Source: an uncultured Bacteroidota bacterium (GTDB taxonomy: Bacteria > Bacteroidota > Bacteroidia > Bacteroidales > VadinHA17). Taken from it: a DNA stretch of 48,843 nt. This document shows, piece by piece, positions 1 through 48,843 of the stretch. The notes beneath the pieces are model-generated. The model made no database searches. It was given only the letters and a program-made list of their open reading frames with translations, and was not told the origin of the DNA. Location of the stretch: contig CAIMVD010000037.1 of the NCBI GenBank assembly GCA_903844815.1, positions 1-48,843 on the forward strand, in the 5' to 3' direction. Position 1 is the stretch's first letter. Each line of letters begins with the position of its first letter. A program made the position numbers and the translations under genes.

Positions 1-50
1 AGACGCTAAGTCTTACAAATAGCTTATTATTAATCAATTACCGTGGATCA

Positions 51-83
51 ACTTCGTGCCTTTGCGCCTTCGTGGCAAAAAAA
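51..83. repeat. Dispersed intergenic repeat, TTCGTG/TTTGCG type
   Basis: A run of near-repeats (ACTTCGTGCC, TTTGCGCC, TTCGTGGC) followed by A8 lies downstream of the acr3 stop. It codes for nothing I can see. The style matches short degenerate GTG/GCG repeats that recur between genes in environmental Bacteroidota; that comparison is from memory. Positions 1-50 hold nothing recognisable. Confidence 0.35.
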
Positions 84-130
84 AGACTTTTCGGAGTAGG
101 TTCAGTAATAAAAGTCAAAACTTACATTTT

Positions 131-232
131 AAATTTCTCTGTGCTTCTCTGTGTCTCTCTGTGTCTCTCTGTGTAACTAATAATTAAGAACTTACACAGA
201 GATCACTAAGTTTACACAGAGTTCCACAGAGG
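131..232. repeat. CTCTGTGTAA hairpin repeat, copy 1
   Basis: Tandem CTCTGTGTCT-like units (about 138-176) are followed by the inverted arm units TTACACAGAG (192-201), TTTACACAGAG and CCACAGAGG. The arms CTCTGTGTAA (167-176) and TTACACAGAG (192-201) pair perfectly around a 15-base loop. The right arm is clearly related to the repeat at 12438-12536: both contain GAACTTACACAGAG and end in CCACAGAGG. It sits at the 3' side of acr3 and may act as a terminator or mRNA-end structure; that role is inference. Confidence 0.7.
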
Positions 233-276
233 CTTTTTAAGACAGCCTTTTTATTTCAAAATACTCTGAGCATTAT

Positions 277-1350
277 TTATAATTCAACAAAAAATTTCTT
301 CTTTAGCTTAAGCGCTACATTAACAAGCATTATCATTACCGGCACTTCAACAAGCGGACCGATTACAGCAGTAAAGGCTTCGCCGGAGTTTATGCCGAAA
401 ACCGCAATCGCAACAGCAATTGCCAGTTCAAAATTATTGCTGGCTGCCGTAAACGAAAGTGTTGCCGTTTGTCCGTAGGTTGCGCCAGCTTTCCTGCTCA
501 TAAAAAAAGAGAACAGGAACATTGTCACAAAATAAATTATAAGGGGAATAGCTATCGCCACCACATCCAAAGGCAGTCTGACAATATATTCTCCCTTTAA
601 TGAAAACATTACTATAATTGTAAACAACAGGGCAATCAATGTTACCGGACTTATACGCGGGATAAACTTTGTATTGTACCAATCCTTGCTTTTTACTCTT
701 ATAAGGATAAACCTTGTAAGAAAGCCTGCAATAAATGGAATTCCAAGATAAATGAACACACTCCTGGCAATCTGGCTAATAGTAATATTCTCAACAACTG
801 TGCTGGTCGGCACACCAAACCATCCCGGCAAGACTGCGATAAAAACCCAGGCATAAACCGGGAAAAGCAAAACCTGAAAGATAGAATTAAAAGCAACCAG
901 CCCTGCACAGTATTCTGAATCCCCTTTTGCAAGGTCGTTCCATACAATTACCATTGCAATGCAACGGGCAAGGCCAATCATTATGATCCCATACATGTAC
1001 GGTAGGTTTGAATTGTCTTTTCCGGGAAAGATCTTAAAGAAAAGTATTGCCAGACCAAACATCAAAACAGGACCTATTATCCAGTTTTGCACCAGGGAAA
1101 GCCCCAGAATTTTAAAATTTCGAAAAACTCCTCCCAGTTCATCATATTTTACTTTTGCGAGAGGAGGGTACATCATCAAAATCAGACCAATGGCAATAGG
1201 GATATTAGTTGTACTCCCGGGAGATGATTTAAGTGAGTCCCAGAATTCGGCAATTGACGGGAAGAAATACCCGGAGAATACTCCTGTAAACATTGCCAGA
1301 AAAATCCAGAGAGTAAGATACCTGTCGAGAAATTTGAGCCTTGGCTTCAT
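277..1350 (-). CDS. acr3: Arsenite efflux permease, Acr3 family
   Basis: This 357-residue polytopic inner-membrane protein exports arsenite, driven by the proton gradient. About ten hydrophobic segments are visible. The family hallmark [15 protein letters not shown] (about residues 127-141) contains the conserved Cys implicated in As(III) handling in Acr3 proteins. A second conserved region, [14 protein letters not shown], lies near residue 305, and the length is normal for the family. It is the last gene of a leftward operon: the arsM stop is 38 bases upstream, preceded by arsC. ArsR control is likely through the operator at 2903-2922. The start at 1350 is supported by the family N terminus ([15 protein letters not shown]). 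The product is confident; preference for As(III) over Sb(III) cannot be read from the sequence. Confidence 0.95.
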
Positions 1351-1388
1351 GTGGTTTCTTTATTATTGTGATTAATGAGGTGGTAAGA

Positions 1389-2195
1389 TCAACCCAGTCT
1401 TTCTGCTGATACCGTTATGCTGAAAATTCCTGTTTCACCTGCTTTGTACGAGTTTAATTCAGCAGGATGATTGTACTCCGCCAGTAATGATTCGGGGAGC
1501 TTAATTTCCTTCTGTTTATGTACTTTCGCATTAATGAATCCCGCGTCTGCTATAATTTTCAGGTATTCGTTCATTTCGCTGGCCCCTGAAACGCATCCTG
1601 CATACAACTCTGCATCTTTCTGCATTTTTTCTGAGAGTGAGCCTTTAATGACCACATCGGACACGCAAAAGTGTGCCCCGGGCTTAAGAACTCTGAAGAT
1701 CTCACGGAATGCCAAAGATTTATCAGGAACCAGATTCAGCACGCAATTTGAGATAACCACATCAAACAATTTTTCATCAAATGGCATTTCTTCAATATCA
1801 CCAAGTACAAATCCGACATTTTTAAAGCCAAGTTTCAGGCAGTTTTGCCTGGCTTTCATTATCATTGGTTCAGTCATGTCAAGTCCGGTTACCATACCGG
1901 TTTCGCCAACTATGGCCCTTGCAACGAAACAATCATTACCTGCGCCGCTGCCTAGGTCAAGTACCTGATCTCCCTCCCTTATTCCGGCAAAATCAGTTGG
2001 TATGCCGCAGCCAAGGTTCATGTCGGCATCGGGATTGTATCCTTCTTTTTTTTCATAGCTTTCGCTGAAGACAGTATAATCCACCTCAGGTCCGCAGCAT
2101 GATGAACTACAGCATGATGGTTTTTCATCACCAGTCTGCATAGCAATCCTGCCGTACTTTTCTTTTACAATGATTTTAAGTTCACCCGGGTTCAT
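1389..2195 (-). CDS. arsM: Arsenite S-adenosylmethionine methyltransferase
   Basis: A 268-residue cytosolic class I SAM methyltransferase that methylates trivalent arsenic. The SAM-binding motif I is VLDLGSGAGNDCFVAR (about residues 77-92). Cysteines expected of ArsM are present in the motif-I loop (GNDC), in SNCVLNL (about 151) and in YAGCVSGA (about 200). The N-terminal CC-SSS-CC cluster (about residues 28-34) is another arsenic-binding feature common in bacterial ArsM. Its ATG overlaps the arsC stop (ATGA), so the two are probably translationally coupled. Acr3 follows, so the operon offers both methylation and export of As(III). Function is known for the family, not shown here. Confidence 0.94.
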   Translation of the reverse strand: MNPGELKIIVKEKYGRIAMQTGDEKPSCCSSSCCGPEVDYTVFSESYEKKEGYNPDADMNLGCGIPTDFAGIREGDQVLDLGSGAGNDCFVARAIVGETGMVTGLDMTEPMIMKARQNCLKLGFKNVGFVLGDIEEMPFDEKLFDVVISNCVLNLVPDKSLAFREIFRVLKPGAHFCVSDVVIKGSLSEKMQKDAELYAGCVSGASEMNEYLKIIADAGFINAKVHKQKEIKLPESLLAEYNHPAELNSYKAGETGIFSITVSAERLG

Positions 2196-2617
2196 AGTTT
2201 TTTTCTTAATTCGGTTTCATACAGCCTGTAAAATTCATCCCTGATATCATTCCTGATCCTGTAAAACTCATTAATGACTTCGGTGTAGTTTCCTTTGGTT
2301 TCGGAAGGATCTTCAAATCCGATATGCAACCTGTGCCTGACTTTGCCGGGGAAAACCGGGCATGTTTCATTGGCATGGTCACATACTGTTATTACATAAT
2401 CCCATTCATCGTTCAGATATTGATCGACATTGACGGGCTTGTGATGACTGATGTCGATCCCGTCTTTTTTCATGACATCTACTGCCATTGGATTTACGCG
2501 TAATGCAGGTTCGGTTCCTGCTGAAAACACCTTTATCTTTTTGTCGAACGACTGCAGAAAACCATGTGCCATCTGGCTGCGGCAACTATTTCCGGTGCAT
2601 AAAATGAGTACCTTCAT
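2192..2617 (-). CDS. arsC: Arsenate reductase, low-molecular-weight phosphatase type
   Basis: A 141-residue cytosolic enzyme reducing As(V) to As(III), using thioredoxin as electron donor in this family. The N terminus MKVLILCTGNSCRSQMAHG is the P-loop CX5R motif, with nucleophile Cys8 and Arg14. The pair of resolving cysteines appears in VITVCDHANETCPVFPG (Cys80 and Cys87 approximately). The length fits the thioredoxin-coupled class rather than the shorter glutaredoxin-coupled or Spx-like class. It overlaps arsM by four bases and is preceded by a small lipoprotein ORF ending three bases upstream. The thioredoxin-like proteins in the divergent operon are possible reductants; that link is inference. 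Confidence 0.96.
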   Translation of the reverse strand: MKVLILCTGNSCRSQMAHGFLQSFDKKIKVFSAGTEPALRVNPMAVDVMKKDGIDISHHKPVNVDQYLNDEWDYVITVCDHANETCPVFPGKVRHRLHIGFEDPSETKGNYTEVINEFYRIRNDIRDEFYRLYETELRKKL

Positions 2618-2620
2618 AAC

Positions 2621-2773
2621 TTATCTTTTATTTTGAGTTTCGCAAGGACAGGGAACAGCTTTGATTTTTTTGTGCTTGTAATGAGTGGCACAACTAACGT
2701 CAGTTATTAAAACAGTAAAGAGGAGAATAAGGATTCTGATTATTCGGTTCTTAGTTTTCAGTTGTTGATCCAT
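2621..2773 (-). CDS. Small putative lipoprotein, first gene of ars operon
   Basis: A 50-codon ORF beginning MDQQLKTKNR, followed by a hydrophobic stretch (IIRILILLFTVLITDVSC) that ends in a possible lipobox Cys at residue 28, and a basic tail ending AVPCPCETQNKR. It ends three bases before the arsC start and is the first reading frame after the ars promoter, so it very likely shares that transcript. The CPC motif near the C terminus could bind a thiophilic metal, but this is speculation. I cannot name a family. Asp at position -3 of the lipobox is atypical, so lipidation is uncertain. The main support is position, hydrophobicity profile and tight spacing. Confidence 0.6.
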   Translation of the reverse strand: MDQQLKTKNRIIRILILLFTVLITDVSCATHYKHKKIKAVPCPCETQNKR

Positions 2774-2889
2774 ATTTAAGGGTTAGGTCTCAAAAATACT
2801 ATTACATAATGTATTTACCGGCTTTTAAATTACAATTGTTTTCATGAGTTCCTGAAACATACCTGCAGAATCCTGAATCATTTTCATCG

Positions 2890-2922
2890 CAAATATAAAT
2901 ACATTTCGTATATTCGCGAAAT
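2890..2922. promoter_or_regulatory. Divergent ars promoters with ArsR-type operator
   Basis: The inverted repeat ATTTCGTATATTCGCGAAAT (2903-2922) has arms ATTTCG and CGAAAT. On the minus strand TTTC (2921-2918), a 20-base spacer and TATATTTG (2897-2890) match a Bacteroidota -33/-7 promoter reading into the lipoprotein-arsC-arsM-acr3 operon. On the plus strand TATATTCG (2909-2916) is a fair -7 box for arsR. The palindrome covers the -33 and spacer of one promoter and the -7 of the other, as expected if the adjacent ArsR represses both. The site also resembles 8548-8563. Confidence 0.65.
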
Positions 2923-2946
2923 ACAAACATGAAATAGTTTCAGGAC

Positions 2947-3294
2947 ATGGTCAAGAAAATTGAATTTGATCCGGACATAGTACAAATTGCCAGAATATCA
3001 AAGGCTCTTAGTCATCCGGTCAGAGTATATATACTTCAAAAGCTTTCCAAAATGGACTCATGTTGTTACAGCGGTAATCTTGTTGAAGAGCTTCCTGTAG
3101 GCCGGTCTACACTATCGCAACATTTAAAGGAATTGAAATACTCCGGATTAATACAGGGAGAGATTAATCCTCCTTATATAAAATACTGCATAAACAGGGA
3201 AAACTGGGATAAGGCAAAAAAATTGCTTGGTGATTTCCTTGATGAAAATGAGCCAGTGGTTGAAGCAGGAAATGGCTCCTGTCAGGAAATTTAA
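2947..3294 (+). CDS. arsR: ArsR/SmtB-family metalloregulator
   Basis: A 115-residue winged-helix repressor. The ArsR core starts with AISKALSHPVRVYILQKLSK (about residues 15-34), followed by the recognition-helix region VGRSTLSQHLKELKYSGLIQGE. The vicinal pair in MDSCCYSG (residues about 37-44) is well placed to be the As(III)/Sb(III) sensor, a type-1-like CC site; a third Cys occurs in the wing (IKYCINRE) and another in the C-terminal tail (GSCQEI). It is the first gene of the rightward operon and faces the arsC-arsM-acr3 operon across the palindrome at 2903-2922. It most likely represses both operons and is released by As(III); regulation is inferred from position. Confidence 0.92.
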   Translation: MVKKIEFDPDIVQIARISKALSHPVRVYILQKLSKMDSCCYSGNLVEELPVGRSTLSQHLKELKYSGLIQGEINPPYIKYCINRENWDKAKKLLGDFLDENEPVVEAGNGSCQEI

Positions 3295-3329
3295 ATTAAT
3301 TATTAATATAAATGCAGAAGCACACTTGT

Positions 3330-3569
3330 ATGGAAATAAAGATATTAGGTCCCGGCTGTCAAAAGTGTAAAACACTTGAGAAGGTGACAAGAGAAGTTGT
3401 TAGCGAAATGGGTCTTACTGCCGAGATAAGCAAAGAGGAAGACATTATGAAAATAATGAGCTATGGGATAATGAATACTCCAGGCTTTGTGATAAACGGA
3501 AAGGTAATATTCAGTGGCAGGGTTCCGTCTTCAAAAGAAATAAAGGAAATAATTGCTAAAAATCAATAG
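3330..3569 (+). CDS. Small thioredoxin-fold redox protein (TM0996/MTH895 type)
   Basis: A 79-residue cytosolic thioredoxin-like protein with active site GPGCQKC (residues about 7-13) and the cis-Pro region MNTPGFVINGKVIFSGRVP. Length and motifs match the small redox-active disulfide family. I prefer the ATG at 3330 (MEIKILGPGC), where the family normally starts; an in-frame ATG at 3312 would add six residues (MQKHTC). It lies between arsR and the ArsF/ArsG-like pair and may be the third member (ArsE-like) of an arsEFG-type set, reported in Shewanella for reduction and efflux of nitroaromatic arsenicals. It could equally supply electrons to ArsC; the partner is not visible. Confidence 0.82.
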   Translation: MEIKILGPGCQKCKTLEKVTREVVSEMGLTAEISKEEDIMKIMSYGIMNTPGFVINGKVIFSGRVPSSKEIKEIIAKNQ

Positions 3570-3580
3570 ATACAATTAAC

Positions 3581-4009
3581 ATGAAAAACCTGAAATTAGT
3601 ATTTGTCTTTTTATTGTTGCTCCAGTTTATGTCATGCAATGCGCAGCCCGGGAAAAAGGAAGTAAAATCAGCTGACAGTTCTTCAGATAAGATTGAAGCC
3701 TATTATTTCCATTTCACGGCACGGTGCACTACCTGTAAGACCATTGAGGCTAATGCTAAAGAGAATCTGGAGGTGCTTTATCCCAATCAAATGAAAGCGG
3801 GGCTTATCACATTCAGGTCATTGAACCTTGATGAAGAATCAAATAAAGCGATAGCTGAAAAGCTTGGCGTATCAGGCCAGACGCTTTTATTGGTAAAAGG
3901 CGATCAGAAAGTGAATCTTACGAATGAGGGTTTTATGTATGCAGTTGTAAAGCCTGAAAAATTCAAGGAGATTATTAATGAAAAGGTTGATGGCCTGCTT
4001 ATCAAATAA
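3581..4009 (+). CDS. ArsF-like thioredoxin-fold lipoprotein
   Basis: A 142-residue secreted protein with a signal peptide ending in a lipobox (LLLLQFMSCNAQ, Cys19), so it is probably anchored on the periplasmic side of a membrane. The mature part starts YYFHFTARCTTCKTIEANA, a CTTC thioredoxin-type active site, and ends with KFKEIINEKVDGLL. Small proteins of this pattern beside a CcdA-like permease are annotated as ArsF-family, subunits proposed in nitrophenylarsenical reduction. Its stop is four bases before the ArsG-like gene. Being lipidated, it could receive electrons from that CcdA-type protein. The thioredoxin fold is secure; the arsenical substrate is by homology and context only. Confidence 0.8.
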   Translation: MKNLKLVFVFLLLLQFMSCNAQPGKKEVKSADSSSDKIEAYYFHFTARCTTCKTIEANAKENLEVLYPNQMKAGLITFRSLNLDEESNKAIAEKLGVSGQTLLLVKGDQKVNLTNEGFMYAVVKPEKFKEIINEKVDGLLIK

Positions 4010-4013
4010 CTGA

Positions 4014-4712
4014 ATGGAATTTCTGACGGACCTTCTCGATAACAGCACTATGCCATGGCTCTCGGCACTGCTGCTGGGTTTAATGACTGCGATTAGCCCC
4101 TGTCCCATGGCTACCAACATTACTGCCATAGGATTTATAAGTAAGGATCTTGACAATCGCAACAGGGTCTTCTTTAACGGGTTATTTTATACTCTTGGCA
4201 GAGCGATTACATACACGGTACTGGCTTTAATAATTTTCCTTGGTATTGACCAGCTTAAATTTTCCGGTTTTTTTCAAAGGTACGGCGAAAAATTTATTGG
4301 ACCTCTGCTCATTATAATCGGGTTATTCATGCTTGATGTATTTAGGATTAATTTTCCGGGTTTTGGAAGGTTGACCTGGGGCATGCAGAAGAAAACCAGA
4401 TGGAGTTATCTGGATGCAGTCTTGCTTGGATTGGTATTTGCCCTGGCATTTTGTCCCTACAGCGGAGTTTTGTATTTCGGAATGTTAGTCCCCATGACGG
4501 TAGCCAGTTCTTCCGGTCTTTACCTCCCTGTTATTTTTGCAGTTGCCACAGGAATACCTGTGATTATTCTTGCCTGGGTACTTGCATATACAGTTTCCGG
4601 AGTTGGATTGGTCTATAATAGAATCAAATCATTTGAACTATGGTTCAGGCGTCTGATATCGGTTCTGTTTATTTTAGTGGGCATCTATTATATCATAAGA
4701 GTTTATTTTTAA
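4014..4712 (+). CDS. CcdA/DsbD-like permease, ArsG-like
   Basis: A 232-residue inner-membrane protein with six probable transmembrane helices. The two halves carry cysteine motifs typical of the CcdA/DsbD core: MTAISPCPMATN (Cys about 30) and LVFALAFCPYSGVLYFG (Cys about 149). CcdA proteins shuttle electrons across the membrane to periplasmic thioredoxin-fold partners, and the ArsF-like lipoprotein directly upstream is a natural partner. The neighbourhood (ArsR, thioredoxin, ArsF-like, this gene) fits the ArsG family, described as efflux permeases for aminoaromatic arsenicals. From sequence alone I cannot decide between electron transport and arsenical efflux. Confidence 0.82.
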   Translation: MEFLTDLLDNSTMPWLSALLLGLMTAISPCPMATNITAIGFISKDLDNRNRVFFNGLFYTLGRAITYTVLALIIFLGIDQLKFSGFFQRYGEKFIGPLLIIIGLFMLDVFRINFPGFGRLTWGMQKKTRWSYLDAVLLGLVFALAFCPYSGVLYFGMLVPMTVASSSGLYLPVIFAVATGIPVIILAWVLAYTVSGVGLVYNRIKSFELWFRRLISVLFILVGIYYIIRVYF

Positions 4713-4762
4713 GTTTTTCTATTATCATTTCTTTTTTGCCAGTAATATCAAAATCAAATTCA

Positions 4763-5809
4763 ATGCGGACCAATATTTTACCGGATAAAGTGAGTAGGAA
4801 TAGCACACTTTGGTATTCAGGAATATTCCTGATAATATGGGTGGTTCTATACAATAATCTTAAGACGATTACTGATTTTTTGACAGAGAGTGTTTTTGGA
4901 CTCAAGGCAGGGACTCATCTTACTGAAGCGATCCGGTTTTTTATTTTCGAATTTCCTAAAGTAATTATGCTGCTAACACTCATTGTGTTTTTCGTTGGAA
5001 TAATCCGATCGTATTTTTCTCCTGAAAAAACCAGGAAAATGCTTGAAGGCAAAAGGACCTTCACCGGCAATGTTATGGCCTCCTCTCTTGGTATAGTAAC
5101 TCCATTTTGTTCCTGTTCTGCGATACCTCTTTTCCTGGGTTTCATGGAAGCCGGAATTCCCCTTGGGATTACCTTTTCATTCCTGATTGCAGCTCCTATG
5201 ATTAATGAAGTTGCTGTAATTCTCTTATTCGGAATGTTTGGGTGGAAAACAGCACTTATATATGTTTCAACAGGTCTGTTTATTGCAATAACAGCTGGTT
5301 GGGTAATAGGAAAGCTTAAACTTGAAAAATGGGTCGAGGAATGGGTGTATAGTACGAAATTCGGCGAATCAAATGTTATTGAAGAGAAGATTAATCTTCA
5401 GGGGAGAATTAGGTTTGGCTATGAAGCAGTTAAAGAAATAGTTGGAAAGGTATGGATTTATGTAGCTCTTGGTATTGCAGTTGGCGCCGGGGCACATGGT
5501 TTTGTTCCGGAAGAGTTTATGGCTTCGATTATGGGAAAATCGGCCTGGTACAGTGTTCCTCTGTCAGTTCTGATAGGTGTGCCGCTTTATTCAAATGCTG
5601 CAGGTATAATTCCTATTGTATCGGTATTAATCGAAAAAGGAGCATCGCTCGGAACAGCTCTGGCATTCATGATGGCTGTAATCGGGCTGTCTCTTCCCGA
5701 AATGATTATCCTCAGAAAAGTACTGAAGATGCCGCTAATTTTAGTTTTTGTTGGAGTTGTATCGACAGGCATAATATTGGTAGGATACCTTTTCAATTAT
5801 GTTTTCTGA
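4763..5809 (+). CDS. Permease, UPF0718/YraQ (ArsP-related) family
   Basis: A 348-residue polytopic membrane protein. The diagnostic motif VTPFCSCSAIPLFLGF (about residues 111-126) with paired cysteines, followed by AAPMINEVAVILLFGMFG, marks the UPF0718/YraQ permease family. ArsP, the trivalent organoarsenical exporter, belongs to the same broad group and uses conserved cysteines. I chose the ATG at 4763 (MRTNILPDK); the frame is open back to 4640, but that would overlap the upstream gene by over 70 bases. It lies in the rightward ars operon, so export of an arsenical is the simplest guess. Its exact substrate is unknown. Confidence 0.85.
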   Translation: MRTNILPDKVSRNSTLWYSGIFLIIWVVLYNNLKTITDFLTESVFGLKAGTHLTEAIRFFIFEFPKVIMLLTLIVFFVGIIRSYFSPEKTRKMLEGKRTFTGNVMASSLGIVTPFCSCSAIPLFLGFMEAGIPLGITFSFLIAAPMINEVAVILLFGMFGWKTALIYVSTGLFIAITAGWVIGKLKLEKWVEEWVYSTKFGESNVIEEKINLQGRIRFGYEAVKEIVGKVWIYVALGIAVGAGAHGFVPEEFMASIMGKSAWYSVPLSVLIGVPLYSNAAGIIPIVSVLIEKGASLGTALAFMMAVIGLSLPEMIILRKVLKMPLILVFVGVVSTGIILVGYLFNYVF

Positions 5810-5890
5810 TTCTGAGGAAAATCCAATGAGGTAATTTTATCACAACTAACTGACAATACTGGTTTTAAAAGAATTGTTTAAAACTGAAAA

Positions 5891-6127
5891 ATGGAAAAGT
5901 TCAAATATCTTGATTCAATTACAATTGAATTGGCCGCAATAGCAGCATCAATTGCAGGAGGATGCCGACCATGCCTCGATTACCATTTTAAAAAGGCTCT
6001 TGAATCAGGTTGTACTCCTGATCAGATAAAGGAAGCTGTTGAACTGGGGAAAATGATCAGACAACGACCTATAACAGACATTTATGAACATGCTGATAAA
6101 CTTATAAAAAATGAAAATGAATCTTAA
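5891..6127 (+). CDS. Small AhpD/carboxymuconolactone-decarboxylase-like protein
   Basis: A 78-residue all-helical protein with GCRPCLDYHFKKA (residues about 24-36), a CxxCxxxH motif as in the AhpD active site. AhpD-type proteins are thiol-disulfide adaptors or peroxidases; this one is shorter than full AhpD (about 170) and corresponds to a single repeat. It follows two membrane permeases and precedes a thioredoxin-like lipoprotein whose start overlaps its 3' end by 11 to 17 bases. The recurrence of CxxC proteins in this operon (four of eight genes) suggests a thiol-redox role in arsenic handling; that is inference. Similar short CMD proteins are seen in bacterial ars clusters, from memory. 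Confidence 0.75.
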   Translation: MEKFKYLDSITIELAAIAASIAGGCRPCLDYHFKKALESGCTPDQIKEAVELGKMIRQRPITDIYEHADKLIKNENES

Positions 6128-6524
6128 ATCGGGGAAAACAGGTACCATAATTTTATTGACATTTTTTTTATTCTTAACCGGCTGCAATCAAGGTACGAAG
6201 ACAACTTCATTAAATGACACTTCTGCAAACACTGAGGCCGTATTTAAAGTAACTTTTATTGAGCTTGGTTCTGTTCGCTGCATACCCTGTCAGCAAATGC
6301 AGACAGTAATGAAATCTATTGAGCAGAAATACGCAAGCCAGGTAAAAGTCATCTTTTATGATGTCTGGACCGATGCAGGTTCTCCCTATGGCAAACAATA
6401 TGGTATCAACGCAATTCCAACCCAGATATTCCTTGATGAAACAGGTAAAGAGTACTTCAGGCATGAAGGGTTTTTTCCTGAGGAAGAACTTGTAAAGATA
6501 TTGAACCAGAAAGGTGTAAAATAG
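6111..6524 (+). CDS. Thioredoxin-family lipoprotein
   Basis: A 137-residue secreted protein. A signal peptide ends in a lipobox (LTFFLFLTGCNQG, Cys25), and the thioredoxin fold follows with active site ELGSVRCIPCQQMQ (CIPC, about residues 56-59) and cis-Pro in YGINAIPTQIFLD (about 107). It resembles periplasmic thioredoxins acting in disulfide reduction. The first Met is at 6111 and a second at 6117; either overlaps the 3' end of the preceding AhpD-like gene, which implies coupling. A partner could again be the CcdA-like membrane protein at 4014-4712. The specific client is unknown. Confidence 0.85.
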   Translation: MKMNLKSGKTGTIILLTFFLFLTGCNQGTKTTSLNDTSANTEAVFKVTFIELGSVRCIPCQQMQTVMKSIEQKYASQVKVIFYDVWTDAGSPYGKQYGINAIPTQIFLDETGKEYFRHEGFFPEEELVKILNQKGVK

Positions 6525-6599
6525 GTCATATATTTAGGTGAACTATTTGATTTAGCATAACAATCTGCCTGAAGGATTTTATCTATCTTGTTTTATAAA

Positions 6600-7259
6600 A
6601 TGACAAATTCTGAAAAAAGTCTCTATACAAAAGCTTATTGGCTAAGTATTTTTACAATTTTCTATAATATTTTAGAAGGGATTGTTTCGATGGTCCTGGG
6701 CTATAAAGACGAAACTCTTAGCCTGTTTGGGTTCGGAGCTGACAGTTTCATTGAAGTGATGTCAGGCGTTGGAATAGCTATGATGGTTCTGCGCATCAGA
6801 CAAAATCCTGACAGTCCCAAAAGCGGGTTTGAAAAAACTGCTCTAAAAATAACGGGTACAGGTTTCTACCTTTTATCGGCAGGTTTGATAGCCGGTATAG
6901 TATTAAATATCATTAACCATAATAAACCTGAAACCACTATCTGGGGAGTAATAATCTCCCTTATTTCAATTGCAGTAATGTTATGGCTGATCAAAGCCAA
7001 AGGAAACGTTGGCCTGAAGTTACATTCGGACCCTATGATAGCTGATGCGAACTGTACAAAAATTTGTGTTTACATGTCATTGGTCCTGCTAACATCCAGT
7101 CTTGTCTATGAGCTGACAGGGTTTGTTTATGCAGATGCCATTGGAGCAGCAGGACTTACATACTTTTCAATATCGGAAGGTCGCGAAGCCTTTGAAAAGG
7201 CAGGGGGTAAAGATTGCAATTGCCGTGATCACTGCGAAAAGACGCACGATCCTGCTTAG
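6600..7259 (+). CDS. Cation-efflux-like membrane protein with Cys/His tail
   Basis: A 219-residue membrane protein with about six transmembrane segments that looks like the membrane domain of cation diffusion facilitators: LFGFGADSFIEVMSGVGIAMM carries the acidic residues of the helix II metal site, and YADAIGAAGLTYFSISEGREAF the matching helix V region. It lacks the usual cytosolic CDF domain and instead ends CNCRDHCEKTHDPA, a short Cys/His cluster that could bind a soft metal. I start at the ATG at 6600; a TTG at 6588 would add four residues. It closes the rightward ars operon. Its substrate is unknown; related proteins are usually named cation transporter. Confidence 0.8.
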   Translation: MTNSEKSLYTKAYWLSIFTIFYNILEGIVSMVLGYKDETLSLFGFGADSFIEVMSGVGIAMMVLRIRQNPDSPKSGFEKTALKITGTGFYLLSAGLIAGIVLNIINHNKPETTIWGVIISLISIAVMLWLIKAKGNVGLKLHSDPMIADANCTKICVYMSLVLLTSSLVYELTGFVYADAIGAAGLTYFSISEGREAFEKAGGKDCNCRDHCEKTHDPA

Positions 7260-7299
7260 CCTGAATGAGGGTTTAAAGACTTTCGAACCGTAAGATTTT

Positions 7300-8070
7300 C
7301 TAAGGTTTGATTTTCTCGTACAATCCCATAAGTTTGCTGTTATATATTTCAATAATCTGGGATTCATGTTCTCCAATGGGTTTTACCGGGATAAGATCCA
7401 TTACCTCTTCAGGGTTTAATTCGGTATTGTACATCAGGTTAATAGCGGCCTTGAGAGTTTGATGCACTGCGGCTTCAGCCTCCTGTTTTGTAAGGCCGGT
7501 TTTGATGCCGATTTCCTCCAGGTAATTCCATTGAAACCAGAAATACGTTGGCAGCATGGCGGACACGATTGCATAGCTCTCCAGTTTTTCTTCAGCTACT
7601 TCGAAGGTGTGGCCAAGGTTTGCAAGGAGATCCATTATTGTCTCCTTAGTTACCTTGTCAAATCCAGAGGAAAAGCAAACCGGGTTAAAACCGTTGTTTA
7701 TATAGGAGGTTGCATTCGGGATCAGCCTGGCAATGTTCTTAACCTGGTTTGCCTTTGATGAAATTCTTGCAATGCTGATCTTAGGTGCGAGTGATATAAT
7801 TATTGAATCGCTCCTGATATCATTTTTCAGCAGTTCCAGAGTCTCCATTATCACGGGGGGATGAAGTGCGATGAAAACTATATCCTGGGAGGCTGCAACT
7901 GAAGGATTCTCAACACTGATAAACGGATAGGAATTTTGAAGTTTTGAAGTCACTTCAGCATTAGGATCTGTAACAACAACCGAACTGAATGTCACATTTT
8001 TGTTACTGAATGCCTGAAGAAGAATCTTTGTGACTCTTCCCCCACCTATAAAACCGACTGATTTTTTCAT
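7300..8070 (-). CDS. ProC-like NADP-dependent oxidoreductase
   Basis: A 256-residue protein with an N-terminal Rossmann motif SVGFIGGGRVTKILLQAF (about residues 4-21), the FIALHPPVIMETLELL region and a C-terminal helical dimerisation domain beginning near residue 160, in the style of pyrroline-5-carboxylate reductase. ProC enzymes make proline from P5C, but sequence drift (for example NIARLIPNATSYINNG in place of the usual RVMPNTPA) makes a housekeeping proC role doubtful. It follows the rhodanese-like gene by 11 bases and ends 40 bases from the convergent cation-efflux gene. The pair seems to be transcribed from the promoter with the ArsR-type operator at 8548-8563, so a metal- or arsenic-related role is possible. 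Confidence 0.72.
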   Translation of the reverse strand: MKKSVGFIGGGRVTKILLQAFSNKNVTFSSVVVTDPNAEVTSKLQNSYPFISVENPSVAASQDIVFIALHPPVIMETLELLKNDIRSDSIIISLAPKISIARISSKANQVKNIARLIPNATSYINNGFNPVCFSSGFDKVTKETIMDLLANLGHTFEVAEEKLESYAIVSAMLPTYFWFQWNYLEEIGIKTGLTKQEAEAAVHQTLKAAINLMYNTELNPEEVMDLIPVKPIGEHESQIIEIYNSKLMGLYEKIKP

Positions 8071-8081
8071 ATCTATTTATT

Positions 8082-8516
8082 TTAAGAAAATTTGCTTCTG
8101 TTTCTTTTTGTTTCTCTTGCTTTAAGCTGGCACATACATGAACCGGAAAGCCGTGTTGAAAGGTCAGTATTTACAGGCAGACCGTCTCTTTCCCAATCAA
8201 CCATTCCCCCAGCCATATTTGCGACATTGTCATAATGCTGAGCTTCCATGAACAGCACACTTTCCCTGCTCTTCAGGCCTACAGTATCAGCGAAGATCAG
8301 TGGTTTATCTTTTGGCAATTCAGTATATTTTTGCATTAAGGCACTAAAGGGCAAATAGATTACATTTCCAACACCGAACATCTTAAATGAGCACATGTTT
8401 TCTTCCCTGACATCTACAATAAAAGCCCCCCTGTTACAGAGCTCATAACACTCCACGGGCGAAAGATTAAATATGCCGTGAGCAAAAAATCCGGTTTGAA
8501 ACCAATCTTTTTTCAC
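8082..8516 (-). CDS. Rhodanese-like domain protein without catalytic Cys
   Basis: A 144-residue single rhodanese domain: LSPVECYELCNRGAFIVDVRE (about residues 19-39) is the CH2-like N-terminal motif and NMAGGMVDWERDGLPV the C-terminal motif. The active-site loop, normally Cys-x-x-G-x-R, reads FADTVGLKSRES; the catalytic Cys is replaced by Asp, so classical sulfurtransferase activity is unlikely. The C-terminal tail contains GSCMCQLKARETKR, a CMC motif of unknown use. Translation appears to start at GTG (8516). It forms a two-gene unit with the ProC-like gene and lies just downstream of a perfect ArsR-type palindrome. Confidence 0.8.
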   Translation of the reverse strand: MKKDWFQTGFFAHGIFNLSPVECYELCNRGAFIVDVREENMCSFKMFGVGNVIYLPFSALMQKYTELPKDKPLIFADTVGLKSRESVLFMEAQHYDNVANMAGGMVDWERDGLPVNTDLSTRLSGSCMCQLKARETKRNRSKFS

Positions 8517-8532
8517 CTATCCGGGATTGAAA

Positions 8533-8565
8533 TAAAGGAATCATCAATTCGTAAATTTACGAAAT
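8533..8565 (-). promoter_or_regulatory. Promoter with perfect ArsR-type palindrome
   Basis: TTCGTAAATTTACGAA (8548-8563) is a perfect 16-base palindrome. On the minus strand TTTC (8564-8561), a 20-base spacer and TTCCTTTA (8540-8533) reproduce the geometry of the ars promoter at 2890-2922, where the operator also lies on the -33 and spacer. It reads into the rhodanese-like gene starting at 8516. The -7 box is weaker than at ars. Binding by the ArsR at 2947 is inference. Confidence 0.55.
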
Positions 8566-8594
8566 ATCTGTCTGAATACTCAATAAAAATTGGC

Positions 8595-9695
8595 TTAATA
8601 GCCGCCAAATTCAAAAGATGCACTGATCATTGCCTCTATGGTTTCAGGAGAAACATCTGCCTGAAGGATATGAGCAGGTGCAAGGAGATATCCGCGGTCC
8701 TTGCCCAGAATATTTATACGTTCTTTAATTTCATTACGGATTCTGTCTGTATCACCTGAGGGCAAAAGTTCCTGCTGGTCAATGCCTCCAAAGAACGAAA
8801 TCCTGCTGCCATATTTGTCCTTTAATTCACGGGGATCAGATCCGGCAACGTTAGGCTGAACAGGATTATAAACATCTACACCAATTTCGATAAAATCGTC
8901 GATAAGGGGTGCAACTGCTCCGTCGGAATGCATTATCACAATAAGGTCAGGATTTTCGGTTCGCAACCGATCAATCATTCTTTTGTGACGAGGTTTGAAT
9001 CTTGCCCTCCAGTCGTCGGGTGAAATGAGTGTTGATGTCTGGCTTCCGAGATCTTCCCCAAGCCAGATTGCATCTACTCCGGCTTTTACGAGCTGGAGGG
9101 CAAGACCGGTGCTCCATTCCTCCACCCGGTCGTCGAGTAAAGTAAGCCAAGGTTCTTCGCACATCATCGATATCATGTACTTTTCAAGCCCGGTTAAGTG
9201 CCAGGCCATCTCAAATATCGAGATCTCAACGTCACCGATCACGAAAAAATCCTTTCCGAATCTGTCAATATCTCTTTTTGCCTTCTCAAATCTGCCCGGT
9301 GCATAGGAATCGGGGAAACGGTAATTTTCAATATCGGATAGAGCTGAGGCATTTTCAAGAGGACATTTTATAACTTCCACATAAAGCGGAGTAGGCATCA
9401 TATGCATCCCAAACTCATTCATGGTTATACTACCGGTGACAGGTTCCGGAGCGTACCCTGAGGGGACGGTTCCTCCCACAACCACAACGTCGCTTCCCAT
9501 CCTGGTCCGGATTTCATTGGCTGAGATACGGTAAGTGAGGTCCTCATAATACGAAAGAGCGTAATCAGGCACAATGCCAAGTTTTTTTCCGAATGTCTCG
9601 GTAAGTTGCCTGCAAAGGTCAAACTGAATGGGAACACGGTCGGGGTTTCCTTCCTTTTTCCTCAATGCTTTATATACTCTTTCTTTTGAAATCAT
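8595..9695 (-). CDS. Uroporphyrinogen decarboxylase-family protein (methyltransferase-like)
   Basis: A 366-residue TIM-barrel protein of the UroD superfamily. Recognisable parts are ERVYKALRKKEGNPDRVPIQF at the N terminus, IWLGEDLGSQTSTLISPDDWRARFKPRHKRMID in the middle, IVIMHSDGAVAPLIDDFIEIGVDVYNPVQPNV, and the C-terminal LLAPAHILQADVSPETIEAM. The His/Asp/Gly (HSDG) and late LAPAHILQ motifs resemble the corrinoid-methyltransferase-like MtaA/CmuA branch more than haem-pathway HemE. No corrinoid protein is encoded nearby, so the substrate is unknown. It is 45 bases downstream of the DUF190 gene in the same direction and may share its transcript. Confidence 0.8.
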   Translation of the reverse strand: MISKERVYKALRKKEGNPDRVPIQFDLCRQLTETFGKKLGIVPDYALSYYEDLTYRISANEIRTRMGSDVVVVGGTVPSGYAPEPVTGSITMNEFGMHMMPTPLYVEVIKCPLENASALSDIENYRFPDSYAPGRFEKAKRDIDRFGKDFFVIGDVEISIFEMAWHLTGLEKYMISMMCEEPWLTLLDDRVEEWSTGLALQLVKAGVDAIWLGEDLGSQTSTLISPDDWRARFKPRHKRMIDRLRTENPDLIVIMHSDGAVAPLIDDFIEIGVDVYNPVQPNVAGSDPRELKDKYGSRISFFGGIDQQELLPSGDTDRIRNEIKERINILGKDRGYLLAPAHILQADVSPETIEAMISASFEFGGY

Positions 9696-9740
9696 GGATA
9701 ACTTATGAATTTGTTGGCGATTTCTGAGTTACAGGTTAAC

Positions 9741-10094
9741 CTATTTTTTGGCTCCTATTTTATGAATTGCTATTGTAGTCTCATCAACTGTAATGATGAG
9801 TCCTTTTCCCGATTTTTCGCAAAAGGGTTTTATAGCATCGAGGAACTTGTCAACTTTTACGGGTTCATCGACTATTTCCACAACAAGGGGAGTCTTTTCA
9901 GAGAACTCCCAGATTTTACTGCTGTAGACCTCGTGGCTTGATCCATATCCCATTATTCCCTTGAGTACGGTAGCTCCTGTAATTCCATGTTCAAGGGCAG
10001 TATATACAATTACTTCATAAAGGGGAGTATGTTCATACTTGTCGGTGGAACTGATATAGATTCTCAGTCTTTTTGCCTTGTCGCCTGGTTTCAT
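9741..10094 (-). CDS. DUF190 family protein
   Basis: A 117-residue soluble protein with a PII-like ferredoxin fold typical of DUF190: AKRLRIYISSTDKYEHTPLYEVIVYTALEHGITGATVLKGIMGYG near the N terminus and PLVVEIVDEPVKVDKFLDAI later. DUF190 genes often sit beside crcB/fluC, as here (the fluC stop is four bases upstream of its start), and may modulate the fluoride channel; the mechanism is not established. The length is normal. Confidence 0.88.
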   Translation of the reverse strand: MKPGDKAKRLRIYISSTDKYEHTPLYEVIVYTALEHGITGATVLKGIMGYGSSHEVYSSKIWEFSEKTPLVVEIVDEPVKVDKFLDAIKPFCEKSGKGLIITVDETTIAIHKIGAKK

Positions 10095-10098
10095 GGTT

Positions 10099-10476
10099 TT
10101 ATAATATTTTTGTTACTAATACTCCCGCAAAAGTGGCTGCTATACCCAAAATCACACTGAGGCTGGTGTAAAGAAAGAACATAAAAAACTCACCATCTCT
10201 GAGAAGGGCAAGGTTTTCGTTCGCAAAGGTGGAAAATGTAGTAAATCCGCCGCAAAATCCTACCGCAAGAAATAATTTCCACCCCTGCGTAAGTAATGAA
10301 CTCTTTTCTGATGCACCATAAATGACGCCTATCAGAAAACACCCCGTAATATTTACCAGGAAGGTTCCCAGGGGAAAGGCTTCCGGGAAAATGTTTTGCA
10401 CAAACCGCGATGCCAGAAATCGGGAAATGCTTCCAAGAAATCCTCCCATTCCGACAAGAATCAATGTCCTGATCAT
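10099..10476 (-). CDS. crcB: Fluoride-specific ion channel FluC/CrcB
   Basis: A 125-residue protein with four transmembrane helices that forms dual-topology fluoride channels. Family motifs are present: GGFLGSISRFLASRF (about residues 11-25), FPLGTFLVNITGCFLIG (Asn of the pore, about 42) and GFCGGFTTFSTFANE (TTFSTF, about 74-88). It lies first in a leftward run with DUF190 and the UroD-family gene. A -7-like box (10484-10491) is immediately upstream. I see no fluoride riboswitch in the 67 bases separating it from the divergent isomerase gene. Confidence 0.93.
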   Translation of the reverse strand: MIRTLILVGMGGFLGSISRFLASRFVQNIFPEAFPLGTFLVNITGCFLIGVIYGASEKSSLLTQGWKLFLAVGFCGGFTTFSTFANENLALLRDGEFFMFFLYTSLSVILGIAATFAGVLVTKIL

Positions 10477-10483
10477 ATCAATT

Positions 10484-10491
10484 CAAATATA
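10484..10491 (-). promoter_or_regulatory. Putative -7 box (TATATTTG) for crcB
   Basis: On the minus strand TATATTTG fits the Bacteroidota TAnnTTTG -7 element. Transcription would begin close to the crcB start at 10476, giving a nearly leaderless mRNA. No clear -33 TTTG is seen at standard spacing, so confidence is low. Confidence 0.35.
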
Positions 10492-10543
10492 ATTAAATTT
10501 AGGGAAATTTTACCATTGACAAAAACCATAAAACCATTTAATC

Positions 10544-11968
10544 ATGGATATAAAAATAAGAATCGGTCTCTTTGGCATTGGCCTCGATACATACTGGCCA
10601 CAGTTTGAAGGTTTGCTCGACAAACTGAAATCAAATCAGGATCTGATCAGAAAACGTCTTGAGGATAATGGTGCTGAGGTTGCCGATGCAGGGATGGTTG
10701 ATACTCCTCAGAAAGCAGCAGCCGCCGCAGATTTTTTCAGGGAGAGGGGAGTCGACCTCCTGTTCCTTAATATCTCCACCTATGCCTTGTCGCATAATGT
10801 GCTGCCTCTGATCCAGAGAGTTTCCTGTCCGGTGATCGTTCTGAACCTGCAGCCTGCTGAAGCCATCGATTATGAAAAGTTCAATGCCATGGGCGACCGT
10901 GGTAAAATGACAGGAGAATGGCTTGCCTGGTGCCAGAGTTGTGTAACTCCGGAACTCGCAAGCGTATTTAACAGGGCAGGCATAAAATATAACCTGATAA
11001 CAGGGTATCTCAATGAGAGATATGTCTGGGAACAGGTGGGTGAGTGGATCGAAGCCTGTCATGTGATGAAGGTTATGAAAAACAACAGGGTGGGCGTGAT
11101 GGGCCATTACTATAACGGGATGCTCGATGTATACAGCGATATCACAATGCTTGCCTCTGCTTTCGGCAGTCATTTTGAGCTAATTGAATTCGGTACTTTG
11201 AAAAAACTCAGGGATCAGGTAAGCGATGATGATATCCTGGCGGAGCTGAAAGGATTCGGTGAGTGGTTCGATGTCTCCGTTGAGTGTTCAGCGGACGATA
11301 TGGAACAGTCGGCAAAAAGTTCCGTGGCTCTGAAGCAGCTTGTTGAAAAATTCAGTCTTGGTTCACTGGCATATTACTATGAGGGTGAAGGTGATCAGGA
11401 GTATGAAAAAATAGTTACAACACTTATCCCGGGAATGACAATGCTCACCGGGCATAATGTTCCGGCTGCGGGCGAATGCGAAGTAAAAAATGTCCTGGCA
11501 ATGAAGATCATGGATGCCTTTAATGCGGGTGGATCCTTCTCCGAATTCTACGGTCTGGATTTTAATGAGGACATTGTTATGATGGGCCACGACGGACCTG
11601 CCCATTACAGGATATCAGAGGGTAAGGTCGGCCTGGTGCCTCTCCCTGTCTTCCACGGTAAGCCTGGAAAGGGTTTGTCGATCCAGATGAAAGTAGCAAA
11701 TGGCCCGGTGACACTCTTGTCGGTATGCCAGGGAAGGGATGGAAGCACAACTCTGCTGGCAGCCGAAGGAGAATCCGTGGAAGGTCCCACATTGCAGATA
11801 GGAAACACTAACAGTCGTTATAAATTTCCGGTTTCGGCAAGGCAATTTATCGACAGCTGGTCAAAGGCAGGGCCTTCTCATCATTGCGCAATCGGCACCG
11901 GCAATATTTCGGGAAAAATTTGTAAATTAGCTGAACTTCTGAATATTGAATTTATCTCAATATGCTGA
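10544..11968 (+). CDS. L-fucose/L-arabinose isomerase-like protein
   Basis: A 474-residue protein related to the L-arabinose/L-fucose isomerase superfamily. The N-terminal third is a Rossmann-like lobe (IRIGLFGIGLDTYWPQFEGL, then FLNISTYALSHNVLPLI and VIVLNLQPAEAIDYE). The central part has MGHYYNGMLDVYSDITML, ALAYYYEGEGDQEYE-like acidic residues and AGECEVKNVLAMKIMDAF. The C-terminal part includes GHDGPAHYRISEG and SHHCAIGTGNISGKI, with histidines that could ligate the metal. It is not clearly AraA itself: similar proteins are usually annotated as arabinose isomerase-like, with unknown sugar. The downstream small membrane gene overlaps its 3' end by seven bases. Confidence 0.78.
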   Translation: MDIKIRIGLFGIGLDTYWPQFEGLLDKLKSNQDLIRKRLEDNGAEVADAGMVDTPQKAAAAADFFRERGVDLLFLNISTYALSHNVLPLIQRVSCPVIVLNLQPAEAIDYEKFNAMGDRGKMTGEWLAWCQSCVTPELASVFNRAGIKYNLITGYLNERYVWEQVGEWIEACHVMKVMKNNRVGVMGHYYNGMLDVYSDITMLASAFGSHFELIEFGTLKKLRDQVSDDDILAELKGFGEWFDVSVECSADDMEQSAKSSVALKQLVEKFSLGSLAYYYEGEGDQEYEKIVTTLIPGMTMLTGHNVPAAGECEVKNVLAMKIMDAFNAGGSFSEFYGLDFNEDIVMMGHDGPAHYRISEGKVGLVPLPVFHGKPGKGLSIQMKVANGPVTLLSVCQGRDGSTTLLAAEGESVEGPTLQIGNTNSRYKFPVSARQFIDSWSKAGPSHHCAIGTGNISGKICKLAELLNIEFISIC

Positions 11969-12405
11969 CAAAATTTATAATTCTTGCTGTTTTCGGAATA
12001 GCGATGGCACATTTTGAAGGAGTTGTTGTTGTTTATCTCCGGAGGTTACTTGGCGTTCCCGATAGTGAATCAAACATGGCATCTGTCGGGAAGCTCACCC
12101 GGCAGTACCTTCGCATTGAGATGAGCCGGGAAGCAGCAACCATAATTATGCTTCTGGCAATAGGAATTCTTGCGGGAACAACCTGGATCGAAAGAGGCAT
12201 TTTCTTTCTTTGGACCTTTGCCTTCTGGGATCTTTTCTATTACCTTTCGCTCTATATTCTTATAAAATGGCCACCTAAACTGACTTCGACCGATGTGCTT
12301 TTTCTGATACCGAAGCCATGGATTGCACCGGTATGGTTTCCGGTAGCGGTTTCATCCTTTACAATTATTGCAATCTTCCTTTTGTATTTTTTAAAAGTAA
12401 TTTAA
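11962..12405 (+). CDS. Small integral membrane protein, unknown function
   Basis: A 147-residue protein with four probable transmembrane helices (about residues 3-27, 58-75, 79-101 and 120-145). It starts inside the last codons of the isomerase-like gene (seven-base overlap), so the two are probably co-translated. Notable segments are FGIAMAHFEGVVVVYLRRLLG and WTFAFWDLFYYLSLYILIKWPP. I do not recognise a family. A transporter role cannot be argued at this size. Confidence 0.7.
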   Translation: MLTKFIILAVFGIAMAHFEGVVVVYLRRLLGVPDSESNMASVGKLTRQYLRIEMSREAATIIMLLAIGILAGTTWIERGIFFLWTFAFWDLFYYLSLYILIKWPPKLTSTDVLFLIPKPWIAPVWFPVAVSSFTIIAIFLLYFLKVI

Positions 12406-12437
12406 AAATTAAGAGACTGTTTATTTGCTGTTTAGCT

Positions 12438-12536
12438 TTCTCTGTGTAACTCTGTGGCTTCTCCGTGTCACTCTGTGTAACAAAATCAGGAACTTACACA
12501 GAGTGACACGGAGGGTTCACAGAGGGCCACAGAGGA
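12438..12536. repeat. CTCTGTGTAA hairpin repeat, copy 2
   Basis: CTCCGTGTCACTCTGTGTAA (12461-12480) pairs perfectly over 20 bases with 12494-12513, around a 13-base loop (12481-12493). Imperfect pairing extends outward through CTCTGTGTAACTCTGTGG on the left and TTCACAGAGGGCCACAGAGG on the right. It lies between two convergent genes, where it could stop transcription from both sides. It is of the same family as 131-232. Confidence 0.85.
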
Positions 12537-12559
12537 CTTCTGCAAAACTGCATTAAAAA

Positions 12560-14755
12560 TCATTCTGATATCTCAAAGACTGCACTCGATAGCGGTGAGT
12601 TTGCGCCGGTATTTAGACCTACATTCATCAGATACTCACCCGAATAGCTTTTTCCACCATCATTCATCTGGCCGAAACGGCGCCCATCAGTTGAAACATT
12701 TATCTCCTTCACCTTATAGGTTTTGTCGGGATCGAGACCCTGAAGTCTGATTTTGTTGAAGGTTTCACCATACCTGGCATTTAGGGTATATGCAAGCAAG
12801 ACCGACTTGTTCCGCGATTCATTTACATACATAATCACTGCGCGGTTCTCCTCATAAGGCGATACCAGCCTGTAAAGATCTCCATGACAGATTACTTCAC
12901 TTAGCCTTTTATAATCGGCGATTGCATTCTGTGAAAACTTCAGTTCATTTTCAGTCATTTTATCGACTTCTATATCAAATCCCAGCTTGCCCATCATTGC
13001 CACATCGACCCTGAATTTCAGCGATTGTTTGCCCCAGGAAGTGACATGGTTGCAGACCGAGAATGCAGGGAAGAAATAGGAAAATCCCCATTGCATATAA
13101 ATTCTTTCAAGTGGGTCGGTGTTGTCGCTCGCCCAGAATTCAGTAAAGTATTTCAGAGCTCCGTAGTCAACCCTTCCTCCTCCGCCAGAGCAAAGCATGA
13201 TAGGGAGGTGAGGATATTTCTGGCGAAGACGGTCGAGTACTCCGTAAAGGCTGTTGACATAATCAATGTAAAGATGTGATTGCTTGTCCTTAAGATATAC
13301 TGAATATGCATTTGTCATCATTCTGTTGCAATCCCATTTAATAAATGCAATGCCAGGATTGGCAGTCATCATGCCATCGACCACGTTATAGACAAACTCC
13401 TGGACTTTTGGATTTGTGAGATCGAGTACCAGCTGGTTCCTGAAGTAATTTTCAGGTCTGTTGGGCAGTTTAAGGATCCAGTCGGGATGGGTTTCGTACA
13501 GTTCGCTTTTTGGATTAACCATTTCAGGTTCAATCCAGATACCGAATTTCACTCCTCTGTTATCCGCCTCTTTAACAAGATAACCAAGGCCGTCAGGAAG
13601 TTTGGCCTTGTTCTCCTGCCAGTCGCCCAGACCTGCCCGGTCGTTATTACGCGGGTATTTGTTGGCAAACCAGCCGTCATCAAGCAGGAACAGGTCGAGT
13701 CCCATTTTCTTAGTATCATCCAGAATGGCTGAGAGTTTCTTTTCATCAAAATTAAAACCAGTTGCCTCCCAGTTGTTTAAAAGAGTGAGCCGTTCTTTTG
13801 TGCCATCGAGTATGCCGTAATTAGCAGCCCAGTGGTGTAGGTTCCGGCTGGCAAGTCCTTTACCGTTATTCGACCAGGTAAAAAGAAATGACGGTGTCTT
13901 AAATATTTTGCCAGGTTGTATTGAATACTCAGAAGCGAAAGGGTTTATCCCGGAGATGACTCTCAGCGATCCTTTTTCATCTATTTCAAACAGGAACCTG
14001 AAATTACCTGACCAACCTAGTGTGCCGGCTATCAGTTCCCCATTGTTTTCACCCGACTTTTCATTTAGTGAAAGAAAGAATACCGGGGTCTGGAACATAT
14101 GTGCACGTGAACCCAGTTTAGAGTCAATAATCTTTATCCCGCTGGTAAGCTCACTCTCCTTCATCTTCATCTCTTCGGCCCAGTCGCCATGGAATTGAGT
14201 AAGCCAGTATTTTTCTGCATCGAAATGAAGCATCGATGAGGCATAGTTGAAAATTGTAAGAGGTTTTGCCTCTTTTTGTATGATCTCAACCCATTGTTCC
14301 ATAACATCCTCTTTGGCATAGGTTTTTACGACGAGGGTAACCTCAACCGGATATTCCGGGTCTTTGAGAAGAATCCTGGTTATCGTCACATTATCATCAG
14401 TTTTTTCAGAGGTGTGACTGACATATTTTAGTTCAAGGGACGGGTTGAAGTCGTTATGGGTCATCCGGATAGCCGGCTCAAAAAGATTGTCAGTGCCAAA
14501 AGTCGCATAAGCAAGATGTTCCGTATTTCTAATCTGACTGAGAGTAGAAGGACCTGATAGCTTTGCTCCGAGATAGGCCTGGTAAAGTCGGCCGTCGCGG
14601 CTGCTCACTTTATAAATAAGGTCGGTATGGAGGGTGCCCGATGCAATTATTATGTCGGCAGGCTGGTTTGCAGGAGGCTGGCCGCCTGGAGGCTGCGAGT
14701 GCAAAAGAAAACTGGTAGTAATGATAAAAATGAACGAACAGATTAAATTCTTCAT
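12560..14755 (-). CDS. Alpha-galactosidase, glycoside hydrolase family 36
   Basis: A 731-residue secreted or periplasmic enzyme cleaving alpha-1,6-galactosides such as melibiose and raffinose. A signal peptide (about residues 1-20) is followed by a Pro/Gln-rich linker. The N-terminal beta-supersandwich spans about 30-330. The catalytic TIM barrel contains LDLFLLDDGWFANKYPRNND, the nucleophile Asp in GIAFIKWDCNRMM, and the acid/base Asp in EFWASDNTDPLERIYMQ; CSGGGGRVDYGALKYF lies between. A small C-terminal beta domain follows. Length is typical for GH36. No SusC/SusD pair is nearby, so it is not part of a classical polysaccharide utilisation locus. It diverges from the DUF5916 gene over 120 bases. 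Confidence 0.92.
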   Translation of the reverse strand: MKNLICSFIFIITTSFLLHSQPPGGQPPANQPADIIIASGTLHTDLIYKVSSRDGRLYQAYLGAKLSGPSTLSQIRNTEHLAYATFGTDNLFEPAIRMTHNDFNPSLELKYVSHTSEKTDDNVTITRILLKDPEYPVEVTLVVKTYAKEDVMEQWVEIIQKEAKPLTIFNYASSMLHFDAEKYWLTQFHGDWAEEMKMKESELTSGIKIIDSKLGSRAHMFQTPVFFLSLNEKSGENNGELIAGTLGWSGNFRFLFEIDEKGSLRVISGINPFASEYSIQPGKIFKTPSFLFTWSNNGKGLASRNLHHWAANYGILDGTKERLTLLNNWEATGFNFDEKKLSAILDDTKKMGLDLFLLDDGWFANKYPRNNDRAGLGDWQENKAKLPDGLGYLVKEADNRGVKFGIWIEPEMVNPKSELYETHPDWILKLPNRPENYFRNQLVLDLTNPKVQEFVYNVVDGMMTANPGIAFIKWDCNRMMTNAYSVYLKDKQSHLYIDYVNSLYGVLDRLRQKYPHLPIMLCSGGGGRVDYGALKYFTEFWASDNTDPLERIYMQWGFSYFFPAFSVCNHVTSWGKQSLKFRVDVAMMGKLGFDIEVDKMTENELKFSQNAIADYKRLSEVICHGDLYRLVSPYEENRAVIMYVNESRNKSVLLAYTLNARYGETFNKIRLQGLDPDKTYKVKEINVSTDGRRFGQMNDGGKSYSGEYLMNVGLNTGANSPLSSAVFEISE

Positions 14756-14875
14756 GGGGTGTAAGTAATTTCAGGTTATTATTCTTGGAATTGATACTTC
14801 TAAAACATTTTTAAAGATAGGTATTTCTTGTAATTTTGGGACCTTATAATTTTTCAAACCAATCAAATTTCAAGG

Positions 14876-17575
14876 ATGAAACGATCTGGAATATTTTTAC
14901 AGAGCCTCATATTTGTTTTTCTAATTGGCGGGAGCGGTATGGTTTTTCCGGTATCGGGTCAGCAGGTTGTTAAATCAGATAGTATCGCCAAAACTACTAC
15001 GACAATTCAGCCGGTTTACAATACAACCCGTCTTGTTTCTCCAAGACCGGCGATAGACGGCAAACTTGATGATGAGTGCTGGAAAAATGGAACATGGGCT
15101 GGTGATTATCATCAGTTTATTCCAAATGAAGGCGCAAAAGCAACCTATCCAACCGAACTCAATATTCAATACGACGATAAAAACCTTTATGTTGCTTTTC
15201 GTGCTTTTGATGGTGAGCCCGAAAAAATGGTACGCATGGCAGGAGTGCGTGATGACATAGTTGGGGACATAGTCGGACTTACTCTTGACAGCTACCGTGA
15301 TTACCGGACAGGGTTTGAATTTTCTGTCACATCGTGGGGACAGAAAATAGATCTTGTATTATTTAATCCGTCAAACTGGGATTTCAACTGGAATGCGGTT
15401 TGGAAAGTAAAAACAGGAATGGAAGATTCTGCCTGGGTGGCGGAATACGAAATTCCTTTAAGTCAGCTTCGCTACAGCAATAAGAATGAACAGGTCTGGG
15501 GTTTGCATACCTGGCGATGGATTTCCCGGCTGTCGGAAGAGAGCAACTGGGAGAAACAATCAAAGATTGGTCCGGGAATGCTCTATAATTTTGGAGAACT
15601 TAGGGGTATCTCCGGGTTAAAAAAATCGAAACGTCTGGAAATAATGCCATATGTTTTAGGCGATGTAAAAACAATGGAAGCCGTTGCCGGCAACCCTTTT
15701 ACTGAAAACGGAAGATCTGCTGCCGGTAATATCGGGCTCGATGCAAAAATTGGTGTTTCAAGTAACTTTACAGTTGATCTGACAGTCAATCCCGATTTCG
15801 GGCAGGTTGAGTCGGATCCTTCTGTTATGAACCTGTCGGCGTTTGAGACATTTTATGAAGAGAAAAGGCCCTTCTTTCTTGAAGGACTCACCATATTTGA
15901 TTATAAGTTTGAGGGGCATAACCTTTTCTATTCCCGGCGTATTGGTCATTCACCATCGCTTCAGATTAATCCCGGGGATCAGGAGTTTGTAAAGTCGCCA
16001 AATCAAACCTCAATTCTTAGTGCCGCAAAATTCAGCGGAACTACATCAAAAGGGTTGTCGGTGGGTTTTATTCAAAGCCTCACTGCCGGTGAGTATGCAA
16101 GTATCAGTGACAAATATGGAAATAAAAGCACCAGGCAGGTAGAACCGCTTACAAATTACATGGTTGCACGTGTTCAGCAGGGTTATAATGCAGGGAATAC
16201 AGTAGTCGGGGGTATCTTTACTTCTGTCAACCGCTTTATTGACAATCCCTCTCTCGAATTTCTTACAAGGAATGCTTATACAGGAGGAGCAGATATTCTT
16301 CATCACTGGAAAGACAAGGAGTATTATCTCGATGCACGTCTTATCGGAAGTTATGAAGAGGGTACTGCAGAGTCAGTTAAGGCGCTTCAGGAATCTTCAG
16401 CCAGGTATTATCAGAGGCCGGGCGCAGATTATCTTAAATACGATACTTCACGTACTTCCCTCAGTGGTTACGGAGGAAGGTTTAAAATTGGTAAAGGTTC
16501 TAAAGGATTCTGGAGATATTCTGCAGGAGTAAACTGGTTTTCTCCGGGTCTCGAACTTAATGACCTTGGATATATGAGGGAGGCGGATATTGTTACTCAG
16601 GAAACAGTGGTATCATATTTAATAAATAAACCGGTATCCATATTTCATTCATATTCAATTGAGATGGCACAATTTAATTCCTGGAATTTTAGCGGTACTT
16701 ATCTTCATTCAGGAGCTTCTCTCTCTTTCAGTTCAGAGTTTAGAAATAACTGGACCTTCAATTTAAACATGCTTGGCCTTACAAAGCAGGTTGATACAAG
16801 AGTTCTTCGCGGAGGCCATGATATGATAATGCCATATAATCTCATGTTTTCTGGCAATGTGAGTACCGACGCATCTAAAAAAACTATTGCAAAGCTGGGG
16901 TACAGTTATAATTACAGGGGTAATAATTCGGCATCAGCATATATGCTGGAGCCAGGTGTAACTGTCCGTCCATTCGGTAGTCTGAAATTAGGCATATCAG
17001 CCGCTTATCAGCGCAACACTGATGAACTTCAATACGTTACCTCGGGGGAAGATGCATCTTCAAGTCCTCTGACTGATCCGTATTTCAATCCTGTACACCA
17101 CTCCATTCTGGGAACAATCGATCAGAGCACACTGGGCCTGATATTCAGGGTCGACCTTAACCTTTCTCCCGAGTTTTCCATCCAATATTACGGGAGTCCG
17201 TTTATTTCGAGAGGAAGATATTCCGACCTTAAATATGCAACAGACACAAAATCGAGTGATTACAATAATCGTTTTAAATTATATGATAGCCAGGTGCTTA
17301 CAGCCGCCAATGCATATGATCTTGATTATAATAGCGATAATCATCCCGATTATTCAATTGATAATCCCGATTTTAACTTCCACGAATTCAGGTCAAACCT
17401 TGTTGCTAAATGGGAATACCGGCTTGGATCATTTATCTATTTCGTATGGTCAGCTGAGAAAACAGGTACGAACGGAAATTCCGGAGCATCATTCAGTGAA
17501 TCCTATAAGGATCTTAAAAAGGTTTACCCGAACAACATTTTCCTCATTAAGCTTAGTTACTGGTTCTCATTATAA
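14876..17575 (+). CDS. DUF5916 outer-membrane protein with CBM9-like domain
   Basis: An 899-residue envelope protein. It has a signal peptide (cleaved near SGQQVV, about residue 30) and an N-terminal carbohydrate-binding family 9-like domain (PAIDGKLDDECWKNGTWAGDYHQF ... VGLTLDSYRDYRTGFEFSV, about 53-230), then the DUF5916 region with VDLTVNPDFGQVESDPSVMNLSAFETFYEEKRPFFLEG (about 300-340). A long beta-strand-rich part with alternating aromatic residues ends in IFLIKLSYWFSL, the aromatic C terminus of an outer-membrane barrel. Such proteins are common in Bacteroidota and Gemmatimonadota; their function is not established. A carbohydrate link is suggested by the CBM9-like domain and the divergent GH36 gene. 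Confidence 0.85.
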   Translation: MKRSGIFLQSLIFVFLIGGSGMVFPVSGQQVVKSDSIAKTTTTIQPVYNTTRLVSPRPAIDGKLDDECWKNGTWAGDYHQFIPNEGAKATYPTELNIQYDDKNLYVAFRAFDGEPEKMVRMAGVRDDIVGDIVGLTLDSYRDYRTGFEFSVTSWGQKIDLVLFNPSNWDFNWNAVWKVKTGMEDSAWVAEYEIPLSQLRYSNKNEQVWGLHTWRWISRLSEESNWEKQSKIGPGMLYNFGELRGISGLKKSKRLEIMPYVLGDVKTMEAVAGNPFTENGRSAAGNIGLDAKIGVSSNFTVDLTVNPDFGQVESDPSVMNLSAFETFYEEKRPFFLEGLTIFDYKFEGHNLFYSRRIGHSPSLQINPGDQEFVKSPNQTSILSAAKFSGTTSKGLSVGFIQSLTAGEYASISDKYGNKSTRQVEPLTNYMVARVQQGYNAGNTVVGGIFTSVNRFIDNPSLEFLTRNAYTGGADILHHWKDKEYYLDARLIGSYEEGTAESVKALQESSARYYQRPGADYLKYDTSRTSLSGYGGRFKIGKGSKGFWRYSAGVNWFSPGLELNDLGYMREADIVTQETVVSYLINKPVSIFHSYSIEMAQFNSWNFSGTYLHSGASLSFSSEFRNNWTFNLNMLGLTKQVDTRVLRGGHDMIMPYNLMFSGNVSTDASKKTIAKLGYSYNYRGNNSASAYMLEPGVTVRPFGSLKLGISAAYQRNTDELQYVTSGEDASSSPLTDPYFNPVHHSILGTIDQSTLGLIFRVDLNLSPEFSIQYYGSPFISRGRYSDLKYATDTKSSDYNNRFKLYDSQVLTAANAYDLDYNSDNHPDYSIDNPDFNFHEFRSNLVAKWEYRLGSFIYFVWSAEKTGTNGNSGASFSESYKDLKKVYPNNIFLIKLSYWFSL

Positions 17576-17649
17576 TCCTTCACTGAAGCTTGCATATGAT
17601 ATTGCACCAGTGTTTGATGATGCAATTGAGGAAATAGTTATTTTTGAAA

Positions 17650-18147
17650 ATGGAAAATCCTGAAATTATATTTCGCCTGATTGAAGAAAGGGATAACGGG
17701 GAGATCGCAGGACTTATCAGGTCGGTCTTCAGGGAATTCGATATTGCCCGTCCCGGAACAGTATATTTTGATCCCACAACTGATGATCTTTATCGCCTCT
17801 TCAGGAAGGAAGGGTCAGTTTACTGGATTGCAGAGACCGGAGGGGTGATAATTGGTGGTTGCGGCCTTTATCCAACGCCCGGTTTGCCTGAAGGATATTC
17901 CGAACTTGTCAAGTTTTACCTTTCTTCGGAATTCAGGGGTAAGGGAACTGGCTGGAATCTCATGGAGAAAACTTTTGGATCAGCAAAAGAGCTTGGCTAC
18001 ACACATTTATATCTCGAATCGCTTCCTGAACTTGGGAAGGCAATAACACTTTACGAAAGGGCAGGTTTTAAATTCATAACGGAGGCTCTTGGAAATTCGG
18101 GTCATTTTGGCTGCGATATCAGGATGTTAAAAGCCTTGGATTTTTGA
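17650..18147 (+). CDS. GNAT-family N-acetyltransferase
   Basis: A 165-residue cytosolic acetyl-CoA-dependent acetyltransferase. The sequence has the GNAT order: beta strands with VIIGGCGLYPTPGL, then KFYLSSEFRGKGTGWNLMEKTF (motif A, acetyl-CoA pyrophosphate loop RGKGTG, about residues 97-102) and LYLESLPELGKAITLYERAGFKF (motif B). I start at the ATG at 17650; a TTG two codons upstream is also in frame. The substrate cannot be predicted. It begins 75 bases after the DUF5916 gene and may be read from the same promoter. Confidence 0.88.
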   Translation: MENPEIIFRLIEERDNGEIAGLIRSVFREFDIARPGTVYFDPTTDDLYRLFRKEGSVYWIAETGGVIIGGCGLYPTPGLPEGYSELVKFYLSSEFRGKGTGWNLMEKTFGSAKELGYTHLYLESLPELGKAITLYERAGFKFITEALGNSGHFGCDIRMLKALDF

Positions 18148-18352
18148 TCCGGGATAAAAGGGCAGAAGTTGGTCCTGTAAAAGTTTATTTTTTCAGGGAG
18201 AAAGAAAAATGAAGGGGAATTAGTGCATTACAAATACTTTTTATGTATTGTTAACACTTCAAGAGTCTTTTCGTGTAAACGGCAGTGGATTTTTTAATAA
18301 TTTTACTGCAGATTAATTTGGCAATAAATTGATAATAAAATAGTCAACTGAA

Positions 18353-19657
18353 ATGAAAAGAATACTTATCATAGGTGGAATTGTAGTGGCATTTGCAGCC
18401 TTGTTCGCGTTCAATAAACTCACCACCAAGAAAAATAGTGAAAATGTTTATACTGAGGCTAAACTGGAAAATTTTGAGATAACAGTTTCAGCAGCCGGTG
18501 AATTGTTGGCCGAGCGGTCGGTTGACATCAACGGGCCTACCCTTACCCAGTCGAACCAGGGCGGTGGAGGAGGACAAAACCGTGGAATGGATATGCGTTT
18601 CATGGATTTGAAGATTACTGACATGGTGCCCGAAGGTACTATGGTAAATACAGGAGATTACATAGCCCAGCTTGACAGGACTTCCTATTCAAATTCACTT
18701 AAGGATGCCCTTGAGACCCAGAAAACTGAGCAAAACTCTCTCGCAATGAAGGTTCTCGACACTGCTGTTGTTCTTACAGGCCTCAGGGATGATATAAAGA
18801 ACCAGAATTATGTGGTTGAAGAGGCAGCAATTACATTAGAGCAGTCAAAATTTGAGCCACCTGCCGCAATCAGGCAGGCCGAGATAGCTCTCGACAAAGC
18901 AAGACGTTCGCTGGAACAAAAAAGGAAGAACTATAAACTTAAGGTAGCCCAGAACCTGGCCGACATCAACCACCAGAAGAAACAGCATGTTGACAGGGCA
19001 AATGCCCTTGTTGAAGACCTTCAGGAATATCTTGAAAAGTTCACAATAACTGCCCCGGGGCCAGGCATGGTTATTTACAAAAAAGACAGGCATGGAACCA
19101 AGAGAAAGGTAGGTTCGTCGATAAATATGTTCGATAAGGTTATTGCCACTCTTCCCGACCTCACTTCCATGCTCTCAAAGATTTATGTAAACGAAATAGA
19201 TATCAACAAGGTAAAAGTGGCCCAAAAGGTGAACGTTGAAGTTGATGCTCTTCCTCAAAAATCCTTTACAGGTTCCGTGATCAGTATTGCCAATATTGGA
19301 GAAGTTCTCCCCAATTCCGATGCAAAAATGTTCGAGGTAATGATCAGGCTAACACACAACGACCCCGAGCTCAGGCCGGCAATGACAACCGGAAACAAGA
19401 TATTTATCAAGACTTATGAGAATATTGTTTCAATTCCTACAGAATGTGTCCAATCCGGTCCCGATAGCATCCCCTTTGTTTATTTAAAGCGCGGTGGAAG
19501 GCAAATAGTACTCCTTGGGGAAGCAAACGACAAGAATGTGGTCATTGAAAAAGGGATTGTACCTGGAACCAGTTTATATGTCAACGTACCTGCTGATGCA
19601 GAAGGTTTCAAACTCAGGGGACAGGAGCTTATCCCTGAAATAAGAAGCCGCAGATAA
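18353..19657 (+). CDS. HlyD/MFP-family membrane fusion protein
   Basis: A 434-residue periplasmic adaptor with an N-terminal membrane anchor (about residues 3-20). The lipoyl/barrel-sandwich halves flank a coiled-coil hairpin (about 120-225, rich in Gln, Lys and Glu). A Gly/Asn-rich insert (QGGGGGQNRG) interrupts the first lipoyl half. The beta-barrel domain includes KIYVNEIDINKVKVAQKVNVEVDALP and AMTTGNKIFIKTYE. Adaptors normally pair with an ABC or RND inner-membrane transporter and an outer-membrane factor, but none is encoded next to it: a PQQ-propeller protein follows 24 bases on. It may serve a transporter elsewhere. Confidence 0.85.
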   Translation: MKRILIIGGIVVAFAALFAFNKLTTKKNSENVYTEAKLENFEITVSAAGELLAERSVDINGPTLTQSNQGGGGGQNRGMDMRFMDLKITDMVPEGTMVNTGDYIAQLDRTSYSNSLKDALETQKTEQNSLAMKVLDTAVVLTGLRDDIKNQNYVVEEAAITLEQSKFEPPAAIRQAEIALDKARRSLEQKRKNYKLKVAQNLADINHQKKQHVDRANALVEDLQEYLEKFTITAPGPGMVIYKKDRHGTKRKVGSSINMFDKVIATLPDLTSMLSKIYVNEIDINKVKVAQKVNVEVDALPQKSFTGSVISIANIGEVLPNSDAKMFEVMIRLTHNDPELRPAMTTGNKIFIKTYENIVSIPTECVQSGPDSIPFVYLKRGGRQIVLLGEANDKNVVIEKGIVPGTSLYVNVPADAEGFKLRGQELIPEIRSRR

Positions 19658-19681
19658 CAGTCGATTGAAATATTAACAGAT

Positions 19682-20968
19682 ATGAAACGAAAACCGGATC
19701 TGCTGTTCTGTTTTATCCTGATGTTATTATTGCTCACTCCGGAGCAATCATACTCGCAGTACCAAAACTGGACGCATTTCAGGGGTTCGGATCTAAATGG
19801 AATCTCTTCATCCGGGGACATCCCTCTGAAATGGGATGGACCATCGGTAAAGTGGAAAACGGCCATCCACGACAGGGGCTATTCTTCCCCGGTTGTATAC
19901 GATAATCAGATATGGGTAACAACCGGTATCGCCGACGGGAAGGAGTTATATGCTGTTTGCACTGATTTTGAGACAGGCAAAATCCTATATGACATTAAGG
20001 TCTTTTCAATATCCGATGTTTTCGGGAAGCACTCTATTAATACCTATGCCAGCCCAACACCATGTATCGAAAAAGACTTTGTTTATGTTCACTATGGTAG
20101 TCTTGGAACTGCCTGTATCAGGACTTCCGACGGCTCAGTTGTATGGACACGAACCGATCTGAAATGCAATCATGTTCAGGGCCCCGGATCATCACCCATA
20201 CTTTATAAAAACCTTATTATTCTTCACTACGAAGGCATCGACGTGAGGTTTTTAATTGCTCTCGACAAAACGACGGGAAAGACCGTGTGGAGGACCGAAA
20301 GGCCGGCCAAGTCCTATGAAGCCCTTCCTGAGATAGGAAGGAAAGCATATGTCACACCAATAATAATCAACGTTAAGGGGCGCGATCTGTTGATCTCAAA
20401 TGGTTCTGCTGTTTGCTGTGCCTACGATCCCCTCACCGGCGGAGAGGTCTGGACAGTAGTCGGTGGGGCTGAATCGACTGTTCCTATGCCTTTCACCGAA
20501 AACGGGGTTGTATTTTTTTACTGCGGATTCATGGTCGATGCCGAATCATCCAATTATACTGAGATGCTCGCCGTAAATCCCGATGGCAGTGGCGATATCA
20601 CTACATCAAATATTCTCTGGAGGAGGAGGGACAACCAAAACCAGACTCAGATCCTCACACCTGTAATCAAAGACGGGCTTATTTATACCGTTAATACCAG
20701 GAATTTCATGATGTGCATCGATGCCGTCACCGGCAAGGAGATCTGGTCGGAAAGACAGAGGGCGAGCTTTCATGCTTCCCCTGTTTATGCGAACGGGAAT
20801 GTCTGGTTTTTCTCGGTAAAGGGCGACGTAATAGCCGTGAAGGCAGGCAGGAAATATGAGGTTGTGGCACAAAGCCAAATGGATTCGGGGATCTGGGGTA
20901 CACCGGCTTTTCTGAGGAATTCGGTTATACTCAGAACGGAGGGTTACCTTTTCAGAATAGGAATGTAA
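19682..20968 (+). CDS. Secreted PQQ-like beta-propeller protein
   Basis: A 428-residue protein with a signal peptide (about residues 1-25, LLLLTPEQSYSQ). It holds repeated propeller blades of the PQQ/WD40-like type: SSPVVYDNQIWVTTG, GPGSSPILYKNLIILHY, LIALDKTTGKTVWRTERP, CAYDPLTGGEVWTVVGG and CIDAVTGKEIWSERQRASFHASPVYANGNVWFFSVKGDVIAV. The DxxTGxxxW signatures are those of BamB-like or quinoprotein-like propellers. The N-terminal WTHFRGSDLNGISSSGDIPLKW is characteristic of a widespread group of outer-membrane-associated propellers. No catalytic residues for a PQQ dehydrogenase are evident, so a binding or scaffold role is more likely. Confidence 0.85.
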   Translation: MKRKPDLLFCFILMLLLLTPEQSYSQYQNWTHFRGSDLNGISSSGDIPLKWDGPSVKWKTAIHDRGYSSPVVYDNQIWVTTGIADGKELYAVCTDFETGKILYDIKVFSISDVFGKHSINTYASPTPCIEKDFVYVHYGSLGTACIRTSDGSVVWTRTDLKCNHVQGPGSSPILYKNLIILHYEGIDVRFLIALDKTTGKTVWRTERPAKSYEALPEIGRKAYVTPIIINVKGRDLLISNGSAVCCAYDPLTGGEVWTVVGGAESTVPMPFTENGVVFFYCGFMVDAESSNYTEMLAVNPDGSGDITTSNILWRRRDNQNQTQILTPVIKDGLIYTVNTRNFMMCIDAVTGKEIWSERQRASFHASPVYANGNVWFFSVKGDVIAVKAGRKYEVVAQSQMDSGIWGTPAFLRNSVILRTEGYLFRIGM

Positions 20969-21127
20969 TTTTGCGAAACTTATTTATTGTGAGGTGGTCC
21001 CTATAAACTACGGTCAGCAGTTCACAGGGATACTTGCTTTTGAATCTTATCTTTTCGAAATGTTCTTTGGATTTGTCTATTATTTAATGATATACGTCAC
21101 AAAGAAGATTTTTCCCCTGTGATTGAC

Positions 21128-21135
21128 TATTTTTG
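21128..21135 (+). promoter_or_regulatory. Putative -7 box (TATTTTTG) for MFS gene
   Basis: TATTTTTG matches TAnnTTTG exactly and lies 19 bases before the ATG at 21154. A good -33 element is not visible at 19-21 bases upstream. It also argues against initiation at the TTG at 21133, which would lie within the box. Confidence 0.4.
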
Positions 21136-21153
21136 CACCGGAAAATTCATTCT

Positions 21154-22404
21154 ATGAAAAAACTATTTACCGGTGATGCTTTCGCGGCAATGCATGTTAA
21201 AAACTTCCGCCTGTATATTCTCTTTCGCATCTTCCTCACTATGGCAGCCCTCATGCAGTCGGTTATTGTGGGGTGGCAGATTTATGATATTACACACGAT
21301 GTCCTCTGGCTCGGGTTTATCGGCCTTACCGAGGTGATCCCGCAGGTAAGCATTTCTCTTTTTGCCGGCCATTTCACTGATATCTGGGACCGTCGAAAGA
21401 TGGTAAACTACTCAATTATTCTGCTTATTATAGGTGCAATCATTCTGCTTGTATATAGTATCAACATCGACTTTTTCTTCCCGAAGTATGGAGTTTTTCC
21501 GATTTTTATAACAATTTTTCTTACTGGCCTTACCCGCGGGATTATCAGCCCGGCCCAGATAGCGCTTTTTGGGCAATTGATACCAAGAAACCTTTATGCA
21601 AATGCTGCCACCTGGAACAGTGCCAACTGGCAAATGGCAATGGTTTTGGGGCCTGCAATAGGTGGAATGGTTTACGGCTTCCGGGGAATAGTCACTGCCT
21701 ATTCCCTTGTTCTTGCTTTTTTCGTTATTGCCTTTTTTCTGATTATGCTGATTAAAACCAAAAAGCATGATGTTTTGGAATCGAACGAGGGGGTACTTAC
21801 GCGAATAAGGACCGGGATTGATTTTGTTTTTCAAACTCCTGAACTGCTTGGTGCTTTTACCCTTGATATGTTTGCGGTGTTGTTTGGAGGAGCAGTAGCG
21901 ATGCTTCCGGTATTTGCATCCGATATTTTACACGTAGGTCCTCAGGGGCTTGGATTGCTCAGGGCATGTCCTGCCATTGGTGCAACTATTATGGCAGTAG
22001 TTATGATGTTCCGTCCGCCTGTAAAAAAGACAGGAAAGGTGCTCTTTATCTCGGTCCTCGGTTTTGGATTGTCGATGATTGCTTTCGCTCTGTCGAAGAA
22101 CTTTATTCTGTCGGGTAGCATTTTAATTATTAGTGGTGCCTTTGATAGTATCAGTGTTGTCATCAGGGGAACCATCCTGCAATTATTTACACCCGATCAT
22201 ATGCGTGGCCGCGTGGCGTCGGTGAGCAGCATATTTATCGGTTCTTCAAATGAGCTTGGAGCCTTTGAGTCGGGAGTAGCTGCCAGGATCATGGGTCTTG
22301 TACCTTCGGTTGTCTTCGGTGGATTTATGACACTTGCAGTAGTTTTTACTACTATAAAAGTTAATAAACCCTTGCGGAGACTGTCGCTGAAAGATAAAAT
22401 GTGA
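21154..22404 (+). CDS. MFS transporter, EntS-like exporter
   Basis: A 416-residue major facilitator with about twelve transmembrane helices. Motif A-like sequence is present after helix II (LFAGHFTDIWDRRKMVNYSI, about residues 68-87), and its counterpart follows helix VIII (TPDHMRGRVASVSSIFIG). The overall pattern (MAALMQSVIVGWQIYDITHD near the N terminus) is that of the EntS-like branch, which exports siderophores or drugs. I start at the ATG at 21154 because the frame upstream offers only a TTG inside a promoter box. Substrate unknown. Confidence 0.85.
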   Translation: MKKLFTGDAFAAMHVKNFRLYILFRIFLTMAALMQSVIVGWQIYDITHDVLWLGFIGLTEVIPQVSISLFAGHFTDIWDRRKMVNYSIILLIIGAIILLVYSINIDFFFPKYGVFPIFITIFLTGLTRGIISPAQIALFGQLIPRNLYANAATWNSANWQMAMVLGPAIGGMVYGFRGIVTAYSLVLAFFVIAFFLIMLIKTKKHDVLESNEGVLTRIRTGIDFVFQTPELLGAFTLDMFAVLFGGAVAMLPVFASDILHVGPQGLGLLRACPAIGATIMAVVMMFRPPVKKTGKVLFISVLGFGLSMIAFALSKNFILSGSILIISGAFDSISVVIRGTILQLFTPDHMRGRVASVSSIFIGSSNELGAFESGVAARIMGLVPSVVFGGFMTLAVVFTTIKVNKPLRRLSLKDKM

Positions 22405-22414
22405 TTTTCGCTTT

Positions 22415-22441
22415 CACCACGGAGTTCACGGAGTTTCACGG
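22415..22441. repeat. CACGGAGTTCACGGAG repeat, copy 3-like
   Basis: CACCACGGAGTTCACGGAG followed by TTTCACGG directly after the MFS stop has the same unit (CACAGAG/CACGGAG) as the hairpin repeats at 131-232 and 12438-12536, but only one strand-arm is present. It may be a partial copy. Confidence 0.5.
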
Positions 22442-22567
22442 ATCAATTCACGGTTTTCTCAATTCTTTACGAGATGAAATGTAAGTTAATCTTCTGACAT
22501 TTGATAAATTGATTAAATTGGGTTGTTTTATATAAACGGTTATTTCAGGCTTAAAAATACTTCAGTT

Positions 22568-23137
22568 ATGATTCTTTTCTTCGATACCGAAACCACAGGT
22601 CTTCCAAAAAACTGGAAGGCACCAGTATCCGATACCTCCAACTGGCCCAGGCTTGTACAGCTTGCATATCTTATGTACTCCGAGACGGGGATTCAGCAAA
22701 AGGCTGTTGATTTTATCGTTAAACCCGAAGGATTTACTATCCCTGCTGACGCTTCGCGCATTCATGGTATTACAACGGCAAGGGCTAACAGCACCGGGAA
22801 GCCGTTAAAGACAGTTCTTGATGAGTTCAAAACTGCGGTTGAGGGTGCCACTACAATTGTGGCCCATAATATGAGTTTTGATGAGAAGATTGTGGGGGCG
22901 GAGTTTTATCGCCTTCAGATTCCCAATCCTTTTTATGGGAAGAAGAAGCTATGTACGATGGAAAGTACTGTGAATTTTTGTGCCATCTCGGGTCCTTATG
23001 GGTATAAATGGCCGAAACTTGAAGAGTTGTATTATAAGATTTTCCGGTCAAATTTTGAGGAGCAGCATAATGCAGCAATGGATATTAAAGCTACTGCAAA
23101 GTGTTACTGGGAACTGAAGAAGATGGGGAAGATTTAA
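22568..23137 (+). CDS. DnaQ-like 3'-5' exonuclease domain protein
   Basis: A 189-residue single-domain DEDDh exonuclease. Exo I is FFDTETTGLP (residues about 4-13, Asp and Glu ligands), Exo II is VAHNMSFDEKIVGAEF (Asp near 103), and Exo III is EEQHNAAMDIKATAKCYWEL (His and Asp near 173-178). It resembles the epsilon subunit or RNase T-like exonucleases but lacks extra domains, so it may be a stand-alone nuclease. I start at the ATG at 22568 directly before the exonuclease core; the frame is open to 22523. It ends twelve bases from the convergent DprA-like gene. Confidence 0.88.
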   Translation: MILFFDTETTGLPKNWKAPVSDTSNWPRLVQLAYLMYSETGIQQKAVDFIVKPEGFTIPADASRIHGITTARANSTGKPLKTVLDEFKTAVEGATTIVAHNMSFDEKIVGAEFYRLQIPNPFYGKKKLCTMESTVNFCAISGPYGYKWPKLEELYYKIFRSNFEEQHNAAMDIKATAKCYWELKKMGKI

Positions 23138-23149
23138 GGATGCATTTAA

Positions 23150-24068
23150 TTAAAACAAAGTTAGTTCTTTGTTTTCTCCAATGGTCCCCTGAATAATGTT
23201 TCCGGCAAAGTCAACAGCTTTGGCCCCAAGGTCGATTAATAGTTGGTTGGCATTATTCTCATTTGCATCAGGTTTGCGGACATAGATTATCCTGTTCTTT
23301 CTTAATCCGTCTTTGACACCCGACCAAGTGCCGCCGCTATCGGAGGATTCGGCTACATAAATCTCATTCGCGAGTCCGTAAATAATTGGATTTCGGGCCA
23401 TAGCCAGTCCGGTACTCCACGGAGCCTTCGGGAAAAAAGTACTAAGCACGATGACATCCCCATCTACGATCTGCCTGTAATAGGTTTTGAATCCGGTACC
23501 AAATGTAAGTATCCCCTGTGGCAGGACAATTATACTTTGCCCTTTATATTTAATAGCTGAATCGAGCGCCTGTTTGTCGATTCCCTTAGCAAATCCGCTT
23601 ACAACAACTTTATAGTCGAGGCTTGCAAGCCTGGCGATATTATCAGTGAATTCGAGGGAAATATCACTTGCGCTTCTCGATCCGACAATTGCTATTGACT
23701 TTTCACTCAATATTTGTTTGTTGCCCTTAATATAAATGACTGCCGGAGAATATTGGGTTTTCAGATTCTCTTTAAGTGTTTTTGAATACTCAGGTGAGAT
23801 TATCGGGATAACCTCATAACCCTGATTGAAGAGAGATTCTGCAAGAAAGGAATTGTTCGCAATTTCTGACTTAGCACTGGTAAGATCTTCAATCTCCTTG
23901 TCATTCATTAAAAAAAAAATTCTTCCAGTCTCCTTTGGGAAGCTGAAAGAACTCTTCCAGACTGATTTTTTGTTCATGGAAGAATTTAATTATAAGATTG
24001 TTTATCCTTTCATTCCTCCAGCCCGGAAGATGTGACAAGGTTATCCAGTATGCAGCATCATTAATCAT
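23150..24068 (-). pseudogene. DprA/Smf-like protein, frameshifted at a T10/A10 run
   Basis: Two frames together make one DprA-like protein of about 305 residues. Frame one starts at 24068 (MINDAAYWITLSHLPGWRN) and runs to a T10 run on the coding strand (A10 at 23910-23919), where it ends in WKNFFFNE. The other frame (open from 23977, stop at 23150) continues after the run with LMNDKEIEDLTSAKSEI, then IYIKGNKQILSEKSIAIVGSRSAS, VVVSGFAKGIDKQALDSA and the DprA Rossmann core. Removing one T joins them as KNFFLMNDKEIED. The start overlaps the RecQ stop. The lesion may be a true frameshift, a sequencing error, or transcriptional slippage. DprA proteins bind single-stranded DNA and load RecA; this divergent version may instead serve defence or repair with RecQ. 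Confidence 0.82.
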
Positions 24069-26079
24069 GCAGATCTCCTCCAATTGTTTTCGCAATTACA
24101 AGCGGGGCAATATTCGCCGCCCCTAAATTAGTTAAATATCTCCCAATCTCCTTAATTGTAGCTCCGCTGTCGAAAACATCATCGATCAAAAGAATTTTTT
24201 TGCCACGAATATTTTCCGGGTTATTATATGAGAACGCATCTCTTACATTATCTGTTTTCAGACAGCTGTTTTCAAAGATCTTCTGCTCTGCTGTTTTCCT
24301 GCACTTAACCAGCTCGTGTGATATTGGTATCTTAAGTGTTCCCGACAATTTTACTGCAAAATTCCTTACAAGGTCGCCTGAAATTGTTGGCGGCACGCAT
24401 ATAATTATGTCAAATTTTTCCTGACCGAACCTTTTCCGGAAGGCCCGTAGCGTCTGGATTAAAAGAAAATCGGGGAATTCACCCCCGTTTTCATATTTCG
24501 ATCGATGAATGGCATTTCCAACATTTGACACACCATAAAATGATGAAGCGACTCCATTTACTATTTTCGATTTTGCTGACTCTACATCCAGGAGAGGGAA
24601 ATAGTCTCCTCTGAAATCTTCAAGTTTTTTCAACAATACCGGATCTTCTGTTATTCTGATTTTTTCCAGTCCTGTATTATCACAGTTTGAATATTCAGTA
24701 TTTGTAGAATCCCCAAGGAAACGACACAGGAATTTCATTCGCGACTCTCTGGTTTCAACATAATCAATCATCTTGTCAAGTTCCGAAGTTTTCAAAGCCC
24801 TCAGTTGTTCAAACACACTGGTGTCAAGTTTTGGTGCTCCCGGGATATATTCAAATTTCTTACTACGTCCGTATAATGCTTCCCTGATTATTCCCTGTTC
24901 CATCAGATCCGACTTAATGACTCTTACAGGGGTCTGTTTTAAGTTGGTCTTGCGCATCAGGTCTTTTTCACCGAGAGGTTCATGACGGATTGCTGCCATC
25001 ACCTGCTCATATTTTCTGGCGGAAGGTCTGCCTCCTTCAATAAACGAAACAGGAAGACTTTTATCCTCCGGATTGTAGAAAAGGATAATATCTGCGGGTA
25101 ACCCATCTCTCCCAGCCCTGCCGATTTCCTGATAATAATGGATTGGCGACTGAGGGATCTGAGTGTGAATTATAAATCTTATATCAGGTTTGTCGATTCC
25201 CATGCCGAGTGCATTTGTTGATATGATACACTTCCACCTGTTTTCTTTTAATCCTTTTTCGGTTTCTACCCTTGTGGCTGCATCCAGACCAGCGCTATAT
25301 GAGGTCGACGGTATTTTAAGGTATTCGAACCACTTTGAATAAATTTCAGTATTTACCCTTGTCCCGGTATAGATGATTCCCGATCCTTCATTGTTTAATA
25401 AATATTTGCCAAGCCAAATCATTTTCTCATCTTCGTTTCGGACCTTAACAACATATAATCTTAAATTCTCTCTAAGTAACCTGCCTCTGATAATCGTTAT
25501 CCCACCTCCGATCTGGCTGGCGACGTCATTTTCAACACGCGTTGTCGCGGTCGCGGTTGTTGCAATAACAGGCAATCCCTTTGGCAACAGTTTTACCAGG
25601 TTGATTATCCTCCTGAACGAAGGTCTGAAATCGTGACCCCAAACAGAGATGCAATGTGCCTCATCGACAACGATCAAAGATATTTTCAGGGTTCTTGCTG
25701 CTTCGGTCCAATCGCTGTTATCCTGTCGTTCAGGAGCTATGTAAAGTATTTTAATTGCTCCTGATTTTGCCCTTTCAATTACTGACAGATTTTCCCCGGT
25801 TGTCTGATTGCTGTTAATGCATTCAGCGCTGACTCCAAGGGATTTCAGTTTATTAACCTGGTCGCGCATGAGGGCAATCAAGGGTGAAAAGACAACAGTT
25901 ATCCCAGGTAAAATCACTGAAGGGAACTGAAAACAAAGCGATTTCCCGTAGCCTGTTTTTTCAATGAGCAATACTCTTTCGCCTTTGAGAAGTAATTGGA
26001 TAACATCCCATTGCTCATCGTAAAACCTGTCGATCCCGAATCTGTTCCTTAATAATATTTCAGCTTCTTCACGGGTCAT
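24061..26079 (-). CDS. RecQ-family helicase fused to phosphoribosyltransferase domain
   Basis: A 672-residue protein. The SF2 RecQ helicase fills the first 350 residues or so: FYDEQWDVIQLLLKGERVLLIEKTGYGKSLCFQFPS (motifs 0 and I), VVDEAHCISVWGHDFRPSF (motif II, DEAH), ATTATATTRVENDV (III) and YYQEIGRAGRDG (VI). A winged-helix-like middle follows. The C terminus (about 540-672) is a type I phosphoribosyltransferase domain related to ComF, with FDIIICVPPTISGDLVRNFA and the PRPP loop KKILLIDDVFDSGATIKEIG. RecQ zinc-binding and HRDC domains are not evident. The DprA-like gene overlaps its stop codon. ComF-type and DprA domains both occur in DNA-uptake pathways, so a role in handling foreign or single-stranded DNA is plausible. 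Confidence 0.88.
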   Translation of the reverse strand: MTREEAEILLRNRFGIDRFYDEQWDVIQLLLKGERVLLIEKTGYGKSLCFQFPSVILPGITVVFSPLIALMRDQVNKLKSLGVSAECINSNQTTGENLSVIERAKSGAIKILYIAPERQDNSDWTEAARTLKISLIVVDEAHCISVWGHDFRPSFRRIINLVKLLPKGLPVIATTATATTRVENDVASQIGGGITIIRGRLLRENLRLYVVKVRNEDEKMIWLGKYLLNNEGSGIIYTGTRVNTEIYSKWFEYLKIPSTSYSAGLDAATRVETEKGLKENRWKCIISTNALGMGIDKPDIRFIIHTQIPQSPIHYYQEIGRAGRDGLPADIILFYNPEDKSLPVSFIEGGRPSARKYEQVMAAIRHEPLGEKDLMRKTNLKQTPVRVIKSDLMEQGIIREALYGRSKKFEYIPGAPKLDTSVFEQLRALKTSELDKMIDYVETRESRMKFLCRFLGDSTNTEYSNCDNTGLEKIRITEDPVLLKKLEDFRGDYFPLLDVESAKSKIVNGVASSFYGVSNVGNAIHRSKYENGGEFPDFLLIQTLRAFRKRFGQEKFDIIICVPPTISGDLVRNFAVKLSGTLKIPISHELVKCRKTAEQKIFENSCLKTDNVRDAFSYNNPENIRGKKILLIDDVFDSGATIKEIGRYLTNLGAANIAPLVIAKTIGGDLHD

Positions 26080-26333
26080 TGTACAGCTTTTGATTAGAAA
26101 ATGGGCAAACGAGACATATCCAATTTAGTACATCAGTTCTTAAAAACAAAATATTTTTTCTTGAAGATATAACAAAAGAAGGTTATAATCTTGAAAACAT
26201 TTCAGTCAAATTGGTGAATTTTCCTGAAACTATTTCATGCTTAAACCTATGTTAATTTTCTTTTATCTTTGTCTTTATCAGGAATGTTTTTGAAAAAGGT
26301 ATAGTTGTACAATTATGGAAAAGGAGGGCTTCT

Positions 26334-27008
26334 ATGACCACCACACTTAAAGAAACACTCTCAATGCTTCAGGAACTCGGAAGCGGGAAGATGCGGGTAC
26401 AAAACAAAAGGTCAGGAGCAGGCGATAACCAGTACGGGGTTAAGCACGGTGATATCAGGGCTCTGGCTAAGAGTATAAAGATTAACCACACTCTGGCTGT
26501 TACACTCTGGGAGACTGGGAATGTTGATGCAAGGCTCCTGGCAATATTAATAATGGACCCTAAGTCACTCTCATCTGATGAAATGGAGAGGATGGTACTA
26601 TCGGAGAGGTATACAATCGTTGCAGACTGGCTAACCGGTTATGTGGTTAAACTACATCCCGATGTGGAGGCTCTTCGTGAGAAATGGATGCATTCAAGCG
26701 ACTCAATGGTTGCAAGGGCAGGCTGGAGCCTTACAAGCAGCCGCATTCCAAAGAAACCTTACGGACTCGATCCTGCTGCCCTGCTTGATCGGATTGAAAC
26801 CGAAATGCCTGTTGCAGCTGCGGAAGTACAATGGACAATGAACTTTACGCTTGCTCAAATAGGAATATGTTTTCCGGCATACCGCGAAAGGGCCATTGGA
26901 ATTGGTGAGAAGCTGGGAATTTACAGGAATTATCCTGTTTCAAAAGGTTGTACTTCACCTTTTGCCCCGATATGGATCAGGGAGATGGTAAGCAGGGAGG
27001 GGAAATAA
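26334..27008 (+). CDS. DNA alkylation repair protein, AlkD-like
   Basis: A 224-residue all-helical HEAT-like protein of the AlkC/AlkD superfamily, whose members excise positively charged alkylated bases. Recognisable parts are GAGDNQYGVKHGDIRALAK (about residues 28-46), LWETGNVDARLLAILIMDP, VADWLTGYVV, and VQWTMNFTLAQIGICFPAYRERAIGIGEKLGIYRNYP near the end. The catalytic Asp of AlkD cannot be assigned with certainty. The start is marked by an AAGGAGGG Shine-Dalgarno sequence, unusual for this phylum. It stops two bases from the convergent WYL regulator. The 254 bases upstream (26080-26333) show no other gene. Confidence 0.85.
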   Translation: MTTTLKETLSMLQELGSGKMRVQNKRSGAGDNQYGVKHGDIRALAKSIKINHTLAVTLWETGNVDARLLAILIMDPKSLSSDEMERMVLSERYTIVADWLTGYVVKLHPDVEALREKWMHSSDSMVARAGWSLTSSRIPKKPYGLDPAALLDRIETEMPVAAAEVQWTMNFTLAQIGICFPAYRERAIGIGEKLGIYRNYPVSKGCTSPFAPIWIREMVSREGK

Positions 27009-27009
27009 T

Positions 27010-28026
27010 TTATACTTGTTCATTGATATACAGTTCAAGCATCCCCTTTATTCGTTTATTAAACATATTTCTTATTTCGAGGGGAGCTAATATTTCAACC
27101 TGCTCCCCGAATGACAAGATCAGACTCTCAAATTCATAGTTGGGCACTATAGTGATCTCAATAATTGTAAATTCCGGACTTTCGTGAATTACCTTCTGGG
27201 AATTATGCAGAGGCTTGGTTATTATATAGGGCGCGACAGCCGGGAGGAGTTTTATTTCTATTCTCTCCGGAGCCATGCCTGCAACTACCGAAACTCCGAT
27301 TACATCATCAAAATAATTGTCCGGATCTATGAAGGAATTTTCAATCCATGCAGCATCTGATTTCTCTGCGTTAACAATCCTGTCAAGTGCATAGCTGCTG
27401 ATGCCACAATAGGTTTCATTATATCCGAATACAAACCATCTGTTACGGTACTCTTTTAAAAGGTACGGATGTAAGATTTCAGACTTCTCTGCCTTTGCTT
27501 TGAATGACTTATAAGTAAGTCTTAAAGGCCTGCTATTTCCAATGCATTCTGATAGTAACGGAATCCATTCGGTGCCCTTTACCATGGGATTTGTTTCGAA
27601 CTGTATAAGAGCTTTCCTTTGCTTCTGCAGGTTAACTGATCCCTGAATTTTATAAGGTATTCTTTTCAGTTCTTCAAAATGAGGAAGATCCTTAAATTGT
27701 TTAAGTATGTTTAATGCTTCATCAAGGGCTTCAACATCAGATTGCGACAAGGGATTATGGTCGATTGAGAACCCGGGATCTTCATAATAGATATACCCGT
27801 TGCGCCTTATAATAGGAGCATTATATCCGGTTGGCGGCAGTTTCCTCATAATATGGATATCTTCTGCCAGCTGCCTTGGACTTATTCCTTTAACAATATC
27901 AAATTCTTCCGATAGTTTTTCCGATACACGTTCCAGAAGGTCAGTAAATGTCCATCTTCTGGCGGTGTTCCTCAGACATTCGTTGATAACCCTGTACCTG
28001 AAACTTGCATTTTTATTTAACGGCAT
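27010..28026 (-). CDS. WYL-domain transcriptional regulator
   Basis: A 338-residue regulator: an N-terminal winged helix (residues about 1-90, YRVINECLRNTARRWTFTDLLERV), a linker, then a WYL domain (about 150-240, LRLTYKSFKAKAEKSEILHPYLLKEYRNRWFVFGYN) and a C-terminal WCX-like extension. WYL proteins sense a ligand, probably nucleic acid or nucleotide, and several control phage-defence loci such as BREX and CBASS. I choose the ATG at 28026 because the frame upstream to 28095 would overlap the intergenic inverted repeat. It is divergent from the methylase-kinase operon over 67 bases that contain that repeat, so it probably regulates both itself and the operon. Confidence 0.88.
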   Translation of the reverse strand: MPLNKNASFRYRVINECLRNTARRWTFTDLLERVSEKLSEEFDIVKGISPRQLAEDIHIMRKLPPTGYNAPIIRRNGYIYYEDPGFSIDHNPLSQSDVEALDEALNILKQFKDLPHFEELKRIPYKIQGSVNLQKQRKALIQFETNPMVKGTEWIPLLSECIGNSRPLRLTYKSFKAKAEKSEILHPYLLKEYRNRWFVFGYNETYCGISSYALDRIVNAEKSDAAWIENSFIDPDNYFDDVIGVSVVAGMAPERIEIKLLPAVAPYIITKPLHNSQKVIHESPEFTIIEITIVPNYEFESLILSFGEQVEILAPLEIRNMFNKRIKGMLELYINEQV

Positions 28027-28052
28027 ATAGTTTCTTTCAAAGTTCTTAATAA

Positions 28053-28073
28053 AAATGCAGATTGACTGCATTT
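28053..28073. promoter_or_regulatory. Inverted repeat, candidate WYL operator
   Basis: AAATGCAG (28053-28060), spacer ATTGA, CTGCATTT (28066-28073) is a perfect 8+8-base inverted repeat centred between the divergent starts at 28026 and 28094. Symmetry, size and position are those expected for a dimeric regulator; assignment to the WYL protein is inference. Confidence 0.6.
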
Positions 28074-28093
28074 GTGTGTATTTTATTTGCATC

Positions 28094-28414
28094 ATGAATT
28101 TATTTGAAAAAAGTTACAGGACAATATGTACAAGAGGAGTTGTCTTCTCAAAGGCCCAGATGGAAAACCTGCGGATCAGGAAAATTTTCAATTCAGCAGG
28201 GATTACGGATTATTTAAATGATGAAAAGGCATTTGAGATGTTGGAGAATTTTAATAAAAGGGGTGAATTTTGCCTGCTTGAAACAACCGATAACGGGAAG
28301 ATCTATAAGATCAGCCTTATCACTTTTGAGGATATCTGGAGCAGGAATTTGTTTGCCCTTATGTACTTTGATTATTATGAAGGATTCCCTGACCTGATTT
28401 CACTCTATAACTGA
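28094..28414 (+). CDS. Small protein of unknown function, first in methylase-kinase operon
   Basis: A 106-residue acidic, soluble protein (MNLFEKSYRTICTRGVVFSK ... IWSRNLFALMYFDYYEGFPD). I do not recognise a family. No membrane segment, zinc motif or obvious catalytic signature is visible. The ATG at 28094 is preferred; an upstream ATG at 28055 would lie inside the inverted repeat. It ends 47 bases before the methylase-kinase start, in the same direction, and probably belongs to that transcription unit. It could be a small regulator or accessory component of the R-M locus. Confidence 0.65.
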   Translation: MNLFEKSYRTICTRGVVFSKAQMENLRIRKIFNSAGITDYLNDEKAFEMLENFNKRGEFCLLETTDNGKIYKISLITFEDIWSRNLFALMYFDYYEGFPDLISLYN

Positions 28415-28461
28415 TTGAACTACCAGAATTGTCTGCAAAAAAGAAAGTGGCTAACATAAGT

Positions 28462-31440
28462 ATGAAATTGTTAAATTTATTCGGAAAAAAACCACAACAA
28501 AATATGACCCTTCACGAAGCCATAGAAAAGATACTTAAAGAGGCTGGTAAACCTTTGGCACCCGGGGTCATTGCAGATTTGGTAAATAGTGGAAGTTTAT
28601 ATGTCAGGGACGATAATACTCCTGTTCCTCCTTTGCAGATTGAAGCCAGAATAAAAAAATATCCCCTTAGGTTTACATTGACCTCTGAAGGTTTAATTAC
28701 TCTGGCTGAAAACCGGAAGGATTCTTTCAATGATATTGTCTTATCGGTTTTTGATATTTTAAGGGGTACTAATGTTGCCGATGTAAACTACTTTATCTCC
28801 TCATTATTTTTTTATAAGAGAGCTCTTGATTATCCGGGGATGTTAAATAAATATGAGCTTGAAATAGCTCCGCCTGACGAAAGTCTGTCCGAAACTCAAA
28901 GATTCAGATCTTTTTATAAACTGCTGAAAGTTGAATTAGAGAAGAGGGGTAAAAAATTTGATATAACAGTGCTCGATATACTTTTCCGTGATCAGCATGA
29001 TCATCCCGGATTAAGAATATCGGCTATTGATAAAGCACTCAGAACTCTTGAAAACATTTCCCTGGATAAAGAAACATATTCTGTAAATGAATTCGGGAAA
29101 AAATTTTCGGACCTCTTTAAAAGATCCTATGTCAGTGTCAATAAAATAGGTGAGTTTTCCACTCCAAATTCCCTGGCTGAGCTCATTGTATTGCTGGCAG
29201 AAGATAAACCAGGATCTGTGTTCTACAATCCTGCAGGAGGCTATTTCAGTTTTTCTGTTGAATTAAAAAGAAGGTCAAGGAATATCAACACCTTTTATTC
29301 TGAGGAGATTAATGTCCGCACTTTTTCCCTCGGTTTAATGAATCTTATGGCCAGCGGAGCCTCAATTGAGCACGCATTTAATGTTGATTCTATTTCTTCT
29401 TCCAAAATAATGGATGGCACAGCCGATGTTGTTATCAGCAATCCTCCATTTGGAAGGAAATATATTTATGATGATTATGAACATAATTACCCATTTAGAT
29501 CGTCATCAATTGTTCCCTATTTTCTTTACCTGGCACTGAGGAAAGCAAAGCCGGGAGGTTTCGTAGTAATGGTTGTTCCTGAAAGTATTCTTTACGAAAA
29601 CAGCAGTGGAGTATTCTCATTTCGTAAACATCTTATCGGGAACCATCTTGTTGAATCGGTGATCTCCCTTCCATCCGGAGTCTTTGAACCATATTCAGGA
29701 GTTAAATTGAGTATTATCATACTTCAAAAAGATGGAAATAGTAAGGGAATCCTATTCTTTGACGCGGATAGGAGTGAGTATCTTACTAAAAAAAGTAAAA
29801 GAGAATTAGTCCTTAATTCGGAAAGTGTTTTTAATCAGTATCTGAAGCTTAGATCAAATCAGGAATCAAATTCAGATATTTTAAAAAAAACTGAATCTTC
29901 TGAAAATCCTGATTCATCAGTCGTAATGGACAATTATGTTGAATATGGACCTTCTCTCAGGAGTTATAACTTCGCAGATTATAAGGAGGTTATTGTTAAT
30001 GATTTTAACCTGGAAGTAAAAAGATATTTATATGATGAGCACGATCATCAGGGTTCAGAAATCGGAGAGGAAGGGTCTGTTGAATTAAGTACCTTTTTGA
30101 ACCCATTTCATGCAAAAGGTAGTGCAGAGGAGAATGAGGATTTGAAGTACTATAATATTTCAAAACTGAACTCCGATTTTACCAGAATTAAAATTGAAGA
30201 TTCCGATAAGTCATCTCTTAGCGGGAAGCACCGGGGCCGGATAATCGATAAAACAACCCTGCTTGTCGGTGCCATTGAAGGTTCTCTTAAACCTACAATC
30301 TTCGAATATAATGGAAGAAATATTTTAATTTCTAATGATGTCCTGGCATTTTTTCCTGATTTTACTAAAGTCGACCCGGAATATCTTGTTTATGAGCTGG
30401 CGGGACCAGGTTTTCAGCAACAGGTCAGGTTGTTTACCCAGGGTGTGACTATCAGAAGAATTAAAAGCAAAGATTTTCTCAGGATCAGGGTTTATCTTCC
30501 GTCGCTTCCCGAACAGCGAAAAATTGTAAGAACAAAGAAGGACGCTTTTCTCCTCGCCAAAAACCAGGAGAGCCTTAACCTTTCATCCAGGCTCAATATT
30601 CCCGCCGATAGTGAAAGGGAAATTATGGGAGCCCTTAAACATGAACTGGCGCCCCTGGCCAGTATAATGAAGGGAGGAATAAAGTCGATAAGCAGGTATC
30701 TTACTTCAAAGATTGAGAATGAAGAGACGGTGGAATTTACTGAGAAAATATCCGGGGCGGAAAATTCAAGGACTCTTGGACAACTATTAAGCGATTTGGA
30801 GAGAAGCGCCGATGAACTAACTCAGCTTTCAGAAAATATCCAGCAGATAATCGATGTTAACAGCCAGGAGCTAAAGACCGAATATGTTGAGATAAAAAAG
30901 TTAATTGGCGGAGTTGTTAATAACTGGGAATTCAGAGATAAATATAATATTGTTTTCCATGGCGAATCACAATCGGCACCCGATGTGAAAGCAAGTATTA
31001 GCAGGAAACAGTTTTCAATATTTGTCAGGAACTTCCTTGAAAATACTCACCGGCACGGATATCTAAACAGATATGAACCCTATGATTTGTCAGCTCTTAC
31101 CGGTCCTTCAAGAAACCTGGTCTTTAATGCTTTCAAACAGGAGGGATCAGTGATTATTGAGATGAAAAATGATGGCGATCCCTTCCCTGAAGATTTCAGT
31201 TTCGATGATTTTGTGAGTTTCGGAGGACGTGGAGGAAGCGCAAAGGGAACGGGTATAGGAGGATTTCTGATGAAGAGGATAATTCAGAACCATAATGGGG
31301 AGCTGTTAATGCTCGAACCGGGTGAATCACTGGATATTCAACTTACTTCTAAAACCCATGATAACAGAGTATTTCCTTTTCGCCAGATGGTGGTGGGCGT
31401 TTCTTTAAGAATTATTTTACCCGATAAAAACTTATCCTAA
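28462..31440 (+). CDS. Winged-helix / N6-adenine methylase / specificity / histidine-kinase fusion
   Basis: A 992-residue protein joining parts that are normally separate. Residues 15-84 look like a HARE-HTH winged helix (NMTLHEAIEKILKEAGKPLAP). Residues about 210-450 are an HsdM-like N6-adenine methylase: SVFYNPAGGYFSF is SAM motif I and VVISNPPFGRKY holds catalytic NPPF (327-330). Residues about 534-690 resemble an HsdS half-subunit and end VYLPSLPEQRKIV. Residues about 720-800 form a HisKA-like coiled coil with phosphoacceptor His727 (ALKHELAPLASIM). Residues 850-980 are a HATPase: FVRNFLENTHRHG (N box), KNDGDPF (G1), GGRGGSAKGTGIGGFLMKRI (G2). I start at the ATG at 28462; TTG at 28429 would add eleven residues. 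The receiver gene overlaps its stop by one base. The kinase may phosphorylate it in response to DNA engagement; this is inference. Confidence 0.85.
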   Translation: MKLLNLFGKKPQQNMTLHEAIEKILKEAGKPLAPGVIADLVNSGSLYVRDDNTPVPPLQIEARIKKYPLRFTLTSEGLITLAENRKDSFNDIVLSVFDILRGTNVADVNYFISSLFFYKRALDYPGMLNKYELEIAPPDESLSETQRFRSFYKLLKVELEKRGKKFDITVLDILFRDQHDHPGLRISAIDKALRTLENISLDKETYSVNEFGKKFSDLFKRSYVSVNKIGEFSTPNSLAELIVLLAEDKPGSVFYNPAGGYFSFSVELKRRSRNINTFYSEEINVRTFSLGLMNLMASGASIEHAFNVDSISSSKIMDGTADVVISNPPFGRKYIYDDYEHNYPFRSSSIVPYFLYLALRKAKPGGFVVMVVPESILYENSSGVFSFRKHLIGNHLVESVISLPSGVFEPYSGVKLSIIILQKDGNSKGILFFDADRSEYLTKKSKRELVLNSESVFNQYLKLRSNQESNSDILKKTESSENPDSSVVMDNYVEYGPSLRSYNFADYKEVIVNDFNLEVKRYLYDEHDHQGSEIGEEGSVELSTFLNPFHAKGSAEENEDLKYYNISKLNSDFTRIKIEDSDKSSLSGKHRGRIIDKTTLLVGAIEGSLKPTIFEYNGRNILISNDVLAFFPDFTKVDPEYLVYELAGPGFQQQVRLFTQGVTIRRIKSKDFLRIRVYLPSLPEQRKIVRTKKDAFLLAKNQESLNLSSRLNIPADSEREIMGALKHELAPLASIMKGGIKSISRYLTSKIENEETVEFTEKISGAENSRTLGQLLSDLERSADELTQLSENIQQIIDVNSQELKTEYVEIKKLIGGVVNNWEFRDKYNIVFHGESQSAPDVKASISRKQFSIFVRNFLENTHRHGYLNRYEPYDLSALTGPSRNLVFNAFKQEGSVIIEMKNDGDPFPEDFSFDDFVSFGGRGGSAKGTGIGGFLMKRIIQNHNGELLMLEPGESLDIQLTSKTHDNRVFPFRQMVVGVSLRIILPDKNLS

Positions 31441-32351
31441 TGCCAAAATCCGAATATAGAATTCTTATTGTAGATGATGACAAGTCTTATGCCCAGATTT
31501 GGATTGAAAGAGCTTTTGATGATCATTTAATTGACCTGATCCATTATATTGACTGGGAAAGTGCCCAAACTCAGCTGAAAGCTAACCCTGATAAATTTCA
31601 GGCAATAATCCTTGATGCAAAGGGTAAACTTACAACGGATGATGCTTCAGAAAGCATGAAGCATGTAATAAAAGCATTGCAGGACCTTAAAGAACTTGAA
31701 GGACACGGGCTCTTTTTTCCTTATGTAATTAATACCGGTTTTATTGATGATTCAGTAATAGGCTTGCTGGAAGAGGTTAAAATCTTCTCCAAAGGAAATG
31801 AAGATGCATTGTTCAAATACCTGATTGATAAGATTAAGTGCTCTCCTTACGACAAGTTAAGGAAAAATAATAATATAATTTTCTCATTGTTCGATGAAGG
31901 TTACCTTCCTCCACAATCAGGACGAAAATTATTGGATGTTTTGATTTTTGCTGAGCATCCTGCATGGAACAAAGCTACCGATGACTTCTTTAACCCGGTA
32001 AGGAAAATCCTTGAGGGCATTTTATGGAAATTAAAGGAATTGGGAAAAATCGATAAAAGGTGTTTTTCTGAAGAAAGAATTAATCTGAAAGACTGTATTG
32101 AATATATTGCGGGATACAGGGCAGGACGTGATCGGTTTCAATTTTCCGGCAATAAAATAATCCCAACACATATATACAATTCGCTGAATCATATTTATAA
32201 CATGACAGGCACATTCTCACATGATTACCTCGAGAAAACAGAGGTGAGTCATTATGCACTGCAAAGTGTTGTGTATGCGTTGTGCGAAGTACTGTACTGG
32301 TTCAGGGATTTTATAAATTTGGAGGCAAATAAAACTAACACCAAAAAATAA
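31440..32351 (+). CDS. Receiver-domain protein with C-terminal DUF4145-like helical domain
   Basis: A 303-residue protein. The first 130 residues are a response-regulator receiver domain: acidic triad ILIVDDDKSY (12-14), phosphoacceptor Asp59 in AIILDAKGK, Thr99 in VINTGF and Lys118 in IFSKGN. The rest (about 155-295) is helical and has no DNA-binding helix-turn-helix. Its end, NHIYNMTGTFSH (250-261) then AL ... YWF (287-288), resembles the GN-x-AAH ... LAWF part of the DUF4145-type domain at the N terminus of HsdR at 37316. The start shares one base with the kinase stop, so the pair is surely co-expressed. Likely output is protein contact rather than transcription. Confidence 0.85.
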   Translation: MPKSEYRILIVDDDKSYAQIWIERAFDDHLIDLIHYIDWESAQTQLKANPDKFQAIILDAKGKLTTDDASESMKHVIKALQDLKELEGHGLFFPYVINTGFIDDSVIGLLEEVKIFSKGNEDALFKYLIDKIKCSPYDKLRKNNNIIFSLFDEGYLPPQSGRKLLDVLIFAEHPAWNKATDDFFNPVRKILEGILWKLKELGKIDKRCFSEERINLKDCIEYIAGYRAGRDRFQFSGNKIIPTHIYNSLNHIYNMTGTFSHDYLEKTEVSHYALQSVVYALCEVLYWFRDFINLEANKTNTKK

Positions 32352-32353
32352 TC

Positions 32354-32372
32354 ATGCTCACAGGTCAACTAC
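32354..32372 (+). repeat. Near-copy of the hsdM start; left flank of mobile mystery cassette
   Basis: ATGCTCACAGGTCAACTAC matches the first 19 bases of hsdM (33621-33639, ATGCTCACAGGCGAACTAC) at 17 of 19 positions. It begins two bases after the receiver stop and would encode MLTGQL before diverging. It is best read as a remnant of the original hsdM start, or as a target-site duplication left when the cassette 32373-33620 was inserted. Confidence 0.7.
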
Positions 32373-32413
32373 TAATTTATTGGGCTTACTGCCAATTTAA
32401 AATAATTAATATC

Positions 32414-32492
32414 AGGATATAACCTTAAATGTATTTGCATATTTAATATTATAACCTTAAATTTGACAATAATAATTAAGGATATAACCTTA
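32414..32492 (+). promoter_or_regulatory. Repeated ATAACCTTA motifs before mobile mystery A
   Basis: Three ATAACCTTA-type motifs precede the gene: AGGATATAACCTTAAAT (32414-32430), TATAACCTTAAAT (about 32450-32463) and AAGGATATAACCTTA (32478-32492), the last running into the ATG. AGGATATAACCT is a near-palindrome. They look like operator repeats for autoregulation by the XRE-type protein encoded next. Confidence 0.55.
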
Positions 32493-32956
32493 TGAATATT
32501 TCAAAACAAAGATTACTTATTGAACAAGCCGACAAAAAATTAGCTGTTTTTAAACCTTTGAGTTCAGTTATAATACCTCAAAGAGGATGGATACACACTA
32601 TAAGGGTTGCCTTAAAAATGTCGTTACGGCAATTAGGTAGCAGATTAGAAATTTCACCCCAAAGTGTAAAAGAGATTGAGGAGCGTGAAGCAAATGGTTC
32701 TCTTACAATTAAGGGGCTTAGGGAAGTAGGAGCAGTACTAGACATGAAACTTATTTATGGGTTTATTCCAAAAGGACAAGGCATTGAAGAAATGATTGAA
32801 AAAAGGGCGATAGAAATCGCAACAGATATTGTAATGAGAACTTCGAACACAATGCAGCTCGAGGATCAGGAGAATTCAAAGGTACGTTTGGAAAAAGCAA
32901 TAAAAAACAGGGCAGAAGAAATCAAAACAAAAATGCCAAAATACTTATGGGAATAG
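32492..32956 (+). CDS. Mobile mystery protein A (XRE-type regulator)
   Basis: A 154-residue DNA-binding protein. After an N-terminal part (QRLLIEQADKKLAVFKPLSS) comes an XRE-type helix-turn-helix, WIHTIRVALKMSLRQLGSRLEISPQSVKEIEEREANGSLTIKGLREVGAVLDMKLIYGFIP (about residues 33-93), matching the family called mobile mystery protein A. The tail is basic and helical. It overlaps by ten bases the Fic-like partner, the invariant arrangement of this pair. It probably represses its own promoter through the ATAACCTTA repeats and acts as the antitoxin-like member. Confidence 0.9.
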   Translation: MNISKQRLLIEQADKKLAVFKPLSSVIIPQRGWIHTIRVALKMSLRQLGSRLEISPQSVKEIEEREANGSLTIKGLREVGAVLDMKLIYGFIPKGQGIEEMIEKRAIEIATDIVMRTSNTMQLEDQENSKVRLEKAIKNRAEEIKTKMPKYLWE

Positions 32957-33570
32957 AAATTGAATATATTGAAGGGCAGACACCCTTGGATGAGGACGAG
33001 AAAGAAGGATTATTGATAAAATCAGTTACAACCCGTGGTGAATTAGATGAATTTGAACAGTTAAATATTGAAAAAGCTATAGAGTGGACTCTGGGTAAAA
33101 AATGGAAATCTGAGTTTATCCTATCAGAAAATTTTATCAGAGAACTTCATAAAAGAATGTTTAATGAGGTATGGTCCTGGGCTGGTGATTTCAGAAAGTC
33201 AAATAAGAATATTGGAGTAGACAAGTATCAAATCGGAACCTCTTTAAAGCAGTTAATAGATGACAGTTTGTTTTGGTTAAAGAACAAGACATATTCCGAA
33301 GAGGAATTTGCTCTAAGATTCAAACACAGAATTGTAAATATTCATTGTTTCCCGAATGGGAACGGCAGACATTCAAGATTAGTAGCAGATATTATTATTA
33401 GTCAGATATTCGGAAAACCAGTATTTTCCTGGAGCAATTCAAATTTAAATAAAAAGGGAGAAGCAAGATCTGCTTATTTGACCGCAATAAGGCAGGCAGA
33501 TTCAGGGGATATTAAGCCTTTAATTGATTTTGCTAAATTGTCTGTCACAAAACATAATCGTTTATCGTAG
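32947..33570 (+). CDS. Mobile mystery protein B (Fic-domain protein)
   Basis: A 207-residue Fic/DOC-family protein. The catalytic motif reads HCFPNGNGRHSR (about residues 136-147), equivalent to HPFxDGNGR with Cys in place of Pro and Asn in place of Asp or Glu; the essential His and the anion-binding GNGR loop are kept. The acidic metal-binding residue is missing, so activity may be altered. Fic proteins transfer AMP or another nucleotide to target proteins. FEQLNIEKAIEWTLGKKWKSEFILSENFI and MFNEVWSWAGDFRKSNKNIGVD fit the mobile mystery protein B family. It is a toxin-like partner of the XRE protein, inserted between the receiver gene and hsdM. Confidence 0.9.
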   Translation: MGIEIEYIEGQTPLDEDEKEGLLIKSVTTRGELDEFEQLNIEKAIEWTLGKKWKSEFILSENFIRELHKRMFNEVWSWAGDFRKSNKNIGVDKYQIGTSLKQLIDDSLFWLKNKTYSEEEFALRFKHRIVNIHCFPNGNGRHSRLVADIIISQIFGKPVFSWSNSNLNKKGEARSAYLTAIRQADSGDIKPLIDFAKLSVTKHNRLS

Positions 33571-33620
33571 GAATTTCATTATTCTTCCTGTATTTTAAAA
33601 CTTGAAAAAAATCATTAAAT

Positions 33621-35102
33621 ATGCTCACAGGCGAACTACGAAACAGGGTTGACAAGGTTTGGGAAGCTTTCTGGACAGGCGGGATAGCCAACCCTCTTAC
33701 TGTTATCGAACAGATAACCTACCTCCTCTTTATTAAACGTCTCGATGAACTCGAGACACGCGAGGAACTAAAGACAAATATGCTTGGTGGAATACCGGGC
33801 AGGAAGTATTTTAAAGAAGATCAGCAGGAACTCCGCTGGAGCAAATTCAAAAACTTCGCTCCTGAAAAGATGTACAAAATCTTTTCAAGCGACGAAGGTG
33901 TCTTTGCCCTGATGAAAAACCTGGGAACTGAAAACGGATCATCATATTCCAAATACCTGAAGGGCGCTACCTTTATGATCCCGACTCCCAGCCTCCTCGA
34001 CAAAGTTGTTGGTATGATATCGGAGATCCCAATGGATGATCTGGATACCAAGGGCGACCTCTACGAATACCTTCTCTCGAAGATCGCTACTGCCGGACAA
34101 AACGGCCAGTTCCGAACCCCACGGCATATAATTAAGATGATGGTTGAACTGATGGAGCCAAAGGAGGATGATGTCGTCTGCGATCCCGCAGCAGGTTCAT
34201 GCGGGTTCCTGGTGGCAGTAAGCGAGTATTTCAGGGAACATAAACCCGACCTGATGCACAAACAATCATTCCGCGACCATTACAATACCAGAATGTTCAA
34301 CGGCAATGAGTTTGACGCTACAATGATCCGCATCGGAGCCATGAACATGCTGCTTCACGGTATTGAAAATCCGAATCTCGATGACAAGGACTCCCTTTCC
34401 GAATCGAATGCCGGCATGAAGGATAAATACACCCTGGTCCTGGCAAATCCACCCTTTAAAGGCTCCCTCGATTATGAAAGCGTTGAAAGCGGGCTCTTAA
34501 AGATAGTAAAGACTAAAAAGACAGAGCTTCTTTTCCTTGCCCTGATGCTCAGATCTTTAAAAATCGGAGGCAGGTGTGCAGTTATTGTACCGGATGGTGT
34601 TTTATTCGGTTCTTCTAATGCCCATAAAGCCCTCCGGCAGGAGATCATTGACCGCCACCAGCTCGAAGGTGTTATCTCAATGCCCTCTGGTGTGTTTAAA
34701 CCCTATGCAGGAGTTTCAACTGCCATACTGATCTTTACAAAAACCGGCAAGGGAGGCACTTCTGATGTCTGGTTTTATGACATGACAGCCGATGGTTATA
34801 GCCTCGATGACAAGAGGCAAAAGATTGAAACCGATAATATTCCTGATATTATCAAAAGTTGGCACGACAGACATAAAGTTCAGGAAAGAAAAAGAAGCGG
34901 AAAATCATTCTTTGTGAGTGCAGAAGAAATCAGAAAAAATGGATTTGATCTTTCAATTAACCGATTCAAAGAAGTCCAATATGAAGAGATAAAATATGAT
35001 TCTCCAAGAGAAATAATATTTGGGAAAAATGGATCTCCTGGTATAAAGCAGCTGACGGAAGAACAACTTTTGTTAATTGAAGAACTTAATAGTCTTTTAT
35101 GA
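33621..35102 (+). CDS. hsdM: Type I restriction-modification methylase subunit HsdM
   Basis: A 493-residue N6-adenine methyltransferase subunit. The HsdM N-terminal helical domain (LRNRVDKVWEAFWTGGIANPLTVIEQITYLLFIKRLDE) is followed by the methylase core: GQFRTPRHIIKMMVELMEPKEDDVVCDPAAGSCGFLVA (SAM motif I, about residues 170-195) and YTLVLANPPFKGSL (catalytic NPPF, about 275). The C terminus includes SMPSGVFKPYAGVSTAILIF. It overlaps hsdS by four bases. Together with two HsdS-bound copies it methylates the recognition site, and with HsdR it restricts. It is a second, separate methylase from the kinase-fused one upstream, only distantly similar in sequence. Confidence 0.96.
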   Translation: MLTGELRNRVDKVWEAFWTGGIANPLTVIEQITYLLFIKRLDELETREELKTNMLGGIPGRKYFKEDQQELRWSKFKNFAPEKMYKIFSSDEGVFALMKNLGTENGSSYSKYLKGATFMIPTPSLLDKVVGMISEIPMDDLDTKGDLYEYLLSKIATAGQNGQFRTPRHIIKMMVELMEPKEDDVVCDPAAGSCGFLVAVSEYFREHKPDLMHKQSFRDHYNTRMFNGNEFDATMIRIGAMNMLLHGIENPNLDDKDSLSESNAGMKDKYTLVLANPPFKGSLDYESVESGLLKIVKTKKTELLFLALMLRSLKIGGRCAVIVPDGVLFGSSNAHKALRQEIIDRHQLEGVISMPSGVFKPYAGVSTAILIFTKTGKGGTSDVWFYDMTADGYSLDDKRQKIETDNIPDIIKSWHDRHKVQERKRSGKSFFVSAEEIRKNGFDLSINRFKEVQYEEIKYDSPREIIFGKNGSPGIKQLTEEQLLLIEELNSLL

Positions 35103-36289
35103 AGGTTAACTTGCCAGTTATACAAACCATCGAAAAACCTGTAAGTGGGGAATGGGGAATTGAACCATCGGGAGGTCAGATAATAAAAGTTCTCAGGAAC
35201 ACAAATTTCAATAATGATGGGAGTCTGAATTTGAAAGATGTTGTTGAAAGGGAGATAGTCAGTGCCAAAATTTCAAGTAAGAAGCTAAAATATGGAGATA
35301 TCTTAATTGAAAAATCAGGTGGTAGTCCAAATCAACCTGTGGGAAGGGTAGTTTTCTTTGATGGAACAGGAGAGGATTATTTGTTCAGTAATTTTACTTC
35401 AGCATTAAGACCCAAAAAAGATATTTTCCCAAAGTATTTATTTTATTTATTGTATGGAAATCATTTGTTTAAAAGGACTTTGTCATATCAGAATAAAACT
35501 ACAGGAATCTTAAACCTGCAGCTTGAAAGGTATCTTAAAGAATCAATAATTCCTGTTCCTTCATTTGAAGACCAGCAACGCATCGCCACCATCCTCGATC
35601 ATGCCGATTCAATCCGCCGAAAAAACCGGCAGATACTCGAAAAATACAACGAACTGGCACAAAGCGTGTTTTATGAGATGTTTGGGGATCCGATCAAGAA
35701 TACTTTTAATTATCAAATCATTACTTTAAAAGAGGCATGCTACTCAATAAAAGATGGGCCACATCTCTCTCCAAAATATGTTGAAAGAGGGATTCCTTTT
35801 ATATCTGTGAATAACATTATTAAAGGCTTTTGGGACTTCTCAAATTTAAAATTCATATCCCAAAGGGATCATGAACTATTTAACAAGAAGTGCAACCCTC
35901 GGAAAGGAGATATTTTGTATTCTAAAGGGGGGACAACTGGTTTCGCAAAATACATTGACATAGACCTTGAATTCTCAAATTGGGTTCACCTTGCTGTTTT
36001 AAAATTTGATAGAGAAAAAATTAATGGTCGATTTCTAGAATCTATGTTAAATAGTCCATATTGTTATAGTCAGTCCCAATTATTAACTAGAGGAATTGCA
36101 AACCGAGACTTAGTTTTAGGTCAGATGGCAAAAATTAAATTACTCTCTCCTCCAATAGAACTTCAAAAGAAGTTTTCTGACATAAATGAAAACATTGAAA
36201 ACCAAAAGGTATATGTGAAACAGTGTCTTCAAAAAAGCGAAGACCTGTTTCAGAGTTTGCTGCAGAGGGCGTTCAGGGGAGAGCTTTGA
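35099..36289 (+). CDS. hsdS: Type I restriction-modification specificity subunit HsdS
   Basis: A 396-residue DNA-recognition subunit. Two target-recognition domains (residues about 10-155 and 205-360) are each followed by a conserved helical spacer: the central one is DQQRIATILDHADSIRRKNRQILEKYNELAQSVFYEMFGDP (about 160-198), the C-terminal one KKFSDINENIENQKVYVKQCLQKSEDLFQSLLQRAFRGEL. The TRDs are visibly more A+T-rich than hsdM and than the spacer, as is usual for exchangeable specificity cassettes. The start overlaps the hsdM stop (ATGA). The recognised DNA sequence cannot be predicted by reading. Confidence 0.94.
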   Translation: MKVNLPVIQTIEKPVSGEWGIEPSGGQIIKVLRNTNFNNDGSLNLKDVVEREIVSAKISSKKLKYGDILIEKSGGSPNQPVGRVVFFDGTGEDYLFSNFTSALRPKKDIFPKYLFYLLYGNHLFKRTLSYQNKTTGILNLQLERYLKESIIPVPSFEDQQRIATILDHADSIRRKNRQILEKYNELAQSVFYEMFGDPIKNTFNYQIITLKEACYSIKDGPHLSPKYVERGIPFISVNNIIKGFWDFSNLKFISQRDHELFNKKCNPRKGDILYSKGGTTGFAKYIDIDLEFSNWVHLAVLKFDREKINGRFLESMLNSPYCYSQSQLLTRGIANRDLVLGQMAKIKLLSPPIELQKKFSDINENIENQKVYVKQCLQKSEDLFQSLLQRAFRGEL

Positions 36290-36291
36290 GA

Positions 36292-36316
36292 GCGCAGGGC
36301 ACAGGGCGAGGGGCAC
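36292..36316. repeat. GGGCACAGGGC-type short repeat
   Basis: GCGCAGGGCACAGGGCGAGGGGCAC follows the hsdS stop directly: three imperfect copies of an AGGGC unit. It is G-rich in an A+T-rich setting and resembles degenerate G-rich intergenic repeats of environmental Bacteroidota. The rest of 36317-36479 holds nothing I can recognise. Confidence 0.35.
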
Positions 36317-36479
36317 ATGGTAAAGATTTGCCGTATTGAGTTAAACTCACTGCAACTGAGTGTTTAAATAGGAATATCTGTCAAACAATAGCTTAAAGAT
36401 GAAAAGCCTAAATGCAAAAGAAATGGAGACAAACGAGATTTAATTAATTGGAAATCAATGGCAACGTAAACGGCTTGAT

Positions 36480-36782
36480 TTATAATCGTTTCTTAATAAC
36501 CCTGATACTTCTACTGAAATGTATTACCGCAATGATTTGAATCTCTTTATTCTCTATATCAATTTTATAATATATCCCATATGGATATTTCTTCATTATA
36601 AAACGCCGGATACCTTTATACTTTTCCTCGCAAATAAAAGGATTCCTGGAAATATCTTTGACTGATTCTTCAATGGTTTTATAGAACTTATAACCCAATT
36701 TTAGCTGTCTCAATTCATACCAAACAAAAGCCTTATCGATATCAGCTTCTGCTTCTGATAGGATAGATACGTTAAAAATCAT
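36480..36782 (-). CDS. ParE/RelE-family toxin
   Basis: A 100-residue toxin of the RelE/ParE superfamily: MIFNVSILSEAEADIDKAFVWYE at the N terminus, YKFYKTIEESVKDISRNPFICEEKYKGIRRFIMKKYPYGIYYKID in the middle, and IIAVIHFSRSIRVIKKRL at the end. The pattern (YPYGIYY, AVIHFSR) matches the ParE-like gyrase-poison group rather than ribosome-dependent RelE, but the target is not proven. I start at the ATG at 36782, which overlaps the antitoxin stop by four bases (ATGA). The pair lies between hsdS and hsdR on the opposite strand. Confidence 0.9.
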   Translation of the reverse strand: MIFNVSILSEAEADIDKAFVWYELRQLKLGYKFYKTIEESVKDISRNPFICEEKYKGIRRFIMKKYPYGIYYKIDIENKEIQIIAVIHFSRSIRVIKKRL

Positions 36783-37000
36783 AATAGATTTTGATACTTC
36801 TTCTGTACTTCCGTCCACGGTTTGAACTGTCCGTTACCGGCTTCTATCTTTAGAATCCTCTCATCCAGGATCTTTTTATGTTCCGGTGGAATATCCCCGA
36901 TCGATTGTTCCCGGGCAATATCGTCCCATAAAGCCTGAACAACTTTAATCTTCTCTTTAACAGATAGCTTATGTAATTCTGACATTTGAGTCTTTGTCAT
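36779..37000 (-). CDS. Addiction-module antitoxin, TIGR02574-like
   Basis: A 73-residue protein with the sequence style of the putative addiction module component family: LSVKEKIKVVQALWDDIAREQ at the N terminus, then IPPEHKKILDERILKIEAGNGQFKPWTEVQKK. Such proteins pair with RelE/ParE toxins and neutralise them by C-terminal wrapping. It is upstream of and overlaps the toxin, so it is made first. A -7 box matching TAnnTTTG lies 17 bases upstream. Alone it would be hard to name; the pairing makes the call secure. Confidence 0.88.
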   Translation of the reverse strand: MTKTQMSELHKLSVKEKIKVVQALWDDIAREQSIGDIPPEHKKILDERILKIEAGNGQFKPWTEVQKKYQNLL

Positions 37001-37016
37001 ATTTCTGATCTTTTTA

Positions 37017-37024
37017 CAAAGATA
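37017..37024 (-). promoter_or_regulatory. Putative -7 box (TATCTTTG) for toxin-antitoxin operon
   Basis: On the minus strand TATCTTTG fits TAnnTTTG exactly and would start transcription about ten bases before the antitoxin ATG at 37000. A -33 TTG is present but its spacing (23) is longer than usual. Confidence 0.45.
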
Positions 37025-37315
37025 GTTTGTTCTGTTTTGACTATCAGCAATGAGTTAAAATATTTTTATCCGATAATGCCAGGAATGCTATATAATCTAC
37101 TTATGATGCAAATCAAACCACTTTCAGGGATCAAAAAGTAATCTGAATATAGGGAATGAGGAATAATAAATTCGATATCGCTTGAAAATCAATTGATTTA
37201 CCCTGGACCCATGAGGCGTCAATTGATTCTAAGCCTTCATTAAATAAATATTTATGATTCTCCACTGATTCATAAAATCAGTATCTTTAATCCTCTGTTA
37301 TAGATAATCCTCTGT
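37025..37315. other. Intergenic region before hsdR with short palindromes
   Basis: No ORF worth reporting. It has the palindrome AAATCAATTGATTT (37186-37199) and a second TCAATTGATT (37219-37228), plus a direct repeat AATCCTCTGT just before the hsdR ATG. These may be regulatory sites for hsdR, which lies apart from hsdM and hsdS; nothing proves it. Confidence 0.4.
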
Positions 37316-40210
37316 ATGGCAAACACTAACTTCCGGTTTCTTGAGTCTGAATGGCCGGAGCTATTCAAATATGCTGTCAAAGCCGAAAGCATGTGTCTCC
37401 CGGAGCCGGATGTGTCGGCCCTGTTCTGCAGGATAACTCTCGAGAAGGCCATCCACTGGATGTTTGAAAATGACCCGGACCTTGAAATGCCATATGATAC
37501 CTCGCTGGCTAACCTCATGAATAACTGGGCTTTCGGAAACAGGCTCCCCGGGCAGATCCGCGATTCACTTCACCTTGTCCGAAAAATAGGTAACCTGGCT
37601 GCCCACGGTCAGGAGATTGCAAAGAAGCAGTCGGAACAGGCACTTTTGATACTATACGACTTCCTTGCCTGGTTCAACGGCGCTTACGGCAAGATAGAAT
37701 TCAAAAAGCCCAGGTTTAACTTTTCCCTGATCTCTGAAATTATACCCACTTCGGTCCAGCTTTCGGAAGATAAAAACCTCCTGAAAGCCCAGATGGAGGA
37801 ACTTTCGAAGCGGGAGTTGGAACTATCATCGGTCAGGAGCAGGATAGACGAGCTGAAAAAGGAGAATGAGGCTCTTTCGGAACAGATCCGAAACCGGAGG
37901 AAAGCAGTAACCGAAACAGGCCCTGTATCATATAGCGAGGAGGAGACCCGAAAACTTCTGATCGACCTTACAATTGCCGAGGCAGGCTGGAAGATCCATA
38001 ATAATACTGGTCATAAAAGCCAATGCGTAAGGGAGTATCCTGTTACGGGAATGCCTAATGAAACAGGTTATGGATTTGTCGACTATGTTCTGTGGGGGGA
38101 GAACGGTTTACCGCTTGCAGTTATCGAAGCAAAGAAAACAATCCACAATCCCGAGAAGGGCAAACACCAGGCTGAACTTTATGCCGATTGCCTTGAAAAA
38201 GCAACAGGGCAACGACCTGTAATATTTTATACCAACGGTTTTGAAACAAGGATCTGGGATGATACATTTTATCCCCCGCGAAAGATTTACGGTTTCTATT
38301 CGAGAGATGAACTACAACTGGCTGTCGGCAGGCGGACTGAACGACAGGATATTCGTACAATCCCTGTAAACAGGAGCATTTCAGAGAGGTACTATCAGGT
38401 TGAAGCCATCCGCAGGGTTACGGAACATTTCTGTGCTGACAGAAAACCAACCGGTATCTCAGGGTCATACAGAAGAGCCCTTCTTGTTATGGCTACCGGC
38501 TCGGGGAAGACACGAAATATTATTGCCCTCGTGGATATTCTCGTAAAAGCCGGCTGGGTTTCTAAAGTTCTCTTCCTGGCCGATCGTAATGCACTTGTCA
38601 AACAAGCCAAGGATGCCTTTAATGAGCATCTCCCTTCCTTATCTACTGTCAATCTCTGTAAAAACAAGGAAGAGAAGAACAACAGGATTGTGCTCTCGAC
38701 CTATCCAACAATGCTGAACCTCATTGATTCTGCGAGGAACGATGAGGGAAGGTTCTATACTCCCGGCCATTTTGACCTGATAATTATTGATGAGGCGCAT
38801 CGTTCCGTTTATCAGAAGTACGGTGCAATATTCGACTATTTTGATTCACTGCTCGTTGGCCTGACAGCTACACCAAAGGACGAGGTTGATCGTGACACAT
38901 ACAAGCTGTTTGAGTTGCCAAAATATGACCCGACCTATTACTATTCACTCGAGCAGGCAGTAAAGGATAAGTTTCTGGTGCCTCCTGTTGCTATGAGCGT
39001 CCCGCTGAAGTTTGTCAGGGAAGGAATTAAATATCATGATCTTGCCGAGGAGGAAAAATCGGAATATGAAGATCTGTTTTATGATGAAGAGACCGGCTAT
39101 ATGCCCGACGAGATTGGAGCAAGCTCCTTAAACGCCTGGTTGTTCAATGCCGATACAGTACGCAAAGTCCTGGCACATCTGTTTAAGCACGGCTTAAAAG
39201 TCGAAGGAGGCGATAAGCTTGGAAAGACTATAATCTTTGCAAAGAACCATAAGCATGCAGAGTACGTTCAGAAATTGTTCTATAAAGAGTTCCCGGGTTA
39301 TGGAGGGGCTTTCCTCGACGTTATAGACAATTATGCAGATTATTCACAGGATCTTATTGACAGGTTCAAGGACAGCGCTAAGTTTCCCCAGGTCGCCGTA
39401 TCGGTCGATATGCTCGATACAGGTATAGATGTTCCTGAGATAGTAAACCTGGTATTCTTCAAACCGGTTCGCTCATATTCAAAGTTCTGGCAGATGATTG
39501 GACGGGGAACCAGGTTATGTAAGGGATTATTCGGTCCGGGGAATGATAAGAAGAACTTTTACATTTTCGATCTATGTGAGAACTTTGAGTTTTTTGAAAC
39601 AGTCATTAATCAAAAAGACTCAGGGATTACTGAGAGTATAAGTCAGAGGATATTCACCCGGCGGCTCCGGATGCTTCAGGCAATAGCTGTTATGGACAAT
39701 TATGATTATGAGAAACATGCACCATTCAGGGAACTGCTTCTCAATCACATACAATTAGAGATCAGCAGGATTGATCCAGAGAGTTTCATAGTAAAACCAT
39801 ATATGAAGCAGCTTCTGGCATACAGAAACAGGGATAAACTGAATAATCTCAACGATCACGAAATTGAAGAGATTGAACAGACCCTCGTGCAATTATTGCA
39901 GCCTGTGGAGGGCGATGAGCCGGCAAGGCGGTTTGACCTTCTGATGGTGAACCTGATGCATGCAAAAATAAGCAGATTGCCATCGGAAGCAAGGTTGACA
40001 GATGAACTTGCAGGAATAGCCCGGGAACTCCTTAAGAAGAAAAACATAAAAGATATCGCCTTGAAAGAGTCAATCATCAAACCACTCATTGACAGGGAAT
40101 ATCTGAGATCACTTGATCCGGTTTCTTTGGAAAATGTCAGGATAGAGTTGCGCGATCTGGCCATTTATGCTGAAGGCAGGGGCAGGAAACATAGTTTATT
40201 CCGATTTTGA
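37316..40210 (+). CDS. hsdR: Type I restriction subunit HsdR, frameshifted before C-terminal domain
   Basis: A 964-codon frame covering most of HsdR. Residues 1-125 are a DUF4145-like domain (HLVRKIGNLAAHGQ, about 84-97), followed by a coiled coil (about 155-200). The nuclease domain has GYGFVDYVLWGENGLPLAVIEAKK (PD-ExK type, about 250-273). The SF2 translocase carries MATGSGKTRN (Walker A, about 391), IIIDEAHRS (II), LTATPKDE (III) and QMIGRGTRLC (VI). The frame ends RGRKHSLFRF without the C-terminal assembly domain; that domain is encoded in the next frame (40167-40751). A single-base difference near 40185 would join them. Restriction activity is doubtful unless the frames are really continuous. 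Confidence 0.9.
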   Translation: MANTNFRFLESEWPELFKYAVKAESMCLPEPDVSALFCRITLEKAIHWMFENDPDLEMPYDTSLANLMNNWAFGNRLPGQIRDSLHLVRKIGNLAAHGQEIAKKQSEQALLILYDFLAWFNGAYGKIEFKKPRFNFSLISEIIPTSVQLSEDKNLLKAQMEELSKRELELSSVRSRIDELKKENEALSEQIRNRRKAVTETGPVSYSEEETRKLLIDLTIAEAGWKIHNNTGHKSQCVREYPVTGMPNETGYGFVDYVLWGENGLPLAVIEAKKTIHNPEKGKHQAELYADCLEKATGQRPVIFYTNGFETRIWDDTFYPPRKIYGFYSRDELQLAVGRRTERQDIRTIPVNRSISERYYQVEAIRRVTEHFCADRKPTGISGSYRRALLVMATGSGKTRNIIALVDILVKAGWVSKVLFLADRNALVKQAKDAFNEHLPSLSTVNLCKNKEEKNNRIVLSTYPTMLNLIDSARNDEGRFYTPGHFDLIIIDEAHRSVYQKYGAIFDYFDSLLVGLTATPKDEVDRDTYKLFELPKYDPTYYYSLEQAVKDKFLVPPVAMSVPLKFVREGIKYHDLAEEEKSEYEDLFYDEETGYMPDEIGASSLNAWLFNADTVRKVLAHLFKHGLKVEGGDKLGKTIIFAKNHKHAEYVQKLFYKEFPGYGGAFLDVIDNYADYSQDLIDRFKDSAKFPQVAVSVDMLDTGIDVPEIVNLVFFKPVRSYSKFWQMIGRGTRLCKGLFGPGNDKKNFYIFDLCENFEFFETVINQKDSGITESISQRIFTRRLRMLQAIAVMDNYDYEKHAPFRELLLNHIQLEISRIDPESFIVKPYMKQLLAYRNRDKLNNLNDHEIEEIEQTLVQLLQPVEGDEPARRFDLLMVNLMHAKISRLPSEARLTDELAGIARELLKKKNIKDIALKESIIKPLIDREYLRSLDPVSLENVRIELRDLAIYAEGRGRKHSLFRF

Positions 40211-40751
40211 GGATTATCTCGATGAAGGAGGAGTTGGATTTAAAGATATCATTAAGCCTTACGAGGACATGGAGGCATACAGGTTCAGGGTAGAACATTT
40301 TTTGAAGGAGCATATTAATCATCTGACGATTTCCAAGCTTAGGACAAATAAGCCACTCACTTCTGATGAACTTAACGAATTGGAGAGGCTGATATTTGAT
40401 CAGGGTGCGTTGGGAACAAAGGAAAAGTTCCAGGAAGCCTTTGGAGTCGATCATCCTATTTCGTTTTTCGTCAGGAAGATTGTCGGTCTTGATTCATTTG
40501 CTGCGAAACAGGAGTTCTCAGAACTATTGGGAGCCGTTCCCATTTCAGCCACCCAGATCAAATTCATCAACAAACTGATCGATCATCTGACTATCAATGG
40601 AATAATTGAGAAGGCGATGCTTGTCCAGCCGCCATTCACGGATATTAATGATAAAGGAGTATTTGGCGTATTTTCAGATGATCAGGTAGGAAAGATCGTG
40701 TCGATAATTGACAGGATAAATGGAAATGCGGAGAGGGTGATGGTGGGGTGA
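40167..40751 (+). pseudogene. hsdR: HsdR C-terminal domain fragment, second frame
   Basis: This frame encodes the EcoEI-type HsdR C-terminal domain: NIVYSDFEDYLDEGG, then ALGTKEKFQEAFGVDHPISFFVRKIVGLD and FINKLIDHLTINGIIEKAMLVQPPFTD ... VFGVFSDDQVGKIVSII. It is in the +1 frame relative to 37316-40210. Taking out one base in GGGGCAGGAAACATAG (about 40176-40191) gives a smooth join through NIVYSDFED. Homology begins before any natural start; the first ATG at 40167 is still within the overlap and is probably fortuitous. It is therefore a frame fragment, not a separate gene. Confidence 0.85.
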
Positions 40752-40955
40752 GACTTTTTGATATTTGAATTAAGTAATTCCTAAACAAATACTTAACAAC
40801 ACTGAATTTTGTTTCATTATTAAGAATTTCATGTAAAAAACATGTTCCAACAGTAAAATAGGGCAGAAAATGTTGAAACAAAATTTGAGTCAGACACTTA
40901 AATATGTGAATATTAATATTATAATGAGTTTTAAGGATTAATTAACTATAAAATA

Positions 40956-40988
40956 TTTGGATATTGTACAGAAATAGTATTACATTTG
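40956..40988 (+). promoter_or_regulatory. Promoter of the hicA-hicB-secB locus
   Basis: TTTG (40956-40959), a 21-base spacer and TACATTTG (40981-40988) match the Bacteroidota -33/-7 consensus well. Transcription would start near 40995, a few bases before the hicA remnant at about 41002. The preceding 40752-40955 holds no gene I can support. Confidence 0.6.
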
Positions 40989-41001
40989 ATACCACAATTG
41001 A

Positions 41002-41331
41002 ATAAAATTTAAAATAAAAATAAATGAGGATACAACTCTAAAGGATATAAGAACGGAGTTGGAGAATCTAAAGACAGCCGATGTTATTGAGATACCGCTT
41101 AATCATATCAGAAAGATCACATCTTTTCTGGGAGCCATTGAGGTTCAGGACATAGGATCAAGCATCCGGTTTAAACATCAACTATTAGCAGATCATCCGG
41201 AATATCATGGTTATTTTAAAGTGCATAAAATTCATTAGGGAGGCGATCAGGATATGATCCGTAAGAATGACTTCAAAAATTATCTTCTGCGTCCGCTCTT
41301 TTTAATAATTGAAATGAAAGAAAAAGTATAA
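41002..41331 (+). pseudogene. Degraded HicA-like toxin gene
   Basis: The frame through 41026 (GAG GAT ACA) reads ...TADVIEIPLNHIRKITSFLGAIEVQDIGSSIRFKHQLL...GYFKVHKIH, then a TAG at 41236-41238, then GGDQDMIRKNDFKNYLLRPL...MKEKV up to TAA at 41329. The I-RK-x8-GS-x3-R-x-KH ... VH pattern and the adjacent HicB suggest a HicA mRNA-interferase. There is no start codon in frame; the ATG at 41024 is out of frame by one base. The catalytic His of HicA (usually GSH) is Ser here (GSS). So the toxin has lost its start, gained an internal stop and probably its active site, while its promoter and partner genes look intact. Confidence 0.65.
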
Positions 41332-41335
41332 AGCA

Positions 41336-41875
41336 ATGTCACAAAAGGATTTAAAGTATTATCAGGAATTAAGTTATCCCATTCATATTGAAAAGATAAA
41401 CGGAGAGGATGAACAGCCATATATGGCATGGTGCAACGAGCTGGGAAAGTACGCCTGTTATGGGAGGGGCGAAACGGAGGCAGAAGCGGTTTCAAATTTT
41501 ATTGAGGATAAATCGAGTTTCATAGAATATCTTTTCAATTCAGGAGAGACAATACAGGAACCAGGAAAGACCGAATCGGAAAGTTACAGTGGTTTTTTCA
41601 ATGTAAGAACATCTCCGGTAATCCATGCAAAACTTGCCTTACAGGCCAGGGAAATGGATATTTCTCTTAATCTATATCTTAATCAGATACTCTCAGGCGC
41701 TGTTGAAAAACGGCAGTACGATAATCAGATAATGAATAAATTAGGGGAACTTTGTGGGAAGCTTGAGCAACACCATTATGAAGTGACCCGTCAGCTGAGT
41801 TACCAGGCTGAGTCGATCAGTACCCGGTTCAAGTGGAAGGCTGAGTATTCAAATGAATATCTTGTTGTTGCTTAA
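41336..41875 (+). CDS. HicB-family antitoxin with C-terminal extension
   Basis: A 179-residue protein. The N-terminal part (about residues 12-60, YPIHIEKINGEDEQPYMAWCNELGKYACYGRGETEAEAVSNF) is the HicB partial RNase H-like fold. Residues about 85-122 are a ribbon-helix-helix DNA-binding domain (FFNVRTSPVIHAKLALQAREMDISLNLYLNQILSGAV), used for autoregulation. The last 55 or so residues (ELCGKLEQHHYEV ... FKWKAEYSNEYLVVA) form an extension ending in aromatic and hydrophobic residues. Its place directly before a SecB-like gene suggests a chaperone-addiction region as in toxin-antitoxin-chaperone systems. The HicA partner upstream is degraded. Confidence 0.85.
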   Translation: MSQKDLKYYQELSYPIHIEKINGEDEQPYMAWCNELGKYACYGRGETEAEAVSNFIEDKSSFIEYLFNSGETIQEPGKTESESYSGFFNVRTSPVIHAKLALQAREMDISLNLYLNQILSGAVEKRQYDNQIMNKLGELCGKLEQHHYEVTRQLSYQAESISTRFKWKAEYSNEYLVVA

Positions 41876-41886
41876 CAATCGATTAC

Positions 41887-42306
41887 ATGAAACCCAAAAT
41901 ATCACCTCAGGATTACCGTAATATACTTGAAGCGCTTGAGCTATCAAATATTTCAATGGTTGATTCATCATTCAGGCTTAGAGACGAAAACATCTCCAAG
42001 TCATTGTCGATCGAAATAGCCGAGAAATTTACCTTTGAGCAGAAGGATAATGTCCTCACCGTTTCATATTCTTATAAGCTTCATGCCCAAAGCGCCGAAA
42101 TGGCAGAACCGGCAATTTCGATAACTGCAAAGTATTCTGTTAAATATGCTGTTACAAAAGATGTGATTGTTACAAAAGATTTTATGATTGTCTTTTCTGA
42201 TCTCACGGTTAGCATGCTGCTATGGGCATATTTCAGGGAATATGTTAATAATTCCGTTTACAGGATGGGAATGCCGCCGCTGGTACTTGGTCTTAAGAAG
42301 AAGTAA
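41887..42306 (+). CDS. SecB-like chaperone of a toxin-antitoxin-chaperone locus
   Basis: A 139-residue protein with the SecB fold pattern: beta strands FTFEQKDNVLTVSYSYKLHAQ and AISITAKYSVKYAV, then LLWAYFREYVNNSVYRMGMPPLVLGLKKK, equivalent to the SecB C-terminal helix motif WPYxREYV...RxGxPPLxL. True SecB hands preproteins to SecA and is rare in Bacteroidota; the solitary SecB-like proteins next to HigBA, HicAB or MqsRA pairs protect the antitoxin from proteolysis. It begins 12 bases after hicB. With the toxin broken, selection on this chaperone may be relaxed, or it serves another role. Confidence 0.78.
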   Translation: MKPKISPQDYRNILEALELSNISMVDSSFRLRDENISKSLSIEIAEKFTFEQKDNVLTVSYSYKLHAQSAEMAEPAISITAKYSVKYAVTKDVIVTKDFMIVFSDLTVSMLLWAYFREYVNNSVYRMGMPPLVLGLKKK

Positions 42307-42370
42307 TTTTTTATTTTTCGGTCTAAGTTTTTCTTTGGCACTGTTCAAATTAATTTAAAAATATTTACAA

Positions 42371-42389
42371 AGTCCGGCATTATCGGACT
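42371..42389 (+). terminator. Hairpin after the SecB-like gene
   Basis: AGTCCG (42371-42376), a 7-base loop and CGGACT (42384-42389) followed by CAGATGTTTTT form a small stem with a late T run. It is a plausible weak intrinsic terminator for the hicB-secB transcript. Confidence 0.5.
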
Positions 42390-42452
42390 CAGATGTTTTT
42401 AATTTGACTTTGCAGATAAAATGCATTGATTCATACGTAGTCAGAAACTCTG

Positions 42453-42746
42453 ATGAATAACTTTTTCAAAAGCCCCAAAAAGCCTAAGACAGAATTTGTG
42501 TTTTGGGGAGTAATTATGCTTTTGATGCTTTCAGTTTTTATCTATAGTTCGATCCTTCTGATCGGGCAAGCTACTCCCCTTTTCACAAAGAATCATATGG
42601 CAAATGAGTGCTTTGTCATTTCATCTTCACTATTTATGGTCCTGGGGATTATTCAACTCAGACGTCTTAAGAACTCCTTGCATGAACAGGATCTTAATCA
42701 GAGGCGGAAAAGGCAAATGAATCAATTGAATAGTTCCGGAAAATAA
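42453..42746 (+). CDS. Small membrane protein, unknown function
   Basis: A 97-residue protein with two probable transmembrane helices (about residues 16-37 and 50-68), a short polar N terminus (NNFFKSPKKPKTEF) and a basic, Gln/Arg-rich C-terminal tail (EQDLNQRRKRQMNQLNSSGK), which places both ends in the cytosol by the positive-inside rule. I do not recognise a family. It has its own intergenic space on both sides and is probably transcribed alone. Confidence 0.65.
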   Translation: MNNFFKSPKKPKTEFVFWGVIMLLMLSVFIYSSILLIGQATPLFTKNHMANECFVISSSLFMVLGIIQLRRLKNSLHEQDLNQRRKRQMNQLNSSGK

Positions 42747-42833
42747 ATTCAGGTTTCTCAATTCTCTCTGGCAGTTCAAAATTAAATACTATTTTTAACT
42801 ATCCGGACGAACCATTTTCCGGCTGGTAGTTGT

Positions 42834-43481
42834 ATGTCAGAGACCCGAAAGAATACTCTCTTCCTGCTGCTTGCAGGCTTTTTCATCACTAACGCCATAA
42901 TGGGAGAGATGACAGGCGGCAAGATAATACAGCTCGGGCCCTTCGCGCTTAGCATGGGTATAGTTCCCTGGCCTGTGGTCTTCCTGAGTACTGACCTTAT
43001 CAACGAATACTATGGAAGGGATGCTGTGCGCCGGCTTACCTTTCTTACCTCCGTGTTAATAATTTATGCCTTTGTACTTCTCTATCTTGGAATGTCGGTC
43101 AGGGCCGCTTCATTCTCGCCGGTTGACGATGCTTCATTCAGTAAGGTCTTCGGCCAGAGTATGTGGATAATAGTAGGGAGCCTCGCTGCCTTCCTGTTCT
43201 CACAGCTTGTCGACGTGCTTGTATTCCTTGCCATACGCAGGAGAACAGGATCTAAACTGCTCTGGCTTAGAGCTACAGGATCTACTGTTGTATCTCAGCT
43301 TATCGATACTTTTATTGTTGCAGGCATTGGATTCTGGCTTCCGGGAAAGGTTTCTTTCTCCGATTTTCTCAGTATGGCATCGTCGGGCTACGTGGCCAAG
43401 TTGCTGATTGCTATCGGGCTGACTCCTTTTATATATCTTGGTCATATCGCTATAAACAGATATCTGGGACATCATAATTGA
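42834..43481 (+). CDS. Queuosine precursor transporter, YhhQ family
   Basis: A 215-residue membrane protein with six to seven helices, family VUT/YhhQ, which imports the queuosine precursors preQ0 or preQ1. The typical core FFITNAIMGEMTGGKIIQLGPFALSMGIVPWPVVFLSTDLINEYYGRDAVRRLTF (about residues 17-70) and the later LVDVLVFLAIRRRTGSKLLWLRATGSTVVSQLIDTFIVAGI are clearly recognisable. Length and N terminus are standard. No queuosine biosynthesis genes are in the window, consistent with salvage. Confidence 0.92.
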   Translation: MSETRKNTLFLLLAGFFITNAIMGEMTGGKIIQLGPFALSMGIVPWPVVFLSTDLINEYYGRDAVRRLTFLTSVLIIYAFVLLYLGMSVRAASFSPVDDASFSKVFGQSMWIIVGSLAAFLFSQLVDVLVFLAIRRRTGSKLLWLRATGSTVVSQLIDTFIVAGIGFWLPGKVSFSDFLSMASSGYVAKLLIAIGLTPFIYLGHIAINRYLGHHN

Positions 43482-43623
43482 GATTATTTCATACTATTAT
43501 AACAACATATTGCAGGACATGTTTTGCCTCTGATAAACAGCAGGAAAAAACAATAACTTTACATCAGCATGGTCGCTGAAAAGTGAAAGATATTAGGATT
43601 ACTAACCAACAAATATTTATAAA

Positions 43624-44757
43624 ATGAGAAAAAGATTTATAGTCACTATTGTGTGCTTATCGGTATTTCTGGGGTCCTATGCCCAGGAGCTGGCTAACTT
43701 CAGACGGGCTCCAATTATCTCACCTGAGATAGGAGAAAAGACAGTTATTTTCAGAATGACGGCACCTCAGGCAAAGCTTGTGAGACTTTACGGATCATGG
43801 ATGAGAAGCAACGATTCTTCTGCCAATATGGTTAAGGACACTTCCGGCGTATGGACCATAAGCATTAACAAGCCGGCCGCAGAGATCTATACTTACAACT
43901 TCATTGTTGACGGACTAAACCTAAACGATGCAAACAATGTGTTTGTCCAGAGAGACGGAGTCCGTTATCTCAGCGTTCTTCTTGTACCTGGTGATGTAAC
44001 TGCTAATTATTTCGAAGCCGGAAAAAGGGGGAACCTCAGGAAGGTTTGGTATGACTCGCCTACTATTGGCAAGAACAGGCGTATGTATGTATATACACCC
44101 TATGGATATGAAACAGGAAACGAAAGCTATCCTGTTCTTTATCTGCTTCATGGGGGAGGTGGCGATGAGGATGCCTGGAGCACAATGGGTCGCGCCTGTC
44201 AGATCCTTGATAACCTTATTGAAAAGAAGCTGGCCGTTCCTATGATCTGTGTTATGCCAAACGGTAATCCCGGACAGGTGGCAGCTAAAACCCTGTTGCT
44301 GGCGGAAACTACCTACGATCGAACCGATCCGAAATTTACAAACCTGTATATCAACAGTATTGTTAAGGATATAATACCTTATGTCGAGAAGAATTTCAGG
44401 GCAGTACCAAAGCCTGAGGCCAGGGCTGTTGCCGGACTTTCGATGGGTGGAGGTCATACAATGAGCGTAACAAATGAGTATCCGGGAACCTTCGCCTACA
44501 TCTGTCCGCTTAGTATGGGTATCAGGGATAACCAGCCCGATATCGACGCAAAACTCCAGGGTATCAAGAAGGCAGGCTATAAACTATACTGGATAGGTTG
44601 CGGCAGTGAGGATTTCACCTTTGCCGGAGCCAAATTGCTTGATGCGGCGCTGACCCGCAACGGATTGGAACATACATTCAATATTTCCGGAGGCGGACAT
44701 ACCTGGGCTAACTGGAGAGTTTACCTGAACACTTTCGGGAAATTGTTATTTAAATAA
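43624..44757 (+). CDS. Secreted CE1-like esterase with N-terminal CBM48/E-set domain, copy 1
   Basis: A 377-residue secreted alpha/beta hydrolase. A signal peptide (about residues 1-20, cleaved near SYAQ) precedes an E-set domain (residues about 28-120, KTVIFRMTAPQAKLVRLYGSWM ... YTYNFIVDGLNLNDANN) and then the esterase domain. Catalytic residues are Ser in AVAGLSMGGGHTMSV (about 277), probably Asp in WIGCGSEDFTFAG (about 333), and His in SGGGHTWANWRVYL (about 361). The family contains feruloyl and acetyl-xylan esterases acting on plant polysaccharides. A close paralogue follows 41 bases downstream, so this is a recent tandem duplication. Confidence 0.9.
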   Translation: MRKRFIVTIVCLSVFLGSYAQELANFRRAPIISPEIGEKTVIFRMTAPQAKLVRLYGSWMRSNDSSANMVKDTSGVWTISINKPAAEIYTYNFIVDGLNLNDANNVFVQRDGVRYLSVLLVPGDVTANYFEAGKRGNLRKVWYDSPTIGKNRRMYVYTPYGYETGNESYPVLYLLHGGGGDEDAWSTMGRACQILDNLIEKKLAVPMICVMPNGNPGQVAAKTLLLAETTYDRTDPKFTNLYINSIVKDIIPYVEKNFRAVPKPEARAVAGLSMGGGHTMSVTNEYPGTFAYICPLSMGIRDNQPDIDAKLQGIKKAGYKLYWIGCGSEDFTFAGAKLLDAALTRNGLEHTFNISGGGHTWANWRVYLNTFGKLLFK

Positions 44758-44798
44758 TTATAAAACGGCTATTACTAATCCGACTAAAAGATACTTGT

Positions 44799-45944
44799 AT
44801 GAATAGAAAATATTTTCTCGCAATACTGAGCCTTTTCATCTTTCTAGGCTCTCAGGCCCAGGAACTGGCCAACTTCGCAGCTGCAAAACCCCTTGTATCA
44901 CCTGAGATTTCAGGCAAGGAGGTCTTTTTCAGAATATCGGCCCCATATGCTGATACCGTGAAACTTTATGGTTCCTGGATGAAGGACTTTAAATCATCGG
45001 CAATAATGAAGAAGGATGAAAAGGGCCTTTGGTCTGTATCGGTTCCTACTCCTTCACCTGAACTCTATACCTATAGTTTTGTTGTTGACGGCCTTTCGGT
45101 AAATGATCCGGCCAATATCTTCACCCAGCGTGACGGCACCAGGTACCTGAGTGTTCTTCTGATTCCCGGTGATCTTACCGCAAACTATTTTGAGGCAGAT
45201 CAGCATGGTACCCTCTCACAGGTGTGGTACGAATCTCCTGTACTTAGCCTGACGAGACGAATGTTCATTTATACTCCTTACGGTTATGAAAGCAGCAAGG
45301 CTAAATATCCTGTTCTTTATCTTCTTCATGGGTCAGGAGGTGATGAAGACGCCTGGACAACTATGGGGCGCACCTGCCAGATTATGGATAACCTTATTGC
45401 AAAGAAACTCGCGGTTCCAATGATAGTTGTTATGCCAAACGGAAATCCCGGCCAGCAGGCAGCTAAAACCATGCTGCTGCCCGAGAAGGTATTAGACCGT
45501 ACTGATCCCAATTTTGCCAACCTGTATGTGAACAGTATCGTTAAGGATATTGTACCCTTTGTTGAAAAAAACTTCAGGGTTATTTCGAATCCGAATTCAA
45601 GGGCTATTGCCGGACTTTCAATGGGAGCAGGTCATACAATTAAGTGTACCAATCTTTACCCCGGCTTCTTCAAATACATCTGTCCGCTTAGCAATGGGAT
45701 AAGGTTAACAGACCAGAACAAGGCTGAATATGATGAGCAATTTAAGGCGCTAAAGAAGGCTGGCTATAAACTTTATTTTCTTGCCTGCGGGGATACTGAT
45801 TTTCTTATTGAATCTGCCAAAACCCTCGATGCAACCCTCACCAAAAACGGTTTGAAACATACCTTCTTTGTCAATTCCGGTGGTCATACCTGGGCAAACT
45901 GGAGGATTTACCTCAATACTTTCGGGCCGATGCTTTTTAAATGA
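44799..45944 (+). CDS. Secreted CE1-like esterase with N-terminal CBM48/E-set domain, copy 2
   Basis: A 381-residue paralogue of the preceding gene, sharing the signal peptide style (SLFIFLGSQAQ), the E-set domain (VFFRISAPYADTVKLYGSWMKD ... YTYSFVVDGLSVNDPANIF) and the esterase core. Ser is in AIAGLSMGAGHTIKC, the acid residue in FLACGDTDFLIES and His in NSGGHTWANWRIYL. The nucleophile elbow differs slightly from copy 1 (GAGHT instead of GGGHT) and the segment after it (KCTNLYPGFFKY) varies, which may shift specificity. A good terminator (45954-45995) closes the two-gene unit. Confidence 0.9.
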   Translation: MNRKYFLAILSLFIFLGSQAQELANFAAAKPLVSPEISGKEVFFRISAPYADTVKLYGSWMKDFKSSAIMKKDEKGLWSVSVPTPSPELYTYSFVVDGLSVNDPANIFTQRDGTRYLSVLLIPGDLTANYFEADQHGTLSQVWYESPVLSLTRRMFIYTPYGYESSKAKYPVLYLLHGSGGDEDAWTTMGRTCQIMDNLIAKKLAVPMIVVMPNGNPGQQAAKTMLLPEKVLDRTDPNFANLYVNSIVKDIVPFVEKNFRVISNPNSRAIAGLSMGAGHTIKCTNLYPGFFKYICPLSNGIRLTDQNKAEYDEQFKALKKAGYKLYFLACGDTDFLIESAKTLDATLTKNGLKHTFFVNSGGHTWANWRIYLNTFGPMLFK

Positions 45945-45953
45945 TTAATTATT

Positions 45954-45995
45954 GAAACCGGAAAGCGCTCCCTGCTAATTGAGTTTTCCGGTTTC
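45954..45995 (+). terminator. Terminator after the esterase pair
   Basis: GAAACCGGAAA (45954-45964) and TTTCCGGTTTC (45985-45995) form a perfect 11-base stem around a 20-base loop, followed by TCTTATTC. It directly follows the second esterase stop. Confidence 0.75.
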
Positions 45996-46507
45996 TCTTA
46001 TTCATCAGTTATCATTAAATTATTTGATGCTTTGTGCTTAACGGGCGATGTATGAATCTGATCCGTTCTTTATACCACTTACCGCTCATCAATTGTTTCA
46101 GGGGTTCGGGAACCACATGAGGCTACAAGTATGCAAAACTTCTGAATTGTGCCGGGAAAAGGGAAAATACAAATAAACCAAATAGCACAAAAAAAATCAG
46201 GCGTCCTTATTTGGGTAATAAAAAAAGTGATATATTACATGGTGCGCTTTAAGGTTTAATTTGGACTATTATAAAAAATAATCAAAATGTGGTGGAAGCT
46301 TTAAGTGTTATCGCTGCTTATGAAAGCAACTGATTAGCTCTATTTTTATTAACTTTAGGCACTCTAGACACTCTAGACACTCTAGACACTCTAGACACTC
46401 TAGACACTCTAGACACTCCTAACTCTAGATCACTGATTAGTTACAAAAATTCTAATGAGTATGGCTTTTAAATGTTATCCGGTTACTGTCAAACTAAATT
46501 TTTTACT
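45996..46507. other. Long intergenic region with 42-codon ORF and tandem repeat
   Basis: No convincing gene. One 42-codon ORF (46048-46176, MYESDPFFIPLTAHQLFQ ...) has no family signature and is probably chance. The tandem 9-base array is described separately. The rest is A+T-rich and otherwise featureless to me. Confidence 0.5.
46361..46414. repeat. Tandem repeat of ACTCTAGAC, six exact copies
   Basis: Six perfect copies of the nonamer ACTCTAGAC, with partial copies at both edges (AACTTTAGGC before and ACTCCTAACTCTAGATCACT after). Each unit contains the palindrome TCTAGA. It lies about 90 bases upstream of the DUF4956 start. Copy number is likely to vary between strains. Confidence 0.9.
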
Positions 46508-47143
46508 ATGCAGATAAATTCTCTTCTGTCGGAGACTACATTATGGAACCTATTACTAAGGTTTTTTCTGAATCTGGGAGTCCTGTTTATCCTTGTCGGA
46601 CTTATATATTATAAGTTCTCAAAGAAAGAGAACCATTTGTTCTCTTATTTCCTCATTGGAATAATGATTTTTCTGATCTGTGCCATACTTGGGACTAAAG
46701 AAATAAAGATGGGTACAGCCCTGGGACTATTTGCCCTTATTGCTATTATACGTTTCAGAACTGTGCAGTATTCTGCTAAAGATATAACCTATGTCTTTAT
46801 TATTATAGGGATTTCTGTAATCAATTCCCAGGCTAATATTCCGCCTCCCATACTTGGCGCAGTAATTATCAACTTCAGTATACTTCTGATTACATATATT
46901 CTTGAGATCTTTTTACAGAAAAAAAGCCTGAGTAAATTAGAAGTAACATATAATAATCTGGAATTACTGAAGCCCGGGCGTGAAAATGACCTCTTTAAGG
47001 ATCTTGCCGGGCATACGGGCCTGGAAATAAAAAGGGTCACAATTCAAAAAATTAACATTGATAAATCAAATGCCGAAATTGATGTATATTTTAAAAAGGT
47101 ATCAATGTCATCTGAGCTGGAGACAAATACATCAGATATATGA
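46508..47143 (+). CDS. DUF4956 membrane protein
   Basis: A 211-residue membrane protein with about four helices in the first 130 residues (LLLRFFLNLGVLFILVGLIYY, FSYFLIGIMIFLICAILGT, MGTALGLFALIAIIRFRTVQYSAKDITYVFIIIGISVINSQ) followed by a cytosolic domain of about 70 residues. The GLFALIAIIRFRT motif is characteristic of DUF4956. Such proteins often neighbour VTC-type polyphosphate polymerase and CotH-like genes; neither is completely in the window. I start at the ATG at 46508; an upstream ATG at 46472 is possible but less fitting. Confidence 0.85.
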   Translation: MQINSLLSETTLWNLLLRFFLNLGVLFILVGLIYYKFSKKENHLFSYFLIGIMIFLICAILGTKEIKMGTALGLFALIAIIRFRTVQYSAKDITYVFIIIGISVINSQANIPPPILGAVIINFSILLITYILEIFLQKKSLSKLEVTYNNLELLKPGRENDLFKDLAGHTGLEIKRVTIQKINIDKSNAEIDVYFKKVSMSSELETNTSDI

Positions 47144-47221
47144 TTTTATGAAAATTTCAATAGTTCTGAAATCACTGTGACATATGTTCAGTATGGAATG
47201 GAGAGATCGAAAAGCCTGAAG

Positions 47222-48319
47222 TCAGAATTTTACTCTGGCTCCTGAGGGCAATCCCTGATAATAGGATCCATCCTTATAAATTAACATTGCTCCCGGCAGA
47301 TTACTGCCAAGGCCGGCATCAATTCCGAATACTTTGTTGTCGAAAAGTGTTTTAATCTCTTTTCCGGTAGTATGTCCTACAACAATATGGTTAAGGTCAT
47401 AGAAATTAAAAATTGAATCTGTTTTTGTCTCACAGAAGGATTGATCGGTAAAAAAACCTCTGTACCAGAACGGGCCGTCTTCGTTAATTAAGAAACTAAG
47501 GTCGGCAATCGCATCAGACGATTCTGCTTCGTTTTTGAGTAACAATTTGGAATAAATCCGGTTAATGTGCTCTACGTTAAGCTTACGCCGAACCATTTCT
47601 ATTGAAATGCCTGCATGAACAAACATGATGTCGTTTATCAACAGGATAACCGGCTGGTTTCGTAACCACTGGCCCAATACAGATTCTATTGAATAAAGAT
47701 TAAAGTAGGTAATACCTGAAATTTCCTGAGCTTTGACATATTTTTGGTTGGCATATCTTGTATCCTGATTGAACAGCATGGTTTCGTGATTCCCCAGTAA
47801 AAAATGAACCATACCACCGGCTAATAAGGCTTGTTTTTCCAGTCCGTAAAGATGCCAAAGCAACTCAGTAACCATAGCACCCCTGTCGAATGAATCTCCC
47901 AATACAACCAAATGACCTTTACCAAAAATCCAGTTCAGATTTTCATCAATAATTTTCATCGACTTCAGAAGTCTGATGTATTTATTGTATTCTCCGTGAA
48001 TGTCGCTGATTGCAGCAAAACTATCAATTCCGGTAAAATACTGCTTATAGTTCGGCTTTATTAATCTGGTATTCAGGAGATCTTTATATTCAAACAGCAG
48101 ATTGAATTTCTTCTTTAACTGAGGGAAGTTATTTTGGCTTATGGCTTCAGTCTGAAAAATATTATTTTCAATCCACTTTGCCTCAAGTTTATTGTGATAA
48201 TAAAAAATATACGGGCCATCGTTAATAGAATCAGGCAGGCTTTCTCCAACAGGGAAAGCAGCAAAAGTGTCCACGCTGATGAATAAGCTGACTATAAGGC
48301 AGGTAAGTATATTATTCAT
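47222..48319 (-). CDS. Secreted metallophosphoesterase, Shewanella-like phosphatase type
   Basis: A 365-residue protein with a signal peptide (about residues 1-20, LTCLIVSLFISVDTFA) and a calcineurin-like phosphoesterase domain. All metal-site motifs are present: FAAISDIHGEYNKY (DxH), VVLGDSFDRGAMV (GDxxDRG), HFLLGNHETML (GNHE), MFVHAGIS (xxHAG) and HIVVGHTTGKEI (GHTT). This order and spacing match Shewanella-like Ser/Thr or tyrosine phosphatases rather than nucleotidases. It is probably periplasmic. A 40-codon membrane ORF overlaps its start codon on the same strand. Confidence 0.9.
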   Translation of the reverse strand: MNNILTCLIVSLFISVDTFAAFPVGESLPDSINDGPYIFYYHNKLEAKWIENNIFQTEAISQNNFPQLKKKFNLLFEYKDLLNTRLIKPNYKQYFTGIDSFAAISDIHGEYNKYIRLLKSMKIIDENLNWIFGKGHLVVLGDSFDRGAMVTELLWHLYGLEKQALLAGGMVHFLLGNHETMLFNQDTRYANQKYVKAQEISGITYFNLYSIESVLGQWLRNQPVILLINDIMFVHAGISIEMVRRKLNVEHINRIYSKLLLKNEAESSDAIADLSFLINEDGPFWYRGFFTDQSFCETKTDSIFNFYDLNHIVVGHTTGKEIKTLFDNKVFGIDAGLGSNLPGAMLIYKDGSYYQGLPSGARVKF

Positions 48320-48438
48320 AATTTGTCCCGTTCTTTTCTTCCGAAAATAATTAGCAGCCGGTTGTTTTTAAGAATTATTACTGAAAATAAACCTGAAAGT
48401 ATCAGCAAAGGAAACAGAAAAACAATTAAAAAAATCAT
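48316..48438 (-). CDS. Small single-span membrane ORF coupled to phosphoesterase
   Basis: A 40-residue ORF: hydrophobic residues 1-25 (MIFLIVFLFPLLILSGLF) then a basic tail (NNRLLIIFGRKERDKL). Its TGA overlaps the phosphoesterase ATG (ATGA), a classic coupling arrangement. It is too short for family recognition and could be chance, but hydrophobicity, basic cytosolic tail and overlap support it. Confidence 0.5.
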   Translation of the reverse strand: MIFLIVFLFPLLILSGLFSVIILKNNRLLIIFGRKERDKL

Positions 48439-48584
48439 TCATCGTAATTATCACTAACAAATAATATCTTTTCATGATTGGGAAATGCCCTGTTCAATAT
48501 AGATTTCCTGATAATTAATTCTAACTTTATTAGCTGATTAACGAACAAAAAAACTGAAGCATTTGTTTCCTTTTATAATCTAAC

Positions 48585-48843
48585 ATGTTAACCTTGAAAC
48601 AACTAATCTCATTTTCTGGAAACCATTTTCTAAAGCTTTCATTTTCAGTAATTATATTACTGTTTGCTGCAAATTCAGCGGTGGCAGTTAAGTCAGTTAA
48701 GGCAGATACATTGTTTCTGTCGGATGAAGTTATAAATATTGAACTAAGATCTGATTTTTCGGCAATTCAGAAGGACAGGGTTGGAGATCCTCAAAATCAT
48801 GACGGGGAACTGATCTATCGTACGGCTGAGGGCAAAGAAATCA
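48585..48843 (+). CDS. Start of a secreted protein, cut by the window edge
   Basis: The frame from the ATG at 48585 stays open for 86 codons to the window end. It starts with a basic segment and a signal peptide or anchor (LSFSVIILLFAANSAVAVKS), then TLFLSDEVINIELRSDFSAIQKDRVGD and HDGELIYRT. I cannot assign a family from this part with certainty. Its place near DUF4956 recalls clusters with CotH-like or polyphosphate-linked genes, but that is only context. The gap 48439-48584 shows no other gene. Confidence 0.7.
   Translation, partial: MLTLKQLISFSGNHFLKLSFSVIILLFAANSAVAVKSVKADTLFLSDEVINIELRSDFSAIQKDRVGDPQNHDGELIYRTAEGKEI

Follow-up and report, generated by a model that had tools for sequence, protein, structure and literature searches.

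A soluble two-component pair with a pseudo-methylase input as a candidate sensor beside type I restriction genes in Bacteroidota

What is a histidine kinase doing in the same open reading frame as a DNA methylase, directly before a receiver gene and upstream of a type I restriction-modification system? The question is raised by a locus in a 48,843-nucleotide stretch of DNA from an uncultured Bacteroidota bacterium, the whole of which we refer to as the window. A preliminary description had recognized a winged helix, a methylase-like region, a specificity-like region and a kinase core in one frame, and had proposed that the kinase senses methylation state or foreign DNA and signals through the receiver to the type I complex downstream. 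It had also placed the start of the receiver gene on the last base of the fusion, and the junction indeed reads TAATG, in which the TAA stop of the fusion and the ATG of the receiver have one base in common. The frame of the fusion opens at TTG 28429 or ATG 28462 and closes at 31440, and a start at ATG 28504 (MTLHEAI) is possible as well, because several relatives start there as judged by eye. A promoter and terminator scan gave 17 promoter-like sites against 18.2 expected from shuffles, which is no excess. The features of the locus are collected in Table 1; the mobile mystery genes A and B are an insertion between the receiver and hsdM of the window and lie outside the recurrent module described below.

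Table 1. Features of the locus, in window coordinates
Feature	Position	Strand	Basis or remark
WYL-domain gene (WYL + WCX)	27010..28095	-	Pfam WYL 1.5e-11, WCX 8.4e-10; divergent from the fusion
Pseudo-methylase / specificity-half / histidine kinase fusion, 992 aa	28462..31440	+	Alternative starts 28429, 28504
N6_Mtase-like region of the fusion, residues 226-526	29137..30039	+	Pfam N6_Mtase 2.5e-34
Single HsdS-like half of the fusion, residues 554-690	30121..30531	+	Pfam Methylase_S 3.3e-5; family profile against 5ybb
Histidine-kinase core, His727 (codon 30640-30642) to end of HATPase_c match (residue 954)	30640..31323	+	
Receiver protein, 303 aa: Asp13, Asp59, Lys118, then conserved helical part	31440..32351	+	
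Mobile mystery proteins A (HTH) and B (Fic family)	32492..33570	+	NCBIfam TIGR02612 3.1e-38, TIGR02613 2.5e-72
hsdM, motifs I and IV intact	33621..35102	+	Pfam N6_Mtase 2.1e-66, HsdM_N 3.9e-13
hsdS	35099..36289	+	Pfam Methylase_S 3.4e-19, two stretches
hsdR, two overlapping frames 37316-40210 and 40167-40751	37316..40751	+	Pfam ResIII 9e-36, EcoEI_R_C 3.7e-23

The first point to settle is whether the C-terminal part is a kinase at all. In the window fusion, the Pfam HATPase_c match (1.4e-4, residues 855-954) reaches 22.7 bits and lies below the cut-off of 26.4. Sequence comparison indicates that such weak single-protein domain matches firm up at the level of the family: a profile of the C-terminal half built from 16 relatives matches the solved histidine kinases 3a0r (5.3e-15), 4u7n (1.3e-12) and 2c2a (2e-12). 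With the Pfam models themselves, HATPase_c matches 15 of 16 members at E up to 1, with a best value of 2e-10, and HisKA gave a weak match in one of the 16 (0.091). All PDB matches to the kinase region are annotated kinases save two marginal ones (ribosomal S6 and RsgI). The residues of the H box, N box, G1 and G2 (His727, Asn861, Asn903, Gly905, Gly931 and Gly933) are invariant in 32/32 fusions, and the family's invariant His pairs with the H-box His of 4u7n in the alignment. The usual form of G1 is D-x-G; in the fusion it is N-x-G, and the solved kinase 3a0r likewise has N-S-G at this place. Pfam, the family profiles and the invariant residues thus bear out methylase-like, specificity-like and kinase parts in one frame. 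The winged helix fared less well, since HARE-HTH scores 0.02 in the window fusion, below the cut-off, and finds weak support in 2/12 family members (best 4e-5). Single-sequence AlphaFold models (pLDDT 45.5 for the receiver, 37.8 for the kinase core) were too poor for use.

The pair recurs. Including the window, we found 33 loci, all in Bacteroidota, the sole phylum sampled, and the receiver gene stands immediately after the fusion in every one (33/33). An hsdM gene is nearby in 25/33, and a WYL homologue lies at most three ORFs upstream of the fusion in 20/33 (same strand in 14, divergent in 6), which makes this gene the probable transcriptional regulator of the module. Kinase and receiver co-vary, as their distances correlate at r 0.80 (n=30, reached in 0/2000 permutations), whereas no such link joins the kinase to its companion HsdM (r 0.12, n=15, 198/2000 permutations). 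The preliminary claim that a two-component pair accompanies restriction genes is therefore sustained. Neither of the outcomes that the preliminary description had named as refuting it arose: sensitive searches did recover the kinase domains, HisKA only in the one weak match, and homologues are linked to the receiver gene and to restriction genes. Eight of the 33 loci have no hsdM nearby: one of these (L057) adjoins McrBC genes, the library scan identified no neighbor in three others (L039, L056, L071), and in L072 the one neighbor scanned is a pentapeptide-repeat protein. Among plasmids, the L035 query returned three records covered to at least 80%, all from Myroides, and queries with the window, L032 or L036 returned no record covered to 80%. 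No relative was found in phages or viral contigs, an absence that means little because the patterns and queries have low power on a family this divergent. The scan of genome contigs returned an ordinary Kordia HsdM only.

These data also bear on the possibility that the C-terminal part is a MORC- or paraMORC-type GHKL ATPase that remodels DNA and is no signaling kinase. Such ATPases are found in restriction-modification operons according to the available text of PMC2292703, and an N-x-G at G1 would suit one. We nevertheless consider this extremely unlikely: the phospho-acceptor His is invariant and aligned to the H box, a receiver adjoins in all loci and co-varies with the kinase, the PDB matches are to kinases apart from the two marginal ones, a solved kinase has the same G1, and an S5-type partner domain is absent from the Pfam scans.

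The receiver itself is divergent. Of the residues named in the preliminary description, Asp59 and Lys118 are invariant in 32/32 receivers, while the Thr99 column holds Thr in only 23/32; Asp13 is kept in 30/32. The window protein matches no Pfam model and Response_reg matches 2/31 members, and the receiver-family profile matches the solved response regulator 4ja2 at 2.5e-4. There is no recognized DNA-binding part; a presumably helical part follows, with conserved Arg188, Glu192, His261 and Trp287. One might suppose that the receiver is the effector of an abortive response, its phosphorylation activating a toxic output domain. The L057 receiver carries a Schlafen AlbA_2 domain (6.4e-15), and the helical domain of the other receivers weakly resembles DUF4145, a HEPN-type family that also forms the N-terminus of the window HsdR (Pfam 5.1e-9). 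With an alignment of 20 rows (17 of the 24 DUF4145 loci plus three HsdR pieces, two loci being left out for stops in the cut piece and five, L095-L099, as weak), hhalign gave 20% and E 0.0011 over 110 columns, and 0/200 column shuffles scored as high. This likeness of the receiver output to DUF4145/HEPN is suggestive at the sequence level, but a smaller alignment gave 5%, and a decoy comparison with the fusion N-terminus (14.5% over 28 columns) had the higher raw score, 26.3 against 25.0. A HEPN motif is expected to have an Arg before its His, and by eye that Arg is not conserved; no Pfam HEPN match was found among 31 receivers, and Schlafen occurs in only one of the 33 loci. A toxic effector thus seems unlikely to us.

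What, then, of the methylase? We scored motif I as DPxxG[ST] and motif IV as [NDS]PP[YFW]. In the window fusion motif I is degenerate (YNPAGGYFSF) and motif IV is kept as NPPF at residues 327-330; this protein may still bind SAM. Across the family, both motifs are intact together in 0/32 fusions, compared with 22/23 companion HsdMs, and because of this the fusion probably has no active methylase function. The specificity half tells a related story. The C-terminal-half family profile also matches the HsdS structure 5ybb (2.7e-17), yet the fusion's half ranks the HsdS of its own locus first in 0/24 cases, with a median rank of 9.5. In the three closest pairs of loci, on which the decoupling is based, the HsdS target domains have been swapped while the recognition part of the fusion is retained at 96, 83 and 83%. 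Since the HsdS target domains are exchanged and the kinase's recognition part is not, the fusion probably does not track the target sites of the neighboring system. The original proposal, an active methylase-kinase sensing methylation at the restriction-modification system's own sites, could appeal to the N6_Mtase match (2.5e-34), to NPPF in the window and to the linkage with hsdMS; with motifs I and IV never intact together and the specificity half constant where HsdS changes, we regard it as very unlikely.

The reading that we favor, with slightly better than even confidence, is a soluble two-component sensor with a pseudo-methylase input that regulates the neighboring restriction system. 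It is built on the linkage of receiver, hsdM and WYL genes, the invariant residues, the profile matches, the motif erosion, the co-variation, the retained recognition part and the L057 locus beside McrBC. Architecture, invariant residues, linkage, motif erosion and decoupling from HsdS specificity can be read off the sequences; the signaling route would run as follows. The kinase input would be a repurposed, catalytically degenerate HsdM with a single HsdS-like half, and dimerization through the kinase helices would set around the DNA a pair of pseudo-methylases, each with its recognition half, an arrangement like that of a type I methylase. The ligand would most likely be a DNA feature or a DNA-bound invasion intermediate and not the target of the neighboring system. 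Binding would lead to phosphorylation at His727, from which the phosphoryl group would pass to the receiver's Asp59, as the invariant residues and co-variation suggest, and the helical domain would probably contact the WYL regulator or the restriction complex as a protein, by which the restriction system would be raised or licensed. We count against this reading the motif IV kept in the window, the HATPase_c score below cut-off, the N-x-G at G1, the loci without a nearby hsdM and the small number of close pairs, three, behind the decoupling.

A further reading keeps the kinase and changes its ligand. Phage anti-restriction proteins of the Ocr or ArdA kind are DNA mimics, and a pseudo-methylase that mimics HsdM-HsdS might be bound by them, the kinase then signaling that restriction is under attack. 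The input has retained the shape of the target enzyme and lost catalysis. The pseudo-methylase core is the most altered part in two of the three close pairs (66% and 52%, against 87% and 95% for the kinase), and codon identity in the L031/L063 pair is mosaic, a pattern that a receptor under pressure to follow shifting ligands should show. On the other side, loss of catalysis alone would relax constraint, the third pair lacks the pattern (core 99% alike), and the mosaicism may be plain recombination. We therefore judge it rather unlikely. The fuller version is equally doubtful: a guard made from the guarded enzyme, detecting either phage anti-restriction proteins or invader DNA that has stalled, and raising a second response through the receiver, its pseudo-methylase diversifying and its kinase-receiver core fixed as it moves between restriction systems. 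If it were true, the blocking of restriction would itself set off the alarm, and bacteria would have in this module their own equivalent of guard or decoy receptors.

The common picture of restriction-modification is that of a constitutive system. A recurrent kinase-receiver pair with a degenerate type I methylase as its input would imply that restriction can be gated by a signal, and the module would be a defined pseudo-enzyme sensor that adds a two-component class to bacterial immunity. The sensor resembles a worn-out copy of the neighboring system's own methylase, and its recurrence suggests a broken methylase turned alarm receptor. The family also urges caution with annotation: in the Myroides plasmid copy the fusion is labeled an N-6 DNA methylase and its receiver a hypothetical protein, and other such labels beside restriction-modification systems may hide kinases.

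As the preliminary description had supposed, no Pfam, PADLOC or NCBIfam model in the library scans describes the fusion as a unit, and none recurs among the receivers; among the open-access papers listed, none describes a methylase-histidine kinase fusion as far as titles and abstract openings show. A two-component-like pair beside restriction-modification genes, HEF_HK and Response_reg_2, has been published, and it too has adjoining kinase-like and receiver-like genes with a divergent receiver. In the available text it belongs to a different family, mainly with type II systems and C5 methylases, its kinase has HATPase_c_3, and no methylase or specificity input is described (PMC8011034). With PF19191 and PF19192, HEF_HK was found neither in the 12 family members scanned at full length nor in the 16 C-terminal parts, Response_reg_2 was absent from 31 receivers, and the window's genome had no match to either model. 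Kinship with Response_reg_2 was rejected on profile comparison, weak for the receiver part (11%) and none for the output domain (0.06%). Type I HsdM and HsdS are both homologous to the fusion input; the fusion differs in joining the two, with a single specificity half, a kinase attached and an eroded motif pair. Membership in MADS was also rejected: with the MAD2 and MAD5 models the fusion reached 18.6 bits, the window HsdM 93.0 (cut-off 720) and HsdS 60.1 (cut-off 400).

Detocs comprises DtcA, DtcB and DtcC with an effector, and we know of no methylase input in it. It resembles our module in its two-component logic in phage defense, and is set apart, by its description in the available text, in consisting of three genes, with a PNP effector that degrades ATP in the example described best (PMC11249213, PMC10952713). 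DndH likewise retains an eroded DNA methylase in a defense protein, judged on the same motifs, but in the accessible account the inactive methylase is joined to nuclease and ATPase parts and there is no histidine kinase (PMC10853773). Beside BREX, a Schlafen RNase occurs in fusion with a minimal histidine kinase, which brings together in a defense locus the two kinds of part that L057 also has, although the available text mentions neither a methylase input nor a receiver (PMC12839542). Finally, WYL repressors of the BrxR/CapW type adjoin defense systems, as far as the source text extends (PMC12255303), and a WYL gene accompanies most of our loci; here, in contrast, it is linked to the kinase-receiver pair.

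Both frames of the preliminary description, a fusion of methylase, HsdS-like half and histidine kinase and the receiver after it, were confirmed at their positions, as was their overlap: the fusion's stop and the receiver's start have one base in common (TAATG), which suggests that their translation is coupled. Of the fusion domains called by eye, Pfam supported N6_Mtase (2.5e-34) and Methylase_S (3.3e-5), while HATPase_c (1.4e-4) fell under its curated cut-off and HARE-HTH (0.02) was marginal; the window's receiver gave no Pfam match.

Features in the window and in two other loci of the fusion family (L057, L070)
Feature	Location	Strand	Observation
Arsenic-type cluster	277-4712		By eye: transporter, methyltransferase, reductase, ArsR-like regulator
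DprA-like gene (DNA_processg_A 5.6e-37) adjoining RecQ-type helicase with phosphoribosyltransferase domain	23150-26079		Directly upstream of module; could form another pair for DNA processing or defence
119-aa frame	28055-28414		Between WYL gene and fusion; nothing in Pfam above cut-off; possibly a genuine small gene
Fusion	28462-31440	+	992 aa
Receiver	31440-32351	+	303 aa
Mobile mystery proteins A (HTH) and B (Fic family)	32492-33570		Between receiver and hsdM; Fic-type pair inside R-M operon
hsdM	33621-35102
hsdS	35099-36289
hsdR	37316-40751		Occupies a 964-aa and a 194-aa frame that overlap, either a sequencing error or a broken gene; L054 relative is a single 1171-aa frame
Schlafen-fused receiver	L057:2438-6686		AlbA_2 6.4e-15; then AAA_5 gene and McrBC gene
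Companion hsdM	L070:11574-13175		Split in two frames, motif I in one, NPPF in the second

A query with the whole fusion matched 195 of 296 Bacteroidota genomes, mostly through the methylase part, and a smaller set matched the specificity-plus-kinase half as well. Two profiles of that half (A3 and A4) set members well apart from other matches: bar one truncated fragment (G457, 1.9e-29), members scored 5.3e-42 or better across most of the profile, and non-members 1.1e-23 to 9e-16, starting at position 131 or later. Members occurred in 9 of 295 genomes of a class-based sample (fragment counted), in 12 of 395 of a phylum-based sample, where a thirteenth match (G066) was kinase-only, and in 8 of 128, 6 of 299 and 7 of 198 genomes of further samples; these samples, which overlap and cover Bacteroidota only, combine to 32 genomes with one locus apiece. 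A 33rd locus, on the Myroides odoratimimus plasmid pFM-G13, carries the annotations N-6 DNA methylase and hypothetical protein. Because pairwise identity among 16 members in the specificity-plus-kinase half is mostly 17-27%, with a few pairs at 30-46%, the family looks old.

The proposed kinase core (His727, N box, G1, G2) found support at family level. The specificity-plus-kinase profile matched the HsdS structure 5ybb (2.7e-17) and the kinases 3a0r (5.3e-15), 4u7n (1.3e-12) and 2c2a (2e-12), which we take to be ThkA, WalK and HK853, and the family's invariant His aligned with the one in the 4u7n stretch NVSHELRTPL. His727, Asn861, Asn903, Gly905, Gly931 and Gly933 are present in 32/32 fusions and His865 in 30/32 (fragment L056 omitted). 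In the receivers (n = 32, the Schlafen-fused L057 omitted), Asp59 and Lys118 are likewise invariant and Asp13 occurs in 30, and the column of the third residue proposed there, Thr99, is Thr in 23. The receiver profile matched the response regulator 4ja2 (2.5e-4). The receivers' C-terminal part has a signature of its own (Arg188 32/32, Glu192 30/32, His261 32/32, Trp287 29/32) and weakly resembles DUF4145 (hhalign 20%, E 0.0011, 110 columns; 0/200 column shuffles as high), in a comparison where an unrelated decoy gave 14.5% over 28 columns with a raw score above the receiver's own. DUF4145 is a HEPN-type family, according to the available text of PMC3710099, and by Pfam the HsdR encoded in the window itself begins with such a domain at its N-terminal end. 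Twelve of the 33 receivers (L033, L035, L037, L038, L041, L052, L053, L055, L056, L059, L065, L069) are 374-407 aa long with an extra C-terminal tail; five of these, scanned singly, had no Pfam match at 0.05, and S1CSD-TOTE-2 matched one of 31 receivers scanned (0.0017).

In 33/33 loci the receiver follows the fusion immediately and in the same orientation, at spacings from a 44-base overlap to a 17-base gap (mechanical ORF starts). Kinase and receiver distances correlate with r 0.80 over 30 loci (L052, L056 and L057 omitted; 0/2000 permutations). Where HsdM and the WYL gene, a probable transcriptional regulator, are present in addition (15 loci), r was 0.85 for kinase and receiver, 0.30 for kinase and WYL (11/2000), 0.12 for kinase and HsdM (198/2000) and 0.04 for pseudo-methylase and HsdM (729/2000), all rough values since such large distances are near saturation. 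Pointing the same way as the weak kinase-HsdM correlation, L033 and L052 have HsdMs 91% identical and fusions only 35% identical. Kinase and receiver look like partners, and the R-M system is exchanged.

Linkage to R-M genes was borne out as well, with hsdM near the fusion in 25/33 loci (within five ORFs downstream in 23, within four upstream in two more); at a roughly estimated two hsdM among some 3500 genes per genome, chance linkage would be below 1%. Downstream hsdS was found in 23/33 loci, a narrow profile picked out HsdR inside the stretch in 9/33, and the WYL gene lies within three ORFs upstream in 20/33 (14 same strand; 6 divergent, including the window). Eight loci lack hsdM within those limits: L039, L071, L056 (a 3.1-kb contig) and five with scanned neighbours, namely L057 (McrBC genes), L036 (AAA_15, PLD-like and UvrD genes), L038 (HsdR and a RecD-like helicase upstream), L067 (a C5 methylase farther away) and L072 (a pentapeptide-repeat protein as the neighbour scanned). 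Judging from these neighbours, the module occurs next to restriction of more than one type.

The earlier idea of a kinase that senses methylation state or foreign DNA fared poorly in so far as it would have the kinase read the sites of its own R-M system. Over 24 loci with HsdS longer than 300 residues, the fusion's specificity half was most similar to its own HsdS in none (median rank 9.5). L052/L053, L037/L065 and L031/L063 are the three closest pairs. Between their members HsdM identity is 94, 90 and 96%, and HsdS identity per 40 columns drops to 12-50% over target domains, peaking at 78-100% at conserved blocks, while the recognition part of the fusion retains 96, 83 and 83% identity, so the R-M system changed target and the kinase's recognition part was kept. 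The other 12 pairs listed differ in fusion and HsdS alike and lie too far apart to be informative. Mainly from the three close pairs, we infer that the fusion does not follow companion R-M specificity. In two of these pairs the pseudo-methylase core is where most change lies, at 66 and 52% identity, with the kinase at 87 and 95%; the core of the third pair is unchanged (99%). Codon identity at conserved residues in L031/L063 drops in the core too: its four lowest blocks are at 35-58% and the kinase part is at 86-94%, a sign of recombination.

When sequences were aligned with EcoKI HsdM, the motif I alignment being uncertain in the most divergent rows, companion HsdMs had motif I in 23/23 and motif IV in 22/23 (L070 excepted), and fusions had them in 4/32 and 8/32, with both in 0/32. 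The HsdM-like methylase first described keeps its N6_Mtase match and NPPF in the window, but its motif I position reads YNPAGGYFSF. The fusion's methylase is probably dead, though it may bind SAM, and since the erosion differs in form between lineages, retention of the domain for binding and not catalysis would fit. DndH, as presented in the available part of PMC10853773, offers a precedent, being a defence protein whose methylase is likewise eroded.

Beyond the architecture, invariant residues, linkage, motif erosion and specificity decoupling, which sequence analysis within Bacteroidota establishes, the fusion would bind DNA or a DNA-bound protein and pass phosphate from kinase to receiver, which may then influence the restriction complex or the WYL regulator by protein-protein contact. 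As for the preliminary view that no described restriction or defence system has this fusion, we found no methylase-histidine kinase sensor in the open-access literature searched. The nearest published idea is a two-component pair beside mostly type II R-M (HEF_HK/Response_reg_2), and the accessible portion of its description mentions no methylase fusion (PMC8011034). The HEF_HK and Response_reg_2 models had no match among the members scanned. Detocs, as far as the sources at hand describe it, shows two-component logic in defence, and a kinase-regulator pair is reported to act through CRISPR-Cas (PMC8523701). Two-component signalling linked to restriction is known already, and the type of sensor appears to be the new part.
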